From contig NZ_CP093363.1 of the NCBI RefSeq assembly GCF_023380225.1, forward strand, positions 1 to 42,663: 42,663 nucleotides of DNA. Direction: 5' to 3'. This document shows positions 1 to 42,663 of this stretch, piece by piece; within the stretch, counting starts at the first letter, position 1, and every line of letters starts with the position of its first letter. This stretch comes from Apilactobacillus apisilvae. Lineage in GTDB: Bacteria; Bacillota; Bacilli; Lactobacillales; Lactobacillaceae. The notes under the pieces were generated by a model. The model was not told the DNA's origin. It saw nothing but the letters and a program-made list of their open reading frames with translations, and did no database searches. Position numbers and translations under genes: made by a program.

Positions 1-4
1 AACC

Positions 5-376
5 ATGAAGGATTTAATGCTTGACGATAGTGGTGACATGATTATTGATGATGTATCAGGTGATTTGAATATGACTGATGGTAAAGATGAATTAAACCAA
101 CATGTATATTCACTGCTTAATACATTTTTAGGCGAACTTAGTTGGAATGAAGAACGTGGCTTAAATCAAATGCAACTAATTAATAGTTCTGATGATTTGC
201 AAGCTGTTCAAACCACTTTAAGTGATTATTTAAGAGAGAAATTAAATGATTTTGATTCAATTGAAATCAATAATAGTGAAATTAATGATCGTAATTTGAA
301 TATTAAAGCTACCGTTAAATTAAATGACGGTACAAGTATAGAAACAGCAGTTGGAGGTGATAACGATGCCAGTTGA
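5..376 (+). CDS. Baseplate protein, DUF2634 (XkdS-like)
   Basis: A 123-residue acidic protein matching the DUF2634/XkdS family, a small baseplate component related in role to gp25/gpW-type wedge proteins. The central stretch LNTFLGELSWNEERGLN is the family core, followed by an amphipathic region and a short beta end with TVKLNDGTSIET. It lies where XkdS lies in PBSX-like phages, between XkdR-like and baseplate J-like genes. Its ATG overlaps the stop of the preceding gene (ATGA, bases 5-8), whose body is at the right end of the window. Its 3' end overlaps the next ATG at 366, and GGAGGTGATAACG just before that ATG supplies the next ribosome site. The overlaps suggest translational coupling. 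Family assignment is from motif and position; exact placement in the baseplate is inferred. Confidence 0.8.
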   Translation: MKDLMLDDSGDMIIDDVSGDLNMTDGKDELNQHVYSLLNTFLGELSWNEERGLNQMQLINSSDDLQAVQTTLSDYLREKLNDFDSIEINNSEINDRNLNIKATVKLNDGTSIETAVGGDNDAS

Positions 377-1575
377 CACTCAGTTAGGTTATAAAAGATT
401 AGATTATGGTGATTTGTTAAACGATATGAAAAATCTGATTATTAAATATTTCGGATCAGATATAAATTTAGACGACAATTCTGTTCTAGGTATGTTTGCT
501 AATTTTCGCTCAAAATAAAAATTCTTATGAAGAAATCGCACAAGCTATATATAACAGTCGATTTGTGCTAAAAGCAAAAGGTAGCCAATTAGACGATATT
601 GGTGCTGATGAAAATATTTTTAGAAAACCTGCAACTAATGCTTATGTAGAATTACAAATTAAGGCATATGTGGACGTTAATTCGCCTACGGTAATTACTA
701 CTGATGATGGAGAGTTCAGTACCGCAGACGGTCATATTTTTAAGATTTTAGATGATGTAACAATATCGAGTGCTGATAGTCAAGATGAAGATGGCAACTC
801 ACTAGGAACAGTTGCAGTTCAGGCCATTTCAGTTGATGAAGGTATTGATAACAATGTTATGGCTGGTGCAATCGTAAACGCTGAACAATCAGTAGATGGT
901 TTCTACCAGGTAACTAATCCACAACCAGCTAGTGGTGGCCAGAATGTTGAAACTGATGATAGTTTCAGAAATCGGATTCTAGCTAATCGGATTAATAAAC
1001 CTAATTCAACTAATGATGGTGTGGAAAATGCTATTCGTAACTTGAATTCAGTTACTGATGCACGTTTAGTTAGTAATCGCACCATGCAAACTGACCAATA
1101 TGGTAACCCACCTAAAACCACTCACTTATATGTAGTCAATGGTAATGATGATGAGATTGCACAAGCTATGTTAGACCATTTACCTATATTAACTCATACA
1201 GTCGGTAATCGTTCAGCAATCGCTACTGATGTAGGCGGAGTAAAGCATACGATTTATTTTGACCATGCTAATAATGTGCAAATTTACTTAAATATTAAAA
1301 TCACTACTGACGATACTAAATTCAATTCAGATTCTGGTACAGATACCATTAAACAAAATATCATTGATTATTTCTCTGATTTTAAAATGGGTTCAACAGT
1401 TGATTTTACTAAGCTATTTGCTCCTTGCTATTCAGTTACAGGTGTTAAATCAGTTGAGATTAGTCTTGGAAAAGATGCAAGCAATCTAACTCCTAATCAA
1501 AATATTGGCGTAGATGCGTTTGAGTTACCTGTAGTTAGTTCAGATAGCATCACGATTAATAAGGACGGTGAGTAG
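366..1575 (+). pseudogene. Baseplate J-like protein (XkdT), apparent frameshift near 500
   Basis: Baseplate J family protein, the wedge protein that builds the contractile-tail baseplate. Translation from ATG 366 (ribosome site GGAGGTGATAACG) gives 50 residues ending NSVLGMFANFRSK and a TAA at 516-518. The rest of the family sequence, beginning IFAQNKNSYEEIAQAIYNS, is in the next frame from about 502 and runs cleanly to 1575. Both pieces are needed for a normal N-terminus, so the gene appears broken by a small indel; losing one AT from an AATATTTTC would explain it. The larger fragment could start at TTG 496 but has only a weak AGGT upstream. The remainder has the family's usual features, including ETDDSFRNRI. 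Sequencing error in a run-rich stretch is as likely as a real mutation. The gene stops directly before the next start. Confidence 0.75.
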
Positions 1576-2190
1576 ATGTTTCAAACTCAATTAAACATTA
1601 GTGATGATGCTTACACAAATGACATTTTAAATAAATTGCCTGCTTATCGTAATCAACTTGACGATTCTAACAATCAAAAGTTTCTCAATATTATTGCCGA
1701 GCTTTTTAACGATGGTAAAAATGATTTAATTAGCATTTATGATCTAACCAGAATTAAAAATGCCAAAGGAAAAATACTTACTGATTTAGCTAAAGAATAT
1801 GGAATTACCAGAATTGATAATGATGATGACTTTTTAAGATTTGAACTAAACTGGCAAGTATTGAAGTCTAAAACTCCTACCACCATAAATGGAATTAAAA
1901 CATTAATTTCAGTTTTATTGAATATCGATGTTAAACAGTTTGACATTGTTCCAACAGAAAATCCGCAAGAAGTAGAAGTTATTAATATTCCATTTGATTT
2001 TAATTCTGGATCACATAGTAATTTGAAACGTAGAATGCTATCGGATTCAATTCAAAGCATTTTGCCTGTTGAAACTAACCTAAAAGATATTCAGTATCAG
2101 AAACAGTCCTATGGTAACTACTATATAGGAATTTTAGGCGTTAAAAATAAATTTAAGGAAAGCGAGGTAGTACCTTTTGGCAACTTATGA
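1576..2190 (+). CDS. Baseplate protein, DUF2313 (XkdU/YmfQ-like)
   Basis: A 204-residue protein of the XkdU/YmfQ (DUF2313) group, which joins the baseplate J protein to the tail fibre in PBSX- and Mu-like contractile tails. Visible hallmarks are the early FLNIIAELFNDGKNDL segment, then LTDLAKEYGITR and a middle region with KTPTTINGIKTLIS. It starts at ATG 1576 immediately after the baseplate J stop (TAG ATG); the preceding GGACGGTGAG gives a usable ribosome site. Its last 14 bases overlap the tail fibre, which starts at TTG 2177. Assignment rests on gene order and overall resemblance and is fairly sure. Confidence 0.75.
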   Translation: MFQTQLNISDDAYTNDILNKLPAYRNQLDDSNNQKFLNIIAELFNDGKNDLISIYDLTRIKNAKGKILTDLAKEYGITRIDNDDDFLRFELNWQVLKSKTPTTINGIKTLISVLLNIDVKQFDIVPTENPQEVEVINIPFDFNSGSHSNLKRRMLSDSIQSILPVETNLKDIQYQKQSYGNYYIGILGVKNKFKESEVVPFGNL

Positions 2191-4300
2191 TACACCGATT
2201 TTTACAAATCAAAGCAGTAGGCTAATTATTGCAGTTGCTGCTAACTCAGAACAATTAACCTTTACTAAAATTGTGTATAGTTCTGATGATTTTAGCAATA
2301 AGTCTGATGATGATATTGCTAATTTAACCGATTTAACTAATAAAGAAATTACTGCAAATGCTCAATCGTTCTTAGAAAATGGGATTACTAAAGTACGTGG
2401 TGCTGGTAATAACGACAACTTAGATCAAGGACTTAATGTTCGTACATTTGGACTATATGCAAAAGGAAACAATATCCCAGAAATGTTAGTCGCAGTTGCA
2501 ACCAGTCAAACTGCTGATTACTTAGACGTTCATAACAATAACTCAAGTAACCAACTAACATATACCTTCAACTTAAAAATTAGTAATACTAGAAATATTA
2601 ACTTTAGCAATATTCATGATGTTAGTGTTACACAAGCTGACCTACAATCAGCACTTGCACATATCGACCTATCTAACTACGAAACGGTTGAAGATGCAAA
2701 TGATGCACATAAAAGTTTAAAGGAGGGAATAGATGATTTGGATACACAAACATCACAAGGACTAACTGCAATCGGTCAACAACTAGGTCAACTGATTGAT
2801 ATCAATAAATTCAAAGATGAATTTAACACTAAATTAGGAAAATATGATACCAGCGCTGACGTTGACGAAAAGCTAAAAAACATAAATCTAAGCCCATATA
2901 TGAAAACTGCTGATGCCAATAATACCTTTGCGCTAAAATCAGATGTAACTAATTTAGGTTTAGCTGCTAAAGACGGCAAACTATATTACGACAACTTGCC
3001 AGTGATTACAGCTCAAGCACCATCAGGCATTAGTGTTAGTTTAGATCGTGCTAAAGATGGCATTCAGGCAACAATTAACGTTGCAGATAACGGCGGTTTG
3101 TCAAACATTTACTACCAACTTTTCTACAAAAAATCAGATGATACAGTTTGGCAGTTCATTGACCACCCAGCACGTACTAGCACCTTAACAGTACCGATGG
3201 ATGGTTCAACATATGATTTCAAGGCAAAGGCTGGTAACTCAGCTGGACTATCTGACGAAAGCTCAGTAGCCAGCATTCTAACAATTGATGGTTCAATCTA
3301 CGGAGCAAGTTGGAACCAAGGAGTAGATTCAACACTAACTCGTACAGATTCAGCTGTCGGCATGGTGGCTGGCATTAATGGTCAACGTAACGACTTTGAT
3401 AATGCTCCAATTTTTGGCGAAATGCACCGCGTCAACGATGATAAAGGCAATGTTTTCGTTAGAATTCCAAAATTCTATATTAAAAAAACACAGGTGCCTG
3501 GTTTATCTACGTGGCAAGTATCCAAGATTAAGCATGATGACAGTTGGTATTTACCTAAATGTTTCTGGAATTTTAGCAGTAATCAAGAACTTCCATATGT
3601 AGATGTTGGTGCGTACTTAGCTAATCTAAATGGCAGTGTACTTGAATCAAAAGTTAATACAGCACCTGCTAATAGTCAAACTATTGGTAGTTTTAGAAAT
3701 TACGCTCGAAACAATGGTGCTGGCTATCAACAATTAGATATTCACGTTTGGGACGTGTTGCAAGTCCTATTCATCATCGAATTCGCTACTTTAGATAGTC
3801 AAAGCGTAATGTATGGTAACGCTGAAAACTACAATTCTGGCTATACTGATGGTATGAAAGGCAGTTCTGCTGGTGATTCAAATAACATTAAATACCGTGG
3901 AATTGAGTCTATGTACTGTAACATTTTCCAATTCGTTGATGGTATTGGCATCAACTCAGGAAATATTTATGTATGTGATAATGCTAATAACTACAGCGAC
4001 TCACAATTCAGCTATCCATATAGGCCAGTTAGTTATCGATTACCAGAATCAAGCAACTACATGCAATCAGCAGGATTAGATTTAAGTAATCCTGAAGTTA
4101 CACTACCAACTTCAACAACTAGTACACAAGGATACTACAATGACTACTGTTATAACGATAGTGGAAGCAACTACGCAATGAATGTTGGCGGTTATGGCTC
4201 CCACTCGAGCCATGGGTTGTTTTGTGCGGGCGTCCACGGCGCGTTTTCCAGTTCGTACTCGAACGTCGGTTCCCGCTTGATTAAAAAACCTGTTCTTTAG
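2177..4300 (+). CDS. Tail fibre / receptor-binding protein, DGR target
   Basis: A 707-residue tail fibre. Residues 1-150 form the conserved adaptor that attaches to the baseplate (ANSEQLTFTKIVYSSDDF, then GLNVRTFGLYAKG). Residues 150-270 are helical and repetitive (shaft). Residues about 275-370 look like a fibronectin type III module (YYQLFYKKSDDTVW, YDFKAKAGNSAG). Residues about 375-707 resemble the formylglycine-enzyme/C-type-lectin fold used by DGR target proteins, ending GLFCAGVHGAFSS and NVGSRL. The last 35 codons contain the variable repeat; variable residues are Y673, S678, H679, H687, S692, Y694 and I702. Start is TTG 2177, preceded by GAGGTAGTACCTT and overlapping the previous gene; an ATG start is not available nearby. 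Such a tip is expected to contact the host surface receptor. Function as fibre is strong; the receptor is unknown. Confidence 0.9.
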   Translation: MATYDTPIFTNQSSRLIIAVAANSEQLTFTKIVYSSDDFSNKSDDDIANLTDLTNKEITANAQSFLENGITKVRGAGNNDNLDQGLNVRTFGLYAKGNNIPEMLVAVATSQTADYLDVHNNNSSNQLTYTFNLKISNTRNINFSNIHDVSVTQADLQSALAHIDLSNYETVEDANDAHKSLKEGIDDLDTQTSQGLTAIGQQLGQLIDINKFKDEFNTKLGKYDTSADVDEKLKNINLSPYMKTADANNTFALKSDVTNLGLAAKDGKLYYDNLPVITAQAPSGISVSLDRAKDGIQATINVADNGGLSNIYYQLFYKKSDDTVWQFIDHPARTSTLTVPMDGSTYDFKAKAGNSAGLSDESSVASILTIDGSIYGASWNQGVDSTLTRTDSAVGMVAGINGQRNDFDNAPIFGEMHRVNDDKGNVFVRIPKFYIKKTQVPGLSTWQVSKIKHDDSWYLPKCFWNFSSNQELPYVDVGAYLANLNGSVLESKVNTAPANSQTIGSFRNYARNNGAGYQQLDIHVWDVLQVLFIIEFATLDSQSVMYGNAENYNSGYTDGMKGSSAGDSNNIKYRGIESMYCNIFQFVDGIGINSGNIYVCDNANNYSDSQFSYPYRPVSYRLPESSNYMQSAGLDLSNPEVTLPTSTTSTQGYYNDYCYNDSGSNYAMNVGGYGSHSSHGLFCAGVHGAFSSSYSNVGSRLIKKPVL
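4188..4283 (+). repeat. DGR variable repeat (VR)
   Basis: A 96-bp stretch at the 3' end of the tail fibre gene that matches the template repeat at an offset of exactly 165 bp. Differences (template to variable) are A-T at 4193, A-G at 4209, T-C at 4211, A-C at 4235, A-G at 4251, A-T at 4256, G-A at 4257 and A-T at 4281. Six of eight are at template adenines, the signature of DGR mutagenic retrohoming. The invariant GC-rich block at 4264-4276 (GTCGGTTCCCGC core) is the likely initiation-of-mutagenic-homing (IMH) element. The repeat is about 55% G+C in a much more AT-rich genome. It ends 15-20 bases before the fibre stop codon. Confidence 0.93.
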
Positions 4301-4305
4301 GGGGT

Positions 4306-4325
4306 CTGGGGGAGTATTCCCCCAG
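4306..4325. other. DGR hairpin/cruciform downstream of VR
   Basis: Perfect inverted repeat: CTGGGGGA, tetraloop GTAT, TCCCCCAG. It begins 25 bases after the last VR/TR-identical base and 6 bases after the fibre stop codon. In the Bordetella BPP-1 element a hairpin of the same geometry (8-bp stem, 4-nt loop) just downstream of VR is needed for efficient target recognition. It has no T-run after it, so it is not a simple terminator. The position and geometry strongly support this role here; function is inferred by analogy. Confidence 0.85.
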
Positions 4326-4352
4326 GGAATTACATAGCGGTTGATGATGCTA

Positions 4353-4448
4353 GCGGTAATGGCTCCCACTCGAACTATGGGTTGTTTTGTGCGGGCGTCA
4401 ACGGCGCGTTTTCCAATTCGAGCTCGAACGTCGGTTCCCGCTTGAATA
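4353..4448 (+). repeat. DGR template repeat (TR)
   Basis: Non-coding donor copy of the variable repeat, lying between the tail fibre and the reverse transcriptase. In the register of the fibre it has six AAY codons (AAT 4358, AAC 4373, AAC 4400, AAT 4415, AAC 4427, AAT 4445), the codon choice typical of DGR templates because adenine mutagenesis of AAY gives many amino acids and no stop. Two codons that differ from VR at non-adenines (TAT 4376 and AGC 4421) look like former AAY codons already mutated in the template. It is expected to be transcribed and copied by the RT into adenine-mutated cDNA that replaces VR. Confidence 0.93.
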
Positions 4449-4599
4449 TTAATTATAAGACGAAAGAAACTTGCATCATCTTCTGCGTAGCACTCGCTAA
4501 AAATTCGCCACGAACGGTAGTGGTTAGTAGTGTAGCCGAAGGCCACTAAGATTAATAATAAATCAAATTTTAAAATCAAAAATATAAAGGAGAATCGAG

Positions 4600-5649
4600 A
4601 TGAAACGTTATGGGCATTTATATGATAAGGTCGCCGACTCAGCAGTAATCAATCTAGCTATCGACCAAGCATCTAGGGGTAAACGCCGTAGGCGTGATGT
4701 TAAAAGAGTTTTGGAAAATCGTGAGCTATATGTAATGAAAATCCAAGATATGTTATTAAGCGAAAGCTATCAGCCTTCACACATACGTGAAATTAAAATA
4801 AATGAGCGTGGAAAAGAACGGATCATAACCAGTTCAAAATTCTACCCTGACCAAATAATTCATTGGGCTTTAGTACTCGTGCTAGAGCCTATTTTTTATC
4901 GAAGTATGTACCACTATTGCTTAGCAACGGTTAAAGGCCGTGGTGGTGCGCTAGGTAAGCGTGCAGTTGAAAAGTGGTTAAAGAATGATCCAAAAAATAC
5001 TAAGTATTGCCTTAAATTGGATATTCACCACTTCTATCCATCGATTGATCATGATGTTTTAAAAATTAAACTATCAGACCGTTTCAAAGATAAAAGGTTG
5101 CTAAAAGTCTTATTTGATATTATTGACTGCTATCCAAAAGGCTTGCCGCTAGGACTATATACTTCTCAATGGTTTGCTAATTTTTTCTTAGAAAGTTTGG
5201 ATCATAAAATTAAAGAACAATGGCAAGCATCGTACTATGTAAGGTACATGGACGACATGGTCATCTTTGGTTGCAATAAGAAAAAGCTGCATAAATTAAA
5301 GAACAAAATCAATGAAGAAGTTAAGATTTATCATTTATCAATTAAAGATAACTGGCAAGTATTCAGAACCGATTCAAGACCAATTGATTTTCTAGGCTTC
5401 AAATTCTACCGGGATCATACGACTATAAGAAGGCGTAATTTCTTAAGAATAAGAAGAAAAGTAGCTAAAATAAGCAAAAAATCACGTCCTAGTGTGGGAG
5501 ATGCTCACTCAATGCTTAGTTATTATGGCTGGATTAAAAACTCAGATAGTTTCAAATTTTATAATGAACAAATCAAATTAAAATTTAGCGTAAAAGCAGC
5601 AAAAGGAGTGTTGAAATATGCAAGAAATGCACGCAAGAATGACGATTGA
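4600..5649 (+). CDS. DGR-type reverse transcriptase
   Basis: A 349-residue reverse transcriptase that would copy the TR RNA into mutated cDNA. The catalytic aspartates lie at D141 in LKLDIHHFYPSID and in the YMDD box (residues 216-219, RYMDDMVIFG). Between them, LGLYTSQ (residues 184-190) fits the DGR signature G-x3-SQ, which replaces the QG motif of group II intron and retron RTs. Length is typical of stand-alone DGR RTs, with no maturase or fused domain; the C-terminal quarter is basic (RIRRKVAKISKKSRP), suiting RNA binding. Start ATG 4600 follows AAAGGAGAATCGAG. The 3' end overlaps the next gene by 32 bp, so RT is embedded in the late tail operon rather than being a separate transcript. 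Identification is firm. Confidence 0.95.
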   Translation: MKRYGHLYDKVADSAVINLAIDQASRGKRRRRDVKRVLENRELYVMKIQDMLLSESYQPSHIREIKINERGKERIITSSKFYPDQIIHWALVLVLEPIFYRSMYHYCLATVKGRGGALGKRAVEKWLKNDPKNTKYCLKLDIHHFYPSIDHDVLKIKLSDRFKDKRLLKVLFDIIDCYPKGLPLGLYTSQWFANFFLESLDHKIKEQWQASYYVRYMDDMVIFGCNKKKLHKLKNKINEEVKIYHLSIKDNWQVFRTDSRPIDFLGFKFYRDHTTIRRRNFLRIRRKVAKISKKSRPSVGDAHSMLSYYGWIKNSDSFKFYNEQIKLKFSVKAAKGVLKYARNARKNDD

Positions 5650-5971
5650 TAATGGCGAAAATGCCATGATAGTAGGCATTGAACCTATTAATTTAGGAAA
5701 CTTTAAATTCTACGGTTGCAAAAAAGTATTTTTAAAAAATTATGTTGAAAAAGATGAACAAGGCAATGAAATAACTAAACAAAAGGTTGATGACACTAAG
5801 CATCCAGTCTATGACAATTGGAGCCAATCATTCGTTGATATTCAAAATCAACAAGAGAATGCAGCACAAATGCTATCTAATAGCGCTAAAAGTGCAATTA
5901 CTAATTACCAAATTCAACAACAACAAGCAATGATTTTAAGCGAAATTGCTAAATTGAAAGGGGAAAAATAA
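5618..5971 (+). CDS. Hypothetical protein, baseplate/fibre-associated (XkdW position)
   Basis: A 117-residue protein starting inside the end of the RT gene, with AAAGGAG nine bases before ATG 5618. Residues 1-60 look mixed beta (GNFKFYGCKKVFLKNYV); residues 70-115 form a glutamine-rich helix (QQENAAQMLSN, YQIQQQQAMILSEIAKLKG). It occupies the place of XkdW in PBSX-like clusters, between fibre and XkdX, which suggests a structural or fibre-assembly role. I considered the DGR accessory protein Avd because of its size and place, but the basic four-helix pattern of Avd is absent. Function unknown. Confidence 0.65.
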   Translation: MQEMHARMTIDNGENAMIVGIEPINLGNFKFYGCKKVFLKNYVEKDEQGNEITKQKVDDTKHPVYDNWSQSFVDIQNQQENAAQMLSNSAKSAITNYQIQQQQAMILSEIAKLKGEK

Positions 5972-5973
5972 TT

Positions 5974-6135
5974 ATGTTTAATCAAATGGTTTTAAGTGGA
6001 TACCAATTTTATACTGATCAAGATATTGAAAACTTTTTAACAGTTGGATATATTACAAAGGATTGCTATGACCAAGTGAATAAATTAAGACATCCAGAAC
6101 AACAAAATAGCAACACCAAAACGCCTCAACAATAG
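5974..6135 (+). CDS. XkdX family protein
   Basis: A 53-residue protein with the XkdX pattern: aromatic N-terminus (YQFYTDQDIENF) then VGYITKDCYDQV, matching the family's glycine-x-IT-x-x-x-Y core. XkdX is a small conserved gene found just after tail fibre genes in many Gram-positive contractile phages; its exact role is not established. It starts two bases after the previous stop, with AAGGGGAAAAATAATT as ribosome site, and its 3' end lies inside a terminator hairpin, closing the tail operon. Confidence 0.75.
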   Translation: MFNQMVLSGYQFYTDQDIENFLTVGYITKDCYDQVNKLRHPEQQNSNTKTPQQ

Positions 6136-6150
6136 TTAGGTGTTTTTATT
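6118..6150 (+). terminator. Rho-independent terminator after tail/DGR genes
   Basis: ACGCCT (6121-6126) pairs with AGGTGT (6138-6143, one G-T pair), flanked by AAAA before and TTTTTATTTT after. It overlaps the XkdX stop codon and separates the tail/DGR block from the lysis genes. Confidence 0.7.
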
Positions 6151-6184
6151 TTGGAAAAAAATTATAAAGGAATGATGACAAATT

Positions 6185-6505
6185 ATGTATTTATTCGGCT
6201 TTGATGTTACTGAATGGGCTGCGCTCATCACGGTAATATCAGGAGTTGTAATTGCTCTGTTTTGGGGTTTCAAAAAGTTAGTAACTGATCCAGCGAATGA
6301 AAATAGCAGAATAACATCAGAACAAATCAAAGAACTACATGAAGCAATTCATGAACTATCTGCATCTTTAAATTCAACCAATGAGGCAACACAAAAGCAT
6401 TTGGAAGATCATGATGTAAAACTGGCTACACAAGACACTAAAATTGCTAATCAAAATGAAAGAATTATTAATTTAGAGCGAGCAAAGAATTTGGAGGAAG
6501 ATTAA
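6185..6505 (+). CDS. XhlA-like holin-associated membrane protein
   Basis: A 106-residue protein with one N-terminal membrane segment (about residues 12-30, ALITVISGVVIALFWGF) and a charged coiled coil to the end (EQIKELHEAIHELSASLNS). This layout and place, before a second holin gene and the lysin, match the haemolysin XhlA group that assists holin-mediated lysis in PBSX-like phages. XhlA proper usually has the membrane segment at the C-terminus, so this is an analogue rather than a certain homologue. Start ATG 6185 is preceded by AAAGGA 13 bases upstream, a rather long spacing. Two bases separate it from the next gene. Confidence 0.6.
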   Translation: MYLFGFDVTEWAALITVISGVVIALFWGFKKLVTDPANENSRITSEQIKELHEAIHELSASLNSTNEATQKHLEDHDVKLATQDTKIANQNERIINLERAKNLEED

Positions 6506-6507
6506 TT

Positions 6508-7074
6508 ATGAATTATTTAGATTTAGACACAATTAAAACTATTGTATGGATTGTTTTAGCAGTTGTAGGTAGCACTTATACTTATATATATCGTAAGGTA
6601 GCTATCCATAGACACAAACAAGATGAGATTAATAATGCCAAGAATGATAAATTAGCTCAAGAACGTGCAAATAAACAAGCAGAATTGGACGAGCAAAAGG
6701 CACGTGATGATTTTGATAACAATATGAACACTGCTTTAGAAGTAGCTAAAAATAAAGTGGTTCCTTTAGCTGTTAATGATACATTAGGTAATGCTGATAA
6801 GCGTAAATTAGCTGTGCAAAGAATTAATACTGGCCTTAATAAACTAGGCATTGATTTACCAGAGCCAGTAATTAGTGAAGCTTCTGAACGTGCTTATCAA
6901 TGGTACAAGGCAAGTGGCGGCGATATCCACAAATTAAATACTTCAGATGGTAACAATAACCAACCATCAGACAAACAAACAGTTAAGGTTGAGATGCCTA
7001 ATAATCAAGAAAATAATGGCAATCAAAGTCAACCAAATAATCCATATGAAAAGAGAGATGTTACTAATGAGTAA
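6508..7074 (+). CDS. Phage holin, LLH family
   Basis: A 188-residue LLH-type holin, the family first named from Lactobacillus phage LL-H, which permeabilises the cytoplasmic membrane at lysis. One membrane segment lies at residues about 10-29 (IVWIVLAVVGSTYTYIY), then a basic coiled coil, then the conserved soluble region with AVQRINTGLNKLGIDLPEP and the AYQWYK motif. The tail from residue 148 is an N/Q-rich low-complexity stretch. Start ATG 6508 follows TTGGAGGAAGATTAATT. The last codons overlap the lysin start at 7067, consistent with a coupled holin-lysin pair. Confidence 0.82.
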   Translation: MNYLDLDTIKTIVWIVLAVVGSTYTYIYRKVAIHRHKQDEINNAKNDKLAQERANKQAELDEQKARDDFDNNMNTALEVAKNKVVPLAVNDTLGNADKRKLAVQRINTGLNKLGIDLPEPVISEASERAYQWYKASGGDIHKLNTSDGNNNQPSDKQTVKVEMPNNQENNGNQSQPNNPYEKRDVTNE

Positions 7075-7867
7075 AGCATTCGCTGATTTAGCTAGATATC
7101 AAGGCAGTTCACCTGCTTTTTTTAGTGCTTTAAAATCTGCATACAATTGCCGTGGAGCAATCGTGCAACTAACTTATGGAAATTATCCACAGTTTGTTAA
7201 TCCGTTAGGTGCATATCAAGTTTATAATGCTTATAAAGCGTTCGGTGTAGTAAGTGCTTATCATTTCTACATGGGTAATCCAGTCGCTGAAGCTAATTAC
7301 TTCTTAAAACATGTTAAACAATATGGACTAGATAAAAGTACTCTACTAGCTGTTGACGTGGAAGATGGTTCATTAAGTGGTAATATTACTGCACAAACTA
7401 ATCAATTCTTAGATGTGTTATACAACGCTGGGTATCATAATCTAGCAGTCTACTCAATGAAGTATTGGTTTGATACTAAAATCAATATTAAGAATCTACA
7501 TCACAATCCAAAAATCTGGGTTGCTAGTTTAGGTGTAGAACCAAAAATGAAGTATGATGCATGGCAATACACTTGGACTGGTCATGCTGACGGATCAGAT
7601 GTTGATTTAAGTATTGATAAAACCGGTCACTTTACAAGTACAGAAAAAGCTAAGCAACCAACTTACTGGCACAAAGGTAGCTTTTTTGAGGCCAAATCCA
7701 TGTTAGGTTTATATTCTGACATTCGCCTAAAAGGTAAACGTAATCCTAGATTTGCTCCAAAATCACGCTTCTATGCTGAAGTTGTTAAAGATGGCAAAGT
7801 TACACGACTAAAGACTCATCTCGGCTATGTTAGTGCCAACACTGCATTCTCACACCGAATTAAATAA
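7067..7867 (+). CDS. Endolysin, GH25 muramidase
   Basis: A 266-residue cell-wall hydrolase. Residues 1-190 form a glycoside hydrolase family 25 domain: FADLARYQGSS at the start, the acidic catalytic strand LLAVDVEDG near residue 97, and WQYTWTG near the end, where lysozymes of this family have their final barrel strand. Residues about 200-266 are a small basic module (SFFEAKSMLGLYSDIRL, FYAEVVKDGKVTRLKTHLGY), probably wall binding. There is no signal peptide, so export depends on the holin. I chose ATG 7067, which overlaps the holin stop; upstream in-frame codons lie inside the holin gene and add no domain sequence. It closes the late transcript, followed by a terminator. Confidence 0.88.
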   Translation: MSKAFADLARYQGSSPAFFSALKSAYNCRGAIVQLTYGNYPQFVNPLGAYQVYNAYKAFGVVSAYHFYMGNPVAEANYFLKHVKQYGLDKSTLLAVDVEDGSLSGNITAQTNQFLDVLYNAGYHNLAVYSMKYWFDTKINIKNLHHNPKIWVASLGVEPKMKYDAWQYTWTGHADGSDVDLSIDKTGHFTSTEKAKQPTYWHKGSFFEAKSMLGLYSDIRLKGKRNPRFAPKSRFYAEVVKDGKVTRLKTHLGYVSANTAFSHRIK

Positions 7868-7873
7868 TAATTA

Positions 7874-7912
7874 AGACCTACTGACCTAGCGTTGGTAGGC
7901 CTTTTTATTTTT
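7874..7912 (+). terminator. Terminator after endolysin
   Basis: CCTAC (7877-7881) pairs with GTAGG across a loop of about 13 bases, followed by CCTTTTTATTTTT. The inner part pairs poorly, so the exact stem is uncertain, but the position right after the lysin and the T-run make termination likely. Confidence 0.65.
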
Positions 7913-7923
7913 GCCAAAAGTGG

Positions 7924-8045
7924 TATACTTAAATTATTAAACATTATTGATTTGCCATAGTTCTATGGCTTATGTCTTAATATTAAGATTTTATCAGTAT
8001 GCTTAAACCAATATGTTAGCAGTCATTTATTTGGCTGCTTTTTTG
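7924..8045 (+). ncRNA. Possible small RNA unit with terminator
   Basis: A TATACT box at 7924-7929 lies upstream of a short perfect hairpin GCCATAG-TT-CTATGGC (7954-7969) and a terminator-like hairpin at 8019-8038 (GCAGTC/GGCTGC, loop ATTTATTT) followed by TTTTTTG. No open frame with a ribosome site lies inside. A convincing -35 is missing, so this may only be a second terminator for the lysis transcript. Read as a candidate stand-alone RNA of about 100 bases with low certainty. Confidence 0.35.
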
Positions 8046-8203
8046 TTTATAAAAGTATCTACTTATTGCATATAAAAAAGCTCACTAAATTAATAGTGAA
8101 CTTGAACTTATGTATTTGATTTTGATTTTTATTGTTATTTTGAATTTAAAGTTGTTATGTAGTTGTTATTAAGTGACGTCATTGATAGTTTAGAGGTGAG
8201 TTT

Positions 8204-8446
8204 GTGTTGAGCAGACAGCACTTCCCTTGTAGTTTGAAAACAAAAAAATATTGTTATAAATTACAAGAGATAAAGCTGAATGCACTTCAAGTCATCGAAG
8301 TTCGTCGGATCGTCCGGCATCACATATCAGCTCGCATTCACTTAAGAAAATTAATCCTTACTACATCAATCAAACCTACGTTTTCGGTCCAACTATATAA
8401 ACCAGTCCTATATAGCATGTATGAGTATTATTTTGATAGTGGTTAA
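8204..8446 (+). CDS. Doubtful small ORF (80 aa), unrecognised
   Basis: An open frame of 80 codons from TTG 8204, preceded by GAGGTGAGTTTGTG which could serve as a ribosome site. The protein is basic and rich in I, H and R (VIEVRRIVRHHISARIHLRK) and I do not recognise it. Base composition in 8270-8700 is visibly less AT-rich than the phage genes around it. The frame may be fortuitous within inserted or decayed sequence. It sits in the 1.3-kb stretch between the lysin and the partition genes, which otherwise holds no convincing gene. Confidence 0.25.
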   Translation: MLSRQHFPCSLKTKKYCYKLQEIKLNALQVIEVRRIVRHHISARIHLRKLILTTSIKPTFSVQLYKPVLYSMYEYYFDSG

Positions 8447-8481
8447 AACATACACATTGATGTAGCCCCACAACCTAACGT

Positions 8482-8667
8482 TTAAAATGAGTTTGCTAAA
8501 CTCCGCTTGTTGTCATGGTTCCACCCAGCTATTGCGTAGCCAACGTTCAGTAAGTGTGCAATGCAAGAGAACACATTAAGATTAGATCGCTTACCTAGTT
8601 TAATTTTCTGAATCGGCTTAAACGAAACCTGTCCCTTTTTTATCTTCCACGTGCTAACAGCTCTCAA
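8482..8667 (-). pseudogene. Possible C-terminal gene remnant on minus strand
   Basis: Reading leftward, codons run from about 8667 to TAA at 8482 and give a basic sequence with WKIKKGQVSFKPIQKIKLGK, then NVFSCIAHLLNVGYAIAGW. Upstream on the same strand the frame is closed by stops within about 30 bases, and there is no ribosome site at the in-frame start codon. It reads like the C-terminus of a larger protein that lost its front. I could not assign a family; a transposase or other mobile-element remnant is possible, and no terminal repeats could be confirmed. Confidence 0.3.
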
Positions 8668-8769
8668 GTCGCAAACTCTTTAGCTACTAGGTTAGTACTA
8701 TTGGTTGATATTGCTATCTTCCATATGTGGTTTGTCCTCCACATGGTCTAAAAACAGCCATTATGCATG

Positions 8770-8863
8770 TGGACAAAATGACATTCACGTTGTATAATGA
8801 ACCTAATCCAACGAGATGAATTAGGTATCCGGCGACTCTCTACTTTCGCCGGAGCTTTTTTAT
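8770..8863 (+). ncRNA. Predicted small RNA with promoter and two hairpins
   Basis: TGGACA (8770-8775), a 17-base spacer and TATAAT (8793-8798) form a strong promoter. About six bases later comes hairpin CCTAAT/ATTAGG (8802-8825) with a 12-base loop, then a very stable hairpin TCCGGCGA/TCGCCGGA (8828-8853) followed by GCTTTTTT. The predicted transcript is about 60 bases with no open frame. Two stem-loops, one ending the RNA, upstream of a partition cassette resemble antisense copy-number or type I antitoxin RNAs of Gram-positive plasmids. That role is inferred; no partner gene was found on the opposite strand. Confidence 0.6.
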
Positions 8864-8875
8864 ATATTCAATTTT

Positions 8876-8906
8876 AAGCATCGGCCTTTTTGGTTGGTGC
8901 TTTTTT
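8876..8906 (+). terminator. Second terminator before partition locus
   Basis: AAGCATCGGCC (8876-8886), loop TTTTT, GGTTGGTGCTT (8892-8902), with G-T pairs, followed by further T to 8906. It insulates the partition genes from upstream transcription. Confidence 0.7.
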
Positions 8907-9001
8907 ATTACTCTTATAGAATAGCACGATAAATAATTAATATCAACAACTTTTTATTAGTATATCTTTTTATCTTTTTATCTTTATGACAATTAATAAA
9001 T

Positions 9002-9169
9002 AGATAAATATGATAATAGATAAATATGATAATAGATAAATAGATAACACGTTACTAAAGGCTGCTTGATAGCATTTCAAATAAATAGTATGATAATAGA
9101 TAAATATGATAAATGATATATTAATAAATAGATAAATAGATAAATATATCTATTATCATAAAGATAAAT
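9002..9169. repeat. AT-rich iterons, probable parS/partition centromere
   Basis: Eight copies of GATAAAT start at 9003, 9019, 9035, 9099, 9108, 9131, 9139 and 9163. The first three sit in a tandem repeat of period 16 bp (unit AGATAAATATGATAAT, from 9002). Reverse copies of the related TATCTTT lie at 8963-8985. The array ends 16 bases before the ParA start codon. Repeats just upstream of a parA gene whose partner is a small ribbon-helix-helix protein are the usual layout of type Ib partition centromeres, where the small protein binds the repeats and also represses the operon. An iteron-type plasmid origin is an alternative. Confidence 0.7.
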
Positions 9170-9185
9170 AATTGAGGCCTGAACT

Positions 9186-10040
9186 ATGAATGATAAAATT
9201 AAAGATACTATTGGTAAACTAAAAGAAAGAAATAAAGCTTTAACTATAACTGTTGGTAATCAAAAGGGTGGTGTTGGTAAAACCTCAAATGCCACTTTAA
9301 TAGGTTATATGTTAGCTAAAAAAGGAGTAAAAACTTTAGTGGCTGACTTAGATCCACAATCAAATGCTACTAAAGCTTTGATGCTGACAAAATCTAATAA
9401 TACTGAACATGTGTCTACTATTGATAAAACTTTAATGGCTGGCGTTCAAGAAGGATCATTATCTAATTTACCTGTAAACATCGTTAATAATCTTGACTTG
9501 CTACCTAGTTTTATTGATTTTAAAGATTTTGCAAAGTTTGTATACCGAAATACTCAAACTGATTCTGAAGTGGACCATTATCTGGAACCATTGTTTGAAC
9601 CGCTAAAAGAAAATTATGACATCATTTTAATTGATGTTCCTCCAATGAACCCAGAAGTAACAAATAATTCAGTTGTTATGTCAGACTATGTTTTAATTTC
9701 ATTGCAGACACAAGAAAGATCATTAACTGGTGCTGAAGATTATTTAAACGAACTAGCTAATTTAAAAGATGAATATTCATTGAACGTTGATGTTTTAGGC
9801 ATACTTGAAGTTTTAATGCGAAAAAAAGGTTCAGTTGATAACTTTATAATAAAAAATGCTAAAGAAGAATTTGGACAAGACAACATTTTTGAAAACGTAA
9901 TTCCACAAATGGAACGTATTAAAAGATTTGATGTTAATGGAATTAGTGAAGTAGACTTTTACGATAAAAAAGTCATAGGGGTTTATAACCAAGTAACAGA
10001 TGAATTTTTAAATAGAATACATTATTTTGAATATGAATAA
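9186..10040 (+). CDS. parA: ParA family partition ATPase
   Basis: A 284-residue ParA/Soj-type ATPase that segregates low-copy replicons by nucleoid-dependent movement. The deviant Walker A box KGGVGKT is at residues 27-33, followed by the family's LVADLDPQSNATK, and a Walker B-like IILIDVPPMNPE near residue 150. There is no N-terminal helix-turn-helix domain, so it belongs to the short (type Ib-like) group that relies on a separate DNA-binding partner. Start ATG 9186 follows TTGAGGCCTGAACT, a weak site. The partner gene begins 14 bases downstream. Phages that integrate rarely need ParA; with no integrase in the genome it points to plasmid-like prophage maintenance. Confidence 0.9.
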   Translation: MNDKIKDTIGKLKERNKALTITVGNQKGGVGKTSNATLIGYMLAKKGVKTLVADLDPQSNATKALMLTKSNNTEHVSTIDKTLMAGVQEGSLSNLPVNIVNNLDLLPSFIDFKDFAKFVYRNTQTDSEVDHYLEPLFEPLKENYDIILIDVPPMNPEVTNNSVVMSDYVLISLQTQERSLTGAEDYLNELANLKDEYSLNVDVLGILEVLMRKKGSVDNFIIKNAKEEFGQDNIFENVIPQMERIKRFDVNGISEVDFYDKKVIGVYNQVTDEFLNRIHYFEYE

Positions 10041-10054
10041 GGTGGCAAAGAAAA

Positions 10055-10363
10055 ATGGCTAACAATAGTGGAATGCTAAGTAATAGAAAAAGAGGAAATT
10101 ATGAGCCTCGGACTTCGTTTGATGAATCAAAGGAAAAAGAACAAGAAAAACTAAAAAATAAAGGCCCAAAACCTAAGAACAGTTTTAATCAACAAAAGAA
10201 AAATATAAAGGTTTCTGCAGATATTAAAGATGAAATAGATGCTATTAAGAAAATTAATAGTTTGCATTATGATTATGAAACAATTCAATTTATTATTGAT
10301 AAATATTTAGACAATGAAACTGAAAGCAACAAGAGAAGATTTAAAATGTATACTGAGTTATAA
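10055..10363 (+). CDS. Ribbon-helix-helix partition protein (ParB-like)
   Basis: A 102-residue basic protein with a disordered, lysine-rich first half (RTSFDESKEKEQEKLKNKG) and a C-terminal ribbon-helix-helix: strand KKNIKVSADI, helix KDEIDAIKKINSL, helix YETIQFIIDKYLDNE. Small RHH proteins placed right after parA act as the centromere-binding adaptor, with the flexible N-terminus stimulating ParA's ATPase. It starts 14 bases after parA, with AAGGTGGCAAAGAAAA before ATG 10055, and is followed by a strong terminator, so the two genes form a compact operon. The iterons before parA are its probable binding site. Confidence 0.75.
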   Translation: MANNSGMLSNRKRGNYEPRTSFDESKEKEQEKLKNKGPKPKNSFNQQKKNIKVSADIKDEIDAIKKINSLHYDYETIQFIIDKYLDNETESNKRRFKMYTEL

Positions 10364-10370
10364 GCAAAGC

Positions 10371-10396
10371 AAAAGGAGCTTAATAGCTCCTTTTTT
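10371..10396 (+). terminator. Terminator of the partition operon
   Basis: AAAAGGAGCT, loop TAAT, AGCTCCTTTTTT: a 10-bp stem usable in both directions. It ends the rightward par operon and, read the other way, the leftward lysogeny genes. Confidence 0.9.
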
Positions 10397-10397
10397 A

Positions 10398-10532
10398 TTA
10401 TCTATATTGATTTAAAATTTCTTTGCATTCATTTTCCAAGTCTTGCATAGCGTAAAAGTTTTTAATTAAAGTTATCTTATCTTCACTGCTCATTTTATTC
10501 AATACAAGATCTAATTCTTTATCCCAATCCAT
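10398..10532 (-). CDS. Small hypothetical protein (44 aa)
   Basis: Leftward gene encoding 44 residues, acidic and helical (MDWDKELDLVLNKMS to ENECKEILNQYR). ATG at 10532 is preceded on the minus strand by GAAAGGTGG with an eight-base spacing, a good ribosome site. That site lies in the 3' arm of a hairpin pairing AACCACC (10539-10545) with GGTGGTT (10578-10584), so translation may be limited by structure. It is the last leftward gene of the lysogeny cluster and ends at the bidirectional terminator. Its family is unknown; small genes in this place are often expressed in lysogens. Confidence 0.6.
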   Translation of the reverse strand: MDWDKELDLVLNKMSSEDKITLIKNFYAMQDLENECKEILNQYR

Positions 10533-10584
10533 AAAAATAACCACCTTTCTCGTCTGTATATATTAAATACGGAGTAGGGTGGTT
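10531..10584 (-). promoter_or_regulatory. Hairpin over small-gene ribosome site
   Basis: AACCACC at 10539-10545 and GGTGGTT at 10578-10584 pair perfectly across about 32 bases. On the minus strand the second arm is followed by ATTTTT, so it may act as a leaky terminator for the PH/SHOCT gene; the same arm holds the AGGTGG ribosome site of the 44-residue gene. Either role is inferred. Confidence 0.45.
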
Positions 10585-10591
10585 TTATTTT

Positions 10592-11176
10592 TTATATACC
10601 TAAAATTTGCTTCTTTTTAGCTTCAAAATCTTCCTGAGTAATAACATTTTCATCAACAAGTTGTTTTAATTTTCTTAAATCGTTTATTCCGTCATTACTA
10701 TTATTTTTTGGTTTTTCACTGTTTTGCTTTTTATGTTTTGCATTTTCAGTTTCAGTTCTAATTGTTTCAGCTACATCGTGAACTGATTTTTTAGGAACTT
10801 GTGAAATTGTGTAAGTCTTAGTTCCACTTGTAACCATTAGCTTAGCCATAAGCATACCAGAATTGTATGAAACGTTGTTTACCATGTTTAATGGTATTTC
10901 AGTATTGCTAGACCCGAATAGTATTTTTTTATTTTCAAAAATAACACGTTTATCAGTTACAACAACTAGTACTGAGTCATTATCTCCTTCTAAAAATCCA
11001 GATACTGCATATTTGATTGTTTCATCATCGTCTATGATATCTGGTAATGCTTTGATTTCACGTCCAGTCATGTATGAATCATTAAATCCAGCATCATTTA
11101 ATTGATTGATTATCTTTTTCATTTTATTAGGATTATCAGATTTGTCTATTAAATCATTTAATTTATTTATGTTCAT
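10592..11176 (-). CDS. PH-like and SHOCT domain protein
   Basis: A 194-residue leftward gene. Residues about 45-140 form a bacterial PH-like domain (AVSGFLEGDNDSVLVVVTDK then RVIFENKKILFG, and a final IRTET helix). A Lys/Asn-rich linker follows, then a C-terminal SHOCT domain (LRKLKQLVDENVITQEDFEA) ending KKKQILGI. This architecture is common in lysogeny modules of Gram-positive phages; its role is not established, and membrane or oligomer association is the usual guess. ATG 11176 is preceded by AAAGGAGACATACAT, an excellent ribosome site. It lies downstream of the repressor genes in the same direction. Confidence 0.8.
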   Translation of the reverse strand: MNINKLNDLIDKSDNPNKMKKIINQLNDAGFNDSYMTGREIKALPDIIDDDETIKYAVSGFLEGDNDSVLVVVTDKRVIFENKKILFGSSNTEIPLNMVNNVSYNSGMLMAKLMVTSGTKTYTISQVPKKSVHDVAETIRTETENAKHKKQNSEKPKNNSNDGINDLRKLKQLVDENVITQEDFEAKKKQILGI

Positions 11177-11229
11177 ATGTATGTCTCCTTTGCTTTATAT
11201 AATACCATAGTTATATTTATAATATGAAC

Positions 11230-12018
11230 TCATGAAAGAATAATTATATACTCTAGCTCCCAATCTGGATTACGTTCCCATAAGAATTTGGCTTTACTGC
11301 TATCTATGCCTTCATCACGTTTCTCAAGTGGAAATAAGTAAATATCTCCATCAGTCGAACGATATTGGAAAATTCGATATTCACTATCAATTTTGTTTTT
11401 TGCAACTACAAAAGTTCCACTAGAAATATGCAGCGTAGCATCTTTTAAGAAAATCTTTTGATTAGTATTGTATAAAGGGAAAAGAGAGTTATTTTTAACT
11501 TTTAAAGTTTTGGTTAAATCTCCAGGTATTGAGCCAAAGAAATCTTCAAGTTGCCTTTCATTCCTTTGAAAAAATCTTATATCACGGTCACTATATATTT
11601 CTCCATCAATAACTAAATCATGGTGTCTAACATCTTTGATTAAATCATTATAAGTAACTTTTTTGTGAAGTTGTTCAGATAATTGCGTTCTTGCATATCT
11701 AAAAACCTTAACAACTCGATCAGGAACTAACTCGAAGCACAATGATAATATCGATTTAATATTAGGCTTATCATCGTAACTATATTTTTTGTCATCATAA
11801 TGTGGGAAATCACGTTCTGAATCAATGATTTCCATTGGATTAATATTCATAAATTTAGCATACGCTCTAATATGTGTCTTAGATATGTTGCCGCGCCTAT
11901 GTTCCCATGCATTAATTGTGGTAGTTGATACGCCTAATGCATCGGCCACATTCTTTTGAGTGAGGCCTTTTTCTTTTCTTAATTCGATTAAATCTACCAT
12001 TCTTTCTTTTTCTTCCAA
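11230..12018 (-). CDS. Phage repressor, HTH plus degenerate S24-like domain
   Basis: About 262 residues with an N-terminal XRE helix-turn-helix (LRKEKGLTQKNVADALGVST, then TTINAWEHRRG) and, from about residue 180, a region like LexA/CI S24 peptidase domains (LKVKNNSLFPLYNTNQKIFL). The serine equivalent in NNSLFP is kept, but the place of the catalytic lysine reads YRIFQYRS, so self-cleavage may be lost. I favour TTG 12018, seven bases after GGGAG; ATG 12000 is an in-frame alternative, while ATG 12063 has only a weak site. It probably controls lysogeny together with the smaller repressor at 12282-12602. It is read leftward and lies upstream of the PH/SHOCT gene. Confidence 0.75.
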   Translation of the reverse strand: MEEKERMVDLIELRKEKGLTQKNVADALGVSTTTINAWEHRRGNISKTHIRAYAKFMNINPMEIIDSERDFPHYDDKKYSYDDKPNIKSILSLCFELVPDRVVKVFRYARTQLSEQLHKKVTYNDLIKDVRHHDLVIDGEIYSDRDIRFFQRNERQLEDFFGSIPGDLTKTLKVKNNSLFPLYNTNQKIFLKDATLHISSGTFVVAKNKIDSEYRIFQYRSTDGDIYLFPLEKRDEGIDSSKAKFLWERNPDWELEYIIILS

Positions 12019-12094
12019 AATAGCACTCCCTATATAGCCAGTTTGCTTTATAATTTTATACATTTCACTTTATAATATACATTCTAGTTTATAT

Positions 12095-12120
12095 AAAACT
12101 AAAGTAAAATGGTTAGTTTT
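12095..12120. promoter_or_regulatory. Inverted repeat, possible operator of the leftward repressor
   Basis: AAAACTAA (12095-12102) and TTAGTTTT (12113-12120) form perfect 8-bp arms with a 10-base spacer. A second imperfect palindrome lies at 12190-12209 (ATAAG to CTTAT). Both are in the 218-bp gap upstream of the 11230-12018 gene, so they are candidate autoregulatory sites. Confidence 0.5.
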
Positions 12121-12250
12121 TGATTTTTGTAGATTTTTTAATTATTTGATTATAAGGTATATACATAACGTTATTTAAAACATTTATTGATAAGTAAACA
12201 TTTGCTTATATGTACTATAAATTGTTCTTTGACAACTGAATTTAGGCAAC

Positions 12251-12276
12251 AAAAAAGAGCAGCGGCAACTGCTCTT
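12251..12276 (-). terminator. Terminator after leftward repressor gene
   Basis: On the minus strand: AAGAGCAG, loop TTGCCG, CTGCTCTT, then TTTT. It starts six bases after the stop of the 12282-12602 gene and separates it from the second repressor, which must therefore have its own promoter. Confidence 0.9.
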
Positions 12277-12281
12277 GAAAA

Positions 12282-12602
12282 TTATTTGAAATCTTCTTGA
12301 TTTTGAAGTAAGAATTTAGCATATTCATATAATGCTGTTCTATTTTCTTCATTCAAGCTGTTAATCACACTTTCCATGTTTGGGCTTTCTATTTCATTCA
12401 TTCCCAATAATGTAGAAGTAGTAATCCCTAAAGCCTGTGCGAATAAGTGAGCTTTGTTAACTGGGAATTGTCTACTACCATTCTTGTATCTTGAAATAGA
12501 AGCTCTTGATGTATGAGTTAACTTACCAAGTTCTTCCATAGACATACGCTTCTTTGATCTATAATCATCAACGATATCCATTATTTGTTTGCTAGTGTGC
12601 AT
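12282..12602 (-). CDS. XRE family transcriptional repressor (CI-like)
   Basis: A 106-residue leftward protein with a helix-turn-helix of the XRE/CI type (MSMEELGKLTHTSRASISRY) starting near residue 20, then KNGSRQFPVNKAHLFAQALG and a short acidic C-terminal helix ending FLLQNQEDFK. It has no protease-like domain. ATG 12602 is eight bases after AGGAGG; an upstream GTG overlaps that site and is unlikely. It is divergent from the cro-like gene, and the 210-bp region between them holds a consensus promoter and TGTAAC half-sites. That is the classic switch layout, so this is the likely maintenance repressor, perhaps removed by the Bro-N antirepressor downstream of cro. Confidence 0.85.
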   Translation of the reverse strand: MHTSKQIMDIVDDYRSKKRMSMEELGKLTHTSRASISRYKNGSRQFPVNKAHLFAQALGITTSTLLGMNEIESPNMESVINSLNEENRTALYEYAKFLLQNQEDFK

Positions 12603-12642
12603 TTTTACCACCTCCTAACAACATTTTTTATATTACTACTAA

Positions 12643-12756
12643 TGTAACCATTTGTAAACTGCGTGATTACTTTTGTATGCAAAAAGACCTATCTTAAATA
12701 AAAATGTAAATAAATGTAACTATTTTGTTGACAAATAGTTACAAAGGTTTTATAGT
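12643..12756 (+). promoter_or_regulatory. Genetic switch: early promoter and operator half-sites
   Basis: TTGACA (12728-12733), 17-base spacer, TATAGT (12751-12756): near-perfect promoter reading toward cro. A perfect inverted repeat TGTAACTATTT (12715-12725) / AAATAGTTACA (12733-12743) covers the -35 box, and TGTAACCATTT at 12643-12653 is a third half-site nearer the leftward repressor. AGTTACA recurs at 13051-13057 after cro. Repressor bound to the inverted repeat would block the early promoter directly. Confidence 0.85.
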
Positions 12757-12812
12757 TATAAGTGTTGATTGGTTAACAACAACAATTCAAATAACAGAAA
12801 GGAAATGAAAAC

Positions 12813-13049
12813 ATGACAATCTACAAATTTGATTTTCATAAAGTAGTTGGTGCTAGAAACGAATTAGGACTAACTCAAGCTGAAATGGCTAATAAAATTG
12901 GAATCAATCGTAACTCTTACAGTTTAAAAGAACGTGGTAAGAGATCATTCGGTAGTACAGAATTAGCTAATATTGCAAATGTTACTAAAAAGCCAGTTGA
13001 ATATTTTTTCAGCAAAATTGTAACTGATAGTAAACGTATAGTTGCTTAA
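12813..13049 (+). CDS. Cro-like XRE regulator
   Basis: A 78-residue rightward protein with an N-terminal helix-turn-helix (VGARNELGLTQAEMANKIGI, NRNSYSLKERGKRSF) and the short tail VEYFFSKI typical of small Cro-type regulators. ATG 12813 follows AGAAAGGAAATGAAAAC. It is the first gene from the switch promoter and faces the leftward repressor, so it probably shuts off lysogenic transcription at the start of the lytic cycle. The assignment as Cro rests on size and position. Confidence 0.85.
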   Translation: MTIYKFDFHKVVGARNELGLTQAEMANKIGINRNSYSLKERGKRSFGSTELANIANVTKKPVEYFFSKIVTDSKRIVA

Positions 13050-13197
13050 CAGTTACATGTTGTACTTTGACAACCGCATATACCGTAGTTTACTCACCAG
13101 CTACCAATTACATGTTGCATTCAGCGACAAGACGAGATAGCGAAGACGTGAGGCACTACATTATCAACAATATTAAATATAGAAAAGAGGAAATACT
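13050..13197 (+). promoter_or_regulatory. Leader of antirepressor gene with direct repeats
   Basis: No gene. TTACATGTTG occurs twice, at 13053-13062 and 13108-13117, 55 bases apart, each followed by a related YAY..GACAA tail. The first copy overlaps an AGTTACA repressor-type half-site. This may regulate the antirepressor; the mechanism is unknown. Confidence 0.4.
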
Positions 13198-13974
13198 ATG
13201 GTTTTAAAAAGAAATGATTTAACACCAATTAATAATTTTAACTTTAGAGGTGAAGATATCTTCACCATTGAGATTAACAATAAGGTTTGGTTCTGGGGTA
13301 AGCAAGTTGCAAAATTGCTTCAATATAAGAAGCCAAACAACGCTGTAACTACTTTAATTAAAGAAAACCATCGTAAAACATTGTCACAATCGGCTTGCCC
13401 TGATTTAGGGCTAGCGAAAATGCTATGGAATGGATACGATCATTCAGCTAAAACGTTGATTGATATTTCAGGAGTTTATTCGTTAATCATGCGTAGCAAT
13501 TTACCACAAGCAGAACAATTTCAAGATTGGGTAACCGATGAAGTATTACCAAGTATTCAACGTACTGGTGGTTACCAAGTAGAAAAAGAAAAGCCTAAAC
13601 CAATGAGCGCCACTGAACGTTTAAGTCTAGCCACTCAAGCGGTAGGGGAACTAGATGGTCGTGTTTCAAAGCTAGAAAGCAACCAAACAATTAATCCTGG
13701 TGAATATAGTTACCTTAATAGTTTAGTTAGCAAGCAAGTATACTCATACGCTAATAACGTACTAGTTCATTACAACAGGAAACAAATTAAGGAACTATAT
13801 AAGGATATCAGTAATGGCATCAAGCAAGTATCTAACATTAAAACACGTTCGCAACTACGAGCTGGTCAATACAACGATGTGATTGACTATGTTACTAGCT
13901 GGGTTCCATCAACTGCTACTAAGCAAGTAGTTAAAAGCATTCAGTTAAATTTAGGAGGTGAATATGATGACTAA
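13198..13974 (+). CDS. Antirepressor, Bro-N plus ORF6C domains
   Basis: A 258-residue phage antirepressor. Residues 15-125 are a Bro-N domain (VWFWGKQVAKLLQYKKPNNA, then LIDISGVYSLIMRSNLPQAE and WVTDEVLPSIQRTGGY). Residues about 140-255 match the ORF6C-type C-terminal domain (LVSKQVYSYANN, then RSQLRAGQYNDVIDYV). Such proteins inactivate CI repressors when induced. ATG 13198 follows AAAGAGGAAATACT. It is the second gene of the early operon; GGAGGT in its last codons supplies the next gene's ribosome site. Together with a repressor that seems unable to cleave itself, it suggests antirepressor-driven induction. Confidence 0.85.
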   Translation: MVLKRNDLTPINNFNFRGEDIFTIEINNKVWFWGKQVAKLLQYKKPNNAVTTLIKENHRKTLSQSACPDLGLAKMLWNGYDHSAKTLIDISGVYSLIMRSNLPQAEQFQDWVTDEVLPSIQRTGGYQVEKEKPKPMSATERLSLATQAVGELDGRVSKLESNQTINPGEYSYLNSLVSKQVYSYANNVLVHYNRKQIKELYKDISNGIKQVSNIKTRSQLRAGQYNDVIDYVTSWVPSTATKQVVKSIQLNLGGEYDD

Positions 13975-14266
13975 TTTAGATGATTCATTAATCAAGTATG
14001 AAAACAAACGCCGTGAACAACTTAATCAAAAATGTCTGCACGGTATGAGTACCGAAGATTTAAAACTAGGCGTTCTTAACAACGAAACTACTATTTTAGA
14101 ATTAATCGCTGACATGGGAAACATGAATTTTAAATCAGTTGATGATACAAAGCAATATGTAGTTCAAAGATTGGCATTTAGTGGTGAAGATACTATTGAT
14201 ATTGAAAATCCACTTGTATGGACATTCTTAGCCATGAATAACATGCCAGTAAGCAAATTAGATTAG
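13964..14266 (+). CDS. Hypothetical early protein
   Basis: About 100 residues, mostly helical, with no family recognised (SLIKYENKRREQLNQKCLHG near the start, NPLVWTFLAMNNMPVSKLD at the end). I chose ATG 13964, five bases after AGGAGG; ATG 13967 is equally possible. It overlaps the last 11 bases of the antirepressor gene. Its place and coupling suggest an early lytic function. Confidence 0.65.
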   Translation: MMTNLDDSLIKYENKRREQLNQKCLHGMSTEDLKLGVLNNETTILELIADMGNMNFKSVDDTKQYVVQRLAFSGEDTIDIENPLVWTFLAMNNMPVSKLD

Positions 14267-14277
14267 GAGGATATGTA

Positions 14278-14469
14278 ATGGAATTAAGAAAAGCAGAAAT
14301 TAGTTTAAACGTTACTGAAGATGGATTGAAGGAACTGAAAAAATACTCTGACCAGCTAAAAAGCCAATCAGAGCAATTAAATAATCTAACAAGTGAAATT
14401 AATCAAACCATAAACAAGATTAATAACATCAAAATTAGATTTAACTCAAGTCGAAACCGTGATCAATAA
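14278..14469 (+). CDS. Small coiled-coil protein (63 aa)
   Basis: A 63-residue protein that is almost wholly a predicted coiled coil: heptad-like leucines and isoleucines in LKKYSDQLKSQSEQLNNLTS and INQTINKINNIKI. ATG 14278 follows AGGAGGATATGTA. Its final 29 bases overlap, on the opposite strand, the end of the leftward gene 14441-14764. Function unknown. Confidence 0.65.
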   Translation: MELRKAEISLNVTEDGLKELKKYSDQLKSQSEQLNNLTSEINQTINKINNIKIRFNSSRNRDQ

Positions 14470-14764
14470 ATTTCTTCTCAGTAGCAGCTTGAAGTAAGAA
14501 TTGACCAAATGATTCGAACTTAGCGTAATCTTGAGCAATTTTGTCTAAATGTTCTGGTGAATCATTATAGTTTTGAACATCTTCATCAGTAATTCCAGTA
14601 GCATTTAGAAAATCATCGATATTCGCATAGTCAGTGTAATGACTTAAGAAATTATCCGTTAGAACTTCATACATGTTGATTTCAGTATGACCGTTCATTT
14701 CCTTTAGTGAATCAGTTAGACCATGCATATCTTTGCTCAAGTTTTCCATACTATCTTCACTCAT
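14441..14764 (-). CDS. Leftward hypothetical protein inside the early operon
   Basis: A 107-residue acidic protein read against the surrounding early genes. ATG 14764 is preceded on the minus strand by AAGGAGGTGATACTA, a textbook ribosome site, so the gene is credible. The N-terminus is DSMENLSKDMHGLTDSLKEM; the middle contains LTDNFLSHYTDYANIDDFLN. No family recognised. A lone reversed gene with its own signals inside a replication operon usually is a lysogen-expressed accessory gene (moron); a defence or exclusion role is possible but unsupported. Confidence 0.65.
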   Translation of the reverse strand: MSEDSMENLSKDMHGLTDSLKEMNGHTEINMYEVLTDNFLSHYTDYANIDDFLNATGITDEDVQNYNDSPEHLDKIAQDYAKFESFGQFLLQAATEKKFIDHGFDLS

Positions 14765-14843
14765 TAGTATCACCTCCTTACTCAAGGAGATAAACCAATT
14801 ATAACATTTTCATTATTTCAACATTAAAAAGGAGATTTTAACC

Positions 14844-15104
14844 ATGCCAACAACATACGAGTTAAATATCAGACGTCCACTTAAGGATTTGTCTGATGAT
14901 TTACAGGAAGCAAGATCTAAACAACATGAAACACAAGCTAAATTAGACTTAGCTTTAGGATTAATTGAAAAGCAAGCTAAGCAACACTTAGAATTGCTTG
15001 ATTACAGCAAAAATTTGTACCAAAACAATGAATTTCTAAAGTACCAACTAGAAGCAGCAGATTTAACAATTGCTAAATTATATAAGGAAGGGAAGCGAGC
15101 CTAA
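14844..15104 (+). CDS. Hypothetical coiled-coil early protein
   Basis: An 86-residue helical protein (LSDDLQEARSKQHETQAKLD, then NNEFLKYQLEAADLTIAKLY), charged throughout and probably coiled coil. ATG 14844 follows AAAAGGAGATTTTAACC. Its TAA shares its last base with the next ATG, starting a chain of four overlapping genes. Function unknown. Confidence 0.65.
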   Translation: MPTTYELNIRRPLKDLSDDLQEARSKQHETQAKLDLALGLIEKQAKQHLELLDYSKNLYQNNEFLKYQLEAADLTIAKLYKEGKRA

Positions 15105-15259
15105 TGTTCAATTTTATTCATAGATTATTCAAAGCAAAAGAAAAAGCCGTTGATACCACAAATATCAACGACCGCTCAAAATATCTGAAAAATAATTTAA
15201 TTAAGTTCAATTGTAGCGAGAATGGACGATTAATTCAAGCCAGAAAGTGGGGCAAATAA
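15104..15259 (+). CDS. Small basic protein (51 aa)
   Basis: A 51-residue basic protein from ATG 15104 (TAATG overlap with the preceding stop), beginning MFNFIHRLFKAKEKAVDT and ending GRLIQARKWGK. AAGGAAGGGAAGCGAGCCTA upstream provides a ribosome site. The precise stop-start overlaps on both sides argue that it is real. No family recognised. Confidence 0.55.
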   Translation: MFNFIHRLFKAKEKAVDTTNINDRSKYLKNNLIKFNCSENGRLIQARKWGK

Positions 15260-15366
15260 TGGATAATGTCCAGATAAAAGCTCTGAATAAGCATCAATTA
15301 ATGATCCACAAAATTATCCTAACTAGAAAATTAAAACTAATCATTCGTAAAAGGGGAAACAAATAA
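15259..15366 (+). CDS. Very small basic protein (35 aa)
   Basis: A 35-residue, very basic peptide (LMIHKIILTRKLKLIIRKRG) from ATG 15259, overlapping the previous stop by one base and ending in the same way at the next gene's ATG. AAGTGGGGCAAATA is only a weak ribosome site, so expression would rely on coupling. The frame might be a linker between genes rather than a functional protein. Confidence 0.4.
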   Translation: MDNVQIKALNKHQLMIHKIILTRKLKLIIRKRGNK

Positions 15367-16208
15367 TGGCAAATGAAGTATTAACACAAGATGTAGCAGT
15401 CGAATTTCAACCAGGAACAATCAACCTTAGCAACGTTGACGAACTTAAAAAGTTGGTTACTGATTACGCTAATAAATATAAAGAATTAGTAGTCACCGAA
15501 GAATCATACTCAAATGATAAAAAGGTTCGTACTGATTTAAACAAGTTGAAAAAGGCATTGGAAGATAAGCGTAAGGAAATCAAACGTGCCTACAATCAAC
15601 CACTAAAGGAATTTGAAATCCTAATCAAAGGAATTGAAGCACCTATTGATGATGTAAGTTCCAATATTAAGGAACAAACTGACAAGTTCGACCAACAAGC
15701 TAAGGATAAAAAAGAACAACAAATTAAAGAATTTATTGATGAAGTATGTACTAACAAAGGCATTTCATCAGCAAATATTCAAATTGATCCAAGATGGTTA
15801 AATAAATCTACATCTAAAAAACAATGGCAAGAAGCAGCTAATAATGCCATTGAGCTTGAAGAAGCTGACCAAAAACGTATTACTCAAGATATTCAAATGG
15901 TTAAAACATTTGCTGAAACATTAGGTGTTGAAGCTGAAGGTTATGTTTACCAGGTAAAAAATGGTTCTAGTGCTAATGAAGTTATTCAACATATGCAAGC
16001 AGACTTGTCCAATCGAAAAGCTCAACAAGAAGCCAATAAAGCATCTAAAAAAGAAATTGGCGATAAGCAAGTTGATACCAATACAGGTGAAGTTCAATCA
16101 ATCATTACACGTGATTTAACTGTTAAAGGTACTGAAAAACAAATGGAACAATTAGATAGATTCATAGAAAACAACGGAATTGAAGTTTTAGCTAAAGGAG
16201 ATAAGTAA
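15366..16208 (+). CDS. DUF1351 domain protein (recombination cluster)
   Basis: A 280-residue DUF1351 protein. The helical N-terminal half has the family's VTEESYSNDKKVRTDLNKLK and DKRKEIKRAYNQPLKEFE, like a host-nuclease inhibitor or Gam-like coiled coil; the middle contains DPRWLNKSTSKKQWQEA. DUF1351 genes sit directly upstream of phage single-strand annealing proteins in many Lactobacillales phages and are presumed to assist recombination. ATG 15366 overlaps the preceding stop and follows AAAAGGGGAAACAAATA. The next gene encodes an ERF protein, in keeping with that pairing. Confidence 0.82.
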   Translation: MANEVLTQDVAVEFQPGTINLSNVDELKKLVTDYANKYKELVVTEESYSNDKKVRTDLNKLKKALEDKRKEIKRAYNQPLKEFEILIKGIEAPIDDVSSNIKEQTDKFDQQAKDKKEQQIKEFIDEVCTNKGISSANIQIDPRWLNKSTSKKQWQEAANNAIELEEADQKRITQDIQMVKTFAETLGVEAEGYVYQVKNGSSANEVIQHMQADLSNRKAQQEANKASKKEIGDKQVDTNTGEVQSIITRDLTVKGTEKQMEQLDRFIENNGIEVLAKGDK

Positions 16209-16210
16209 TT

Positions 16211-16948
16211 ATGAAAATTGAAACTAATGATCCAAAAGACAAAGTAGAAGTATTAAAGGCGTTTGCTAAGTTCCAAAGCCAAGTTAAGAGTCCTAAGAAA
16301 GACCAAGACAATCCATTTACTAAATCTAAGTATGCTGGGCTTGAAAGTGTAATCAATGCAGTTACAGAAGGTATGCAAGATACTGGGTTATCATTCGTTC
16401 AAGACTTCGTGGAAAATGACAATCCCAGAATTTTATCAGTTCAAACGATTCTTTTTCATGAAAAAGGAATTATTACCTTTAGCCCTATCAATATTCCTAT
16501 TGAAAAAGCAAATGCTCAAGGAATTGGTTCAGCTAACACATATGCTAGACGTTATGCTTTGTCTACCAATTTGGGTGTTACTGGTGAAGCTGACGATGAT
16601 GGCAATACTGCTAGTCAATATGGATATAGCAATAACTATAAAAAGTCTAACAATAGTGGCAATAATTCTAACTACAAGAAATCAAACAGTAGTAAACAAT
16701 CTAGCCAAAAAAACAAAGATAATGAATCTGAACAACAAAAGAAGTTTAAACAATTCATTGTAGATTATCAAAAAGTAACAGGTATGAATGATTGGAAAGA
16801 CATAGTAAGCCAAGCAATGGCTCAATTAGGAATTAAGGAAGATTCAGGAAAACTTAGCGACTCTAAATTGCATGTTCTGAATAACAAATTGAATAATGAC
16901 TTAAATGTTTTGAGAGATAAATTAGGTGAAAAGGTAGGTTCTAACTAA
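16211..16948 (+). CDS. ERF family single-strand annealing recombinase
   Basis: A 245-residue ERF-superfamily protein that anneals complementary single strands, for example in circularising or repairing phage DNA. Residues 10-130 are the conserved core: [35 protein letters not shown], then [20 protein letters not shown] and the acidic DDDGN. Residues 135-185 are a low-complexity N/S/K linker ([19 protein letters not shown]), then a short helical C-terminal domain. It begins two bases after the DUF1351 stop, with AAAGGAGATAAGTAATT as ribosome site, and is directly followed by SSB, which usually cooperates with it. Confidence 0.88.
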
Positions 16949-17316
16949 TGATCAATCGTACAACTTTAACAGGCAGACTAACTAATGATATCGACTTACG
17001 CTACACACAATCAGGTAATGCAGTAGGTAGCTTTACACTTGCTGTAAACCGTGCATTTACTAATCGAGATGGTCAACGTGAAGCTGATTTTGTTAATTGT
17101 GTTGTTTGGCGCAAAGCCGCTGAAAATCTAGCCAATTTTACTCATAAGGGTTCGCTAATTGGCATTGATGGTCGAATTCAAACTAGAAATTACGAAAACA
17201 AAGAAGGACAACGTATTTACGTTACTGAAGTAGTCGTTGAAAACTTTGCATTACTAGAACCTAGGAACAGTAATCAAAATAATGGTGGGAACAATGATAA
17301 TGATTTCCCCTTTTAA
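16948..17316 (+). CDS. ssb: Single-stranded DNA-binding protein
   Basis: A 122-residue SSB. The OB-fold is evident from [31 protein letters not shown] and [20 protein letters not shown], and the short acidic tail ends DNDFPF, the conserved tip that recruits replication and repair partners. It is shorter than bacterial SSBs (about 170 residues) mainly in the linker, as usual in phages. Its ATG overlaps the ERF stop (TAATG), so the two are translationally coupled. Confidence 0.93.
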
Positions 17317-17328
17317 GGAGTAATAAAC

Positions 17329-17964
17329 ATGAAAACCAGTATTGAAGATTTTATGTACAGAAAGATTAAATGCCGTATTAAATGGATTGATATGAATAAC
17401 CCAAAAATTTCAGAAGATATGAGCCATTATTGTGGTTATATTTTGTTGCCACTAGATAGTGACTTTATGCAAAAGTATGGATATTACAACGTTATAGATA
17501 CTATTTCTGAAGCAATGCCTATCGAAGCGCCAGGTGGCATTACCTGGAATAAATTCAACGAAGATGAGCAACTACAAGAAATTGGTTTTGATACTGCTCA
17601 CTTTAATGATTGGGAAAATGGCATATCCACTTTATCAAACTATAAATGGAATAAAGATAAAATCATCAAAGCCATTAAACATATGGCAGACCAAGTTTTA
17701 GATAATAAAATTGCTCCTAAAAAATTTAAAATTGTTGTTGGATATCATTTTCAAAGAAAAGAAGAACTATTTTATTTTTATGGTCATGGTGCAGATACAT
17801 TTGTTGTAGATACTCCTAAAAGTAATAACGACAAATTGTTTACTAATGAATTAAGTGAAAGAAATATAACTAGTCTTTTGAATTCATTGAAACACTTAGA
17901 TAATCAAGAGCCTTTTAGAATAGTTGAATCGCAAGTTAAAAGTCAACTTGGTTACGATTACTAG
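17329..17964 (+). CDS. Hypothetical protein between SSB and replication genes
   Basis: A 211-residue protein I cannot assign. It is rich in W, Y and acidic residues (IKWIDMNNPKISEDMSHYCG, then PGGITWNKFNEDEQLQEIGF and ENGISTLSNYKWNKDK). ATG 17329 follows TTTTAAGGAGTAATAAAC. It lies in the replication operon between SSB and the replisome organiser, 15 bases before the latter, so a DNA-metabolism role is possible. Confidence 0.7.
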   Translation: MKTSIEDFMYRKIKCRIKWIDMNNPKISEDMSHYCGYILLPLDSDFMQKYGYYNVIDTISEAMPIEAPGGITWNKFNEDEQLQEIGFDTAHFNDWENGISTLSNYKWNKDKIIKAIKHMADQVLDNKIAPKKFKIVVGYHFQRKEELFYFYGHGADTFVVDTPKSNNDKLFTNELSERNITSLLNSLKHLDNQEPFRIVESQVKSQLGYDY

Positions 17965-17979
17965 GAGGCACGAATAATT

Positions 17980-18750
17980 ATGAATAATGAATTTAACTAT
18001 TTATTTAATGAGCGTCCATTAGTTATTAGACCTGAATTAGCTAGAATAGTGGGATTGAATGAATCGATATTTTTACAACAGTTAAATTATTGGTTAATCA
18101 AATCTAATCATTTAATAGATGGCAAAAAGTGGATATATAACACGTATAACACATGGCACGATCAATTTCCTTTTTGGTCGGTAAGTACAATTAAAAGACT
18201 AATAACTCACTTAGAAAATAAGAAATTAATCTTAATCGTTAAGTACAACAAAGCTGGTTTTGACAAGACAAACTGGTACACAATCAATTATCCAGAACTT
18301 CAAAAAAGTGTGAACCAACGATTGGTTCAAAATGACCCAACGAGTGGTTCAAATTGCACCAACGGATTGGGTCAAGATGAACCAACCAATACCATAGACT
18401 ACACAGAGACTACATCAGAGACTAACAAGAACCATAAGTCGAGTTCTAAAACCGAACACGACCACTCAGCTGCAAAAGAAGTGATTGCTTACTTAAATGA
18501 ACGAACTGGTAAGCATTATAGAAATACTTCTAGCAATTACAGAATGATTGAACCTAGATTAAAAGATTACTCAGTTGATGATTTAAAACATGTAGTTGAT
18601 GTTAAGTGTTCACAATGGATTAATGACTCTAAAATGAATAAATTTTTACGACCAGCAACGTTATTCCAAGCATCTAAGATTGATGGTTATTTAAATGAAC
18701 AGCCTAAAAAAGAAATTGGAGGTGGAAGTTACAATGACCTGGACTTCTAA
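17980..18750 (+). CDS. Phage replication initiator / replisome organiser
   Basis: A 256-residue DnaD-like replication protein. The N-terminal 100 residues form a winged helix (LARIVGLNESIFLQQLNYWL, then WSVSTIKRLITHLENKKLI). A hydrophilic linker follows (residues 108-165), encoded by origin-like repeats, then a C-terminal domain of the conserved phage Phg_2220_C type (AAKEVIAYLNERTGKHYRNT, then MNKFLRPATLFQASK). Such proteins bind the phage origin and load helicase with the following DnaC-like protein. ATG 17980 follows AGGAGGCACGAATAATT. It overlaps the helicase loader by 17 bases. Confidence 0.87.
   Translation: MNNEFNYLFNERPLVIRPELARIVGLNESIFLQQLNYWLIKSNHLIDGKKWIYNTYNTWHDQFPFWSVSTIKRLITHLENKKLILIVKYNKAGFDKTNWYTINYPELQKSVNQRLVQNDPTSGSNCTNGLGQDEPTNTIDYTETTSETNKNHKSSSKTEHDHSAAKEVIAYLNERTGKHYRNTSSNYRMIEPRLKDYSVDDLKHVVDVKCSQWINDSKMNKFLRPATLFQASKIDGYLNEQPKKEIGGGSYNDLDF
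18311..18388. repeat. Palindromic iterons, probable replication origin
   Basis: Three palindromic units start at 18311 (TGAACCAACGATTGGTTCA, perfect 8-bp arms around CGA), 18333 (TGACCCAA..GTGGTTCA) and 18355 (TGCACCAA..TTGGGTCA), with a half unit TGAACCAACCA at 18378. Spacing is 22, 22 and 23 bp, two helical turns, so all face the same side of DNA. They lie in the linker-coding part of the initiator gene, a usual place for origins in phages with this type of replisome organiser. Confidence 0.8.
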
Positions 18751-19558
18751 TGGTTTTAAATCGTTTTTACGCGAGCATCAAAAAACAAGTGATCAAGTAT
18801 GTTCTAAACATGGTTGTCATCTGGTCGAGTTTGATAAGCCTAAACCACATTTAGTATGTACTAAATGCCAAAAAGAAGCATTACATCAAAGAGAACATGA
18901 AATGATTGATAATTCTGTTGTGAGTATTCAAAAAAGACGTACTACTGACGTTTTAGCAAAAGATAGCATCATTACAGATGATAGTTTAAAAAATGCCTCA
19001 TTTGATAATTTTGAGACTGATTCTGAAGAAACAAAACAAGCTTTGCATTTATCAAAACAGCTTGCTTATAAATATATGACTACTAATGAGCAGTTCAATA
19101 CATTGCTTACTGGTCAACCTGGTCGTGGTAAATCACATTTAGCTTTGAGTATGTTAAAAGCAGTCAATAATCATTCTAAAAAGCCAGCTTCATGTTTGTT
19201 TGTATCAATTGATGAATTATTTAGAAAAATTAAAGAAAGTTTTAATTACAGCGAATCTAAGTTTGATGAAGCCACTATGGTTAGACTATTGAGTAAAGTT
19301 GACCTGCTAGTTATGGATGACTTAGGCAGTGAAGCTAGCATGAAGCGTGATAGTAACGAAGCTAGCGACTTTGTGCAAAGAGTATTATTTGGAATATTTA
19401 ATGCACGTACTAGAACGATCATAACTACTAACTTAAATTCCAAAGAATTATCTCAAATGTACAATCCAAAGCTGATTAGCCGCATGGAAAAGAATGTTAA
19501 AGGCCACATTATCAAATTTACTGAAGCGACATCGGATAAAAGAATGATCGAATTTTGA
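18734..19558 (+). CDS. DnaC-like helicase loader (AAA+ ATPase)
   Basis: A 274-residue DnaC/DnaI-type ATPase that loads the replicative helicase at the phage origin. The N-terminal 60 residues contain a zinc-binding pattern (CSKHGCHL, then LVCTKCQKEAL). The AAA+ core has Walker A GQPGRGKSHLAL and Walker B LLVMDDLGSEA, then TIITTNLNSKELSQMY with the sensor asparagine, and RMEKNVKGHIIKF. ATG 18734 lies eleven bases after GGAGGTGG and overlaps the end of the initiator; longer upstream frames add only overlap. Firm family call. Confidence 0.9.
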   Translation: MTWTSNGFKSFLREHQKTSDQVCSKHGCHLVEFDKPKPHLVCTKCQKEALHQREHEMIDNSVVSIQKRRTTDVLAKDSIITDDSLKNASFDNFETDSEETKQALHLSKQLAYKYMTTNEQFNTLLTGQPGRGKSHLALSMLKAVNNHSKKPASCLFVSIDELFRKIKESFNYSESKFDEATMVRLLSKVDLLVMDDLGSEASMKRDSNEASDFVQRVLFGIFNARTRTIITTNLNSKELSQMYNPKLISRMEKNVKGHIIKFTEATSDKRMIEF

Positions 19559-19570
19559 GGAGAGTGAATT

Positions 19571-19852
19571 ATGACAGACAGTGAAAAAACAAAAAATGCA
19601 ATTGCAGAAGGAATTAAACGTAGCCCAACTATGTGTGATTGGGAAATTGTAGAAAATCACGATTATCCAGAAACAGTTTATGATTTGCATGAGGTTGATA
19701 GCAGCACTCCTACTGTGATTAGAGTATTTGTTGGTGGAGATTTCGCATTTCCAAAAGCTAAGTATGTGCTAAGAGGCAATGAATTAATGATGCTAATGAA
19801 TATCAAACAACAATTATATGATTGCTTTGGAGACGGTCAATACGAAAATTAA
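19571..19852 (+). CDS. Hypothetical early protein (93 aa)
   Basis: A 93-residue acidic protein (CDWEIVENHDYPETVYDLHE, then VIRVFVGGDFAFPKAKYVLR). No family recognised. ATG 19571 follows GAGGAGAGTGAATT, a strong site. It lies in the early operon after the helicase loader, 12 bases downstream. Confidence 0.65.
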   Translation: MTDSEKTKNAIAEGIKRSPTMCDWEIVENHDYPETVYDLHEVDSSTPTVIRVFVGGDFAFPKAKYVLRGNELMMLMNIKQQLYDCFGDGQYEN

Positions 19853-19873
19853 TCACTTTAAGGAGAAATAGTT

Positions 19874-20221
19874 ATGGTTAGTAAAGAAAGGCATATTGAA
19901 GATTTAGAAAATTTTAAATTGGAGTTAGCAAGAGCATTAGGGATTTATGCATGGAAACCAAATGGGAAAACACATTACTTTATGCCACCTTATCTATATA
20001 GTGCAACCGCTAGAAACTTGTTCAATGATAATGATGATGTGGTTCTATCTAATAAAGCGGAACTAAAGAGAACTTTAGAAATGATAAAGCTGGTAAGAAT
20101 GAAAGTTTATTATAACGAAAAAAATAAACTATTGAGTATGTTGGAAATTGGAATTGAAAACGATTTTAGCTTAACGATTTATAGCAATGGTGATTTAGCA
20201 TTTGGGTGTGATAAGAAATGA
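19874..20221 (+). CDS. Hypothetical early protein (115 aa)
   Basis: A 115-residue protein with no recognised family (LARALGIYAWKPNGKTHYFM near the start, IENDFSLTIYSNGDLAFG at the end). ATG 19874 follows AAGGAGAAATAGTT. The stop overlaps the next gene's ATG by four bases (ATGA), implying coupled translation with the methylase-like gene. Confidence 0.65.
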   Translation: MVSKERHIEDLENFKLELARALGIYAWKPNGKTHYFMPPYLYSATARNLFNDNDDVVLSNKAELKRTLEMIKLVRMKVYYNEKNKLLSMLEIGIENDFSLTIYSNGDLAFGCDKK

Positions 20222-20865
20222 AATTAGATGTAGATACAATTAACCAATTGATTGGAGTTAATGAAAGTTACCAAGCACCGGATGAGTTGCTTAAAATCAT
20301 GTTGGATAAAACTAGACGAGAACAACTGTTCAAGAAATTTTTAGCGGTCAATCATGATGTTAGCTATGACTGGTTTCAAGATTATTTTGAGCAGGTGCAA
20401 GCTGATCGTAAAAAGAAAAAGCAAGATTTCACACCTAACTCAGTATCAAAGCTTACTCATAATCTAGTTGGTAACTCAGATGATTACTTTGAGGCATGCG
20501 CTGGTACTGGTGGAATGCTAATTAAGCGATGGAATGATGATCGTATGCAACATACGCCGTTTGATTATAGACCACATATGTACTTTTACCGAGTTGAAGA
20601 ACTTGGTGATAGTGCAATCGCTTTTTTAATCTTCAATTTTGCAATTCGTGGTATGGATGGCACCATTTTCTATGGCGATAGTCTTAGTCGTGAATGCAAA
20701 CAAGTATTTTTCATTCAAAATGATATGGACGAGCCACTAAAGTTCTCAAACGTAAACATCATGCCTAGAACAGATATGGTTATGAAAGAATTTGATGTTG
20801 GTAGTTGGAATATTAAACATAAAGAAATTAATCATATTGAAAGTGGAAGGGTGGTCATTAAATGA
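20218..20865 (+). CDS. N-6 DNA methylase-like protein, probably degenerate
   Basis: A 215-residue protein resembling the HsdM-type N6-adenine methyltransferase core. After QDFTPNSVSKLTHNLVG comes the SAM-binding motif I EACAGTGGMLI, then YRVEELGDSAIAFLIFNFAI and GTIFYGDSL. The catalytic motif IV (NPPF or NPPY) expected soon after GDSL is absent; the sequence there reads QNDMDEPLKFSNVNIMP. It may therefore bind DNA or SAM without methylating, or act only as a decoy or regulator. Similar short versions are common in Lactobacillales phages. ATG 20218 overlaps the upstream stop and its own stop overlaps the next ATG. Confidence 0.72.
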   Translation: MKLDVDTINQLIGVNESYQAPDELLKIMLDKTRREQLFKKFLAVNHDVSYDWFQDYFEQVQADRKKKKQDFTPNSVSKLTHNLVGNSDDYFEACAGTGGMLIKRWNDDRMQHTPFDYRPHMYFYRVEELGDSAIAFLIFNFAIRGMDGTIFYGDSLSRECKQVFFIQNDMDEPLKFSNVNIMPRTDMVMKEFDVGSWNIKHKEINHIESGRVVIK

Positions 20866-21038
20866 ATAAGAAACAATCCAATAAAGAAATAGAAGATGCC
20901 AAATTAAAAGCTCAAGCGGATGCTAGTTATATTAACTGGCTTCTGATGAATGAATTTACTTTTGAACAAGCAATTCAGCTTCTTAGCATAAATAAGATGC
21001 AAGAAGCATTTTACGAGCAATGGAAAGGCAATTATTAA
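20862..21038 (+). CDS. Small hypothetical protein (58 aa)
   Basis: A 58-residue helical protein from ATG 20862, overlapping the methylase-like stop by four bases (ATGA), with AAGGGTGGTC as ribosome site. The N-terminus is charged (MNKKQSNKEIEDAKLKAQAD), the end FYEQWKGNY. Coding is supported by the coupled start and good ribosome site. Function unknown. Confidence 0.6.
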   Translation: MNKKQSNKEIEDAKLKAQADASYINWLLMNEFTFEQAIQLLSINKMQEAFYEQWKGNY

Positions 21039-21051
21039 AGTAGATGATTAA

Positions 21052-21729
21052 ATGGAAATTAACGGTCATATATTAGGGTTTACAAACGGAATTATTCAAT
21101 TCAAGCCTAAGAAATTAACTGACGAGCTGATACGATTTATAAAAGAAAATATTGGCAACGAAGTGGAAATGAACGTGGATGATGGTAGAACCATAACGGT
21201 TGATCAACGTAAAAAAGCTTTTGCTATGATGAATGATATTAGTGATTATACTGGTTACTCTCTACTTGAAGTTGAAGAACGGATGAAGGTTAGATTTATA
21301 TGTACTAGGAGACATCCTAAGTGGTTCTCACTCAGTAATTGTGGAATTAACATGGCAAAAGTATTTATTGACTTTCTGATTGCTTACTGTCTGAAAGAAG
21401 AAATTCCGTTTACTACGATTGTTTTCGATGAGATTCAACAGTCATATCCATTGAGAGTGAGACTACTCAAACATAGATTATGTTATGTATGTGGTAAGCC
21501 AAACGCTGATATTGATCACGTTGATACGATTGGTAGTGGACGTAATAGGCGCCATACAAATCAAGTTGGCTATTATGCATGGAGTGTTTGCCGAACACAT
21601 CATACAGAGCGGCATAAAATTGGTGTTAAGTCGTTTGCTAGGAAGTATCAGATTAAACCAGTTAAATTAACTAGAGAGTTGATTGAAGAATTAAATTTAT
21701 CAGATAAAGGAGCGGTTGAAAATGAATAA
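21052..21729 (+). CDS. Putative HNH nuclease (HNHc_6 type)
   Basis: A 225-residue protein of the phage HNHc_6 family. The N-terminal 120 residues contain the conserved VDQRKKAFAMMNDISDYTGY and VFIDFLIAYCLKEEIP. The C-terminal nuclease has CYVCGKP, then DIDHVDTIGSGRNR with the catalytic histidine, and CRTHHTERH. Members sit in replication modules and are thought to process recombination intermediates, in place of RusA- or NinG-like resolvases; this is inferred. The start ATG 21052 has no clear ribosome site nearby (AAAGTAGATGATTAA). Its 3' end overlaps the next gene's start. Confidence 0.82.
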   Translation: MEINGHILGFTNGIIQFKPKKLTDELIRFIKENIGNEVEMNVDDGRTITVDQRKKAFAMMNDISDYTGYSLLEVEERMKVRFICTRRHPKWFSLSNCGINMAKVFIDFLIAYCLKEEIPFTTIVFDEIQQSYPLRVRLLKHRLCYVCGKPNADIDHVDTIGSGRNRRHTNQVGYYAWSVCRTHHTERHKIGVKSFARKYQIKPVKLTRELIEELNLSDKGAVENE

Positions 21730-22111
21730 TGGAATAAGTATTAAACAAATGAAATTTATCATTAAAAATCATTTTCCAAAATTTAAAATTAATCCTATTG
21801 ACTACCCAGGATTACAGATTATTAGTAATAAGTTAAATTCTATTAACGACAATATTCAGTTTTATATATTAGATATTCCATATGCACCAGCGATTATTAT
21901 TGACGATGATGGTTGGTATATGGATGAGAGAGATAATATGGGGTTAAAAGTTAACAACCTAAACAAGAATATGCTGAAAAAATATGATGTTCAACTGTTT
22001 GATGATGACTTGGTTATGATGGTTGATGCCACTGATTCAGATAGAATTTTAGATGGAATTAATAAATTCTCTGATTTAATGAATGAATTGTTTATTGTTA
22101 AGGAGCGATAG
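21722..22111 (+). CDS. Hypothetical early protein (129 aa)
   Basis: About 129 residues, acidic, family not recognised (FIIKNHFPKFKINPIDYPGL, then FYILDIPYAPAIIIDDDGWY). I chose ATG 21722 because AAAGGAGCGGTTGAAA precedes it at good spacing; the stop of the HNH gene lies within it. It is the last gene before the late regulator, two bases upstream of that ATG. Confidence 0.62.
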   Translation: MNNGISIKQMKFIIKNHFPKFKINPIDYPGLQIISNKLNSINDNIQFYILDIPYAPAIIIDDDGWYMDERDNMGLKVNNLNKNMLKKYDVQLFDDDLVMMVDATDSDRILDGINKFSDLMNELFIVKER

Positions 22112-22113
22112 GT

Positions 22114-22485
22114 ATGAAAACAATTGATGAAGTTTTTGAAAAATACGATAAATGCAATAGAACTAAAGTTAAAAATCAGTTGCTAAGTGGCATTGATTAT
22201 AGTCAAGAAAAAGTGGTTTCTAGTTCTGGCAATGTTAGCGAAGATAAATTAAATAATCATATTGATTCAACCAAATATTGTGAAAAGGTTGATGCTGCTA
22301 TTAAGCTACTTGATACTGAAGAATATTCTATTATTATTCAAATGATCTATATTGAACATAAAACAAATTTAGATGTAGCAAATTTCATAGGAGTATCAGA
22401 AAAGACAGTTAGAAGGCATAAAAAAGATGCTATTAAAAACTTTTTAGAAATTTGTCCGTACATTGACCGCAAATTGACCGCTTAA
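22114..22485 (+). CDS. ArpU-type late transcription regulator
   Basis: A 123-residue regulator of the ArpU/RinA kind, which switches on packaging and structural genes. The C-terminal helix-turn-helix is sigma-like (TNLDVANFIGVSEKTVRRHK), preceded by EEYSIIIQMIYIEHK, where the family has its conserved helix. ATG 22114 follows AAGGAGCGATAGGT. Its last codons carry the start of a four-copy GACCG array leading to a promoter, so it may regulate the promoter that begins in its own 3' end. It closes the early operon. Confidence 0.82.
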   Translation: MKTIDEVFEKYDKCNRTKVKNQLLSGIDYSQEKVVSSSGNVSEDKLNNHIDSTKYCEKVDAAIKLLDTEEYSIIIQMIYIEHKTNLDVANFIGVSEKTVRRHKKDAIKNFLEICPYIDRKLTA

Positions 22486-22518
22486 TGACCGGACAAGGAC
22501 CGTGTCAAGCGGTATAAT
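22463..22518 (+). promoter_or_regulatory. Late promoter with 11-bp phased activator repeats
   Basis: GACCG occurs at 22465, 22476, 22487 and 22498, exactly 11 bp apart, within units TTGACCGC, TTGACCGC, ATGACCGG and AGGACCGT. A TATAAT box lies at 22513-22518, with a 4-of-6 -35 (CGGACA, 22490-22495) at 17-base spacing that overlaps the third repeat. Same-face repeats next to a weak -35 are typical of an activated promoter. The adjacent ArpU-type gene is the obvious candidate activator. Transcription would run through the tRNA region into the packaging genes. Confidence 0.8.
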
Positions 22519-22648
22519 AGGTATAGTGAAATAATTATATATATGGTTATTTCGCACTTTAATATTGGATTTCAAGTTCAAAGCTAAGATTTCTTACCAT
22601 TTTTTGCATTCGTAGAATGCCTCCTTTCTTTATAATAAAATTATGGCG

Positions 22649-22697
22649 TGCAACTCGGTAGCACTTAAGTTGGGTGGTTCGACTCCCCCAGTTGCAC
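22649..22697 (+). tRNA. tRNA-like remnant (no anticodon arm)
   Basis: GTGCAAC (22649-22655) pairs with GTTGCAC (22691-22697) as a 7-bp acceptor-like stem, enclosing a D-arm-like CTCGGTAGC and a TpsiC-like GGTGGTT with C-rich partner. Only 49 bases are enclosed and no anticodon arm can be drawn, so it cannot be a normal tRNA. It may be a decayed tRNA gene or a tRNA-like RNA. Confidence 0.4.
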
Positions 22698-22730
22698 ATA
22701 TGGGTTTCAGCAAAGTTTCCCAGCAGATTT

Positions 22731-22799
22731 AGAGATATAGTTCAGTGGCAGAACTGCTGATAACACGCAGTAACACTGGTTCGATTCCAGTTATCTCAA
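22731..22799 (+). tRNA. Degenerate tRNA (Ile-like anticodon loop)
   Basis: Acceptor AGAGATA/TATCTCA (one mismatch at the first pair), D arm GTTC-AGTGGCA-GAAC and T arm ACTGG-TTCGATT-CCAGT are all clear. The 20 bases between D and T arms are two to three short, and no standard 5+7+5 anticodon arm forms. CTGATAA would give a GAT (Ile) loop but its stem does not pair; CTGC/GCAG could pair around a nine-base loop but uses a D-stem base. Probably a decaying tRNA gene, or one with an abnormal anticodon loop. Confidence 0.55.
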
Positions 22800-22928
22800 T
22801 TGCCCTTTGGGGTAAAATAAATTAACTTTTTATTTTCGTTTTATTTTTCTGGAGAACAGCCTAGGATATCTCAAAAAATAACAATCTAATTTTAGGTGGT
22901 GTTCTCGTGTGGTTGATAGCCACATTAT

Positions 22929-23001
22929 TGGGACATAGCTCAGTTGGTAGAGCGCCTGACTGTTAATCAGGTTGTCGACAGTTCGAGTCTGTCTGTCCCA
23001 G
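22929..23001 (+). tRNA. tRNA-Asn (GTT)
   Basis: A complete 73-base cloverleaf: acceptor TGGGACA/TGTCCCA (7 bp), D arm GCTC-AGTTGGTA-GAGC, anticodon arm CCTGA-CTGTTAA-TCAGG with anticodon GTT, variable TTGTC, T arm GACAG-TTCGAGT-CTGTC and discriminator G, as in asparagine tRNAs. CCA is not encoded. AAT/AAC codons are very frequent in this phage, and AAY is the key codon of the DGR template, so extra tRNA-Asn may help late translation (inference). A terminator follows at 23077. Confidence 0.93.
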
Positions 23002-23076
23002 TTGTCAGAGATGGCAAAATACAAATAGAGAGTTTAAATTCAGAGTCTCGTTTGTATTTCACAACAATTTGCTTAA

Positions 23077-23102
23077 GCAGTTACTACGGTAGCTGCTTTT
23101 TT
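23077..23102 (+). terminator. Terminator after tRNA-Asn
   Basis: GCAGTTAC (23077-23084), loop TACG, GTAGCTGC (23089-23096, one G-T pair), then TTTTTT. Unless it is bypassed or antiterminated, transcripts from the late promoter would end here after the tRNA. Confidence 0.85.
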
Positions 23103-23132
23103 AGTTACATAAATAAATTAAGGAAAAATAAA

Positions 23133-23426
23133 ATGTTAGATGCATTAAGAATTAAGAATAATCAAGAAAACAAAATTATTGGAAGGATTGATCGTGATAT
23201 GGCAGTTAAACGTAGCAAAGAAAACAAAATTCCAGAAGAAACAGATTTTGAAAAGAAAATTAATAAGTTAAAACATGAAGCCCAAAAGCGTAACGCTAAA
23301 TTAAAGAGCGGAATTCATGACTATTTAGATGCTCAAGTTAAACCAGAAGTAGCTAAAGAAATTGTTAAAGAAATATTAAATGATTACCAAGTTAAAATCG
23401 ATAAGAAAGCTGTTAAAAAGAATTAA
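23133..23426 (+). CDS. Small basic hypothetical protein (97 aa)
   Basis: A 97-residue lysine- and glutamate-rich helical protein (LRIKNNQENKIIGRIDRDMA, then EIVKEILNDYQVKIDKKAVK). ATG 23133 follows AAGGAAAAATAA at acceptable spacing. The frame stays open upstream through the tRNA-Asn, but those codons are not protein coding, so the later start is right. No family recognised; its place between tRNAs and the terminase suggests a phage accessory role. Confidence 0.6.
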   Translation: MLDALRIKNNQENKIIGRIDRDMAVKRSKENKIPEETDFEKKINKLKHEAQKRNAKLKSGIHDYLDAQVKPEVAKEIVKEILNDYQVKIDKKAVKKN

Positions 23427-23468
23427 TTATGAAATCTAATAATTAGTTACTTTAACAAAGTAAAATAA

Positions 23469-23488
23469 AAAGCCCTAAAAACAGGGCT
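23469..23488 (-). terminator. Terminator of the leftward small gene
   Basis: AGCCCT (23471-23476), loop AAAAAC, AGGGCT (23483-23488). On the minus strand it is followed by TTTTTATTTTA and lies six bases past the stop of the 37-residue gene. Confidence 0.85.
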
Positions 23489-23493
23489 AATTA

Positions 23494-23607
23494 TTATTTA
23501 CGTCTAGTAGTACGTTTGTAGCCAGGTTGCTTTTTAGATGGACGAACAGTTACAGTTTTAGGACCTGGCTTATGTGGGTTAGCAGGATAGTTTCTGTGTT
23601 CAGGCAT
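23494..23607 (-). CDS. Tiny basic leftward protein (37 aa)
   Basis: Encodes 37 residues, proline- and lysine/arginine-rich, beginning MPEHRNYPANPHKPGPKTVT and ending KRTTRRK. ATG 23607 follows GGGAGGTGATAAGC on the minus strand, and a terminator sits directly after the stop, so it is a self-contained leftward unit within the rightward late region. The composition suggests nucleic-acid binding. No family recognised. Confidence 0.6.
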   Translation of the reverse strand: MPEHRNYPANPHKPGPKTVTVRPSKKQPGYKRTTRRK

Positions 23608-23647
23608 GCTTATCACCTCCCACATATAATTATAGTTTTAGAAAGGA

Positions 23648-23962
23648 ATGACCACAATTAATTTAGATAATAGACATATAAACGTTATGGGTATGGATTT
23701 TAAAGTATCCGTTGTTAAAGATTTGTTTAATGGCAATGATAAAGTACTAGGTTATAGTGATTATGCCAATAGTGCAATTAAATTGGAATCTAATCAAGAT
23801 GATCAAAACAAGTTGCAAACATTAGTACATGAGATAACACACATTATTCTATGGAATACTGGTTATGATGATCTAAACAACAATGAGCAATTAATTGTGG
23901 CATTTGGCAATGTATTGTATCAAGTATTAAGAGATAATGATTTAAGCATGATGTATAAGTAA
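23648..23962 (+). CDS. Putative zinc metallopeptidase (HEXXH)
   Basis: A 104-residue protein with a zinc-metallopeptidase motif: LVHEITHIILWNTG contains HEITH (HExxH), and a downstream glutamate in NNEQLIVAFGNVLYQVL could be the third ligand. This arrangement resembles small ImmA/IrrE-like phage peptidases. ImmA-type enzymes cleave repressors, but this gene lies next to the packaging genes rather than the repressor, so its substrate is unknown. ATG 23648 is only two bases after AAAGG, very close spacing, so the real start might be slightly downstream. Confidence 0.68.
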   Translation: MTTINLDNRHINVMGMDFKVSVVKDLFNGNDKVLGYSDYANSAIKLESNQDDQNKLQTLVHEITHIILWNTGYDDLNNNEQLIVAFGNVLYQVLRDNDLSMMYK

Positions 23963-24038
23963 CAAACCAGAATAGGTCATGTAGCAAAAATAAATAAAAT
24001 AGCCTGAAGTGCTTTAATTATATTGTGGAGGAAACAAC

Positions 24039-24302
24039 ATGAAAAACAAATTAACAGAAGAAGATATCAATTTAATATTAGAAAAATCAACAATTCAATT
24101 TGAAACTAAGTTCGGTAAATGCACCGTATGCTATTGTAAGTTGCCTAACGGTTTCACATTAGTAGAAAGCACTGGTTCAGTGAGTGAAGATAACTACGAT
24201 GAAAGCATTGGTAAGAAAGTATGTTTAGAACATATTAAAAATGAAATTTGGAAGCTAGAAGGATATAGTTTAGCTAATGAATTATATAAAGCTAACAAAT
24301 AA
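24039..24302 (+). CDS. Gp49-like phage protein
   Basis: An 87-residue protein of the phage Gp49-like family: starts with LTEEDINLILEKSTIQFETK, then CYCKLPNGFTLVESTGSVSE and ends in the family's IWKLEGYSLANELY. The family is widespread in phages and has no established function. ATG 24039 follows TGGAGGAAACAAC. It lies upstream of the terminase genes, 96 bases before the small subunit; that gap holds a nested hairpin-like sequence. Confidence 0.78.
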   Translation: MKNKLTEEDINLILEKSTIQFETKFGKCTVCYCKLPNGFTLVESTGSVSEDNYDESIGKKVCLEHIKNEIWKLEGYSLANELYKANK

Positions 24303-24398
24303 ACACATTATGGTATTCAAGTAGGATCATTTCCTGCTATGTGTATAAAAAGTCTACCTATTATATATAGGCGTAAAAGTGAGGTGTGAATATGTAAG
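24303..24398 (+). other. Nested inverted repeat before terminase
   Basis: ACACAT (24302-24307) pairs with ATGTGT at 24338-24343, enclosing AGTAGGA/TCCTGCT around TCATT. A second short inverted repeat CCTAT/ATAGG lies at 24357-24371. No T-run follows. The structure may regulate terminase expression or mark a packaging region; nothing more can be said. Confidence 0.35.
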
Positions 24399-25130
24399 AT
24401 GGATTGGAGTAGAGCAAAAACAGATTATGAAAAAGGAATGTGTTACAGAGAAATAGCTAAGAAGTATAAATGCAAGTATGGAACAGTAAGAGTACATGCT
24501 AGACGTCATAAGTGGAAACAAATTGAAGCTCCGCTCAATACTAAAAAAGCTAAAAGAGATGTAACACATGTTACAAAAAAGCGTACAAAAAATGTAACAG
24601 ATACAGATAAAAATGTAACACCTGTTACAGATGATGATACAGAAGAATTAAGTCCAGAAAATGAATATTATTGTTATTTACGTGCTACTCAGAGAATTCC
24701 AAGATATAAGGCATATTTGATTGCTAGAAAAGGATTTATAACTACTGAAGCAAGTGCAATGGTTCAATCGTCTATTTTAGAGAAGAAACCAGAAATTAGA
24801 CTAAGAATTAATAAGATACAGCAAAACTCATTAGAACGTAATAGCTGGACAATGGATAATGTTTTAAAAGAACTGGATAATATTTTCGAACAATCTGTTG
24901 CCTCAATTTTTTACAACGGACTTAATAAAGCTAATTCAGATTCTGCATATAATGCATTGGATCGAATAATTAGTTTGCTTTCATTAGTCCCAACCGAACA
25001 AGCTAAATTAAAGAAATTGCAGTTTGACAGTCGCTTATCTGAATTAAAGGCAAAATCACTTGATGATAATGACGATGCTCAAATGAGCCAATTAGGTAAG
25101 TTAATGGATAAACTAGAAGACGATAGTTAG
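24399..25130 (+). CDS. Terminase small subunit (TerS)
   Basis: A 243-residue terminase small subunit that recognises phage DNA for packaging. The N-terminus is a DNA-binding helix-turn-helix (WSRAKTDYEKGMCYREIAKK, KYKCKYGTVRVHARRHKWK). A linker at residues 50-85 holds repeated V-T pairs (THVTKK, NVTDTDKNVTPVTDD) encoded by palindromes. Residues 90-240 are the conserved PBSX-type part (YYCYLRATQRIPRYKAYLIA, SWTMDNVLKELDNIF). ATG 24399 follows GAGGTGTGAATATGTAAG. A 395-bp gap and two tiny genes separate it from the large subunit. Confidence 0.86.
   Translation: MDWSRAKTDYEKGMCYREIAKKYKCKYGTVRVHARRHKWKQIEAPLNTKKAKRDVTHVTKKRTKNVTDTDKNVTPVTDDDTEELSPENEYYCYLRATQRIPRYKAYLIARKGFITTEASAMVQSSILEKKPEIRLRINKIQQNSLERNSWTMDNVLKELDNIFEQSVASIFYNGLNKANSDSAYNALDRIISLLSLVPTEQAKLKKLQFDSRLSELKAKSLDDNDDAQMSQLGKLMDKLEDDS
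24560..24629. repeat. Palindromes inside terS, possible pac or operator sites
   Basis: TGTAACA-CA-TGTTACA at 24560-24575 and TGTAACA-CC-TGTTACA at 24614-24629, with a lone TGTAACA at 24593-24599 between them. The two palindromes start 54 bp apart. They lie in the linker-coding part of terS, where headful packaging (pac) sites often are. The TGTAAC core is also shared with the repressor operator near 12715, so repressor binding is an alternative. Confidence 0.55.
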
Positions 25131-25235
25131 TAGGTGTTATAATGTGTTTGTTCATATTACTTTTTAAACTATATAATTTTGAAACATACTTACTAAATAA
25201 ATTTACAAATTATGTAATTTTTATCGTAAATCGAC

Positions 25236-25283
25236 TTTGTGAAATCACTTCACAAGCCTGCAATTCACAAAGATGTTTGTGAA
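25236..25283. repeat. Four TTTGTGAA octamers as paired inverted repeats
   Basis: TTTGTGAA at 25236-25243, CTTCACAAG at 25248-25256, TTCACAAA at 25264-25271 and TTTGTGAA at 25276-25283. The last two form a perfect palindrome with spacer GATG. Four copies of one octamer in 48 bp in a gene-free region next to terminase genes suggest a protein-binding site, such as for terminase or a regulator. Confidence 0.7.
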
Positions 25284-25439
25284 AGTTGTATTTGACAAAT
25301 TAAAACATTGACTGCGGGTTGTTAAATCAACATTTTGTTGTACAACTTCGCTTAACATATGTTATGTAAAGTAGAATAAATGAACACGCTACAAACGTTA
25401 TTATATCAACACTTACAGCAACCATAAAGCATAAAAATA

Positions 25440-25472
25440 AGCCTTGTGATTATCTTAAATCACAGGGCTTTT
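25440..25472 (+). terminator. Terminator in the terS-terL gap
   Basis: AGCCTTGTGAT (25440-25450), loop TATCTTAA, ATCACAGGGCT (25459-25469, one G-T pair), then TTT. An 11-bp stem. Confidence 0.85.
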
Positions 25473-25500
25473 ATAAATTGTAATTTAAATGTAATATTTA

Positions 25501-25524
25501 AGATGCCAAATGGCATCTTTTTTT
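25501..25524 (+). terminator. Second terminator in the terS-terL gap
   Basis: AGATGCC, loop AAAT, GGCATCT followed by TTTTTT. It lies directly before the ribosome site of the next small gene. Confidence 0.85.
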
Positions 25525-25540
25525 ATTGGAGGAAATTATT

Positions 25541-25717
25541 ATGTACTGGGAAGATGCATTAGCGTATTCTATGCTTGTATGTAAAAGCTATTTTAATGTT
25601 GGCAAACATAAAAAACGTATTAGAAAAAAGATTATGAAACGCAAAGGAATTTATGTTCAATATAAAATAGTAAAATCTTTTGGTAAACTGAGGCACTCTG
25701 ATGAGTGTCTTTTTTAG
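25541..25717 (+). CDS. Small hypothetical protein (58 aa)
   Basis: A 58-residue protein, aromatic at the start (MYWEDALAYSMLVCKSYFNV) and very basic in the middle (KHKKRIRKKIMKRKG). ATG 25541 follows TTGGAGGAAATTATT with ideal spacing. The last codons (RHSDECLF) are made from a terminator hairpin, so the gene's end and its terminator coincide. It sits between two terminators upstream of terL. Function unknown. Confidence 0.6.
   Translation: MYWEDALAYSMLVCKSYFNVGKHKKRIRKKIMKRKGIYVQYKIVKSFGKLRHSDECLF
25692..25715 (+). terminator. Terminator overlapping small-gene 3' end
   Basis: GGCACTC (25692-25698), loop TGAT, GAGTGTC (25703-25709, one G-T pair), then TTTTTT. It lies within the last codons of the 58-residue gene. 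Confidence 0.85.
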
Positions 25718-25742
25718 TACAAAAAATTAGGAGTGAAATAAT

Positions 25743-25856
25743 ATGCTGACGACATTAGGTGCAATAGGCGGAGTTCTTTATTTAGCTAAAAGTATTTTTA
25801 TGCTATTTATTTACTTTGTTCAAGGAATTGTAAAAGGATTTAAAGAAACGAATTAG
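25743..25856 (+). CDS. Small membrane protein (37 aa)
   Basis: A 37-residue hydrophobic peptide (GAIGGVLYLAKSIFMLFIYF) with a single membrane segment and a basic end (KGFKETN). ATG 25743 follows AGGAGTGAAATAAT, a strong site. Bounded by terminators on both sides. Single-span peptides of this size can be toxins, exclusion proteins or holin-like, but there is no direct evidence for any of these. Confidence 0.6.
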   Translation: MLTTLGAIGGVLYLAKSIFMLFIYFVQGIVKGFKETN

Positions 25857-25884
25857 AGCTACTTAACTTAAGCGGTTCTTTTTT
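25855..25884 (+). terminator. Terminator before terL
   Basis: AGAGCT..CTTA, loop ACT, TAAG..GGTTCT followed by TTTTTT. The stem has one bulge-like mismatch and G-T pairs. It overlaps the stop of the 37-residue gene. Confidence 0.65.
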
Positions 25885-25916
25885 ATACATAAAGTTACTA
25901 AGAAAGGAGGCAAATC

Positions 25917-27212
25917 ATGGCACTGCGTAATATATTTACCAAAATGCAAACATATGTATGGAAACAAGCTAAAGCTAATCGAGCATGGAAAATATTGATT
26001 AACTATGGTGGCAAGCGTAGTGGCAAGACTTTCTTAGATAACTTTTTATTCATATCAAATGTTTTACATGCTGCAAAAGTTGCTAAACATATGGGCGTTT
26101 TAAAACCGCAATTTATTTTAGCTGGTACTGATTCCAATGCTATTTACAGTAATGTCATATCAGAGCTATATAATACTTTCGGACTAGAGTTTGCATTCGA
26201 TAAACATAATAACTTTACTATTAAGTTTCCTGGTTTGCCTCCTGTAATTATTAAGCAAGCCTATACAGGTTCAATTGCTGGATTAAAGCGTATACGTGGT
26301 ATGACTTCATTTGGTGCTTATATTAATGAAGCGTCATTAGCTAATGAAGAAGTATTCCGTGAAATTATCGATCGTTGCTCTGTTGAAGGTGCAAAAATCA
26401 TATGTGATACCAACCCAGATGTTCCAACACATTGGTTAAAGACTGACTTTATAGATAATCCAAGTGACCAATATTTATCATTTCATTTTAAGCTATCTGA
26501 TAATCGTGAAAACGTGTCGGATAGCTTTTATCGTATGCAAAAAGAACGTACTGGCTTTTGGTACGAACGTAACTTCTTAGGCAATTGGACTTCGGCTGAA
26601 GGTATTGTTTATGACCAGTTTGATGCCAATTCTATGATTATTAGTCGAGATAAATTCAAAGAAATGACTAAAAATCAACAAGTTACTTACTGTGTGGGTG
26701 TCGATTGGGGTTGGGAACATAAAAATGAAATGGTCGTAACTGCAACTGATGAAAATGGCAATAAATATATGGTAGAAGAAGTTTCAACTAAGCATAAACA
26801 AATTTACCAGTTATATGATGAAGCTCGTAAGTTACAGCAGAAATATGGTTTTGAAATTCCATTCTATTGTGATTATGCGAACCCTGGTGATATTACTTAC
26901 TTCAAACAACATGGAATTAACGCACAAAACGCCTATAAGCATGTGTTAGATGGAGTTGCTGCGTGTGATGAAGTCATGAGTGAACATAAATTCTATGTGG
27001 TTAAAGAAGGCGTTGTTTATTTTGAAAAGGAATTATATCAATATGTTTGGGACGAAAATACAGGTAAGCCACTAAAGGCTGATGGTAACGATGACTGTAT
27101 GGATGCATGGCGTTATAGCATTGCTACACCTAAGCATATTGAAAGAATGAATAATAGTGGTCCAAAAGTGGATTCACAAATACAAATGGCTCAACAAGCT
27201 GGATTAATTTAG
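25917..27212 (+). CDS. terL: Terminase large subunit (TerL)
   Basis: A 431-residue packaging motor and nuclease. Walker A is GGKRSGKT at residues 31-38, the Walker B region GAYINEAS near residue 140. The C-terminal RNase H-like nuclease is marked by VGVDWGWEHKNEMVV and by GNDDCMDAWRY, which carry acidic metal ligands. Length and motifs fit the PBSX/terminase_3 type. ATG 25917 follows AAAGGAGGCAAATC. It is the first gene of the structural operon; the portal starts 16 bases after its stop. Confidence 0.95.
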   Translation: MALRNIFTKMQTYVWKQAKANRAWKILINYGGKRSGKTFLDNFLFISNVLHAAKVAKHMGVLKPQFILAGTDSNAIYSNVISELYNTFGLEFAFDKHNNFTIKFPGLPPVIIKQAYTGSIAGLKRIRGMTSFGAYINEASLANEEVFREIIDRCSVEGAKIICDTNPDVPTHWLKTDFIDNPSDQYLSFHFKLSDNRENVSDSFYRMQKERTGFWYERNFLGNWTSAEGIVYDQFDANSMIISRDKFKEMTKNQQVTYCVGVDWGWEHKNEMVVTATDENGNKYMVEEVSTKHKQIYQLYDEARKLQQKYGFEIPFYCDYANPGDITYFKQHGINAQNAYKHVLDGVAACDEVMSEHKFYVVKEGVVYFEKELYQYVWDENTGKPLKADGNDDCMDAWRYSIATPKHIERMNNSGPKVDSQIQMAQQAGLI

Positions 27213-27227
27213 AAAGGAGTGAATTAA

Positions 27228-28988
27228 ATGCCTGCAACAAATGATTTGAATGCTCATAATAGATCATTGCCTACACAACCTAATAGTGTAAATATGCTAA
27301 ATGGTCAACGCTATAGTTCATTTCAAAGCAATCAACCATACAACATACCAGAAAAAGGGTTTAACGCTGTTATTTCTGGTAATACTAACAATTCAGTTAC
27401 GCAAGATTTTAAAGACTTTGTGTCACATTATATTCAAGACCATATGGTTAATCAGTTGCCCAGAATTATTACATTGCAACGCTATTATCAAGCAGACAAT
27501 GATATTCATTACTGGAAATCAGACAAGCTTAAGCGTGCTGATAATCGTATTGCTTCAGCTCAAGCTAAATATATTACTGACTTTAACAATGGATTAATGC
27601 TAGGTAAACCACTTAAATTTGGTTATTCCAATAAAGATAATGATTCTGATAATGGTGAAGATTTAATCAATTTAATTGAAGATTTTAACCATCGTAGTGA
27701 CGAGCCTTCACATGAAATGAATTTAGGCAAGGAACTCATGAATACTGGTCGTGCATTTGAGCTATATTATCCTGCTCAAGGCACTAATGATTTGAAAATG
27801 GTGCCAATTAATCCAAATACATGTTTTATTATGTACAACACGGATGTAGAACCTAAAGAATTATGTGCAATTAGGTATTATTTAGTCGATTATGTAGGTG
27901 AGCAGTCATACAACATCGAAGTATATACCGCTGATAAGATTTATTATTTTGATGGTGGTAGTGATCCATCAAGCGACTTAAATTTAATTGACATTGAAGA
28001 TAATAAGTTCTCAGAAGTGCCTATCACCGAATTTGAAATGAACGATGAACGTATGGGCTTATGGGAACCAGTCAAAGACTACATTGATAGTTATGACAAA
28101 TCATTATCTGAAATGGCTAATAGTCAAGAAGATTTCAGTAATTCTACAATGGTATTTACTGGTGAATTAGATATGCCTGATCCATTTGTGCAAATTAAAG
28201 ATGGCTATGGCCATTATTTATATTGGGATAGTGATAGAAAACGTACTACCAAATCTCATGATGATAAGGGCAATGAAAATCAGCCAATTATGGTTAGAAA
28301 TAACATTAATACTAATTCTAATGCTATTCATTTAAAGCCTAGTCAAGTAGATGCTGGTAATGGTGGCGGTTCTACTACCGCAAATCCTGATGTTAAATAT
28401 CTTACTAAGTCATTAGATGCTAATGAGTGGAAGATTTATAACGATCAACAATTGAGTGATATTAATAAATTTACACTTACTCCAGATTTAACTGATGAGA
28501 ATTTCTCAGGACAACAAACTGGTGCCGCAATGGCATATAAATTGCTAGGCTCATTAACTTCATTCACTGGTTTTGGCGCACATTTCAAAAAAGGTATTAT
28601 GCGCCGTATGCGTTTGATAGTTGACTACTGGGCAACTACTAATCAACTAAAACAAGCTAATAATACAAATGATTATAGCAATGTTACCGTGGCATTTACC
28701 GCTAATCTTCCTAATAACATTCAAGATACCATTCAAAAGATTCAAGCGATGATCCAATCAGGTGATATCTCGAAACAAACTATTCGTGAAGCGTTTGCTG
28801 AAATTACTGGTGTTAGTCCTGATGAAGAAAATAGTCGTGTTAAAGATGAAGCTGATGAAGGTGATAATCGTATTATTACTCAGCAACAAAAGATGATGAA
28901 ATTAGCTAACCAAGCTAAACAACCAAATAGTCAAAATGATAATGGTGATGATTCATCTGATGATGAGGATAATAATGATGAAGAATAA
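27228..28988 (+). CDS. Portal protein (SPP1 Gp6-like)
   Basis: A 586-residue portal of the SPP1 family, the dodecameric ring through which DNA enters and leaves the head. Conserved pieces include NRIASAQAKYITDFNNGLML (beginning of the wing), SDEPSHEMNLGKELMNTGRA and FSGQQTGAAMAYKLLGSLTS in the stem/crown. The C-terminus is low complexity and acidic (DDSSDDEDNNDEE). ATG 27228 follows AAAGGAGTGAATTAA. It overlaps the MuF gene by 14 bases. Confidence 0.92.
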   Translation: MPATNDLNAHNRSLPTQPNSVNMLNGQRYSSFQSNQPYNIPEKGFNAVISGNTNNSVTQDFKDFVSHYIQDHMVNQLPRIITLQRYYQADNDIHYWKSDKLKRADNRIASAQAKYITDFNNGLMLGKPLKFGYSNKDNDSDNGEDLINLIEDFNHRSDEPSHEMNLGKELMNTGRAFELYYPAQGTNDLKMVPINPNTCFIMYNTDVEPKELCAIRYYLVDYVGEQSYNIEVYTADKIYYFDGGSDPSSDLNLIDIEDNKFSEVPITEFEMNDERMGLWEPVKDYIDSYDKSLSEMANSQEDFSNSTMVFTGELDMPDPFVQIKDGYGHYLYWDSDRKRTTKSHDDKGNENQPIMVRNNINTNSNAIHLKPSQVDAGNGGGSTTANPDVKYLTKSLDANEWKIYNDQQLSDINKFTLTPDLTDENFSGQQTGAAMAYKLLGSLTSFTGFGAHFKKGIMRRMRLIVDYWATTNQLKQANNTNDYSNVTVAFTANLPNNIQDTIQKIQAMIQSGDISKQTIREAFAEITGVSPDEENSRVKDEADEGDNRIITQQQKMMKLANQAKQPNSQNDNGDDSSDDEDNNDEE

Positions 28989-29892
28989 TCTAAAACAAGC
29001 TCAAAAGCATATATCTGACTTAGTTAATCAAGATAATGCCGATAGTGATAAATTAGATGCCTTTTATCAGCAAGCGTTGCTGATTATTAAGAGTAATATT
29101 CAAGCATTCTATCAGCAATACGCAACTGAAAATAGATTATCACTCAATCAAGTATCTTCCAGTGTAAATAGTTGGGATATGCAGCAATTTAAGCGTGCAA
29201 TTAACCAATTTATGCTAGATACACCAGACAATGACGATTTAAAGCAACGTATATTTGCCGCTAAAGCATTGGCTGGTACTAATAAATCTAACTTAATTGG
29301 TGCGATCATTAGTATTGGAATTGCAACTGCTAGTGCAAAAGCTCAACAATATGGGCAAAAGCAACTTATAAATCAGTATGTTGATGAATATAACTATCGT
29401 AATCCTAACAGCAAGATTTCTAGTATGGATGTTCCTAGCAGTATTAAAAAAGCAAAGGATTTTATTAACAAAATATGGGCTAACAATGATTTATCAACAA
29501 TTCGAGCTAAACAGCAAGTTCATAAATCAATCACTAAAGGCCTAGATAGATCTTCATTAAACCAGCTAAATAAAAATAGTGATGATACAAACACATCTAA
29601 CAATTTAGATAGTTCTGCTAATGCTGGAATTTCTTTTAACAAGCAATTGTTAAGGTCAAGTAATATTGATGCTAATAATGAGGCTTCCTCTGCTGCATAC
29701 TCAGACAATCAATCGATAGTTTATCTTCAGTGGGTAACTCAAGATGACGATAAGGTATGCGATATATGTGAGCCTATGAACGGAAACATATATACCGTAG
29801 AAGATGCACCAACGCCACAAGAAGATAGCCATTATAATTGCAGGTGCCTACTAGAACCTAGTGACAAAGATGGAAATATTTTAGATTTATAG
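28975..29892 (+). CDS. Minor head protein (SPP1 gp7/MuF-like)
   Basis: About 305 residues. The C-terminus carries the MuF/gp7 signature: YLQWVTQDDDKVCDICEPMN and then EDSHYNCRCLLEP, a cysteine/histidine cluster. The middle (residues 90-120) has a glycine-rich, possibly membrane-active segment (NLIGAIISIGIATASAKAQQ). Such proteins bind the portal and help DNA ejection. I chose ATG 28975, seven bases after GAGG; the longer upstream frame is part of the portal gene. Followed by a terminator. Confidence 0.87.
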   Translation: MMKNNLKQAQKHISDLVNQDNADSDKLDAFYQQALLIIKSNIQAFYQQYATENRLSLNQVSSSVNSWDMQQFKRAINQFMLDTPDNDDLKQRIFAAKALAGTNKSNLIGAIISIGIATASAKAQQYGQKQLINQYVDEYNYRNPNSKISSMDVPSSIKKAKDFINKIWANNDLSTIRAKQQVHKSITKGLDRSSLNQLNKNSDDTNTSNNLDSSANAGISFNKQLLRSSNIDANNEASSAAYSDNQSIVYLQWVTQDDDKVCDICEPMNGNIYTVEDAPTPQEDSHYNCRCLLEPSDKDGNILDL

Positions 29893-29920
29893 ATCAGTAA
29901 TTTTACTGGTCTATTTTTTA
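29889..29920 (+). terminator. Terminator between MuF and scaffold genes
   Basis: ATAGATCAGTAA and TTACTGGTCTAT (one G-T pair) meet over a two-to-four base loop, followed by TTTTTTA. It overlaps the MuF stop; the scaffold and capsid genes may thus have their own promoter or depend on read-through. Confidence 0.8.
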
Positions 29921-29980
29921 TGCCTTTTTATAGTATGCAGGCGTTAAAGAACAACTAAATATTTTTAAAGAGGTGTAGTA

Positions 29981-30607
29981 ATGGAAATCTCAGAAGAAGA
30001 TTTAAACAAAAAGATTTCTGATGCCAAAGAAGAAGGCAAAAAAGAAGGCAAAAAAGATTTAGATTCATTGCAAAACAAGTATGACACTTTAGACGATGAA
30101 TATAAGTCATATAAAGATGGTGAAGCTGACAGACGAGCTGAAGCCATGAAAAAAGGTGAATCACGTGCTCAAATGTCTGCCGAAGAAAAGGCTAAAGCTG
30201 ATTTAAAGGACAAACAAGATGCTCTTGATGAAGCTAAAAGACAAAATGAAGATCGTGAAGCTGAACTAAATCGCCGTGAATCTGTTAGCAACATCAAAGG
30301 CCAATTATCAGATAAAGGATTAGACACTGATTTTGCTGACCTTCTATATGACGAAGATGAAGACAAGTGCAATGAAAAAGTAAATAACTTCATCGAAAAA
30401 TGGAATACGTCTGTGCAAGATGCCACCAACACCAAACTAAAAGGTGGTAATAACCCACAAAATGGCAAAGGTGGAACAGGTGAAAGTGATTCAGACGTTT
30501 CATTTGATGATTATAAAAAGAAAACATTGGGTGAAAAAATGAAATTTGCAAATGAATATCCAGAACAATATGAAAAGTTTGAACAACTAAAGAAAGAAGG
30601 AAAATAA
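29981..30607 (+). CDS. Capsid scaffolding protein (DUF4355-like)
   Basis: A 208-residue, extremely charged coiled-coil protein (KKISDAKEEGKKEGKKDLDS, then DEAKRQNEDREAELNRRE) directly before the major capsid gene, as expected for a scaffold. The C-terminal 60 residues have a G/N-rich linker (KLKGGNNPQNGKGGTG) and a capsid-binding-like helix. ATG 29981 follows AGAGGTGTAGTA. The family resembles DUF4355 scaffolds of Lactobacillales phages. Confidence 0.85.
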   Translation: MEISEEDLNKKISDAKEEGKKEGKKDLDSLQNKYDTLDDEYKSYKDGEADRRAEAMKKGESRAQMSAEEKAKADLKDKQDALDEAKRQNEDREAELNRRESVSNIKGQLSDKGLDTDFADLLYDEDEDKCNEKVNNFIEKWNTSVQDATNTKLKGGNNPQNGKGGTGESDSDVSFDDYKKKTLGEKMKFANEYPEQYEKFEQLKKEGK

Positions 30608-30610
30608 TAA

Positions 30611-31702
30611 ATGGCAAGTCCACTAATTAATGGAAATGTAACAGATTTATCTAAAAACTTTAATCCTAAAGTTTGGTTAAATTGGGTATATGACGCAGTA
30701 AAACAACAAAATAATTTCTTTAAATCAGGAATTATTACTCAAAATGAAAGCCTATCAAACCTTCTAATGCAATCAGGTCAAGGATATGTAATTACTATTC
30801 CACATACTATGGCTTTAGACACAAGTTTAGAACCACAAAATTGGGATAACAAAACTGATTTAACTGTTAATTCATTAGATTCATACACCGAAAATGATAT
30901 TAAGACTACTGAAGCACAAGCCTTTGGTAATTCTGATTTTGATGATTATATGACTGGTGCTAGAACATTAGATCAAATCACATCACAATTTGCTGCATAT
31001 TGGAGTGCTGTTGATGCTAGAAAACTTATTCAATTAATGAATGTTTTATATTTAAACGACGATATTAAAACAGCTAAATCATTCGGTATCGGCAATGAAA
31101 AAGACTTTTCTGCAACTAATTTTGTTAAAGCTATGGCACATTTAGGCGATAAGAACCAAAATAATCCTACTCAAATGGCAGTCAACTCTGGTGCTTATAA
31201 TTATATGGTTGCTCAAAATCTAATTGACTTTATCCAACCTAATCAAGCAGTAGAACCAATTGCTACTTATAATGGTCTATCAATCGTTAAAGACGATAAA
31301 ATTCCTTTAACAAAAGATGGTAAAACCACCGCTTACTTATTTGGTGCAAATGCTGTTTCATATGCTACAGCAACTGCTCCTAATGGTGTTGCAACTACTC
31401 GTGATGATTTGCATCAAGGCGGTATCACGGGGATTTCACACAAACGTGTATCTTCAATGCATGCAATTGGAACTTCTGCTGATTTAACACAAGTTCAAGA
31501 TTTTTCTAATTGGAAAGAAGAATTTAATAAAGGTGAAAAAGCATTATACAAACCAGTCAATAAAGATAGTATGAGTGATATTAACCTAGTTAACTACTCA
31601 TTCACTATTGATAAAGATTTTGTTATTCCTGGTGTAAATACTACTGATACAGGCTCAAATAATGCAGCACCAAAATCTAATGGTAATACACCTAGCAAAT
31701 AG
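30611..31702 (+). CDS. Major capsid protein
   Basis: A 363-residue HK97-fold major head protein: N-terminal NGNVTDLSKNFNPKVWLNWV, then SAYWSAVDARKLIQLMNVLY-type helix (FAAYWSAVDARKLIQL), A-domain LFGANAVSYATA and C-terminal HKRVSSMHAIGTS. The C-terminal 15 residues (NNAAPKSNGNTPSK) are a flexible tail, possibly surface exposed. It starts three bases after the scaffold stop, with AAAGAAGGAAAATAATAA as ribosome site, and is followed by neck genes. Confidence 0.88.
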   Translation: MASPLINGNVTDLSKNFNPKVWLNWVYDAVKQQNNFFKSGIITQNESLSNLLMQSGQGYVITIPHTMALDTSLEPQNWDNKTDLTVNSLDSYTENDIKTTEAQAFGNSDFDDYMTGARTLDQITSQFAAYWSAVDARKLIQLMNVLYLNDDIKTAKSFGIGNEKDFSATNFVKAMAHLGDKNQNNPTQMAVNSGAYNYMVAQNLIDFIQPNQAVEPIATYNGLSIVKDDKIPLTKDGKTTAYLFGANAVSYATATAPNGVATTRDDLHQGGITGISHKRVSSMHAIGTSADLTQVQDFSNWKEEFNKGEKALYKPVNKDSMSDINLVNYSFTIDKDFVIPGVNTTDTGSNNAAPKSNGNTPSK

Positions 31703-31714
31703 TGAGGTGATTAA

Positions 31715-32053
31715 ATGACAGTATCTATTCAAGATGTAACTGAAGATATTGTTTCTTTTCAAAAATTTAGTACTCATCATGTACAAAATGCAATTGATGA
31801 TGCCAAACTACAAGCCAAATCTGACCGCATTAATCCAGATGGATTTGATATGGGTGTTAAGCAATACACTAAATATTTGCTTAGTATTGATAACTTTAAT
31901 CAATATGGTGGTGTTACTGCTAGTTCCATGATGGGTGTTAGTCAAACCATTAAAGATCCAACACAAAACAATCCATATTTGAATCAATATAATAATACAG
32001 TTGCTTTGTTTGGCAATAGTAGTAGTAAAGGAAGTGTAGTTTTCTATGAGTAG
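31715..32053 (+). CDS. Head-tail connector protein
   Basis: A 112-residue helical protein in the first neck position after the capsid gene (VTEDIVSFQKFSTHHVQNAI, then GFDMGVKQYTKYLLSIDNF), resembling adaptor proteins of the gp15/DUF4054 kind, which attach to the portal. ATG 31715 follows AGTGAGGTGATTAA. It overlaps the next gene by eight bases. Family by position and secondary structure; moderate confidence. Confidence 0.65.
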   Translation: MTVSIQDVTEDIVSFQKFSTHHVQNAIDDAKLQAKSDRINPDGFDMGVKQYTKYLLSIDNFNQYGGVTASSMMGVSQTIKDPTQNNPYLNQYNNTVALFGNSSSKGSVVFYE

Positions 32054-32639
32054 CGATATTAATCACTTAAAGAATGCAAAACCAGCCTTAACTGAGCTCA
32101 ATGCAATGCGAGTGATTGCTGGTGTGCCTGCCAATAACGATCATTTAAATATGATTGCCCTCGTGCAGGAGACTGGGAAGCATATCGAGCATAAGAACTA
32201 TCCTTATCTAGTAATTCCAACTGGTAATGCTGAAGGCCGAAAAGCTAGTCAAATAGTTGGTTTATACAAACGTGGAAAAGCCTTAGGAATTGATGATGCT
32301 AGTCAACCTAATGGCTTTAAAGTCATGTTTGTATTACGTGAATCAGTTAATATTCCCGCTCGTCCATTTATGACCTACACTCGTGATCATTATGGTAAAG
32401 AATGGCAAAAGACGTTAGCTGACTGCACGTTTAAATTATTGCTAGAACAAATGACTGTTCATGAAGTATGTGAGGCCTTAGGGAAACAAATGGTTGAAGA
32501 TTTAAAAACCACATTAAGGCAATTTAAAGAACCTAAGAATGCTCCACTTACTGAAGAACGTAAAGGTTTTAATAATCCTTTAATCGATAATAAAGGACTA
32601 CTTAATTCAATTGATTATTTTGTAGTTAAAAATAAATAA
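32046..32639 (+). CDS. Neck / tail-completion protein
   Basis: A 197-residue protein with VNIPARPFMTYTRDHYGKEW and EALGKQMVEDLKTTLRQFKE, then KGLLNSIDYFVVKN at the end. The PARPF segment followed by the helical LGKQMVEDLK run is characteristic of phage virion morphogenesis proteins of the gp10/gpG-like group that complete the neck. ATG 32046 overlaps the preceding gene and has AAGGAAGTGTAG upstream. Role inferred from the motif and neck position. Confidence 0.62.
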   Translation: MSSDINHLKNAKPALTELNAMRVIAGVPANNDHLNMIALVQETGKHIEHKNYPYLVIPTGNAEGRKASQIVGLYKRGKALGIDDASQPNGFKVMFVLRESVNIPARPFMTYTRDHYGKEWQKTLADCTFKLLLEQMTVHEVCEALGKQMVEDLKTTLRQFKEPKNAPLTEERKGFNNPLIDNKGLLNSIDYFVVKNK

Positions 32640-32653
32640 TAGGAGGCAACAAT

Positions 32654-32959
32654 ATGTTAAAACTTGCAATTGTAAAAGGCGTTAAAAATGAAAATGGTGT
32701 GTTCGTAGCACCTACTGAAATTAAACCTGAAGATGTACTTTTTAAAGGTGAAGGAGAAGTAAACATTACCGGTCTAGAATCTGGTGATGTTGTAGCTGAC
32801 GGTGAATACTTTGTCGGTAAATTTAGTGATGAAGCTAACAAGTTCACTTCGCCATTAGCTGCTGTGCCAGGTTGGACAGTAGAAGGCGAAGCATCAGTTG
32901 GTACTGTAAAAGTTCAAGCTACTGATGACGGTGCTTCAATCACTACTGACAAAGAATAA
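32654..32959 (+). CDS. Small beta-rich head/neck protein
   Basis: A 101-residue, acidic, beta-rich protein (FVAPTEIKPEDVLFKGEGEV, then GVADGEY-like VVADGEYFVGKFSDEANKF). It is not recognised. Its place among neck genes and repetitive GEGEV-type strands would suit a decoration or neck protein. ATG 32654 follows AGGAGGCAACAAT. Its stop overlaps the next gene's ATG (TAATG). Confidence 0.58.
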   Translation: MLKLAIVKGVKNENGVFVAPTEIKPEDVLFKGEGEVNITGLESGDVVADGEYFVGKFSDEANKFTSPLAAVPGWTVEGEASVGTVKVQATDDGASITTDKE

Positions 32960-33306
32960 TGATTGAAACATTTAACGATTTTAGTTTCATGTTTAATAAG
33001 TTAAAGCAGCCGCTTACTATAACCAAAGTCGATACTAATGGTGTTGACGAAGATGGTTATCCGACTAAGAGTGAACAGTCGATTGATGTGGTTGAGCCTA
33101 TTATAAATAGTCAAAACCCTAATACTAGCTCAACAAATATAGATGGTGGATACTATTCAACCACTACACTTTATTGGGTTAGCAGACATGGAGAATTTGA
33201 CAAAGAAACTAAAGTTAAAACAAATGAAAACGAGTATAAAGTGACTGCTAAAGCTGAGGTTCTACCTAAGCTTTTTTATTATACGATTAAAAAAGTGGAG
33301 GACTAA
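32959..33306 (+). CDS. Head closure / head-tail joining protein
   Basis: A 115-residue protein with DTNGVDEDGYPTKSEQSIDV followed by beta strands (TTTLYWVSRHGEFDKETKVK) ending FYYTIKKVED. This profile, size and place fit the small head-closure proteins of PBSX/SPP1-type necks. It starts in a TAATG overlap with the gene before; the next gene starts two bases after its stop. Confidence 0.62.
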   Translation: MIETFNDFSFMFNKLKQPLTITKVDTNGVDEDGYPTKSEQSIDVVEPIINSQNPNTSSTNIDGGYYSTTTLYWVSRHGEFDKETKVKTNENEYKVTAKAEVLPKLFYYTIKKVED

Positions 33307-33308
33307 TC

Positions 33309-33779
33309 ATGGCAGAATTTGAAAGCGTGGCTAATACGGTTGGGCGTGCAATTAAAGAGCAACTTGGTAAGTATAAAGATATTGTTGTTGGTCAAGCTAA
33401 TGTAGTTCGTGATAAACCTAAATATCCTTACATCACATACAATGTAACTGATCCAAACTTGCAAATTGATTTTGACCCCACTGCTGACCACTTCAATTTA
33501 AAAATACAGGTAAAAGCCGTAACTAATGACCAAAGGCAATATTATAACCTTTTGGAATACATTAGACGGCTTTTATTTTTGCAGCAGCCCACGGCTGATT
33601 TAGCAAGGCAAGGTATTGGTGTACTGAGCTATGAAGAATTGCCAGCAACACCAAGTTTTGTTGATAATTTCATTATTTTTGATGGTGGCTATAGCTTTAC
33701 ACTCAACGCTTACCATCACGAAGATGATTTTACTCAACCAAAATATCTAAACAACGCCAATATACAATGGAGGGAATAA
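33309..33779 (+). CDS. Tail terminator-like protein
   Basis: A 156-residue protein with YPYITYNVTDPNLQIDFDPT, then QYYNLLEYIRRLLFLQQPTA and a beta-strand FIIFDGGYSFTLNAYHH. This resembles phage neck/tail-terminator proteins that cap the tail tube of myophages (LIC_12616-type). ATG 33309 follows GTGGAGGACTAATC. It lies two bases before the sheath gene, consistent with that role. Confidence 0.7.
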   Translation: MAEFESVANTVGRAIKEQLGKYKDIVVGQANVVRDKPKYPYITYNVTDPNLQIDFDPTADHFNLKIQVKAVTNDQRQYYNLLEYIRRLLFLQQPTADLARQGIGVLSYEELPATPSFVDNFIIFDGGYSFTLNAYHHEDDFTQPKYLNNANIQWRE

Positions 33780-33780
33780 T

Positions 33781-34863
33781 ATGGCAGTTAAAACAATGTC
33801 TGACGTTCACATCAGACTTAAGCTCACTAAACAAGTGGCTACCAACGTTCAAACAGTAGCCATTTTAACTAGTGGCAAAGATGACCAAGTTCATAACTAT
33901 GTATATGGGCTTGATGATGATTACTCACATGATTTTGATGAAAATACAAGTGTTAACAAATTAATTGAAAAAGCTTTTGAAGTAACTGACTTTAGCGGAG
34001 TTGTACAAGTTATCCAAGCACCTAGTTCAGATGTACCTGGTAGTAAAGCTCAATCTCAACCAAGTGGTGCAGGTGGAACTGTCACTATGCCAGATACAAA
34101 TAAGTATGTATATGCACTCATGCAACACATCAATGACGGTTTTAACTATGTAGTACCTGATGGTTTATCAGTCAAGGATTTAGAAGCTGTTTCAGACTAT
34201 TTATATAAAACGCAAGCAGCAATGGTGATTGCTCAAGTTAAGTCAATCGATGACTTAAGAGCATTGCATGACTACTCAAGTGCTAACCAAAAAATGTCAC
34301 AAACTCAACTTAATCCAGTTTATGCAATCGTCGAAACTGGCACCCATGTACCTGGTGTACAACTTGCAGCAAGTGCAACAGCTAATGCTCCAGTTGACTT
34401 AATGAAGATTGGCAATGAATCTGAATTCATTCCAGATGATGATTTATCAGTTGAAGATATTGAAACAATCAAAGAATTACATGGATCATGTGTAGTAAAT
34501 AAAGCTGACGATATGATGATGTTGCAAGGCTATTCACTAGGTGATAACTACGCTGACCAATTCGTCAATACCAAAATTGTTAAGGATACTTTCCAATATG
34601 ATTTACAAAAGCAATTAAATAATTCTAAGCATCTTCATTTTGATGATAATGGAATTAACTTGCTTTACCAAACAGCAAAGCTAACTTCTAAGAAGCTTTT
34701 CAACGATGGTTACTTAGATGGTGAAGCTGATATTGGCAAAAAAACTTATTCTGAAACATCAGACTATGAAAAATCCACTCGTACTTACAACGGCTTAAAT
34801 ATTAATGCTAAAGTTATGAGTTCAATTGAAACAGTCAACGTTGTTTTAGATTTACTAGAATAG
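33781..34863 (+). CDS. Tail sheath protein
   Basis: A 360-residue contractile sheath subunit. Its N-terminus (SDVHIRLKLTKQVATNVQTV) and C-terminal region (DTFQYDLQKQLNNSKHLHFD, then NAKVMSSIETVNVVLDLL) fit the sheath family, with the conserved handshake-like C-terminal strands. Its presence makes the phage a myophage-type (contractile) virus. ATG 33781 follows GGAGGGAATAAT. The insert QPSGAGGTVTM near residue 95 is a loop that varies among sheaths. Confidence 0.83.
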   Translation: MAVKTMSDVHIRLKLTKQVATNVQTVAILTSGKDDQVHNYVYGLDDDYSHDFDENTSVNKLIEKAFEVTDFSGVVQVIQAPSSDVPGSKAQSQPSGAGGTVTMPDTNKYVYALMQHINDGFNYVVPDGLSVKDLEAVSDYLYKTQAAMVIAQVKSIDDLRALHDYSSANQKMSQTQLNPVYAIVETGTHVPGVQLAASATANAPVDLMKIGNESEFIPDDDLSVEDIETIKELHGSCVVNKADDMMMLQGYSLGDNYADQFVNTKIVKDTFQYDLQKQLNNSKHLHFDDNGINLLYQTAKLTSKKLFNDGYLDGEADIGKKTYSETSDYEKSTRTYNGLNINAKVMSSIETVNVVLDLLE

Positions 34864-34874
34864 GAGGCAATTAA

Positions 34875-35360
34875 ATGAGCAACTCAAAAGGATATGATGT
34901 TAATTCATCTGCTGAACGTAGCTTAACAATGAACGTTTTAGGAATCACTACTGAATGTACTGACTTAGTAAATGGAACTGCTGCCAGCTTTAATAGAACT
35001 GGTCAAGAATTTACTAATACGAAAGACTACCAAAATAAATCACATTTTTTTCAATCGGGTGATAAGTCTGGAAATGTTGTTGTTAATGTTCTGGCTGGTA
35101 GTCGTCAAGATAAGATTTTTACTAAGTTAAGAAGAATTCAATCAAGCGCACCATCTAATAATAAGCCAATGGCTAATTTTGTTTATGCAGATAATGCTAA
35201 TGGAGAAACTGCTACTGGTACTGCTTGCATTATTCAAGGGCCTCCACAAGATGATATGGCTAATAATATTCCTACAAAGGCTTATACATTCTTAGCAGAT
35301 GAAGTCGATAATGACTACGATGGTGTTACTGATGATATCAAGCAACTACTAAGTGAATAA
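34875..35360 (+). CDS. Tail tube protein
   Basis: A 161-residue protein placed directly after the sheath, as tube proteins are. It has the polar, beta-rich profile (TEFTNTKDY-like GQEFTNTKDYQNKSHFFQSG, then GNVVVNVLAGSRQDKIFTKL) of XkdM-like tube proteins. ATG 34875 follows AGGAGGCAATTAA. A terminator follows, which would limit expression of downstream low-copy tail genes relative to sheath and tube. Confidence 0.78.
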   Translation: MSNSKGYDVNSSAERSLTMNVLGITTECTDLVNGTAASFNRTGQEFTNTKDYQNKSHFFQSGDKSGNVVVNVLAGSRQDKIFTKLRRIQSSAPSNNKPMANFVYADNANGETATGTACIIQGPPQDDMANNIPTKAYTFLADEVDNDYDGVTDDIKQLLSE

Positions 35361-35367
35361 ACATATT

Positions 35368-35392
35368 AAAGCACTCAAATGAGTGCTTTTTT
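35368..35392 (+). terminator. Terminator after tail tube gene
   Basis: AAAGCACTC, loop AAAT, GAGTGCTTT, then TTT. A nine-base-pair stem. Partial termination here would favour sheath and tube over tape measure genes. Confidence 0.9.
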
Positions 35393-35428
35393 CATACATA
35401 CTTTTAAAAATAATAGGAGGAATTAAGT

Positions 35429-36055
35429 ATGGCTAACAAAAATGAAGAACAATTAAAGACTATGATGAGTGGTCAAAAGACCATTGACGTTAATTTTAAG
35501 GAAAATGGTAAAAAGAGAACTACTAAATTAAAAGTACAAGATCCAGGAACTTCAGTTGGATTAGATATCTTAGATTTAACTGATGTAGGTGACCAAACTA
35601 ATAACTTACCAGAAGCATATGACTTGGTTATGAGAAATGTAATTATTTCACCAAAAATGAGTTATGAATCATTAAATAAAGAATTACCTGATAAGTTTCA
35701 AAAGAAAGAAATTACTAAAACTAATTCTGATGGTGACAAGGTAACAATCACAATGAAATTTCCTGATTACCGTACTGCTTTAGGAATTATCTTTGAAATT
35801 CAAAAAAACAATGGTGGTATGAATAATAAAAAGGTTATGACTGATATTTGTAATAACGTCATTGTTGATAAGGATAACAAGCACGTTGACTTAGATTTCT
35901 TTGATGAAGGCAGTGATGGTGCAGGACTTACATTCGTTGTAATGAGTGAAGTTATGAAGTTCTTATCAGCTCCAGTGAACTACAAAGGTGTCGGTGCGAT
36001 TATCGGTGCTGCGTTTCAATTTTCTCTCGACTCGTTACTCAAAATCAAAAAGTAA
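35429..36055 (+). CDS. Tail assembly chaperone, short form (XkdN-like)
   Basis: A 208-residue protein in the chaperone position upstream of the tape measure (LKVQDPGTSVGLDILDLTDV, then EVMKFLSAPVNYKGVGAIIG). It corresponds to XkdN/gpG-type proteins that hold the tape measure during tail assembly. ATG 35429 follows AGGAGGAATTAAGT. The stop TAA at 36053-36055 comes directly after CAAAAAG; a second frame with no good start of its own continues to 36332, so a longer form is made by frameshifting. Confidence 0.83.
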   Translation: MANKNEEQLKTMMSGQKTIDVNFKENGKKRTTKLKVQDPGTSVGLDILDLTDVGDQTNNLPEAYDLVMRNVIISPKMSYESLNKELPDKFQKKEITKTNSDGDKVTITMKFPDYRTALGIIFEIQKNNGGMNNKKVMTDICNNVIVDKDNKHVDLDFFDEGSDGAGLTFVVMSEVMKFLSAPVNYKGVGAIIGAAFQFSLDSLLKIKK

Positions 36056-36332
36056 GTATTTTGATCAGTCATTAGATGATTATGACCAAAAAGCAATCAC
36101 TAAAGTGGCTAAAGAACGACTTCTTTATCGCAAAATAGCCGTTAATTTAGGAATGAACGTAGAAGAAATTAAAAAGCTACCACTAGATGACTTCCTTGTT
36201 GTTAAAAAAGAGATGGAATTAATCATTGCAGACGATATAAAGCAAAATTCATTAGCTACTCAAATTGCTATGGCCAAAATAATCAACCAAATTTTTAGCA
36301 AAGGAGGTGAAAACAATGACAGAAACGTTTAG
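36051..36332 (+). CDS. Tail assembly chaperone, frameshift extension (gpGT-like)
   Basis: About 93 extra residues (SKYFDQSLDDYDQKAITKVA, then MELIIADDIKQNSLATQIAM) that extend the short chaperone after a frameshift. The upstream frame codons read ATC AAA AAG TAA; if the AAG tRNA-Lys steps back two bases onto AAA (36048-36050), translation resumes at AGT 36051 in the correct frame, as in phage Mu's -2 shift. A +1 step would give poor pairing. No ribosome site or start codon precedes the second frame, so an independent gene is unlikely. The end overlaps the tape measure start. Confidence 0.75.
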   Translation, partial: SKYFDQSLDDYDQKAITKVAKERLLYRKIAVNLGMNVEEIKKLPLDDFLVVKKEMELIIADDIKQNSLATQIAMAKIINQIFSKGGENNDRNV

Positions 36333-39300
36333 GCAAGCGGCAATTGGTGCTGACATCTCAGTTAGTGGTATAGACGATTTATTCAAAGCCAATGACTATA
36401 TGGATAAATTGATAGATAAATCAGAAAAGCTGAGAAGCGAAGGCAAAAAGTCTAATGAATCAGTTCAAGGATTAAATGAAAATAATACTGGATTACAGGC
36501 TTTAAATCGTAGTACACAAGAAGCTACTAACTCATATCGCTTTATGAGCAATGAAATTAATAAAGCTAAGGCAACAGTAGAAAATTTAAAGAATACTATT
36601 ATTGGTCAAAACTCAGAAATTCAACAAATGAAGCAAAGAATGAACGAGTTACGCCAAAACAATCCAGTATTGCAATCTATTCGTGATAACTTTAAGAATA
36701 ATAATAAAGTCATCAAAGAAAATGTGAATAATGTTAAAAAATTAAGTGATTCAATCAATCAAATTCATTCCGATAACATTAAACGACTAGGCTCTGACAG
36801 TGAAGAAACTGGTCGTAAGATGGGCGAAACTGAAAAGTCTATGCACCGTTTTAGAGATACAGCTTTAGGAACTTTTGCAGGAAATATTTTTGCTAATACT
36901 TTTGGCAGTATTCCTGGTGTGTTAAAAGATGCCACTGAGCAAGGACTTAAATTTAGTTCTGCTGGAGCTGACGTTAAAAAGAACTGGGCTAATGCTGGCT
37001 TAAGTGGAACAGATGCTGATGGAATGATTAAGCAACTTGGAGAAATTCAACAACATGCCAATATATCTGCCGGATCAATAGTTAATATGCAAAAGCAATA
37101 TTTAGGTTTAACCAATGGTAATGTTGGTCAAGCTCAAAAACTAACATCATCAGTAACTTCTTTTGGTAAAGAATCTGGTATGGGTGAACGTCAAAACAAG
37201 ATGTTAAATCGAATGATGAGTTCCAATAATAAGGTTAATGCTGGAATGTTCAATAAAACGGCACTTGGTCCTTTGAGAAATGAAATCATTCAAATGTCTG
37301 GAATGACCAAAGGTGCTTTTGAAAACATGCTTAATTCTGGAAAGCTAACCGGTGATAAACTACGTGGCTATATGATTGATGCTTCTAAAGATAGTGGCAA
37401 AGCATGGAATCAATACTTGCAAACTGATGCTGGTAAAGCAGATATGTTCCACGCCACTATGACTAAAACTAAAAAGTTATTTGATACTGGCGTTTCTGGT
37501 AATTTATTTAGTTCTATTCAGCAAATAGTAGGACAGCATAAATCCTTAGCTGAAGTACAAAAAACCGTAAAAGGATTAGCTGCAACACTAGGTAAAACTG
37601 TTGGAACTTTTATGGGAAGAGCAATTGGATTTATCACTAAGAATGAAGGCTCTCTAAAGGCAATTGGAACCGCAATATGGAACATTGTGAAAGCCATTAG
37701 TTCAGGTGCTTGGGAAACCATTAAAGGCGTGCTAAATGCCATATCAGGTCATGCTAAATCTGCTCATAACGGATTAAATGGTATGGCTAGTGCGTTAACC
37801 GCTATTTCTAAACATCAAAGCATGCTAAAAGCTATCGGTGGTACTCTAGTAACAATTTTCGCTGTTTCTAAAATTATGAAGTCTGTAATATTTATCGGAA
37901 AATTCATTAAGACTTTAAAAGAACTAAAAGTTGTATTAATTGTAACTAAGGGCGCAATGCTTGTTTTACGTGCTGCACAATGGGCATTAAATGTTGCTAT
38001 GGATGCTAATCCTATTGGACTAATCATTACTGCAGTCGCTGCTTTAGGATTTGGAATCTATGAATTGTACAAACATTTTAAACCTTTTAGGAAAATAGTT
38101 AATGGCGCTTTTTCATCTGCCGGCAAAGTGATCAAGAAAGTTGGAAAATGGTTTGGCGGAGTTGGGCATACAATAGCTAAATCCACAGGTCACATGATTA
38201 GTTCTGTTGGTAAGTTTGGCCATAGTGTTTCTCAAAAATTTGGTGATGCTAAAAAATCTGCATCTAATTTTGCAAAATCTATAGCCGGAAAAGTTCAAAA
38301 CACTTACAGCAAAGGTATGGCACAACTCAAGAAGCATTCTCTAGGAACTTATAAAACAATTAAAAGTGGTACTAATGTTTTATCTGACTTTATCCATGGT
38401 GATTTTAGCAAAATGGGTAAGGATATACCTGATCTAGCCCATAATATGTGGAACAGTGTAAGTGGAAAGTTCACTAAAGGATTTGGATCTTTGAAGGATA
38501 TAACTCATGATGCAATTAGTAGCATATCTAATACATTTAAGTCTTGGGGTTCGTCAATAGGAAGTTTTTTCAAAAATCTCTGGAGTGGAATTGAAAATAC
38601 TTTTAAATCAGCAATAAATTGGTTGTCAAACCTTATTAAGCCTGCACTAAAGGGCGTTAATTGGATAACGTCCAAATTAGGAGGTAAAACCATAAATGTT
38701 GATGCTTTCCATTTAGCAAACGGAACTATGAATGGAAAATTGCAAAAGAACTCTTTAGCTATGCTAAATGATGGTCATGACAGCCCTGAAACTGGTAATA
38801 AAGAATTAGTACAGCTACCAAATGGTAAAGAATTTATTCCACAAAAGCGTAACTGGGTTGGTATGTTGCCTAAAGGTAGCCGAGTTTTTAATGCAACTCA
38901 GACTAAAATGCTCATGGAACTTCGTGGAATTAGAAAATATGCAGGCGGTGGAATTATAGGTGACATAACCAGCGGAATTGGTAATGTTGCCCATAAAGCA
39001 GCTTCAGGAATAGGCCATATTACGCATGGAGCTGAACGTTTAGGTAGTAAAGCGTTACATGGTGTTGAACATGCTGGCAGTTCTGCTTGGAACTGGACTA
39101 AATCAGCAGCAGGTGGATTGTGGAATGGTGCTAAAGGCGTTGCTAATGCAGTTGCACATCCGATTAAATTTATTAAATCTTTATTTAGTGGACTACCAAA
39201 GATGCCAGAAATGGTTGAAAATATGGCTGGTGGAATGCTAAACAAAGTTAAAAATGCTGCACTATCTTTCTTTAATAATAATGCTGGTGAAACTTCAAAC

Positions 39301-39939
39301 CCTGGTGGAGCTTCTATGAATCGTTGGAAACCAGTTATCAAAAAAGCTGCTGCAATCATGCATCAAGCCTTATCGGGGAACGATATGGCAGTTATGTTAC
39401 ATCGTATTTTTCAAGAATCAACTGGTGACCCTCATAGACATCAAGAAGTACAAGATATTAATTCCGAAGAAGGGCATCCTAGTTATGGTCTAATGCAATT
39501 TATTCCATCAACCTTTAACGCTTGGAAAGTTCCGGGACACGGTAACCAAGGCAATGGATTAGACAATATTTTGGCAACCATGAACGACTCAAATTGGAGA
39601 ACAGATATAGCAGTTAGTGGTGGCTGGGGTCCAACTGGTCGCAAAGCACGTAAGAATGGCGGTCCAGTTAAAAAAGATGAAATTTATCGTGTAAACGAAG
39701 ATGGGTTTGAATTATTCAAGCCTAAGAAAGATGGAAAAGTCTTAAATCATACCGATTCTAAACGTGTGATTAATAACTCTAATCGTCCAATCAAGGTAAA
39801 TTACAATCCTACTATTAATCTAAATGGCACTGATATCACTAAAGATGATGTTGATGAAAGTTTAGCAAGTGGAATTGATGTTTTAATGGATAGCTTAAAT
39901 TCAAAAACAAATGAAGAAGGAGGTTCAATAATTGGCTAG
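36316..39939 (+). CDS. Tape measure protein with SLT lytic domain
   Basis: A 1207-residue tape measure that sets tail length. Residues 1-180 are coiled coil (TQEATNSYRFMSNEINKAKA). Residues about 500-590 are hydrophobic membrane-like segments (LKAIGGTLVTIFAVSKIMKS, ANPIGLIITAVAALGFGIYE). The 720-990 region is glycine/alanine- and histidine-rich. Residues about 1005-1110 form a soluble lytic transglycosylase domain (RIFQESTGDPHRH, then EGHPSYGLMQFIPSTFNAW) that opens peptidoglycan at infection. ATG 36316 follows AAGGAGGTGAAAACA. Length of about 1200 implies a tail of roughly 180 nm by the usual scaling, an inference. Confidence 0.92.
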   Translation: MTETFRQAAIGADISVSGIDDLFKANDYMDKLIDKSEKLRSEGKKSNESVQGLNENNTGLQALNRSTQEATNSYRFMSNEINKAKATVENLKNTIIGQNSEIQQMKQRMNELRQNNPVLQSIRDNFKNNNKVIKENVNNVKKLSDSINQIHSDNIKRLGSDSEETGRKMGETEKSMHRFRDTALGTFAGNIFANTFGSIPGVLKDATEQGLKFSSAGADVKKNWANAGLSGTDADGMIKQLGEIQQHANISAGSIVNMQKQYLGLTNGNVGQAQKLTSSVTSFGKESGMGERQNKMLNRMMSSNNKVNAGMFNKTALGPLRNEIIQMSGMTKGAFENMLNSGKLTGDKLRGYMIDASKDSGKAWNQYLQTDAGKADMFHATMTKTKKLFDTGVSGNLFSSIQQIVGQHKSLAEVQKTVKGLAATLGKTVGTFMGRAIGFITKNEGSLKAIGTAIWNIVKAISSGAWETIKGVLNAISGHAKSAHNGLNGMASALTAISKHQSMLKAIGGTLVTIFAVSKIMKSVIFIGKFIKTLKELKVVLIVTKGAMLVLRAAQWALNVAMDANPIGLIITAVAALGFGIYELYKHFKPFRKIVNGAFSSAGKVIKKVGKWFGGVGHTIAKSTGHMISSVGKFGHSVSQKFGDAKKSASNFAKSIAGKVQNTYSKGMAQLKKHSLGTYKTIKSGTNVLSDFIHGDFSKMGKDIPDLAHNMWNSVSGKFTKGFGSLKDITHDAISSISNTFKSWGSSIGSFFKNLWSGIENTFKSAINWLSNLIKPALKGVNWITSKLGGKTINVDAFHLANGTMNGKLQKNSLAMLNDGHDSPETGNKELVQLPNGKEFIPQKRNWVGMLPKGSRVFNATQTKMLMELRGIRKYAGGGIIGDITSGIGNVAHKAASGIGHITHGAERLGSKALHGVEHAGSSAWNWTKSAAGGLWNGAKGVANAVAHPIKFIKSLFSGLPKMPEMVENMAGGMLNKVKNAALSFFNNNAGETSNPGGASMNRWKPVIKKAAAIMHQALSGNDMAVMLHRIFQESTGDPHRHQEVQDINSEEGHPSYGLMQFIPSTFNAWKVPGHGNQGNGLDNILATMNDSNWRTDIAVSGGWGPTGRKARKNGGPVKKDEIYRVNEDGFELFKPKKDGKVLNHTDSKRVINNSNRPIKVNYNPTINLNGTDITKDDVDESLASGIDVLMDSLNSKTNEEGGSIIG

Positions 39940-41068
39940 TAAATTAAGCGATGCAAAAATCAGATCAGAAACCAAAATCTGGTCTAAAAAAGTTAAAAAA
40001 ATAGCAAGTAAATTAAAAGCAAAAAGAAAAGACCACCAATCATTGATTGATGGTCTTAATAGTATAAATAAGAATTTGAATAGTCCTGAATACAATAAGG
40101 CTCAAGGCTCTTATGATAATTACAAGAGCCAAGCAAGTGATTTAAAAGCTAAGATTAAAAAATCAAAGTCTAAAAAGACTAAATCTAAGTTGCAAGGTCA
40201 ATTGAATGATGTGATTAAAAAGAAATCGGCATTATCACAGAAAATGAATAGCATTGCACGTAATAAAGGATTTACTGTCTGGCATAATCGAAAAGTTAGA
40301 AAAGAAGTGACTATTCGCAACTCTAATAAATTGATTCATAGTTTAGAAAAGCAAAAATCGCATGCTAAAGGTAAATATAGTTATTACCGCAATACGATTT
40401 TAACTCGTCACAGGAATAGAATTCGTAAAAAGAATAGTAAAATCATGCGTAAAAAAATTAAACATGCTAAAAAACATGGTGCATCTGTTCTATACCGTAC
40501 CGATATGATGGATTCAGAAGTTTTTTGGCTATATGAAACTAGCCCTAGTGAAACTAACAGTAATACCGTTGCTACGCATGCAACTGATAAAAATTCAGTT
40601 CAAACCAATTACGTTGCTCTTGATAGCCGAGAACTAAGCGGTACTTATATTTTGCAGGGTAAAAATTTAAAAGATGCTAGTCATAAATATAAAAAGTTAA
40701 TGTTGTGGTCACGTCACTATGAATTTACAATTCAAGGTTTTAGTTATTGGCAACATGCTTACATTAGTTCAATCGGAAAATCCACTGATGAAACAATGAA
40801 TAAGAATGCGTTGAGCTTATCAATTAGCTTTACTTATGCCAAGCAAGCTAAAATTCAATACTCCAGGACTAAATCTAAACGTAAGGCACCTGCTAAAAAA
40901 CATAAAGGAAGTAAAAGTGGTACTAAAGGTGGTCATATAAGAGTTAAACCTGGTATGACCTATGCACAAATCGCTAAAAAGTCAGGAACTTCATTATCTC
41001 ATTTGATGAAGATTAATAAATGGCCAGCAAATAAGTTACCAGTCGGTGCGAAAGTGAGGACTAGATAA
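39932..41068 (+). CDS. LysM-domain baseplate hub protein (XkdP-like)
   Basis: A 378-residue protein. The N-terminal 190 residues are a lysine-rich coiled coil (KRKDHQSLIDGLNSINKNLN; LKAKIKKSKSKKTKSKLQG). The middle is a structural domain (FTIQGFSYWQHAYISSIGKS). The last 50 residues are a LysM motif (GMTYAQIAKKSGTSLSHLMK, then LPVGAKVRT), which binds peptidoglycan or anchors the tail. Start is TTG 39932 after AAGGAGGTTCAATAA; no ATG is available, and it overlaps the tape measure stop. The extra N-terminal coiled coil is longer than in XkdP itself. Confidence 0.83.
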   Translation: MASKLSDAKIRSETKIWSKKVKKIASKLKAKRKDHQSLIDGLNSINKNLNSPEYNKAQGSYDNYKSQASDLKAKIKKSKSKKTKSKLQGQLNDVIKKKSALSQKMNSIARNKGFTVWHNRKVRKEVTIRNSNKLIHSLEKQKSHAKGKYSYYRNTILTRHRNRIRKKNSKIMRKKIKHAKKHGASVLYRTDMMDSEVFWLYETSPSETNSNTVATHATDKNSVQTNYVALDSRELSGTYILQGKNLKDASHKYKKLMLWSRHYEFTIQGFSYWQHAYISSIGKSTDETMNKNALSLSISFTYAKQAKIQYSRTKSKRKAPAKKHKGSKSGTKGGHIRVKPGMTYAQIAKKSGTSLSHLMKINKWPANKLPVGAKVRTR

Positions 41069-41388
41069 TGGATCATGATTATATAGAAGTTAGCGTTGAT
41101 GATATGCCATACTCACAAGAAGTTGAGTTAGCTGATAATAGTTACATTTTTAAGTTCTACCATAATGAGATTGATGATTTATTCTATATTGATTTGTTTG
41201 ATTATGATGGGAATTTAATTGTGGCTGGTGAACCTATCGTTATTAATAAACCACTTTGGCGAAATATTAATAATGATAAATTACCAGTAGAAACCATTAT
41301 TCCACTTGATGAATCTGGTCAAGAAACTGAGATTAATGCAGATAATTTAGGCGAAACGGTACAGTTATGTATTGATGATTTGGGGTGA
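41068..41388 (+). CDS. Baseplate hub plug-like protein
   Basis: A 106-residue, beta-rich protein whose second half (INKPLWRNINNDKLPVETII, then PLDESGQETEI) resembles the plug domain found in the baseplate hub of phage Pam3 and many myophages. It lies between the LysM protein and the hub in the usual place. Start ATG 41068 overlaps the stop of the previous gene (TAATG). Assignment from motif and order. Confidence 0.7.
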   Translation: MDHDYIEVSVDDMPYSQEVELADNSYIFKFYHNEIDDLFYIDLFDYDGNLIVAGEPIVINKPLWRNINNDKLPVETIIPLDESGQETEINADNLGETVQLCIDDLG

Positions 41389-41392
41389 TTAA

Positions 41393-42262
41393 ATGATTAC
41401 AACTAAAGGTTACTATTTTGGCTATAAAACAGTAATTGCGGTTATTTCCAAGCATGGGAAATTAACTATGTATGATGGTGAATATGAGATTAACTCTGAT
41501 GATACGCCAACCCCTAGCAATAATACTTTCACTAAATATAATTTGTCTGCTGATACTTTGCATAAATTATCTAAAGGCGACCATGTAATTGTATATAGTG
41601 GTCCAACTGACTTATATGGTATTACTGGCGAAGGTAATATCACTAAAATTGAAACGACTAACTCTGATGGTAAAGACCAACAAACTACGGTCACTTTTCA
41701 AGAAGGCACTGATTACTCTAAGAATTCATTAAAAAGTAACTTTAATGGTGTTAAAACCGTTAAGCAAAAGAAGGGCAAAAAGAAAGTTAATATTTCTTTT
41801 AAAAAAGGTGCTAAAGCTAAAGAAATCATTACTAAAGTGGCCAAAGTCAGTGGGATTAAGATTTATCATTTAAAACTAGCGAAAAATAAGATATATAAGC
41901 GTGGTTACACTGTTTCAAATAATCCATACAATGCTATTAAGCAAATCGTTAAGGATTGCAAATCAGCCATGTATTATCGTAAAGGCAAACTGGTTATTGA
42001 TGATAATAAAACTGATAATCCATATCATGAGCATTTATATTTGAGTGAAGAATCTGGTATGTATCAAGAACCTAGTGTTTCTGATGATGATAATAGTAAA
42101 ACATACACTTTAAATTGCTTTGATGATCCACGATTATCAGCTGGTTCATCAGTTCAAATTAGTTCTAAATTGTTGAATGGCTTATACCGTGTGAAAAGTG
42201 TCAAACATACTCATCAGAATAATTATGAAATGGAGGTGGTAGTTTATGCGAAAACCAAATAA
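41393..42262 (+). CDS. Baseplate hub protein (XkdQ / gpD-like)
   Basis: A 289-residue hub protein. The N-terminal region (KYNLSADTLHKLSKGDHVIV, then YSGPTDLYGITGEGNITKIE) and the C-terminal LSAGSSVQISSKLLNGLYRV followed by VKHTHQNNYEMEV are typical of the late control gene D/XkdQ hub family, which forms the central tail spike base. The middle is a lysine-rich segment (KQKKGKKKVNISFKKGAK). ATG 41393 follows TTGGGGTGATTAA. It overlaps the next gene by 17 bases. Confidence 0.8.
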   Translation: MITTKGYYFGYKTVIAVISKHGKLTMYDGEYEINSDDTPTPSNNTFTKYNLSADTLHKLSKGDHVIVYSGPTDLYGITGEGNITKIETTNSDGKDQQTTVTFQEGTDYSKNSLKSNFNGVKTVKQKKGKKKVNISFKKGAKAKEIITKVAKVSGIKIYHLKLAKNKIYKRGYTVSNNPYNAIKQIVKDCKSAMYYRKGKLVIDDNKTDNPYHEHLYLSEESGMYQEPSVSDDDNSKTYTLNCFDDPRLSAGSSVQISSKLLNGLYRVKSVKHTHQNNYEMEVVVYAKTK

Positions 42263-42663
42263 AAAGGTGGTAGACCGTAAAAATAAAGTATCTAATTTTA
42301 TATTTAACGCTTACCCACAATTTATCATGGGAAAAATTCATTGCATTAATTTAGGTAGAATCATTAAATATGATAAAGCAGACCATACTTGTTCAGTTCA
42401 ATTACTGCCTTTGCAGCATGATAATGACAAAATTGCTCCTATCAATGAAGTGATTGTGCCTGCTTCAATTTGGCAAAATGACAAAGCAATGGAAAAAATA
42501 AAAGACAAAATATCAATTGAATACAAATCATTAAAAGTCGGTAGTGTTGTAACTATCGGCTTTTTTGATACCGAAATTGATAACTTTGCTGGAAAAGATA
42601 ACTTCAAAATTGATTCTACTCGTAAACATTCTCTAAACGATGCCACTTTGTTAGGAGTGATTG
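42246..42663 (+). CDS. Baseplate protein DUF2577 (XkdR-like), continues at base 1
   Basis: From ATG 42246 (overlapping the hub gene, ribosome site ATGGAGGTGGTAGTTT) the frame is open to the right edge, ending RKHSLNDATLLGVI plus one base. Joining base 1 gives GAA CCA TGA, that is, two more residues and a stop at 6-8, for 141 residues. The end RxHSLNDAxxxGVI is characteristic of the DUF2577/XkdR family, an inner baseplate protein, and the preceding VGSVVTIGFFDTEIDNFAG is its core. The clean join and the ATGA overlap with the next gene show that the window's ends are contiguous. Confidence 0.85.
   Translation, partial: MRKPNKKVVDRKNKVSNFIFNAYPQFIMGKIHCINLGRIIKYDKADHTCSVQLLPLQHDNDKIAPINEVIVPASIWQNDKAMEKIKDKISIEYKSLKVGSVVTIGFFDTEIDNFAGKDNFKIDSTRKHSLNDATLLGVI

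What the first reader, a model, noticed from the sequence alone, without database searches (positions are those of the whole stretch)
4188..5649. A complete diversity-generating retroelement (DGR) at the tail fibre tip
All core DGR parts are visible: a 96-bp variable repeat at the fibre 3' end, a non-coding template repeat 165 bp downstream, adenine-focused differences (six of eight), AAY-rich template codons, an 8-bp-stem hairpin after VR, and an RT with catalytic D141, YMDD and the DGR-type LGLYTSQ. It should let this phage vary residues 673-702 of its receptor-binding tip and switch hosts. The classic system is Bordetella phage BPP-1; I know of no well-studied example in a Lactobacillaceae myophage.
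Basis: partly seen in the sequence, partly recalled or inferred. Interest (0 to 1): 0.95.

Follow-up and report, generated by a model that had tools for sequence, protein, structure and literature searches.

The report
Tail-tip mutator with adenine-poor template
A phage, likely of a lactic acid bacterium, carries the parts of a diversity-generating retroelement predicted to rewrite the tip of its tail fibre; this kind of system is known, but the template here holds unusually few of the adenines that such systems mutate, so its power to vary is probably reduced.

Summary

(1) An Rfam RNA, RT-18 (4488-4562), fills the TR-RT gap, where BPP-1 has Rfam's Phage_DGR. (2) The template is adenine-poor, third lowest of 89. 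The two poorer ones (L020, L089) look like templates that were themselves mutated; for the window this is only suggestive, a within-window test being non-significant (p=0.51). Activity and host switching are untested. A new member of a known kind; template erosion is the more novel open question.

The parts
2177..4300 (+). tail fibre gene, DGR target (707 aa, TTG start as listed)
4188..4283 (+). variable repeat (VR), fibre residues 671-703
   Evidence: repeat of the TR at offset 165; 6 of 8 differences face TR adenines
4306..4325 (+). hairpin after the VR, 8-bp stem, 4-nt loop GTAT
   Evidence: a stem of 7 bp or more follows the VR in 60 of 98 loci and the TR in 2 of 98
4353..4448 (+). template repeat (TR), outside the fibre gene, 16 adenines in 96 nt
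   Evidence: 11 of 20 consensus adenines kept, third lowest of 86 TR rows
4422..4422 (+). TR site at which the TR has G while the window's own VR (4257) and the 8 aligned family TRs have A
4488..4562 (+). RT-18 RNA (RF03021), in the TR-RT spacer
   Evidence: Rfam 48.1 bits, cut-off 41.3; covarying helices in 18 sequences
4600..5649 (+). DGR reverse transcriptase, 349 aa
   Evidence: RVT_1 and phrog_1423; DGR clade in the tree

Best explanation
The sequence holds a diversity-generating retroelement of the target-VR-TR-RT type: a fibre gene ending in a variable repeat, a template repeat 165 nt downstream and a DGR-clade reverse transcriptase, which would likely copy the template with errors at adenines and paste the copy over the fibre tip. 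Inferred: the RT-18 RNA between TR and RT is probably the spacer that binds the RT and primes the cDNA, as the spacer does in BPP-1. No avd-like gene was seen in the cassette, so RNA and RT probably work without one or with a factor encoded elsewhere. Inferred: the hairpin after the VR marks the VR, not the TR, as recipient. The low adenine count of the template probably limits how many tip variants the element can make. Shown: the repeats, the adenine bias, the RT's clade, the RNA family and its fixed place in relatives. Predicted: the fold. Untested: expression, retrohoming, host switching.
Against: Only 6 adenine-facing changes; DiGReF's published filter asks for at least 7 (PMC3521204, passages). 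6 of 8 (5 of 7 with tighter ends) sits at or under the 75% that nearly all DGRs reach in a large survey (PMC8144416, passages). The loop GTAT does not fit the 5'-GRNA consensus, and no 14-nt GC-only stretch ends the VR (PMC3240598, passages; sequence). BPP-1 needs Avd (PMC12875486, passages) and I saw none here, but my profile search for it missed even BPP-1's own. I found no same-species VR variants.
Confidence: 0.9

Rival explanations
1. The element is a DGR that has run down: RT and RNA look whole, but the template has lost so many adenines, by self-mutagenesis or by VR-to-TR gene conversion, that it is close to inactive.
For: The window's TR has the third-lowest adenine fraction of 89 pairs (15%; all others but L020 and L089 at least 19.4%) and keeps 11 of 20 consensus adenines, the fourth-lowest row keeping 17 of 22. 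Family alignment: 7 of 16 adenine sites lost, against 0-4 of 15-16 in the 8 other rows; at 4422 the TR has G while the 8 other rows (7 different sequences) and the window's own VR have A.
Against: The VR differs from this TR at 6 remaining adenines while sharing the new base at six of the seven lost sites, which fits diversification after most losses. Within the window adenine sites (7 of 16) are not lost significantly more often than non-adenine sites at codon positions 1-2 change (8 of 26), p=0.51; p=0.73 with two near-duplicate rows dropped.
Confidence: 0.25
2. The template is adenine-poor by ordinary drift or design: the tip needs fewer variable residues, and no self-mutagenesis took place.
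For: The non-significant within-window test; no sister closer than 61% RT identity; the window's TR is divergent at non-adenine sites too, 17 of 45. Another survey finds non-adenine changes in 46.3% of TR-VR pairs (PMC6642488, passages), so the window's two need no special cause.
Against: L116 is almost as divergent at non-adenine sites (15 of 44) yet lost 1 of 15 adenine sites. Site 4422/4257 needs a loss in the TR after the VR was written, or an independent gain in the VR.
Confidence: 0.5
3. A chance duplication beside an unrelated RT such as a retron, defence RT or group II intron RT.
For: Defence, retron and group II profiles match the RT domain, those of NCBIfam below their curated cut-offs.
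Against: Tree, adenine bias, the same arrangement in 101 of 120 sequences, fold, motif LGLYTSQ against QGxxxSP in all 15 outgroup rows.
Confidence: 0.01

Closest known systems
Lactobacillus phage LBR48 (NC_027990.1), L. brevis myophage
   Same: RT 49% identical; RT-18 RNA before the RT; a fibre end with a template-like repeat; a like order of baseplate genes.
   Different: Its record holds only one repeat copy, fibre and template being fused, either collapsed in assembly or recombined. That copy is identical over 72 nt to the TR of L119, from a genome of the window's family.
Bordetella phage BPP-1 DGR
   Same: VR at the fibre's 3' end, TR, DGR RT, hairpin after the VR, an Rfam-listed RNA between TR and RT (Phage_DGR), a target of like fold.
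   Different: BPP-1 has avd between VR and TR, and its literature describes a GRNA loop and a GC-only element; none of these was seen in the window.
crAssphage LMMB DGR ('lineage 3' of Wu et al. as cited there; Wu et al. not seen)
   Same: Architecture target-VR-TR-RT without avd (PMC7290462, abstract and passages).
   Different: LMMB's TR has 28 adenines, 21 of them changed in the VR; RT 37% identical.

Membership tests
DGR | RT inside the DGR clade, with SQ in place of SP | tested here: met
   branch at 100/99; LGLYTSQ; the tool warned that the long retron and DGR branches meet at the drawn root
DGR | TR/VR pair with mismatches facing TR adenines | tested here: met
   6 of 8, p=2e-4; 1391 of 1456 in 89 pairs
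DGR | VR at the 3' end of a gene with a C-type-lectin-type fold | tested here: met
DGR | mutagenic retrohoming occurs | not testable with these tools
   needs reads or an assay
BPP-1-type DGR | avd accessory gene | tested here: inconclusive
   gaps of about 70 nt (VR-TR) and 150 nt (TR-RT) leave no room, no conserved avd-like neighbour in the 14 largest families printed; the profile search missed BPP-1's own Avd
BPP-1-type DGR | 7-10 bp stem, 4-nt GRNA loop after the VR | tested here: not met
   stem and loop size met, loop sequence GTAT not
RT-18 RNA (RF03021) | match above the gathering score | tested here: met
   48.1 against 41.3 bits; several pairs of Rfam's model are non-standard in the window
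retron or group II intron | RT groups with theirs, QGxxxSP | tested here: not met

The most novel reading that the evidence does not exclude
DGR templates are not immortal: in some phages and bacteria the template itself is overwritten at its adenines, by retrohoming into the TR or by write-back from the VR, so that a tip variant is fixed into the template while future diversity is spent. The window would be a mid-way case, still diversifying from a template that has lost about half of its consensus adenines; L020 (Pumilibacter muris) and L089 would be further along.
Probability: 0.4. Interest if true: 0.7.

Novelty: new member of a known kind. Interest (0 to 1): 0.45.

Why it matters
It adds a DGR of the avd-less architecture to a likely Lactobacillaceae phage that looks like a phage-plasmid. 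It suggests that several of Rfam's RT-n RNAs (RT-3, RT-4, RT-14, RT-17, RT-18 here) are the DGR spacer RNAs of different lineages, each lying directly before its RT as Phage_DGR does in BPP-1. It points to templates that lose adenines, which would bear on how long a DGR can keep generating diversity and on why common detection filters miss some.

Tried and rejected
Avd by profile PF05635: silent in all 14 controls and in BPP-1, so no test. Same-genus DGRs: 1 of 16 genomes, the own one. Exact 21-base TR stretch in viral contigs: none. Remote VRs in the own genome: only the one place. Near-identical phages: no megablast match for 25900-42600. Adenine fraction against non-adenine mismatches over all 89 pairs: no correlation (Spearman -0.10, p=0.34), so the erosion signal rests on three outliers. 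A plain TR/VR assembly swap as the cause in L020: rejected, because both copies changed at 8 of the 25 adenine sites shared by its sisters, and only two copies were found in that genome. Sister pair L101/L102: poor ungapped alignment, not interpreted. L035, L044 and L055 were dropped before the counts (short, low-complexity or large-repeat matches); with them the raw count is 1431 against 158 over 92 pairs. The AAY count of L116 is zero through a wrong frame. L028 gave no usable RT for the tree, and L147 shows neither motif to my pattern.

Full report
Observation. A self-comparison of the window gives one strong diagonal at offset 165: VR 4188-4283 in the end of the fibre gene, TR 4353-4448 between the fibre stop codon and the RT. 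Of 8 differences, 6 face a TR adenine (p=2e-4); the other two are T4376 against C4211 and G4422 against A4257. All six adenine-facing changes alter residues between 673 and 702. A hairpin with an 8-bp stem follows the VR at 4306-4325. The fibre ORF stops at 4300, so the TR is outside it.

Reverse transcriptase. The 349-aa protein at 4600-5649 has RVT_1 and matches the PHROG RT family 1423. It carries D141, LGLYTSQ and YMDD. The DGR rows form one side of a branch at 100/99. The window groups with L116 and L117 from its own host family (100/99; its pairing with L116 alone has 95/71), then with the LBR48 group. The tool warned of long branches meeting at the drawn root.

Host. LBR48's repeat copy equals the TR of L119, whose genome belongs to the same family as the window's, and several fibre homologues are named Levilactobacillus. 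So the host is likely a Lactobacillaceae; the genome itself is unnamed.

Relatives. RT homologues came from genome contigs (29 loci), viral contigs (the best 80 of 87), family genomes (8 of 397 with a hit, one of them the own; 7 loci) and three named phages. A script placed the RT in 122 sequences; without two own-genome copies 120 remain, the window included, and 101 of them have a TR/VR pair in the order VR, TR, RT. The script's rule accepted only that order and strand, so other layouts would count as misses. Of the 19 without a pair, 11 have the RT within 500 nt of the locus start, LBR48 has one copy only, and seven have room but no pair found. After dropping three poor pairs, 89 distinct pairs give 1391 mismatches facing TR adenines and 65 others, where composition alone predicts about 363 facing adenine.

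Cassette. Across 98 loci the only commonly shared neighbour is the target gene (97 of 98). Of the 13 other families printed, none holds more than 22 loci or the window; most are small and acidic and follow the RT. Two small basic ones (13 and 15 loci, pI 11-12) start 540-790 nt before the RT, which puts them over the end of the target gene; I take them for out-of-frame ORFs and did not check. The gaps are about 70 nt (VR to TR) and 150 nt (TR to RT). BPP-1 has avd in the first gap. My profile search for Avd was uninformative because it missed BPP-1's own. The avd-less architecture is in print: crAssphage LMMB, with the remark that about a quarter of DGRs lack an accessory homologue (PMC7290462, abstract and passages).

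The RNA. Rfam's RT-18 covers 4488-4562 at 48.1 bits, with several non-standard pairs, and is found in 17 of 20 relatives that I chose to test. In an alignment of these 17 and the window, 8 of 10 predicted pairs have changes on both sides with the pair kept. A model from these 18 was run on 94 of the 123 sequences then held, duplicates and truncated loci mostly left out: 74 matches at E<0.01 (82 at E up to 1; the last 8 were not position-checked). 73 of the 74 met a script rule (after any known TR, at most 60 nt before the RT); the last, L104, lies between its TR and RT too, at 103 nt. A known TR stands before 69 of the 74. In 24 control loci (six other DGRs, group II, retrons, two sister phages) it gave one weak match, E 0.11, just before the RT of crAssphage LMMB. 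In 11 other loci Rfam finds, directly before the RT, Phage_DGR in BPP-1, RT-4 in Epona, RT-3 in Bacteroides phage p00, RT-14 in BalMu-1, RT-17 in L105 and RT-18 in L011; five had none. In BPP-1 the spacer folds, recruits bRT-Avd and primes cDNA (PMC12875486, passages). That RT-18 does the same is inference. Two searches found no paper joining these names; a 2017 paper that I recall as describing the RT-n motifs is not held.

The adenine-poor template. The window's TR is 15% adenine; the 86 pairs other than the window, L020 and L089 have at least 19.4%, the median of all being 24%. On an alignment of 86 TR rows it keeps 11 of 20 consensus adenines; L020 keeps 7 of 22, L089 9 of 22, and the fourth-lowest row 17 of 22. 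L020 is the strongest case: of 25 adenine sites shared by its sisters L019 and L074, 16 changed in its TR, against 7 of 88 other shared sites (p=2e-8), with no adenine gained; both copies of the repeat are mutated, and no third copy was found in the genome. In L089 the 5' half behaves normally (9 adenine-facing, 2 other mismatches) and the 3' half the other way round (0 and 8), as if half the template had been overwritten. For the window, 7 of 16 family adenine sites are lost; at six the VR shares the new base, at 4422 the VR still has A, as do the 8 other rows (7 different sequences). This fits losses in steps, with diversification between them. Against it: within the window non-adenine sites changed about as often (8 of 26 at codon positions 1-2, p=0.51); adenine fraction and non-adenine mismatches do not correlate over all pairs; and a survey reports non-adenine changes in 46.3% of TR-VR pairs, with sequencing and assembly errors as one possible cause (PMC6642488, passages). 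I therefore hold erosion as likely for L020 and L089 and open for the window. One narrow search found no paper describing it.

What it likely does. The element would make an RNA holding TR and RT-18, copy it with errors at adenines and replace the VR, changing residues at the roughly nine TR codons that hold an adenine. Host switching follows from the BPP-1 precedent and is untested here. A related phage in a same-genus genome (L152) keeps the baseplate genes and the fibre's first 236 residues (33% identity) but has another tip, and its genome has no such RT, so tip and DGR may move as one cassette.

Noticed in passing
window 1-42663: The whole contig reads as a circle: an open frame runs from 421 nt before the end across the junction and stops where its TGA overlaps the ATG at 5; no terminal repeat of 15-399 nt.
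   Followed up: partly
window 8999-10360: A ParA-like partition gene (9186-10037) is preceded by a 16-nt repeat array (8999-9170) and followed by a small ORF without Pfam match; no integrase among the 27 proteins scanned with PHROGs (89 ORFs listed). With the circle this suggests a phage-plasmid carrying a DGR.
   Followed up: partly
L152 5800-9100: Same-genus sister phage with a different fibre tip and no DGR RT.
   Followed up: partly
L112 540-670: LBR48's GenBank record has VR and TR as one fused copy, with undetermined bases nearby.
   Followed up: no
window 4301-4549: The fibre's frame stays open from its stop codon through the TR for 82 codons; not a general feature, since repeat offsets in relatives are not all multiples of three.
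   Followed up: no
window 22732-22798: A tRNA-like gene with an odd four-base anticodon call, near a tRNA-Asn at 22928-23002.
   Followed up: no
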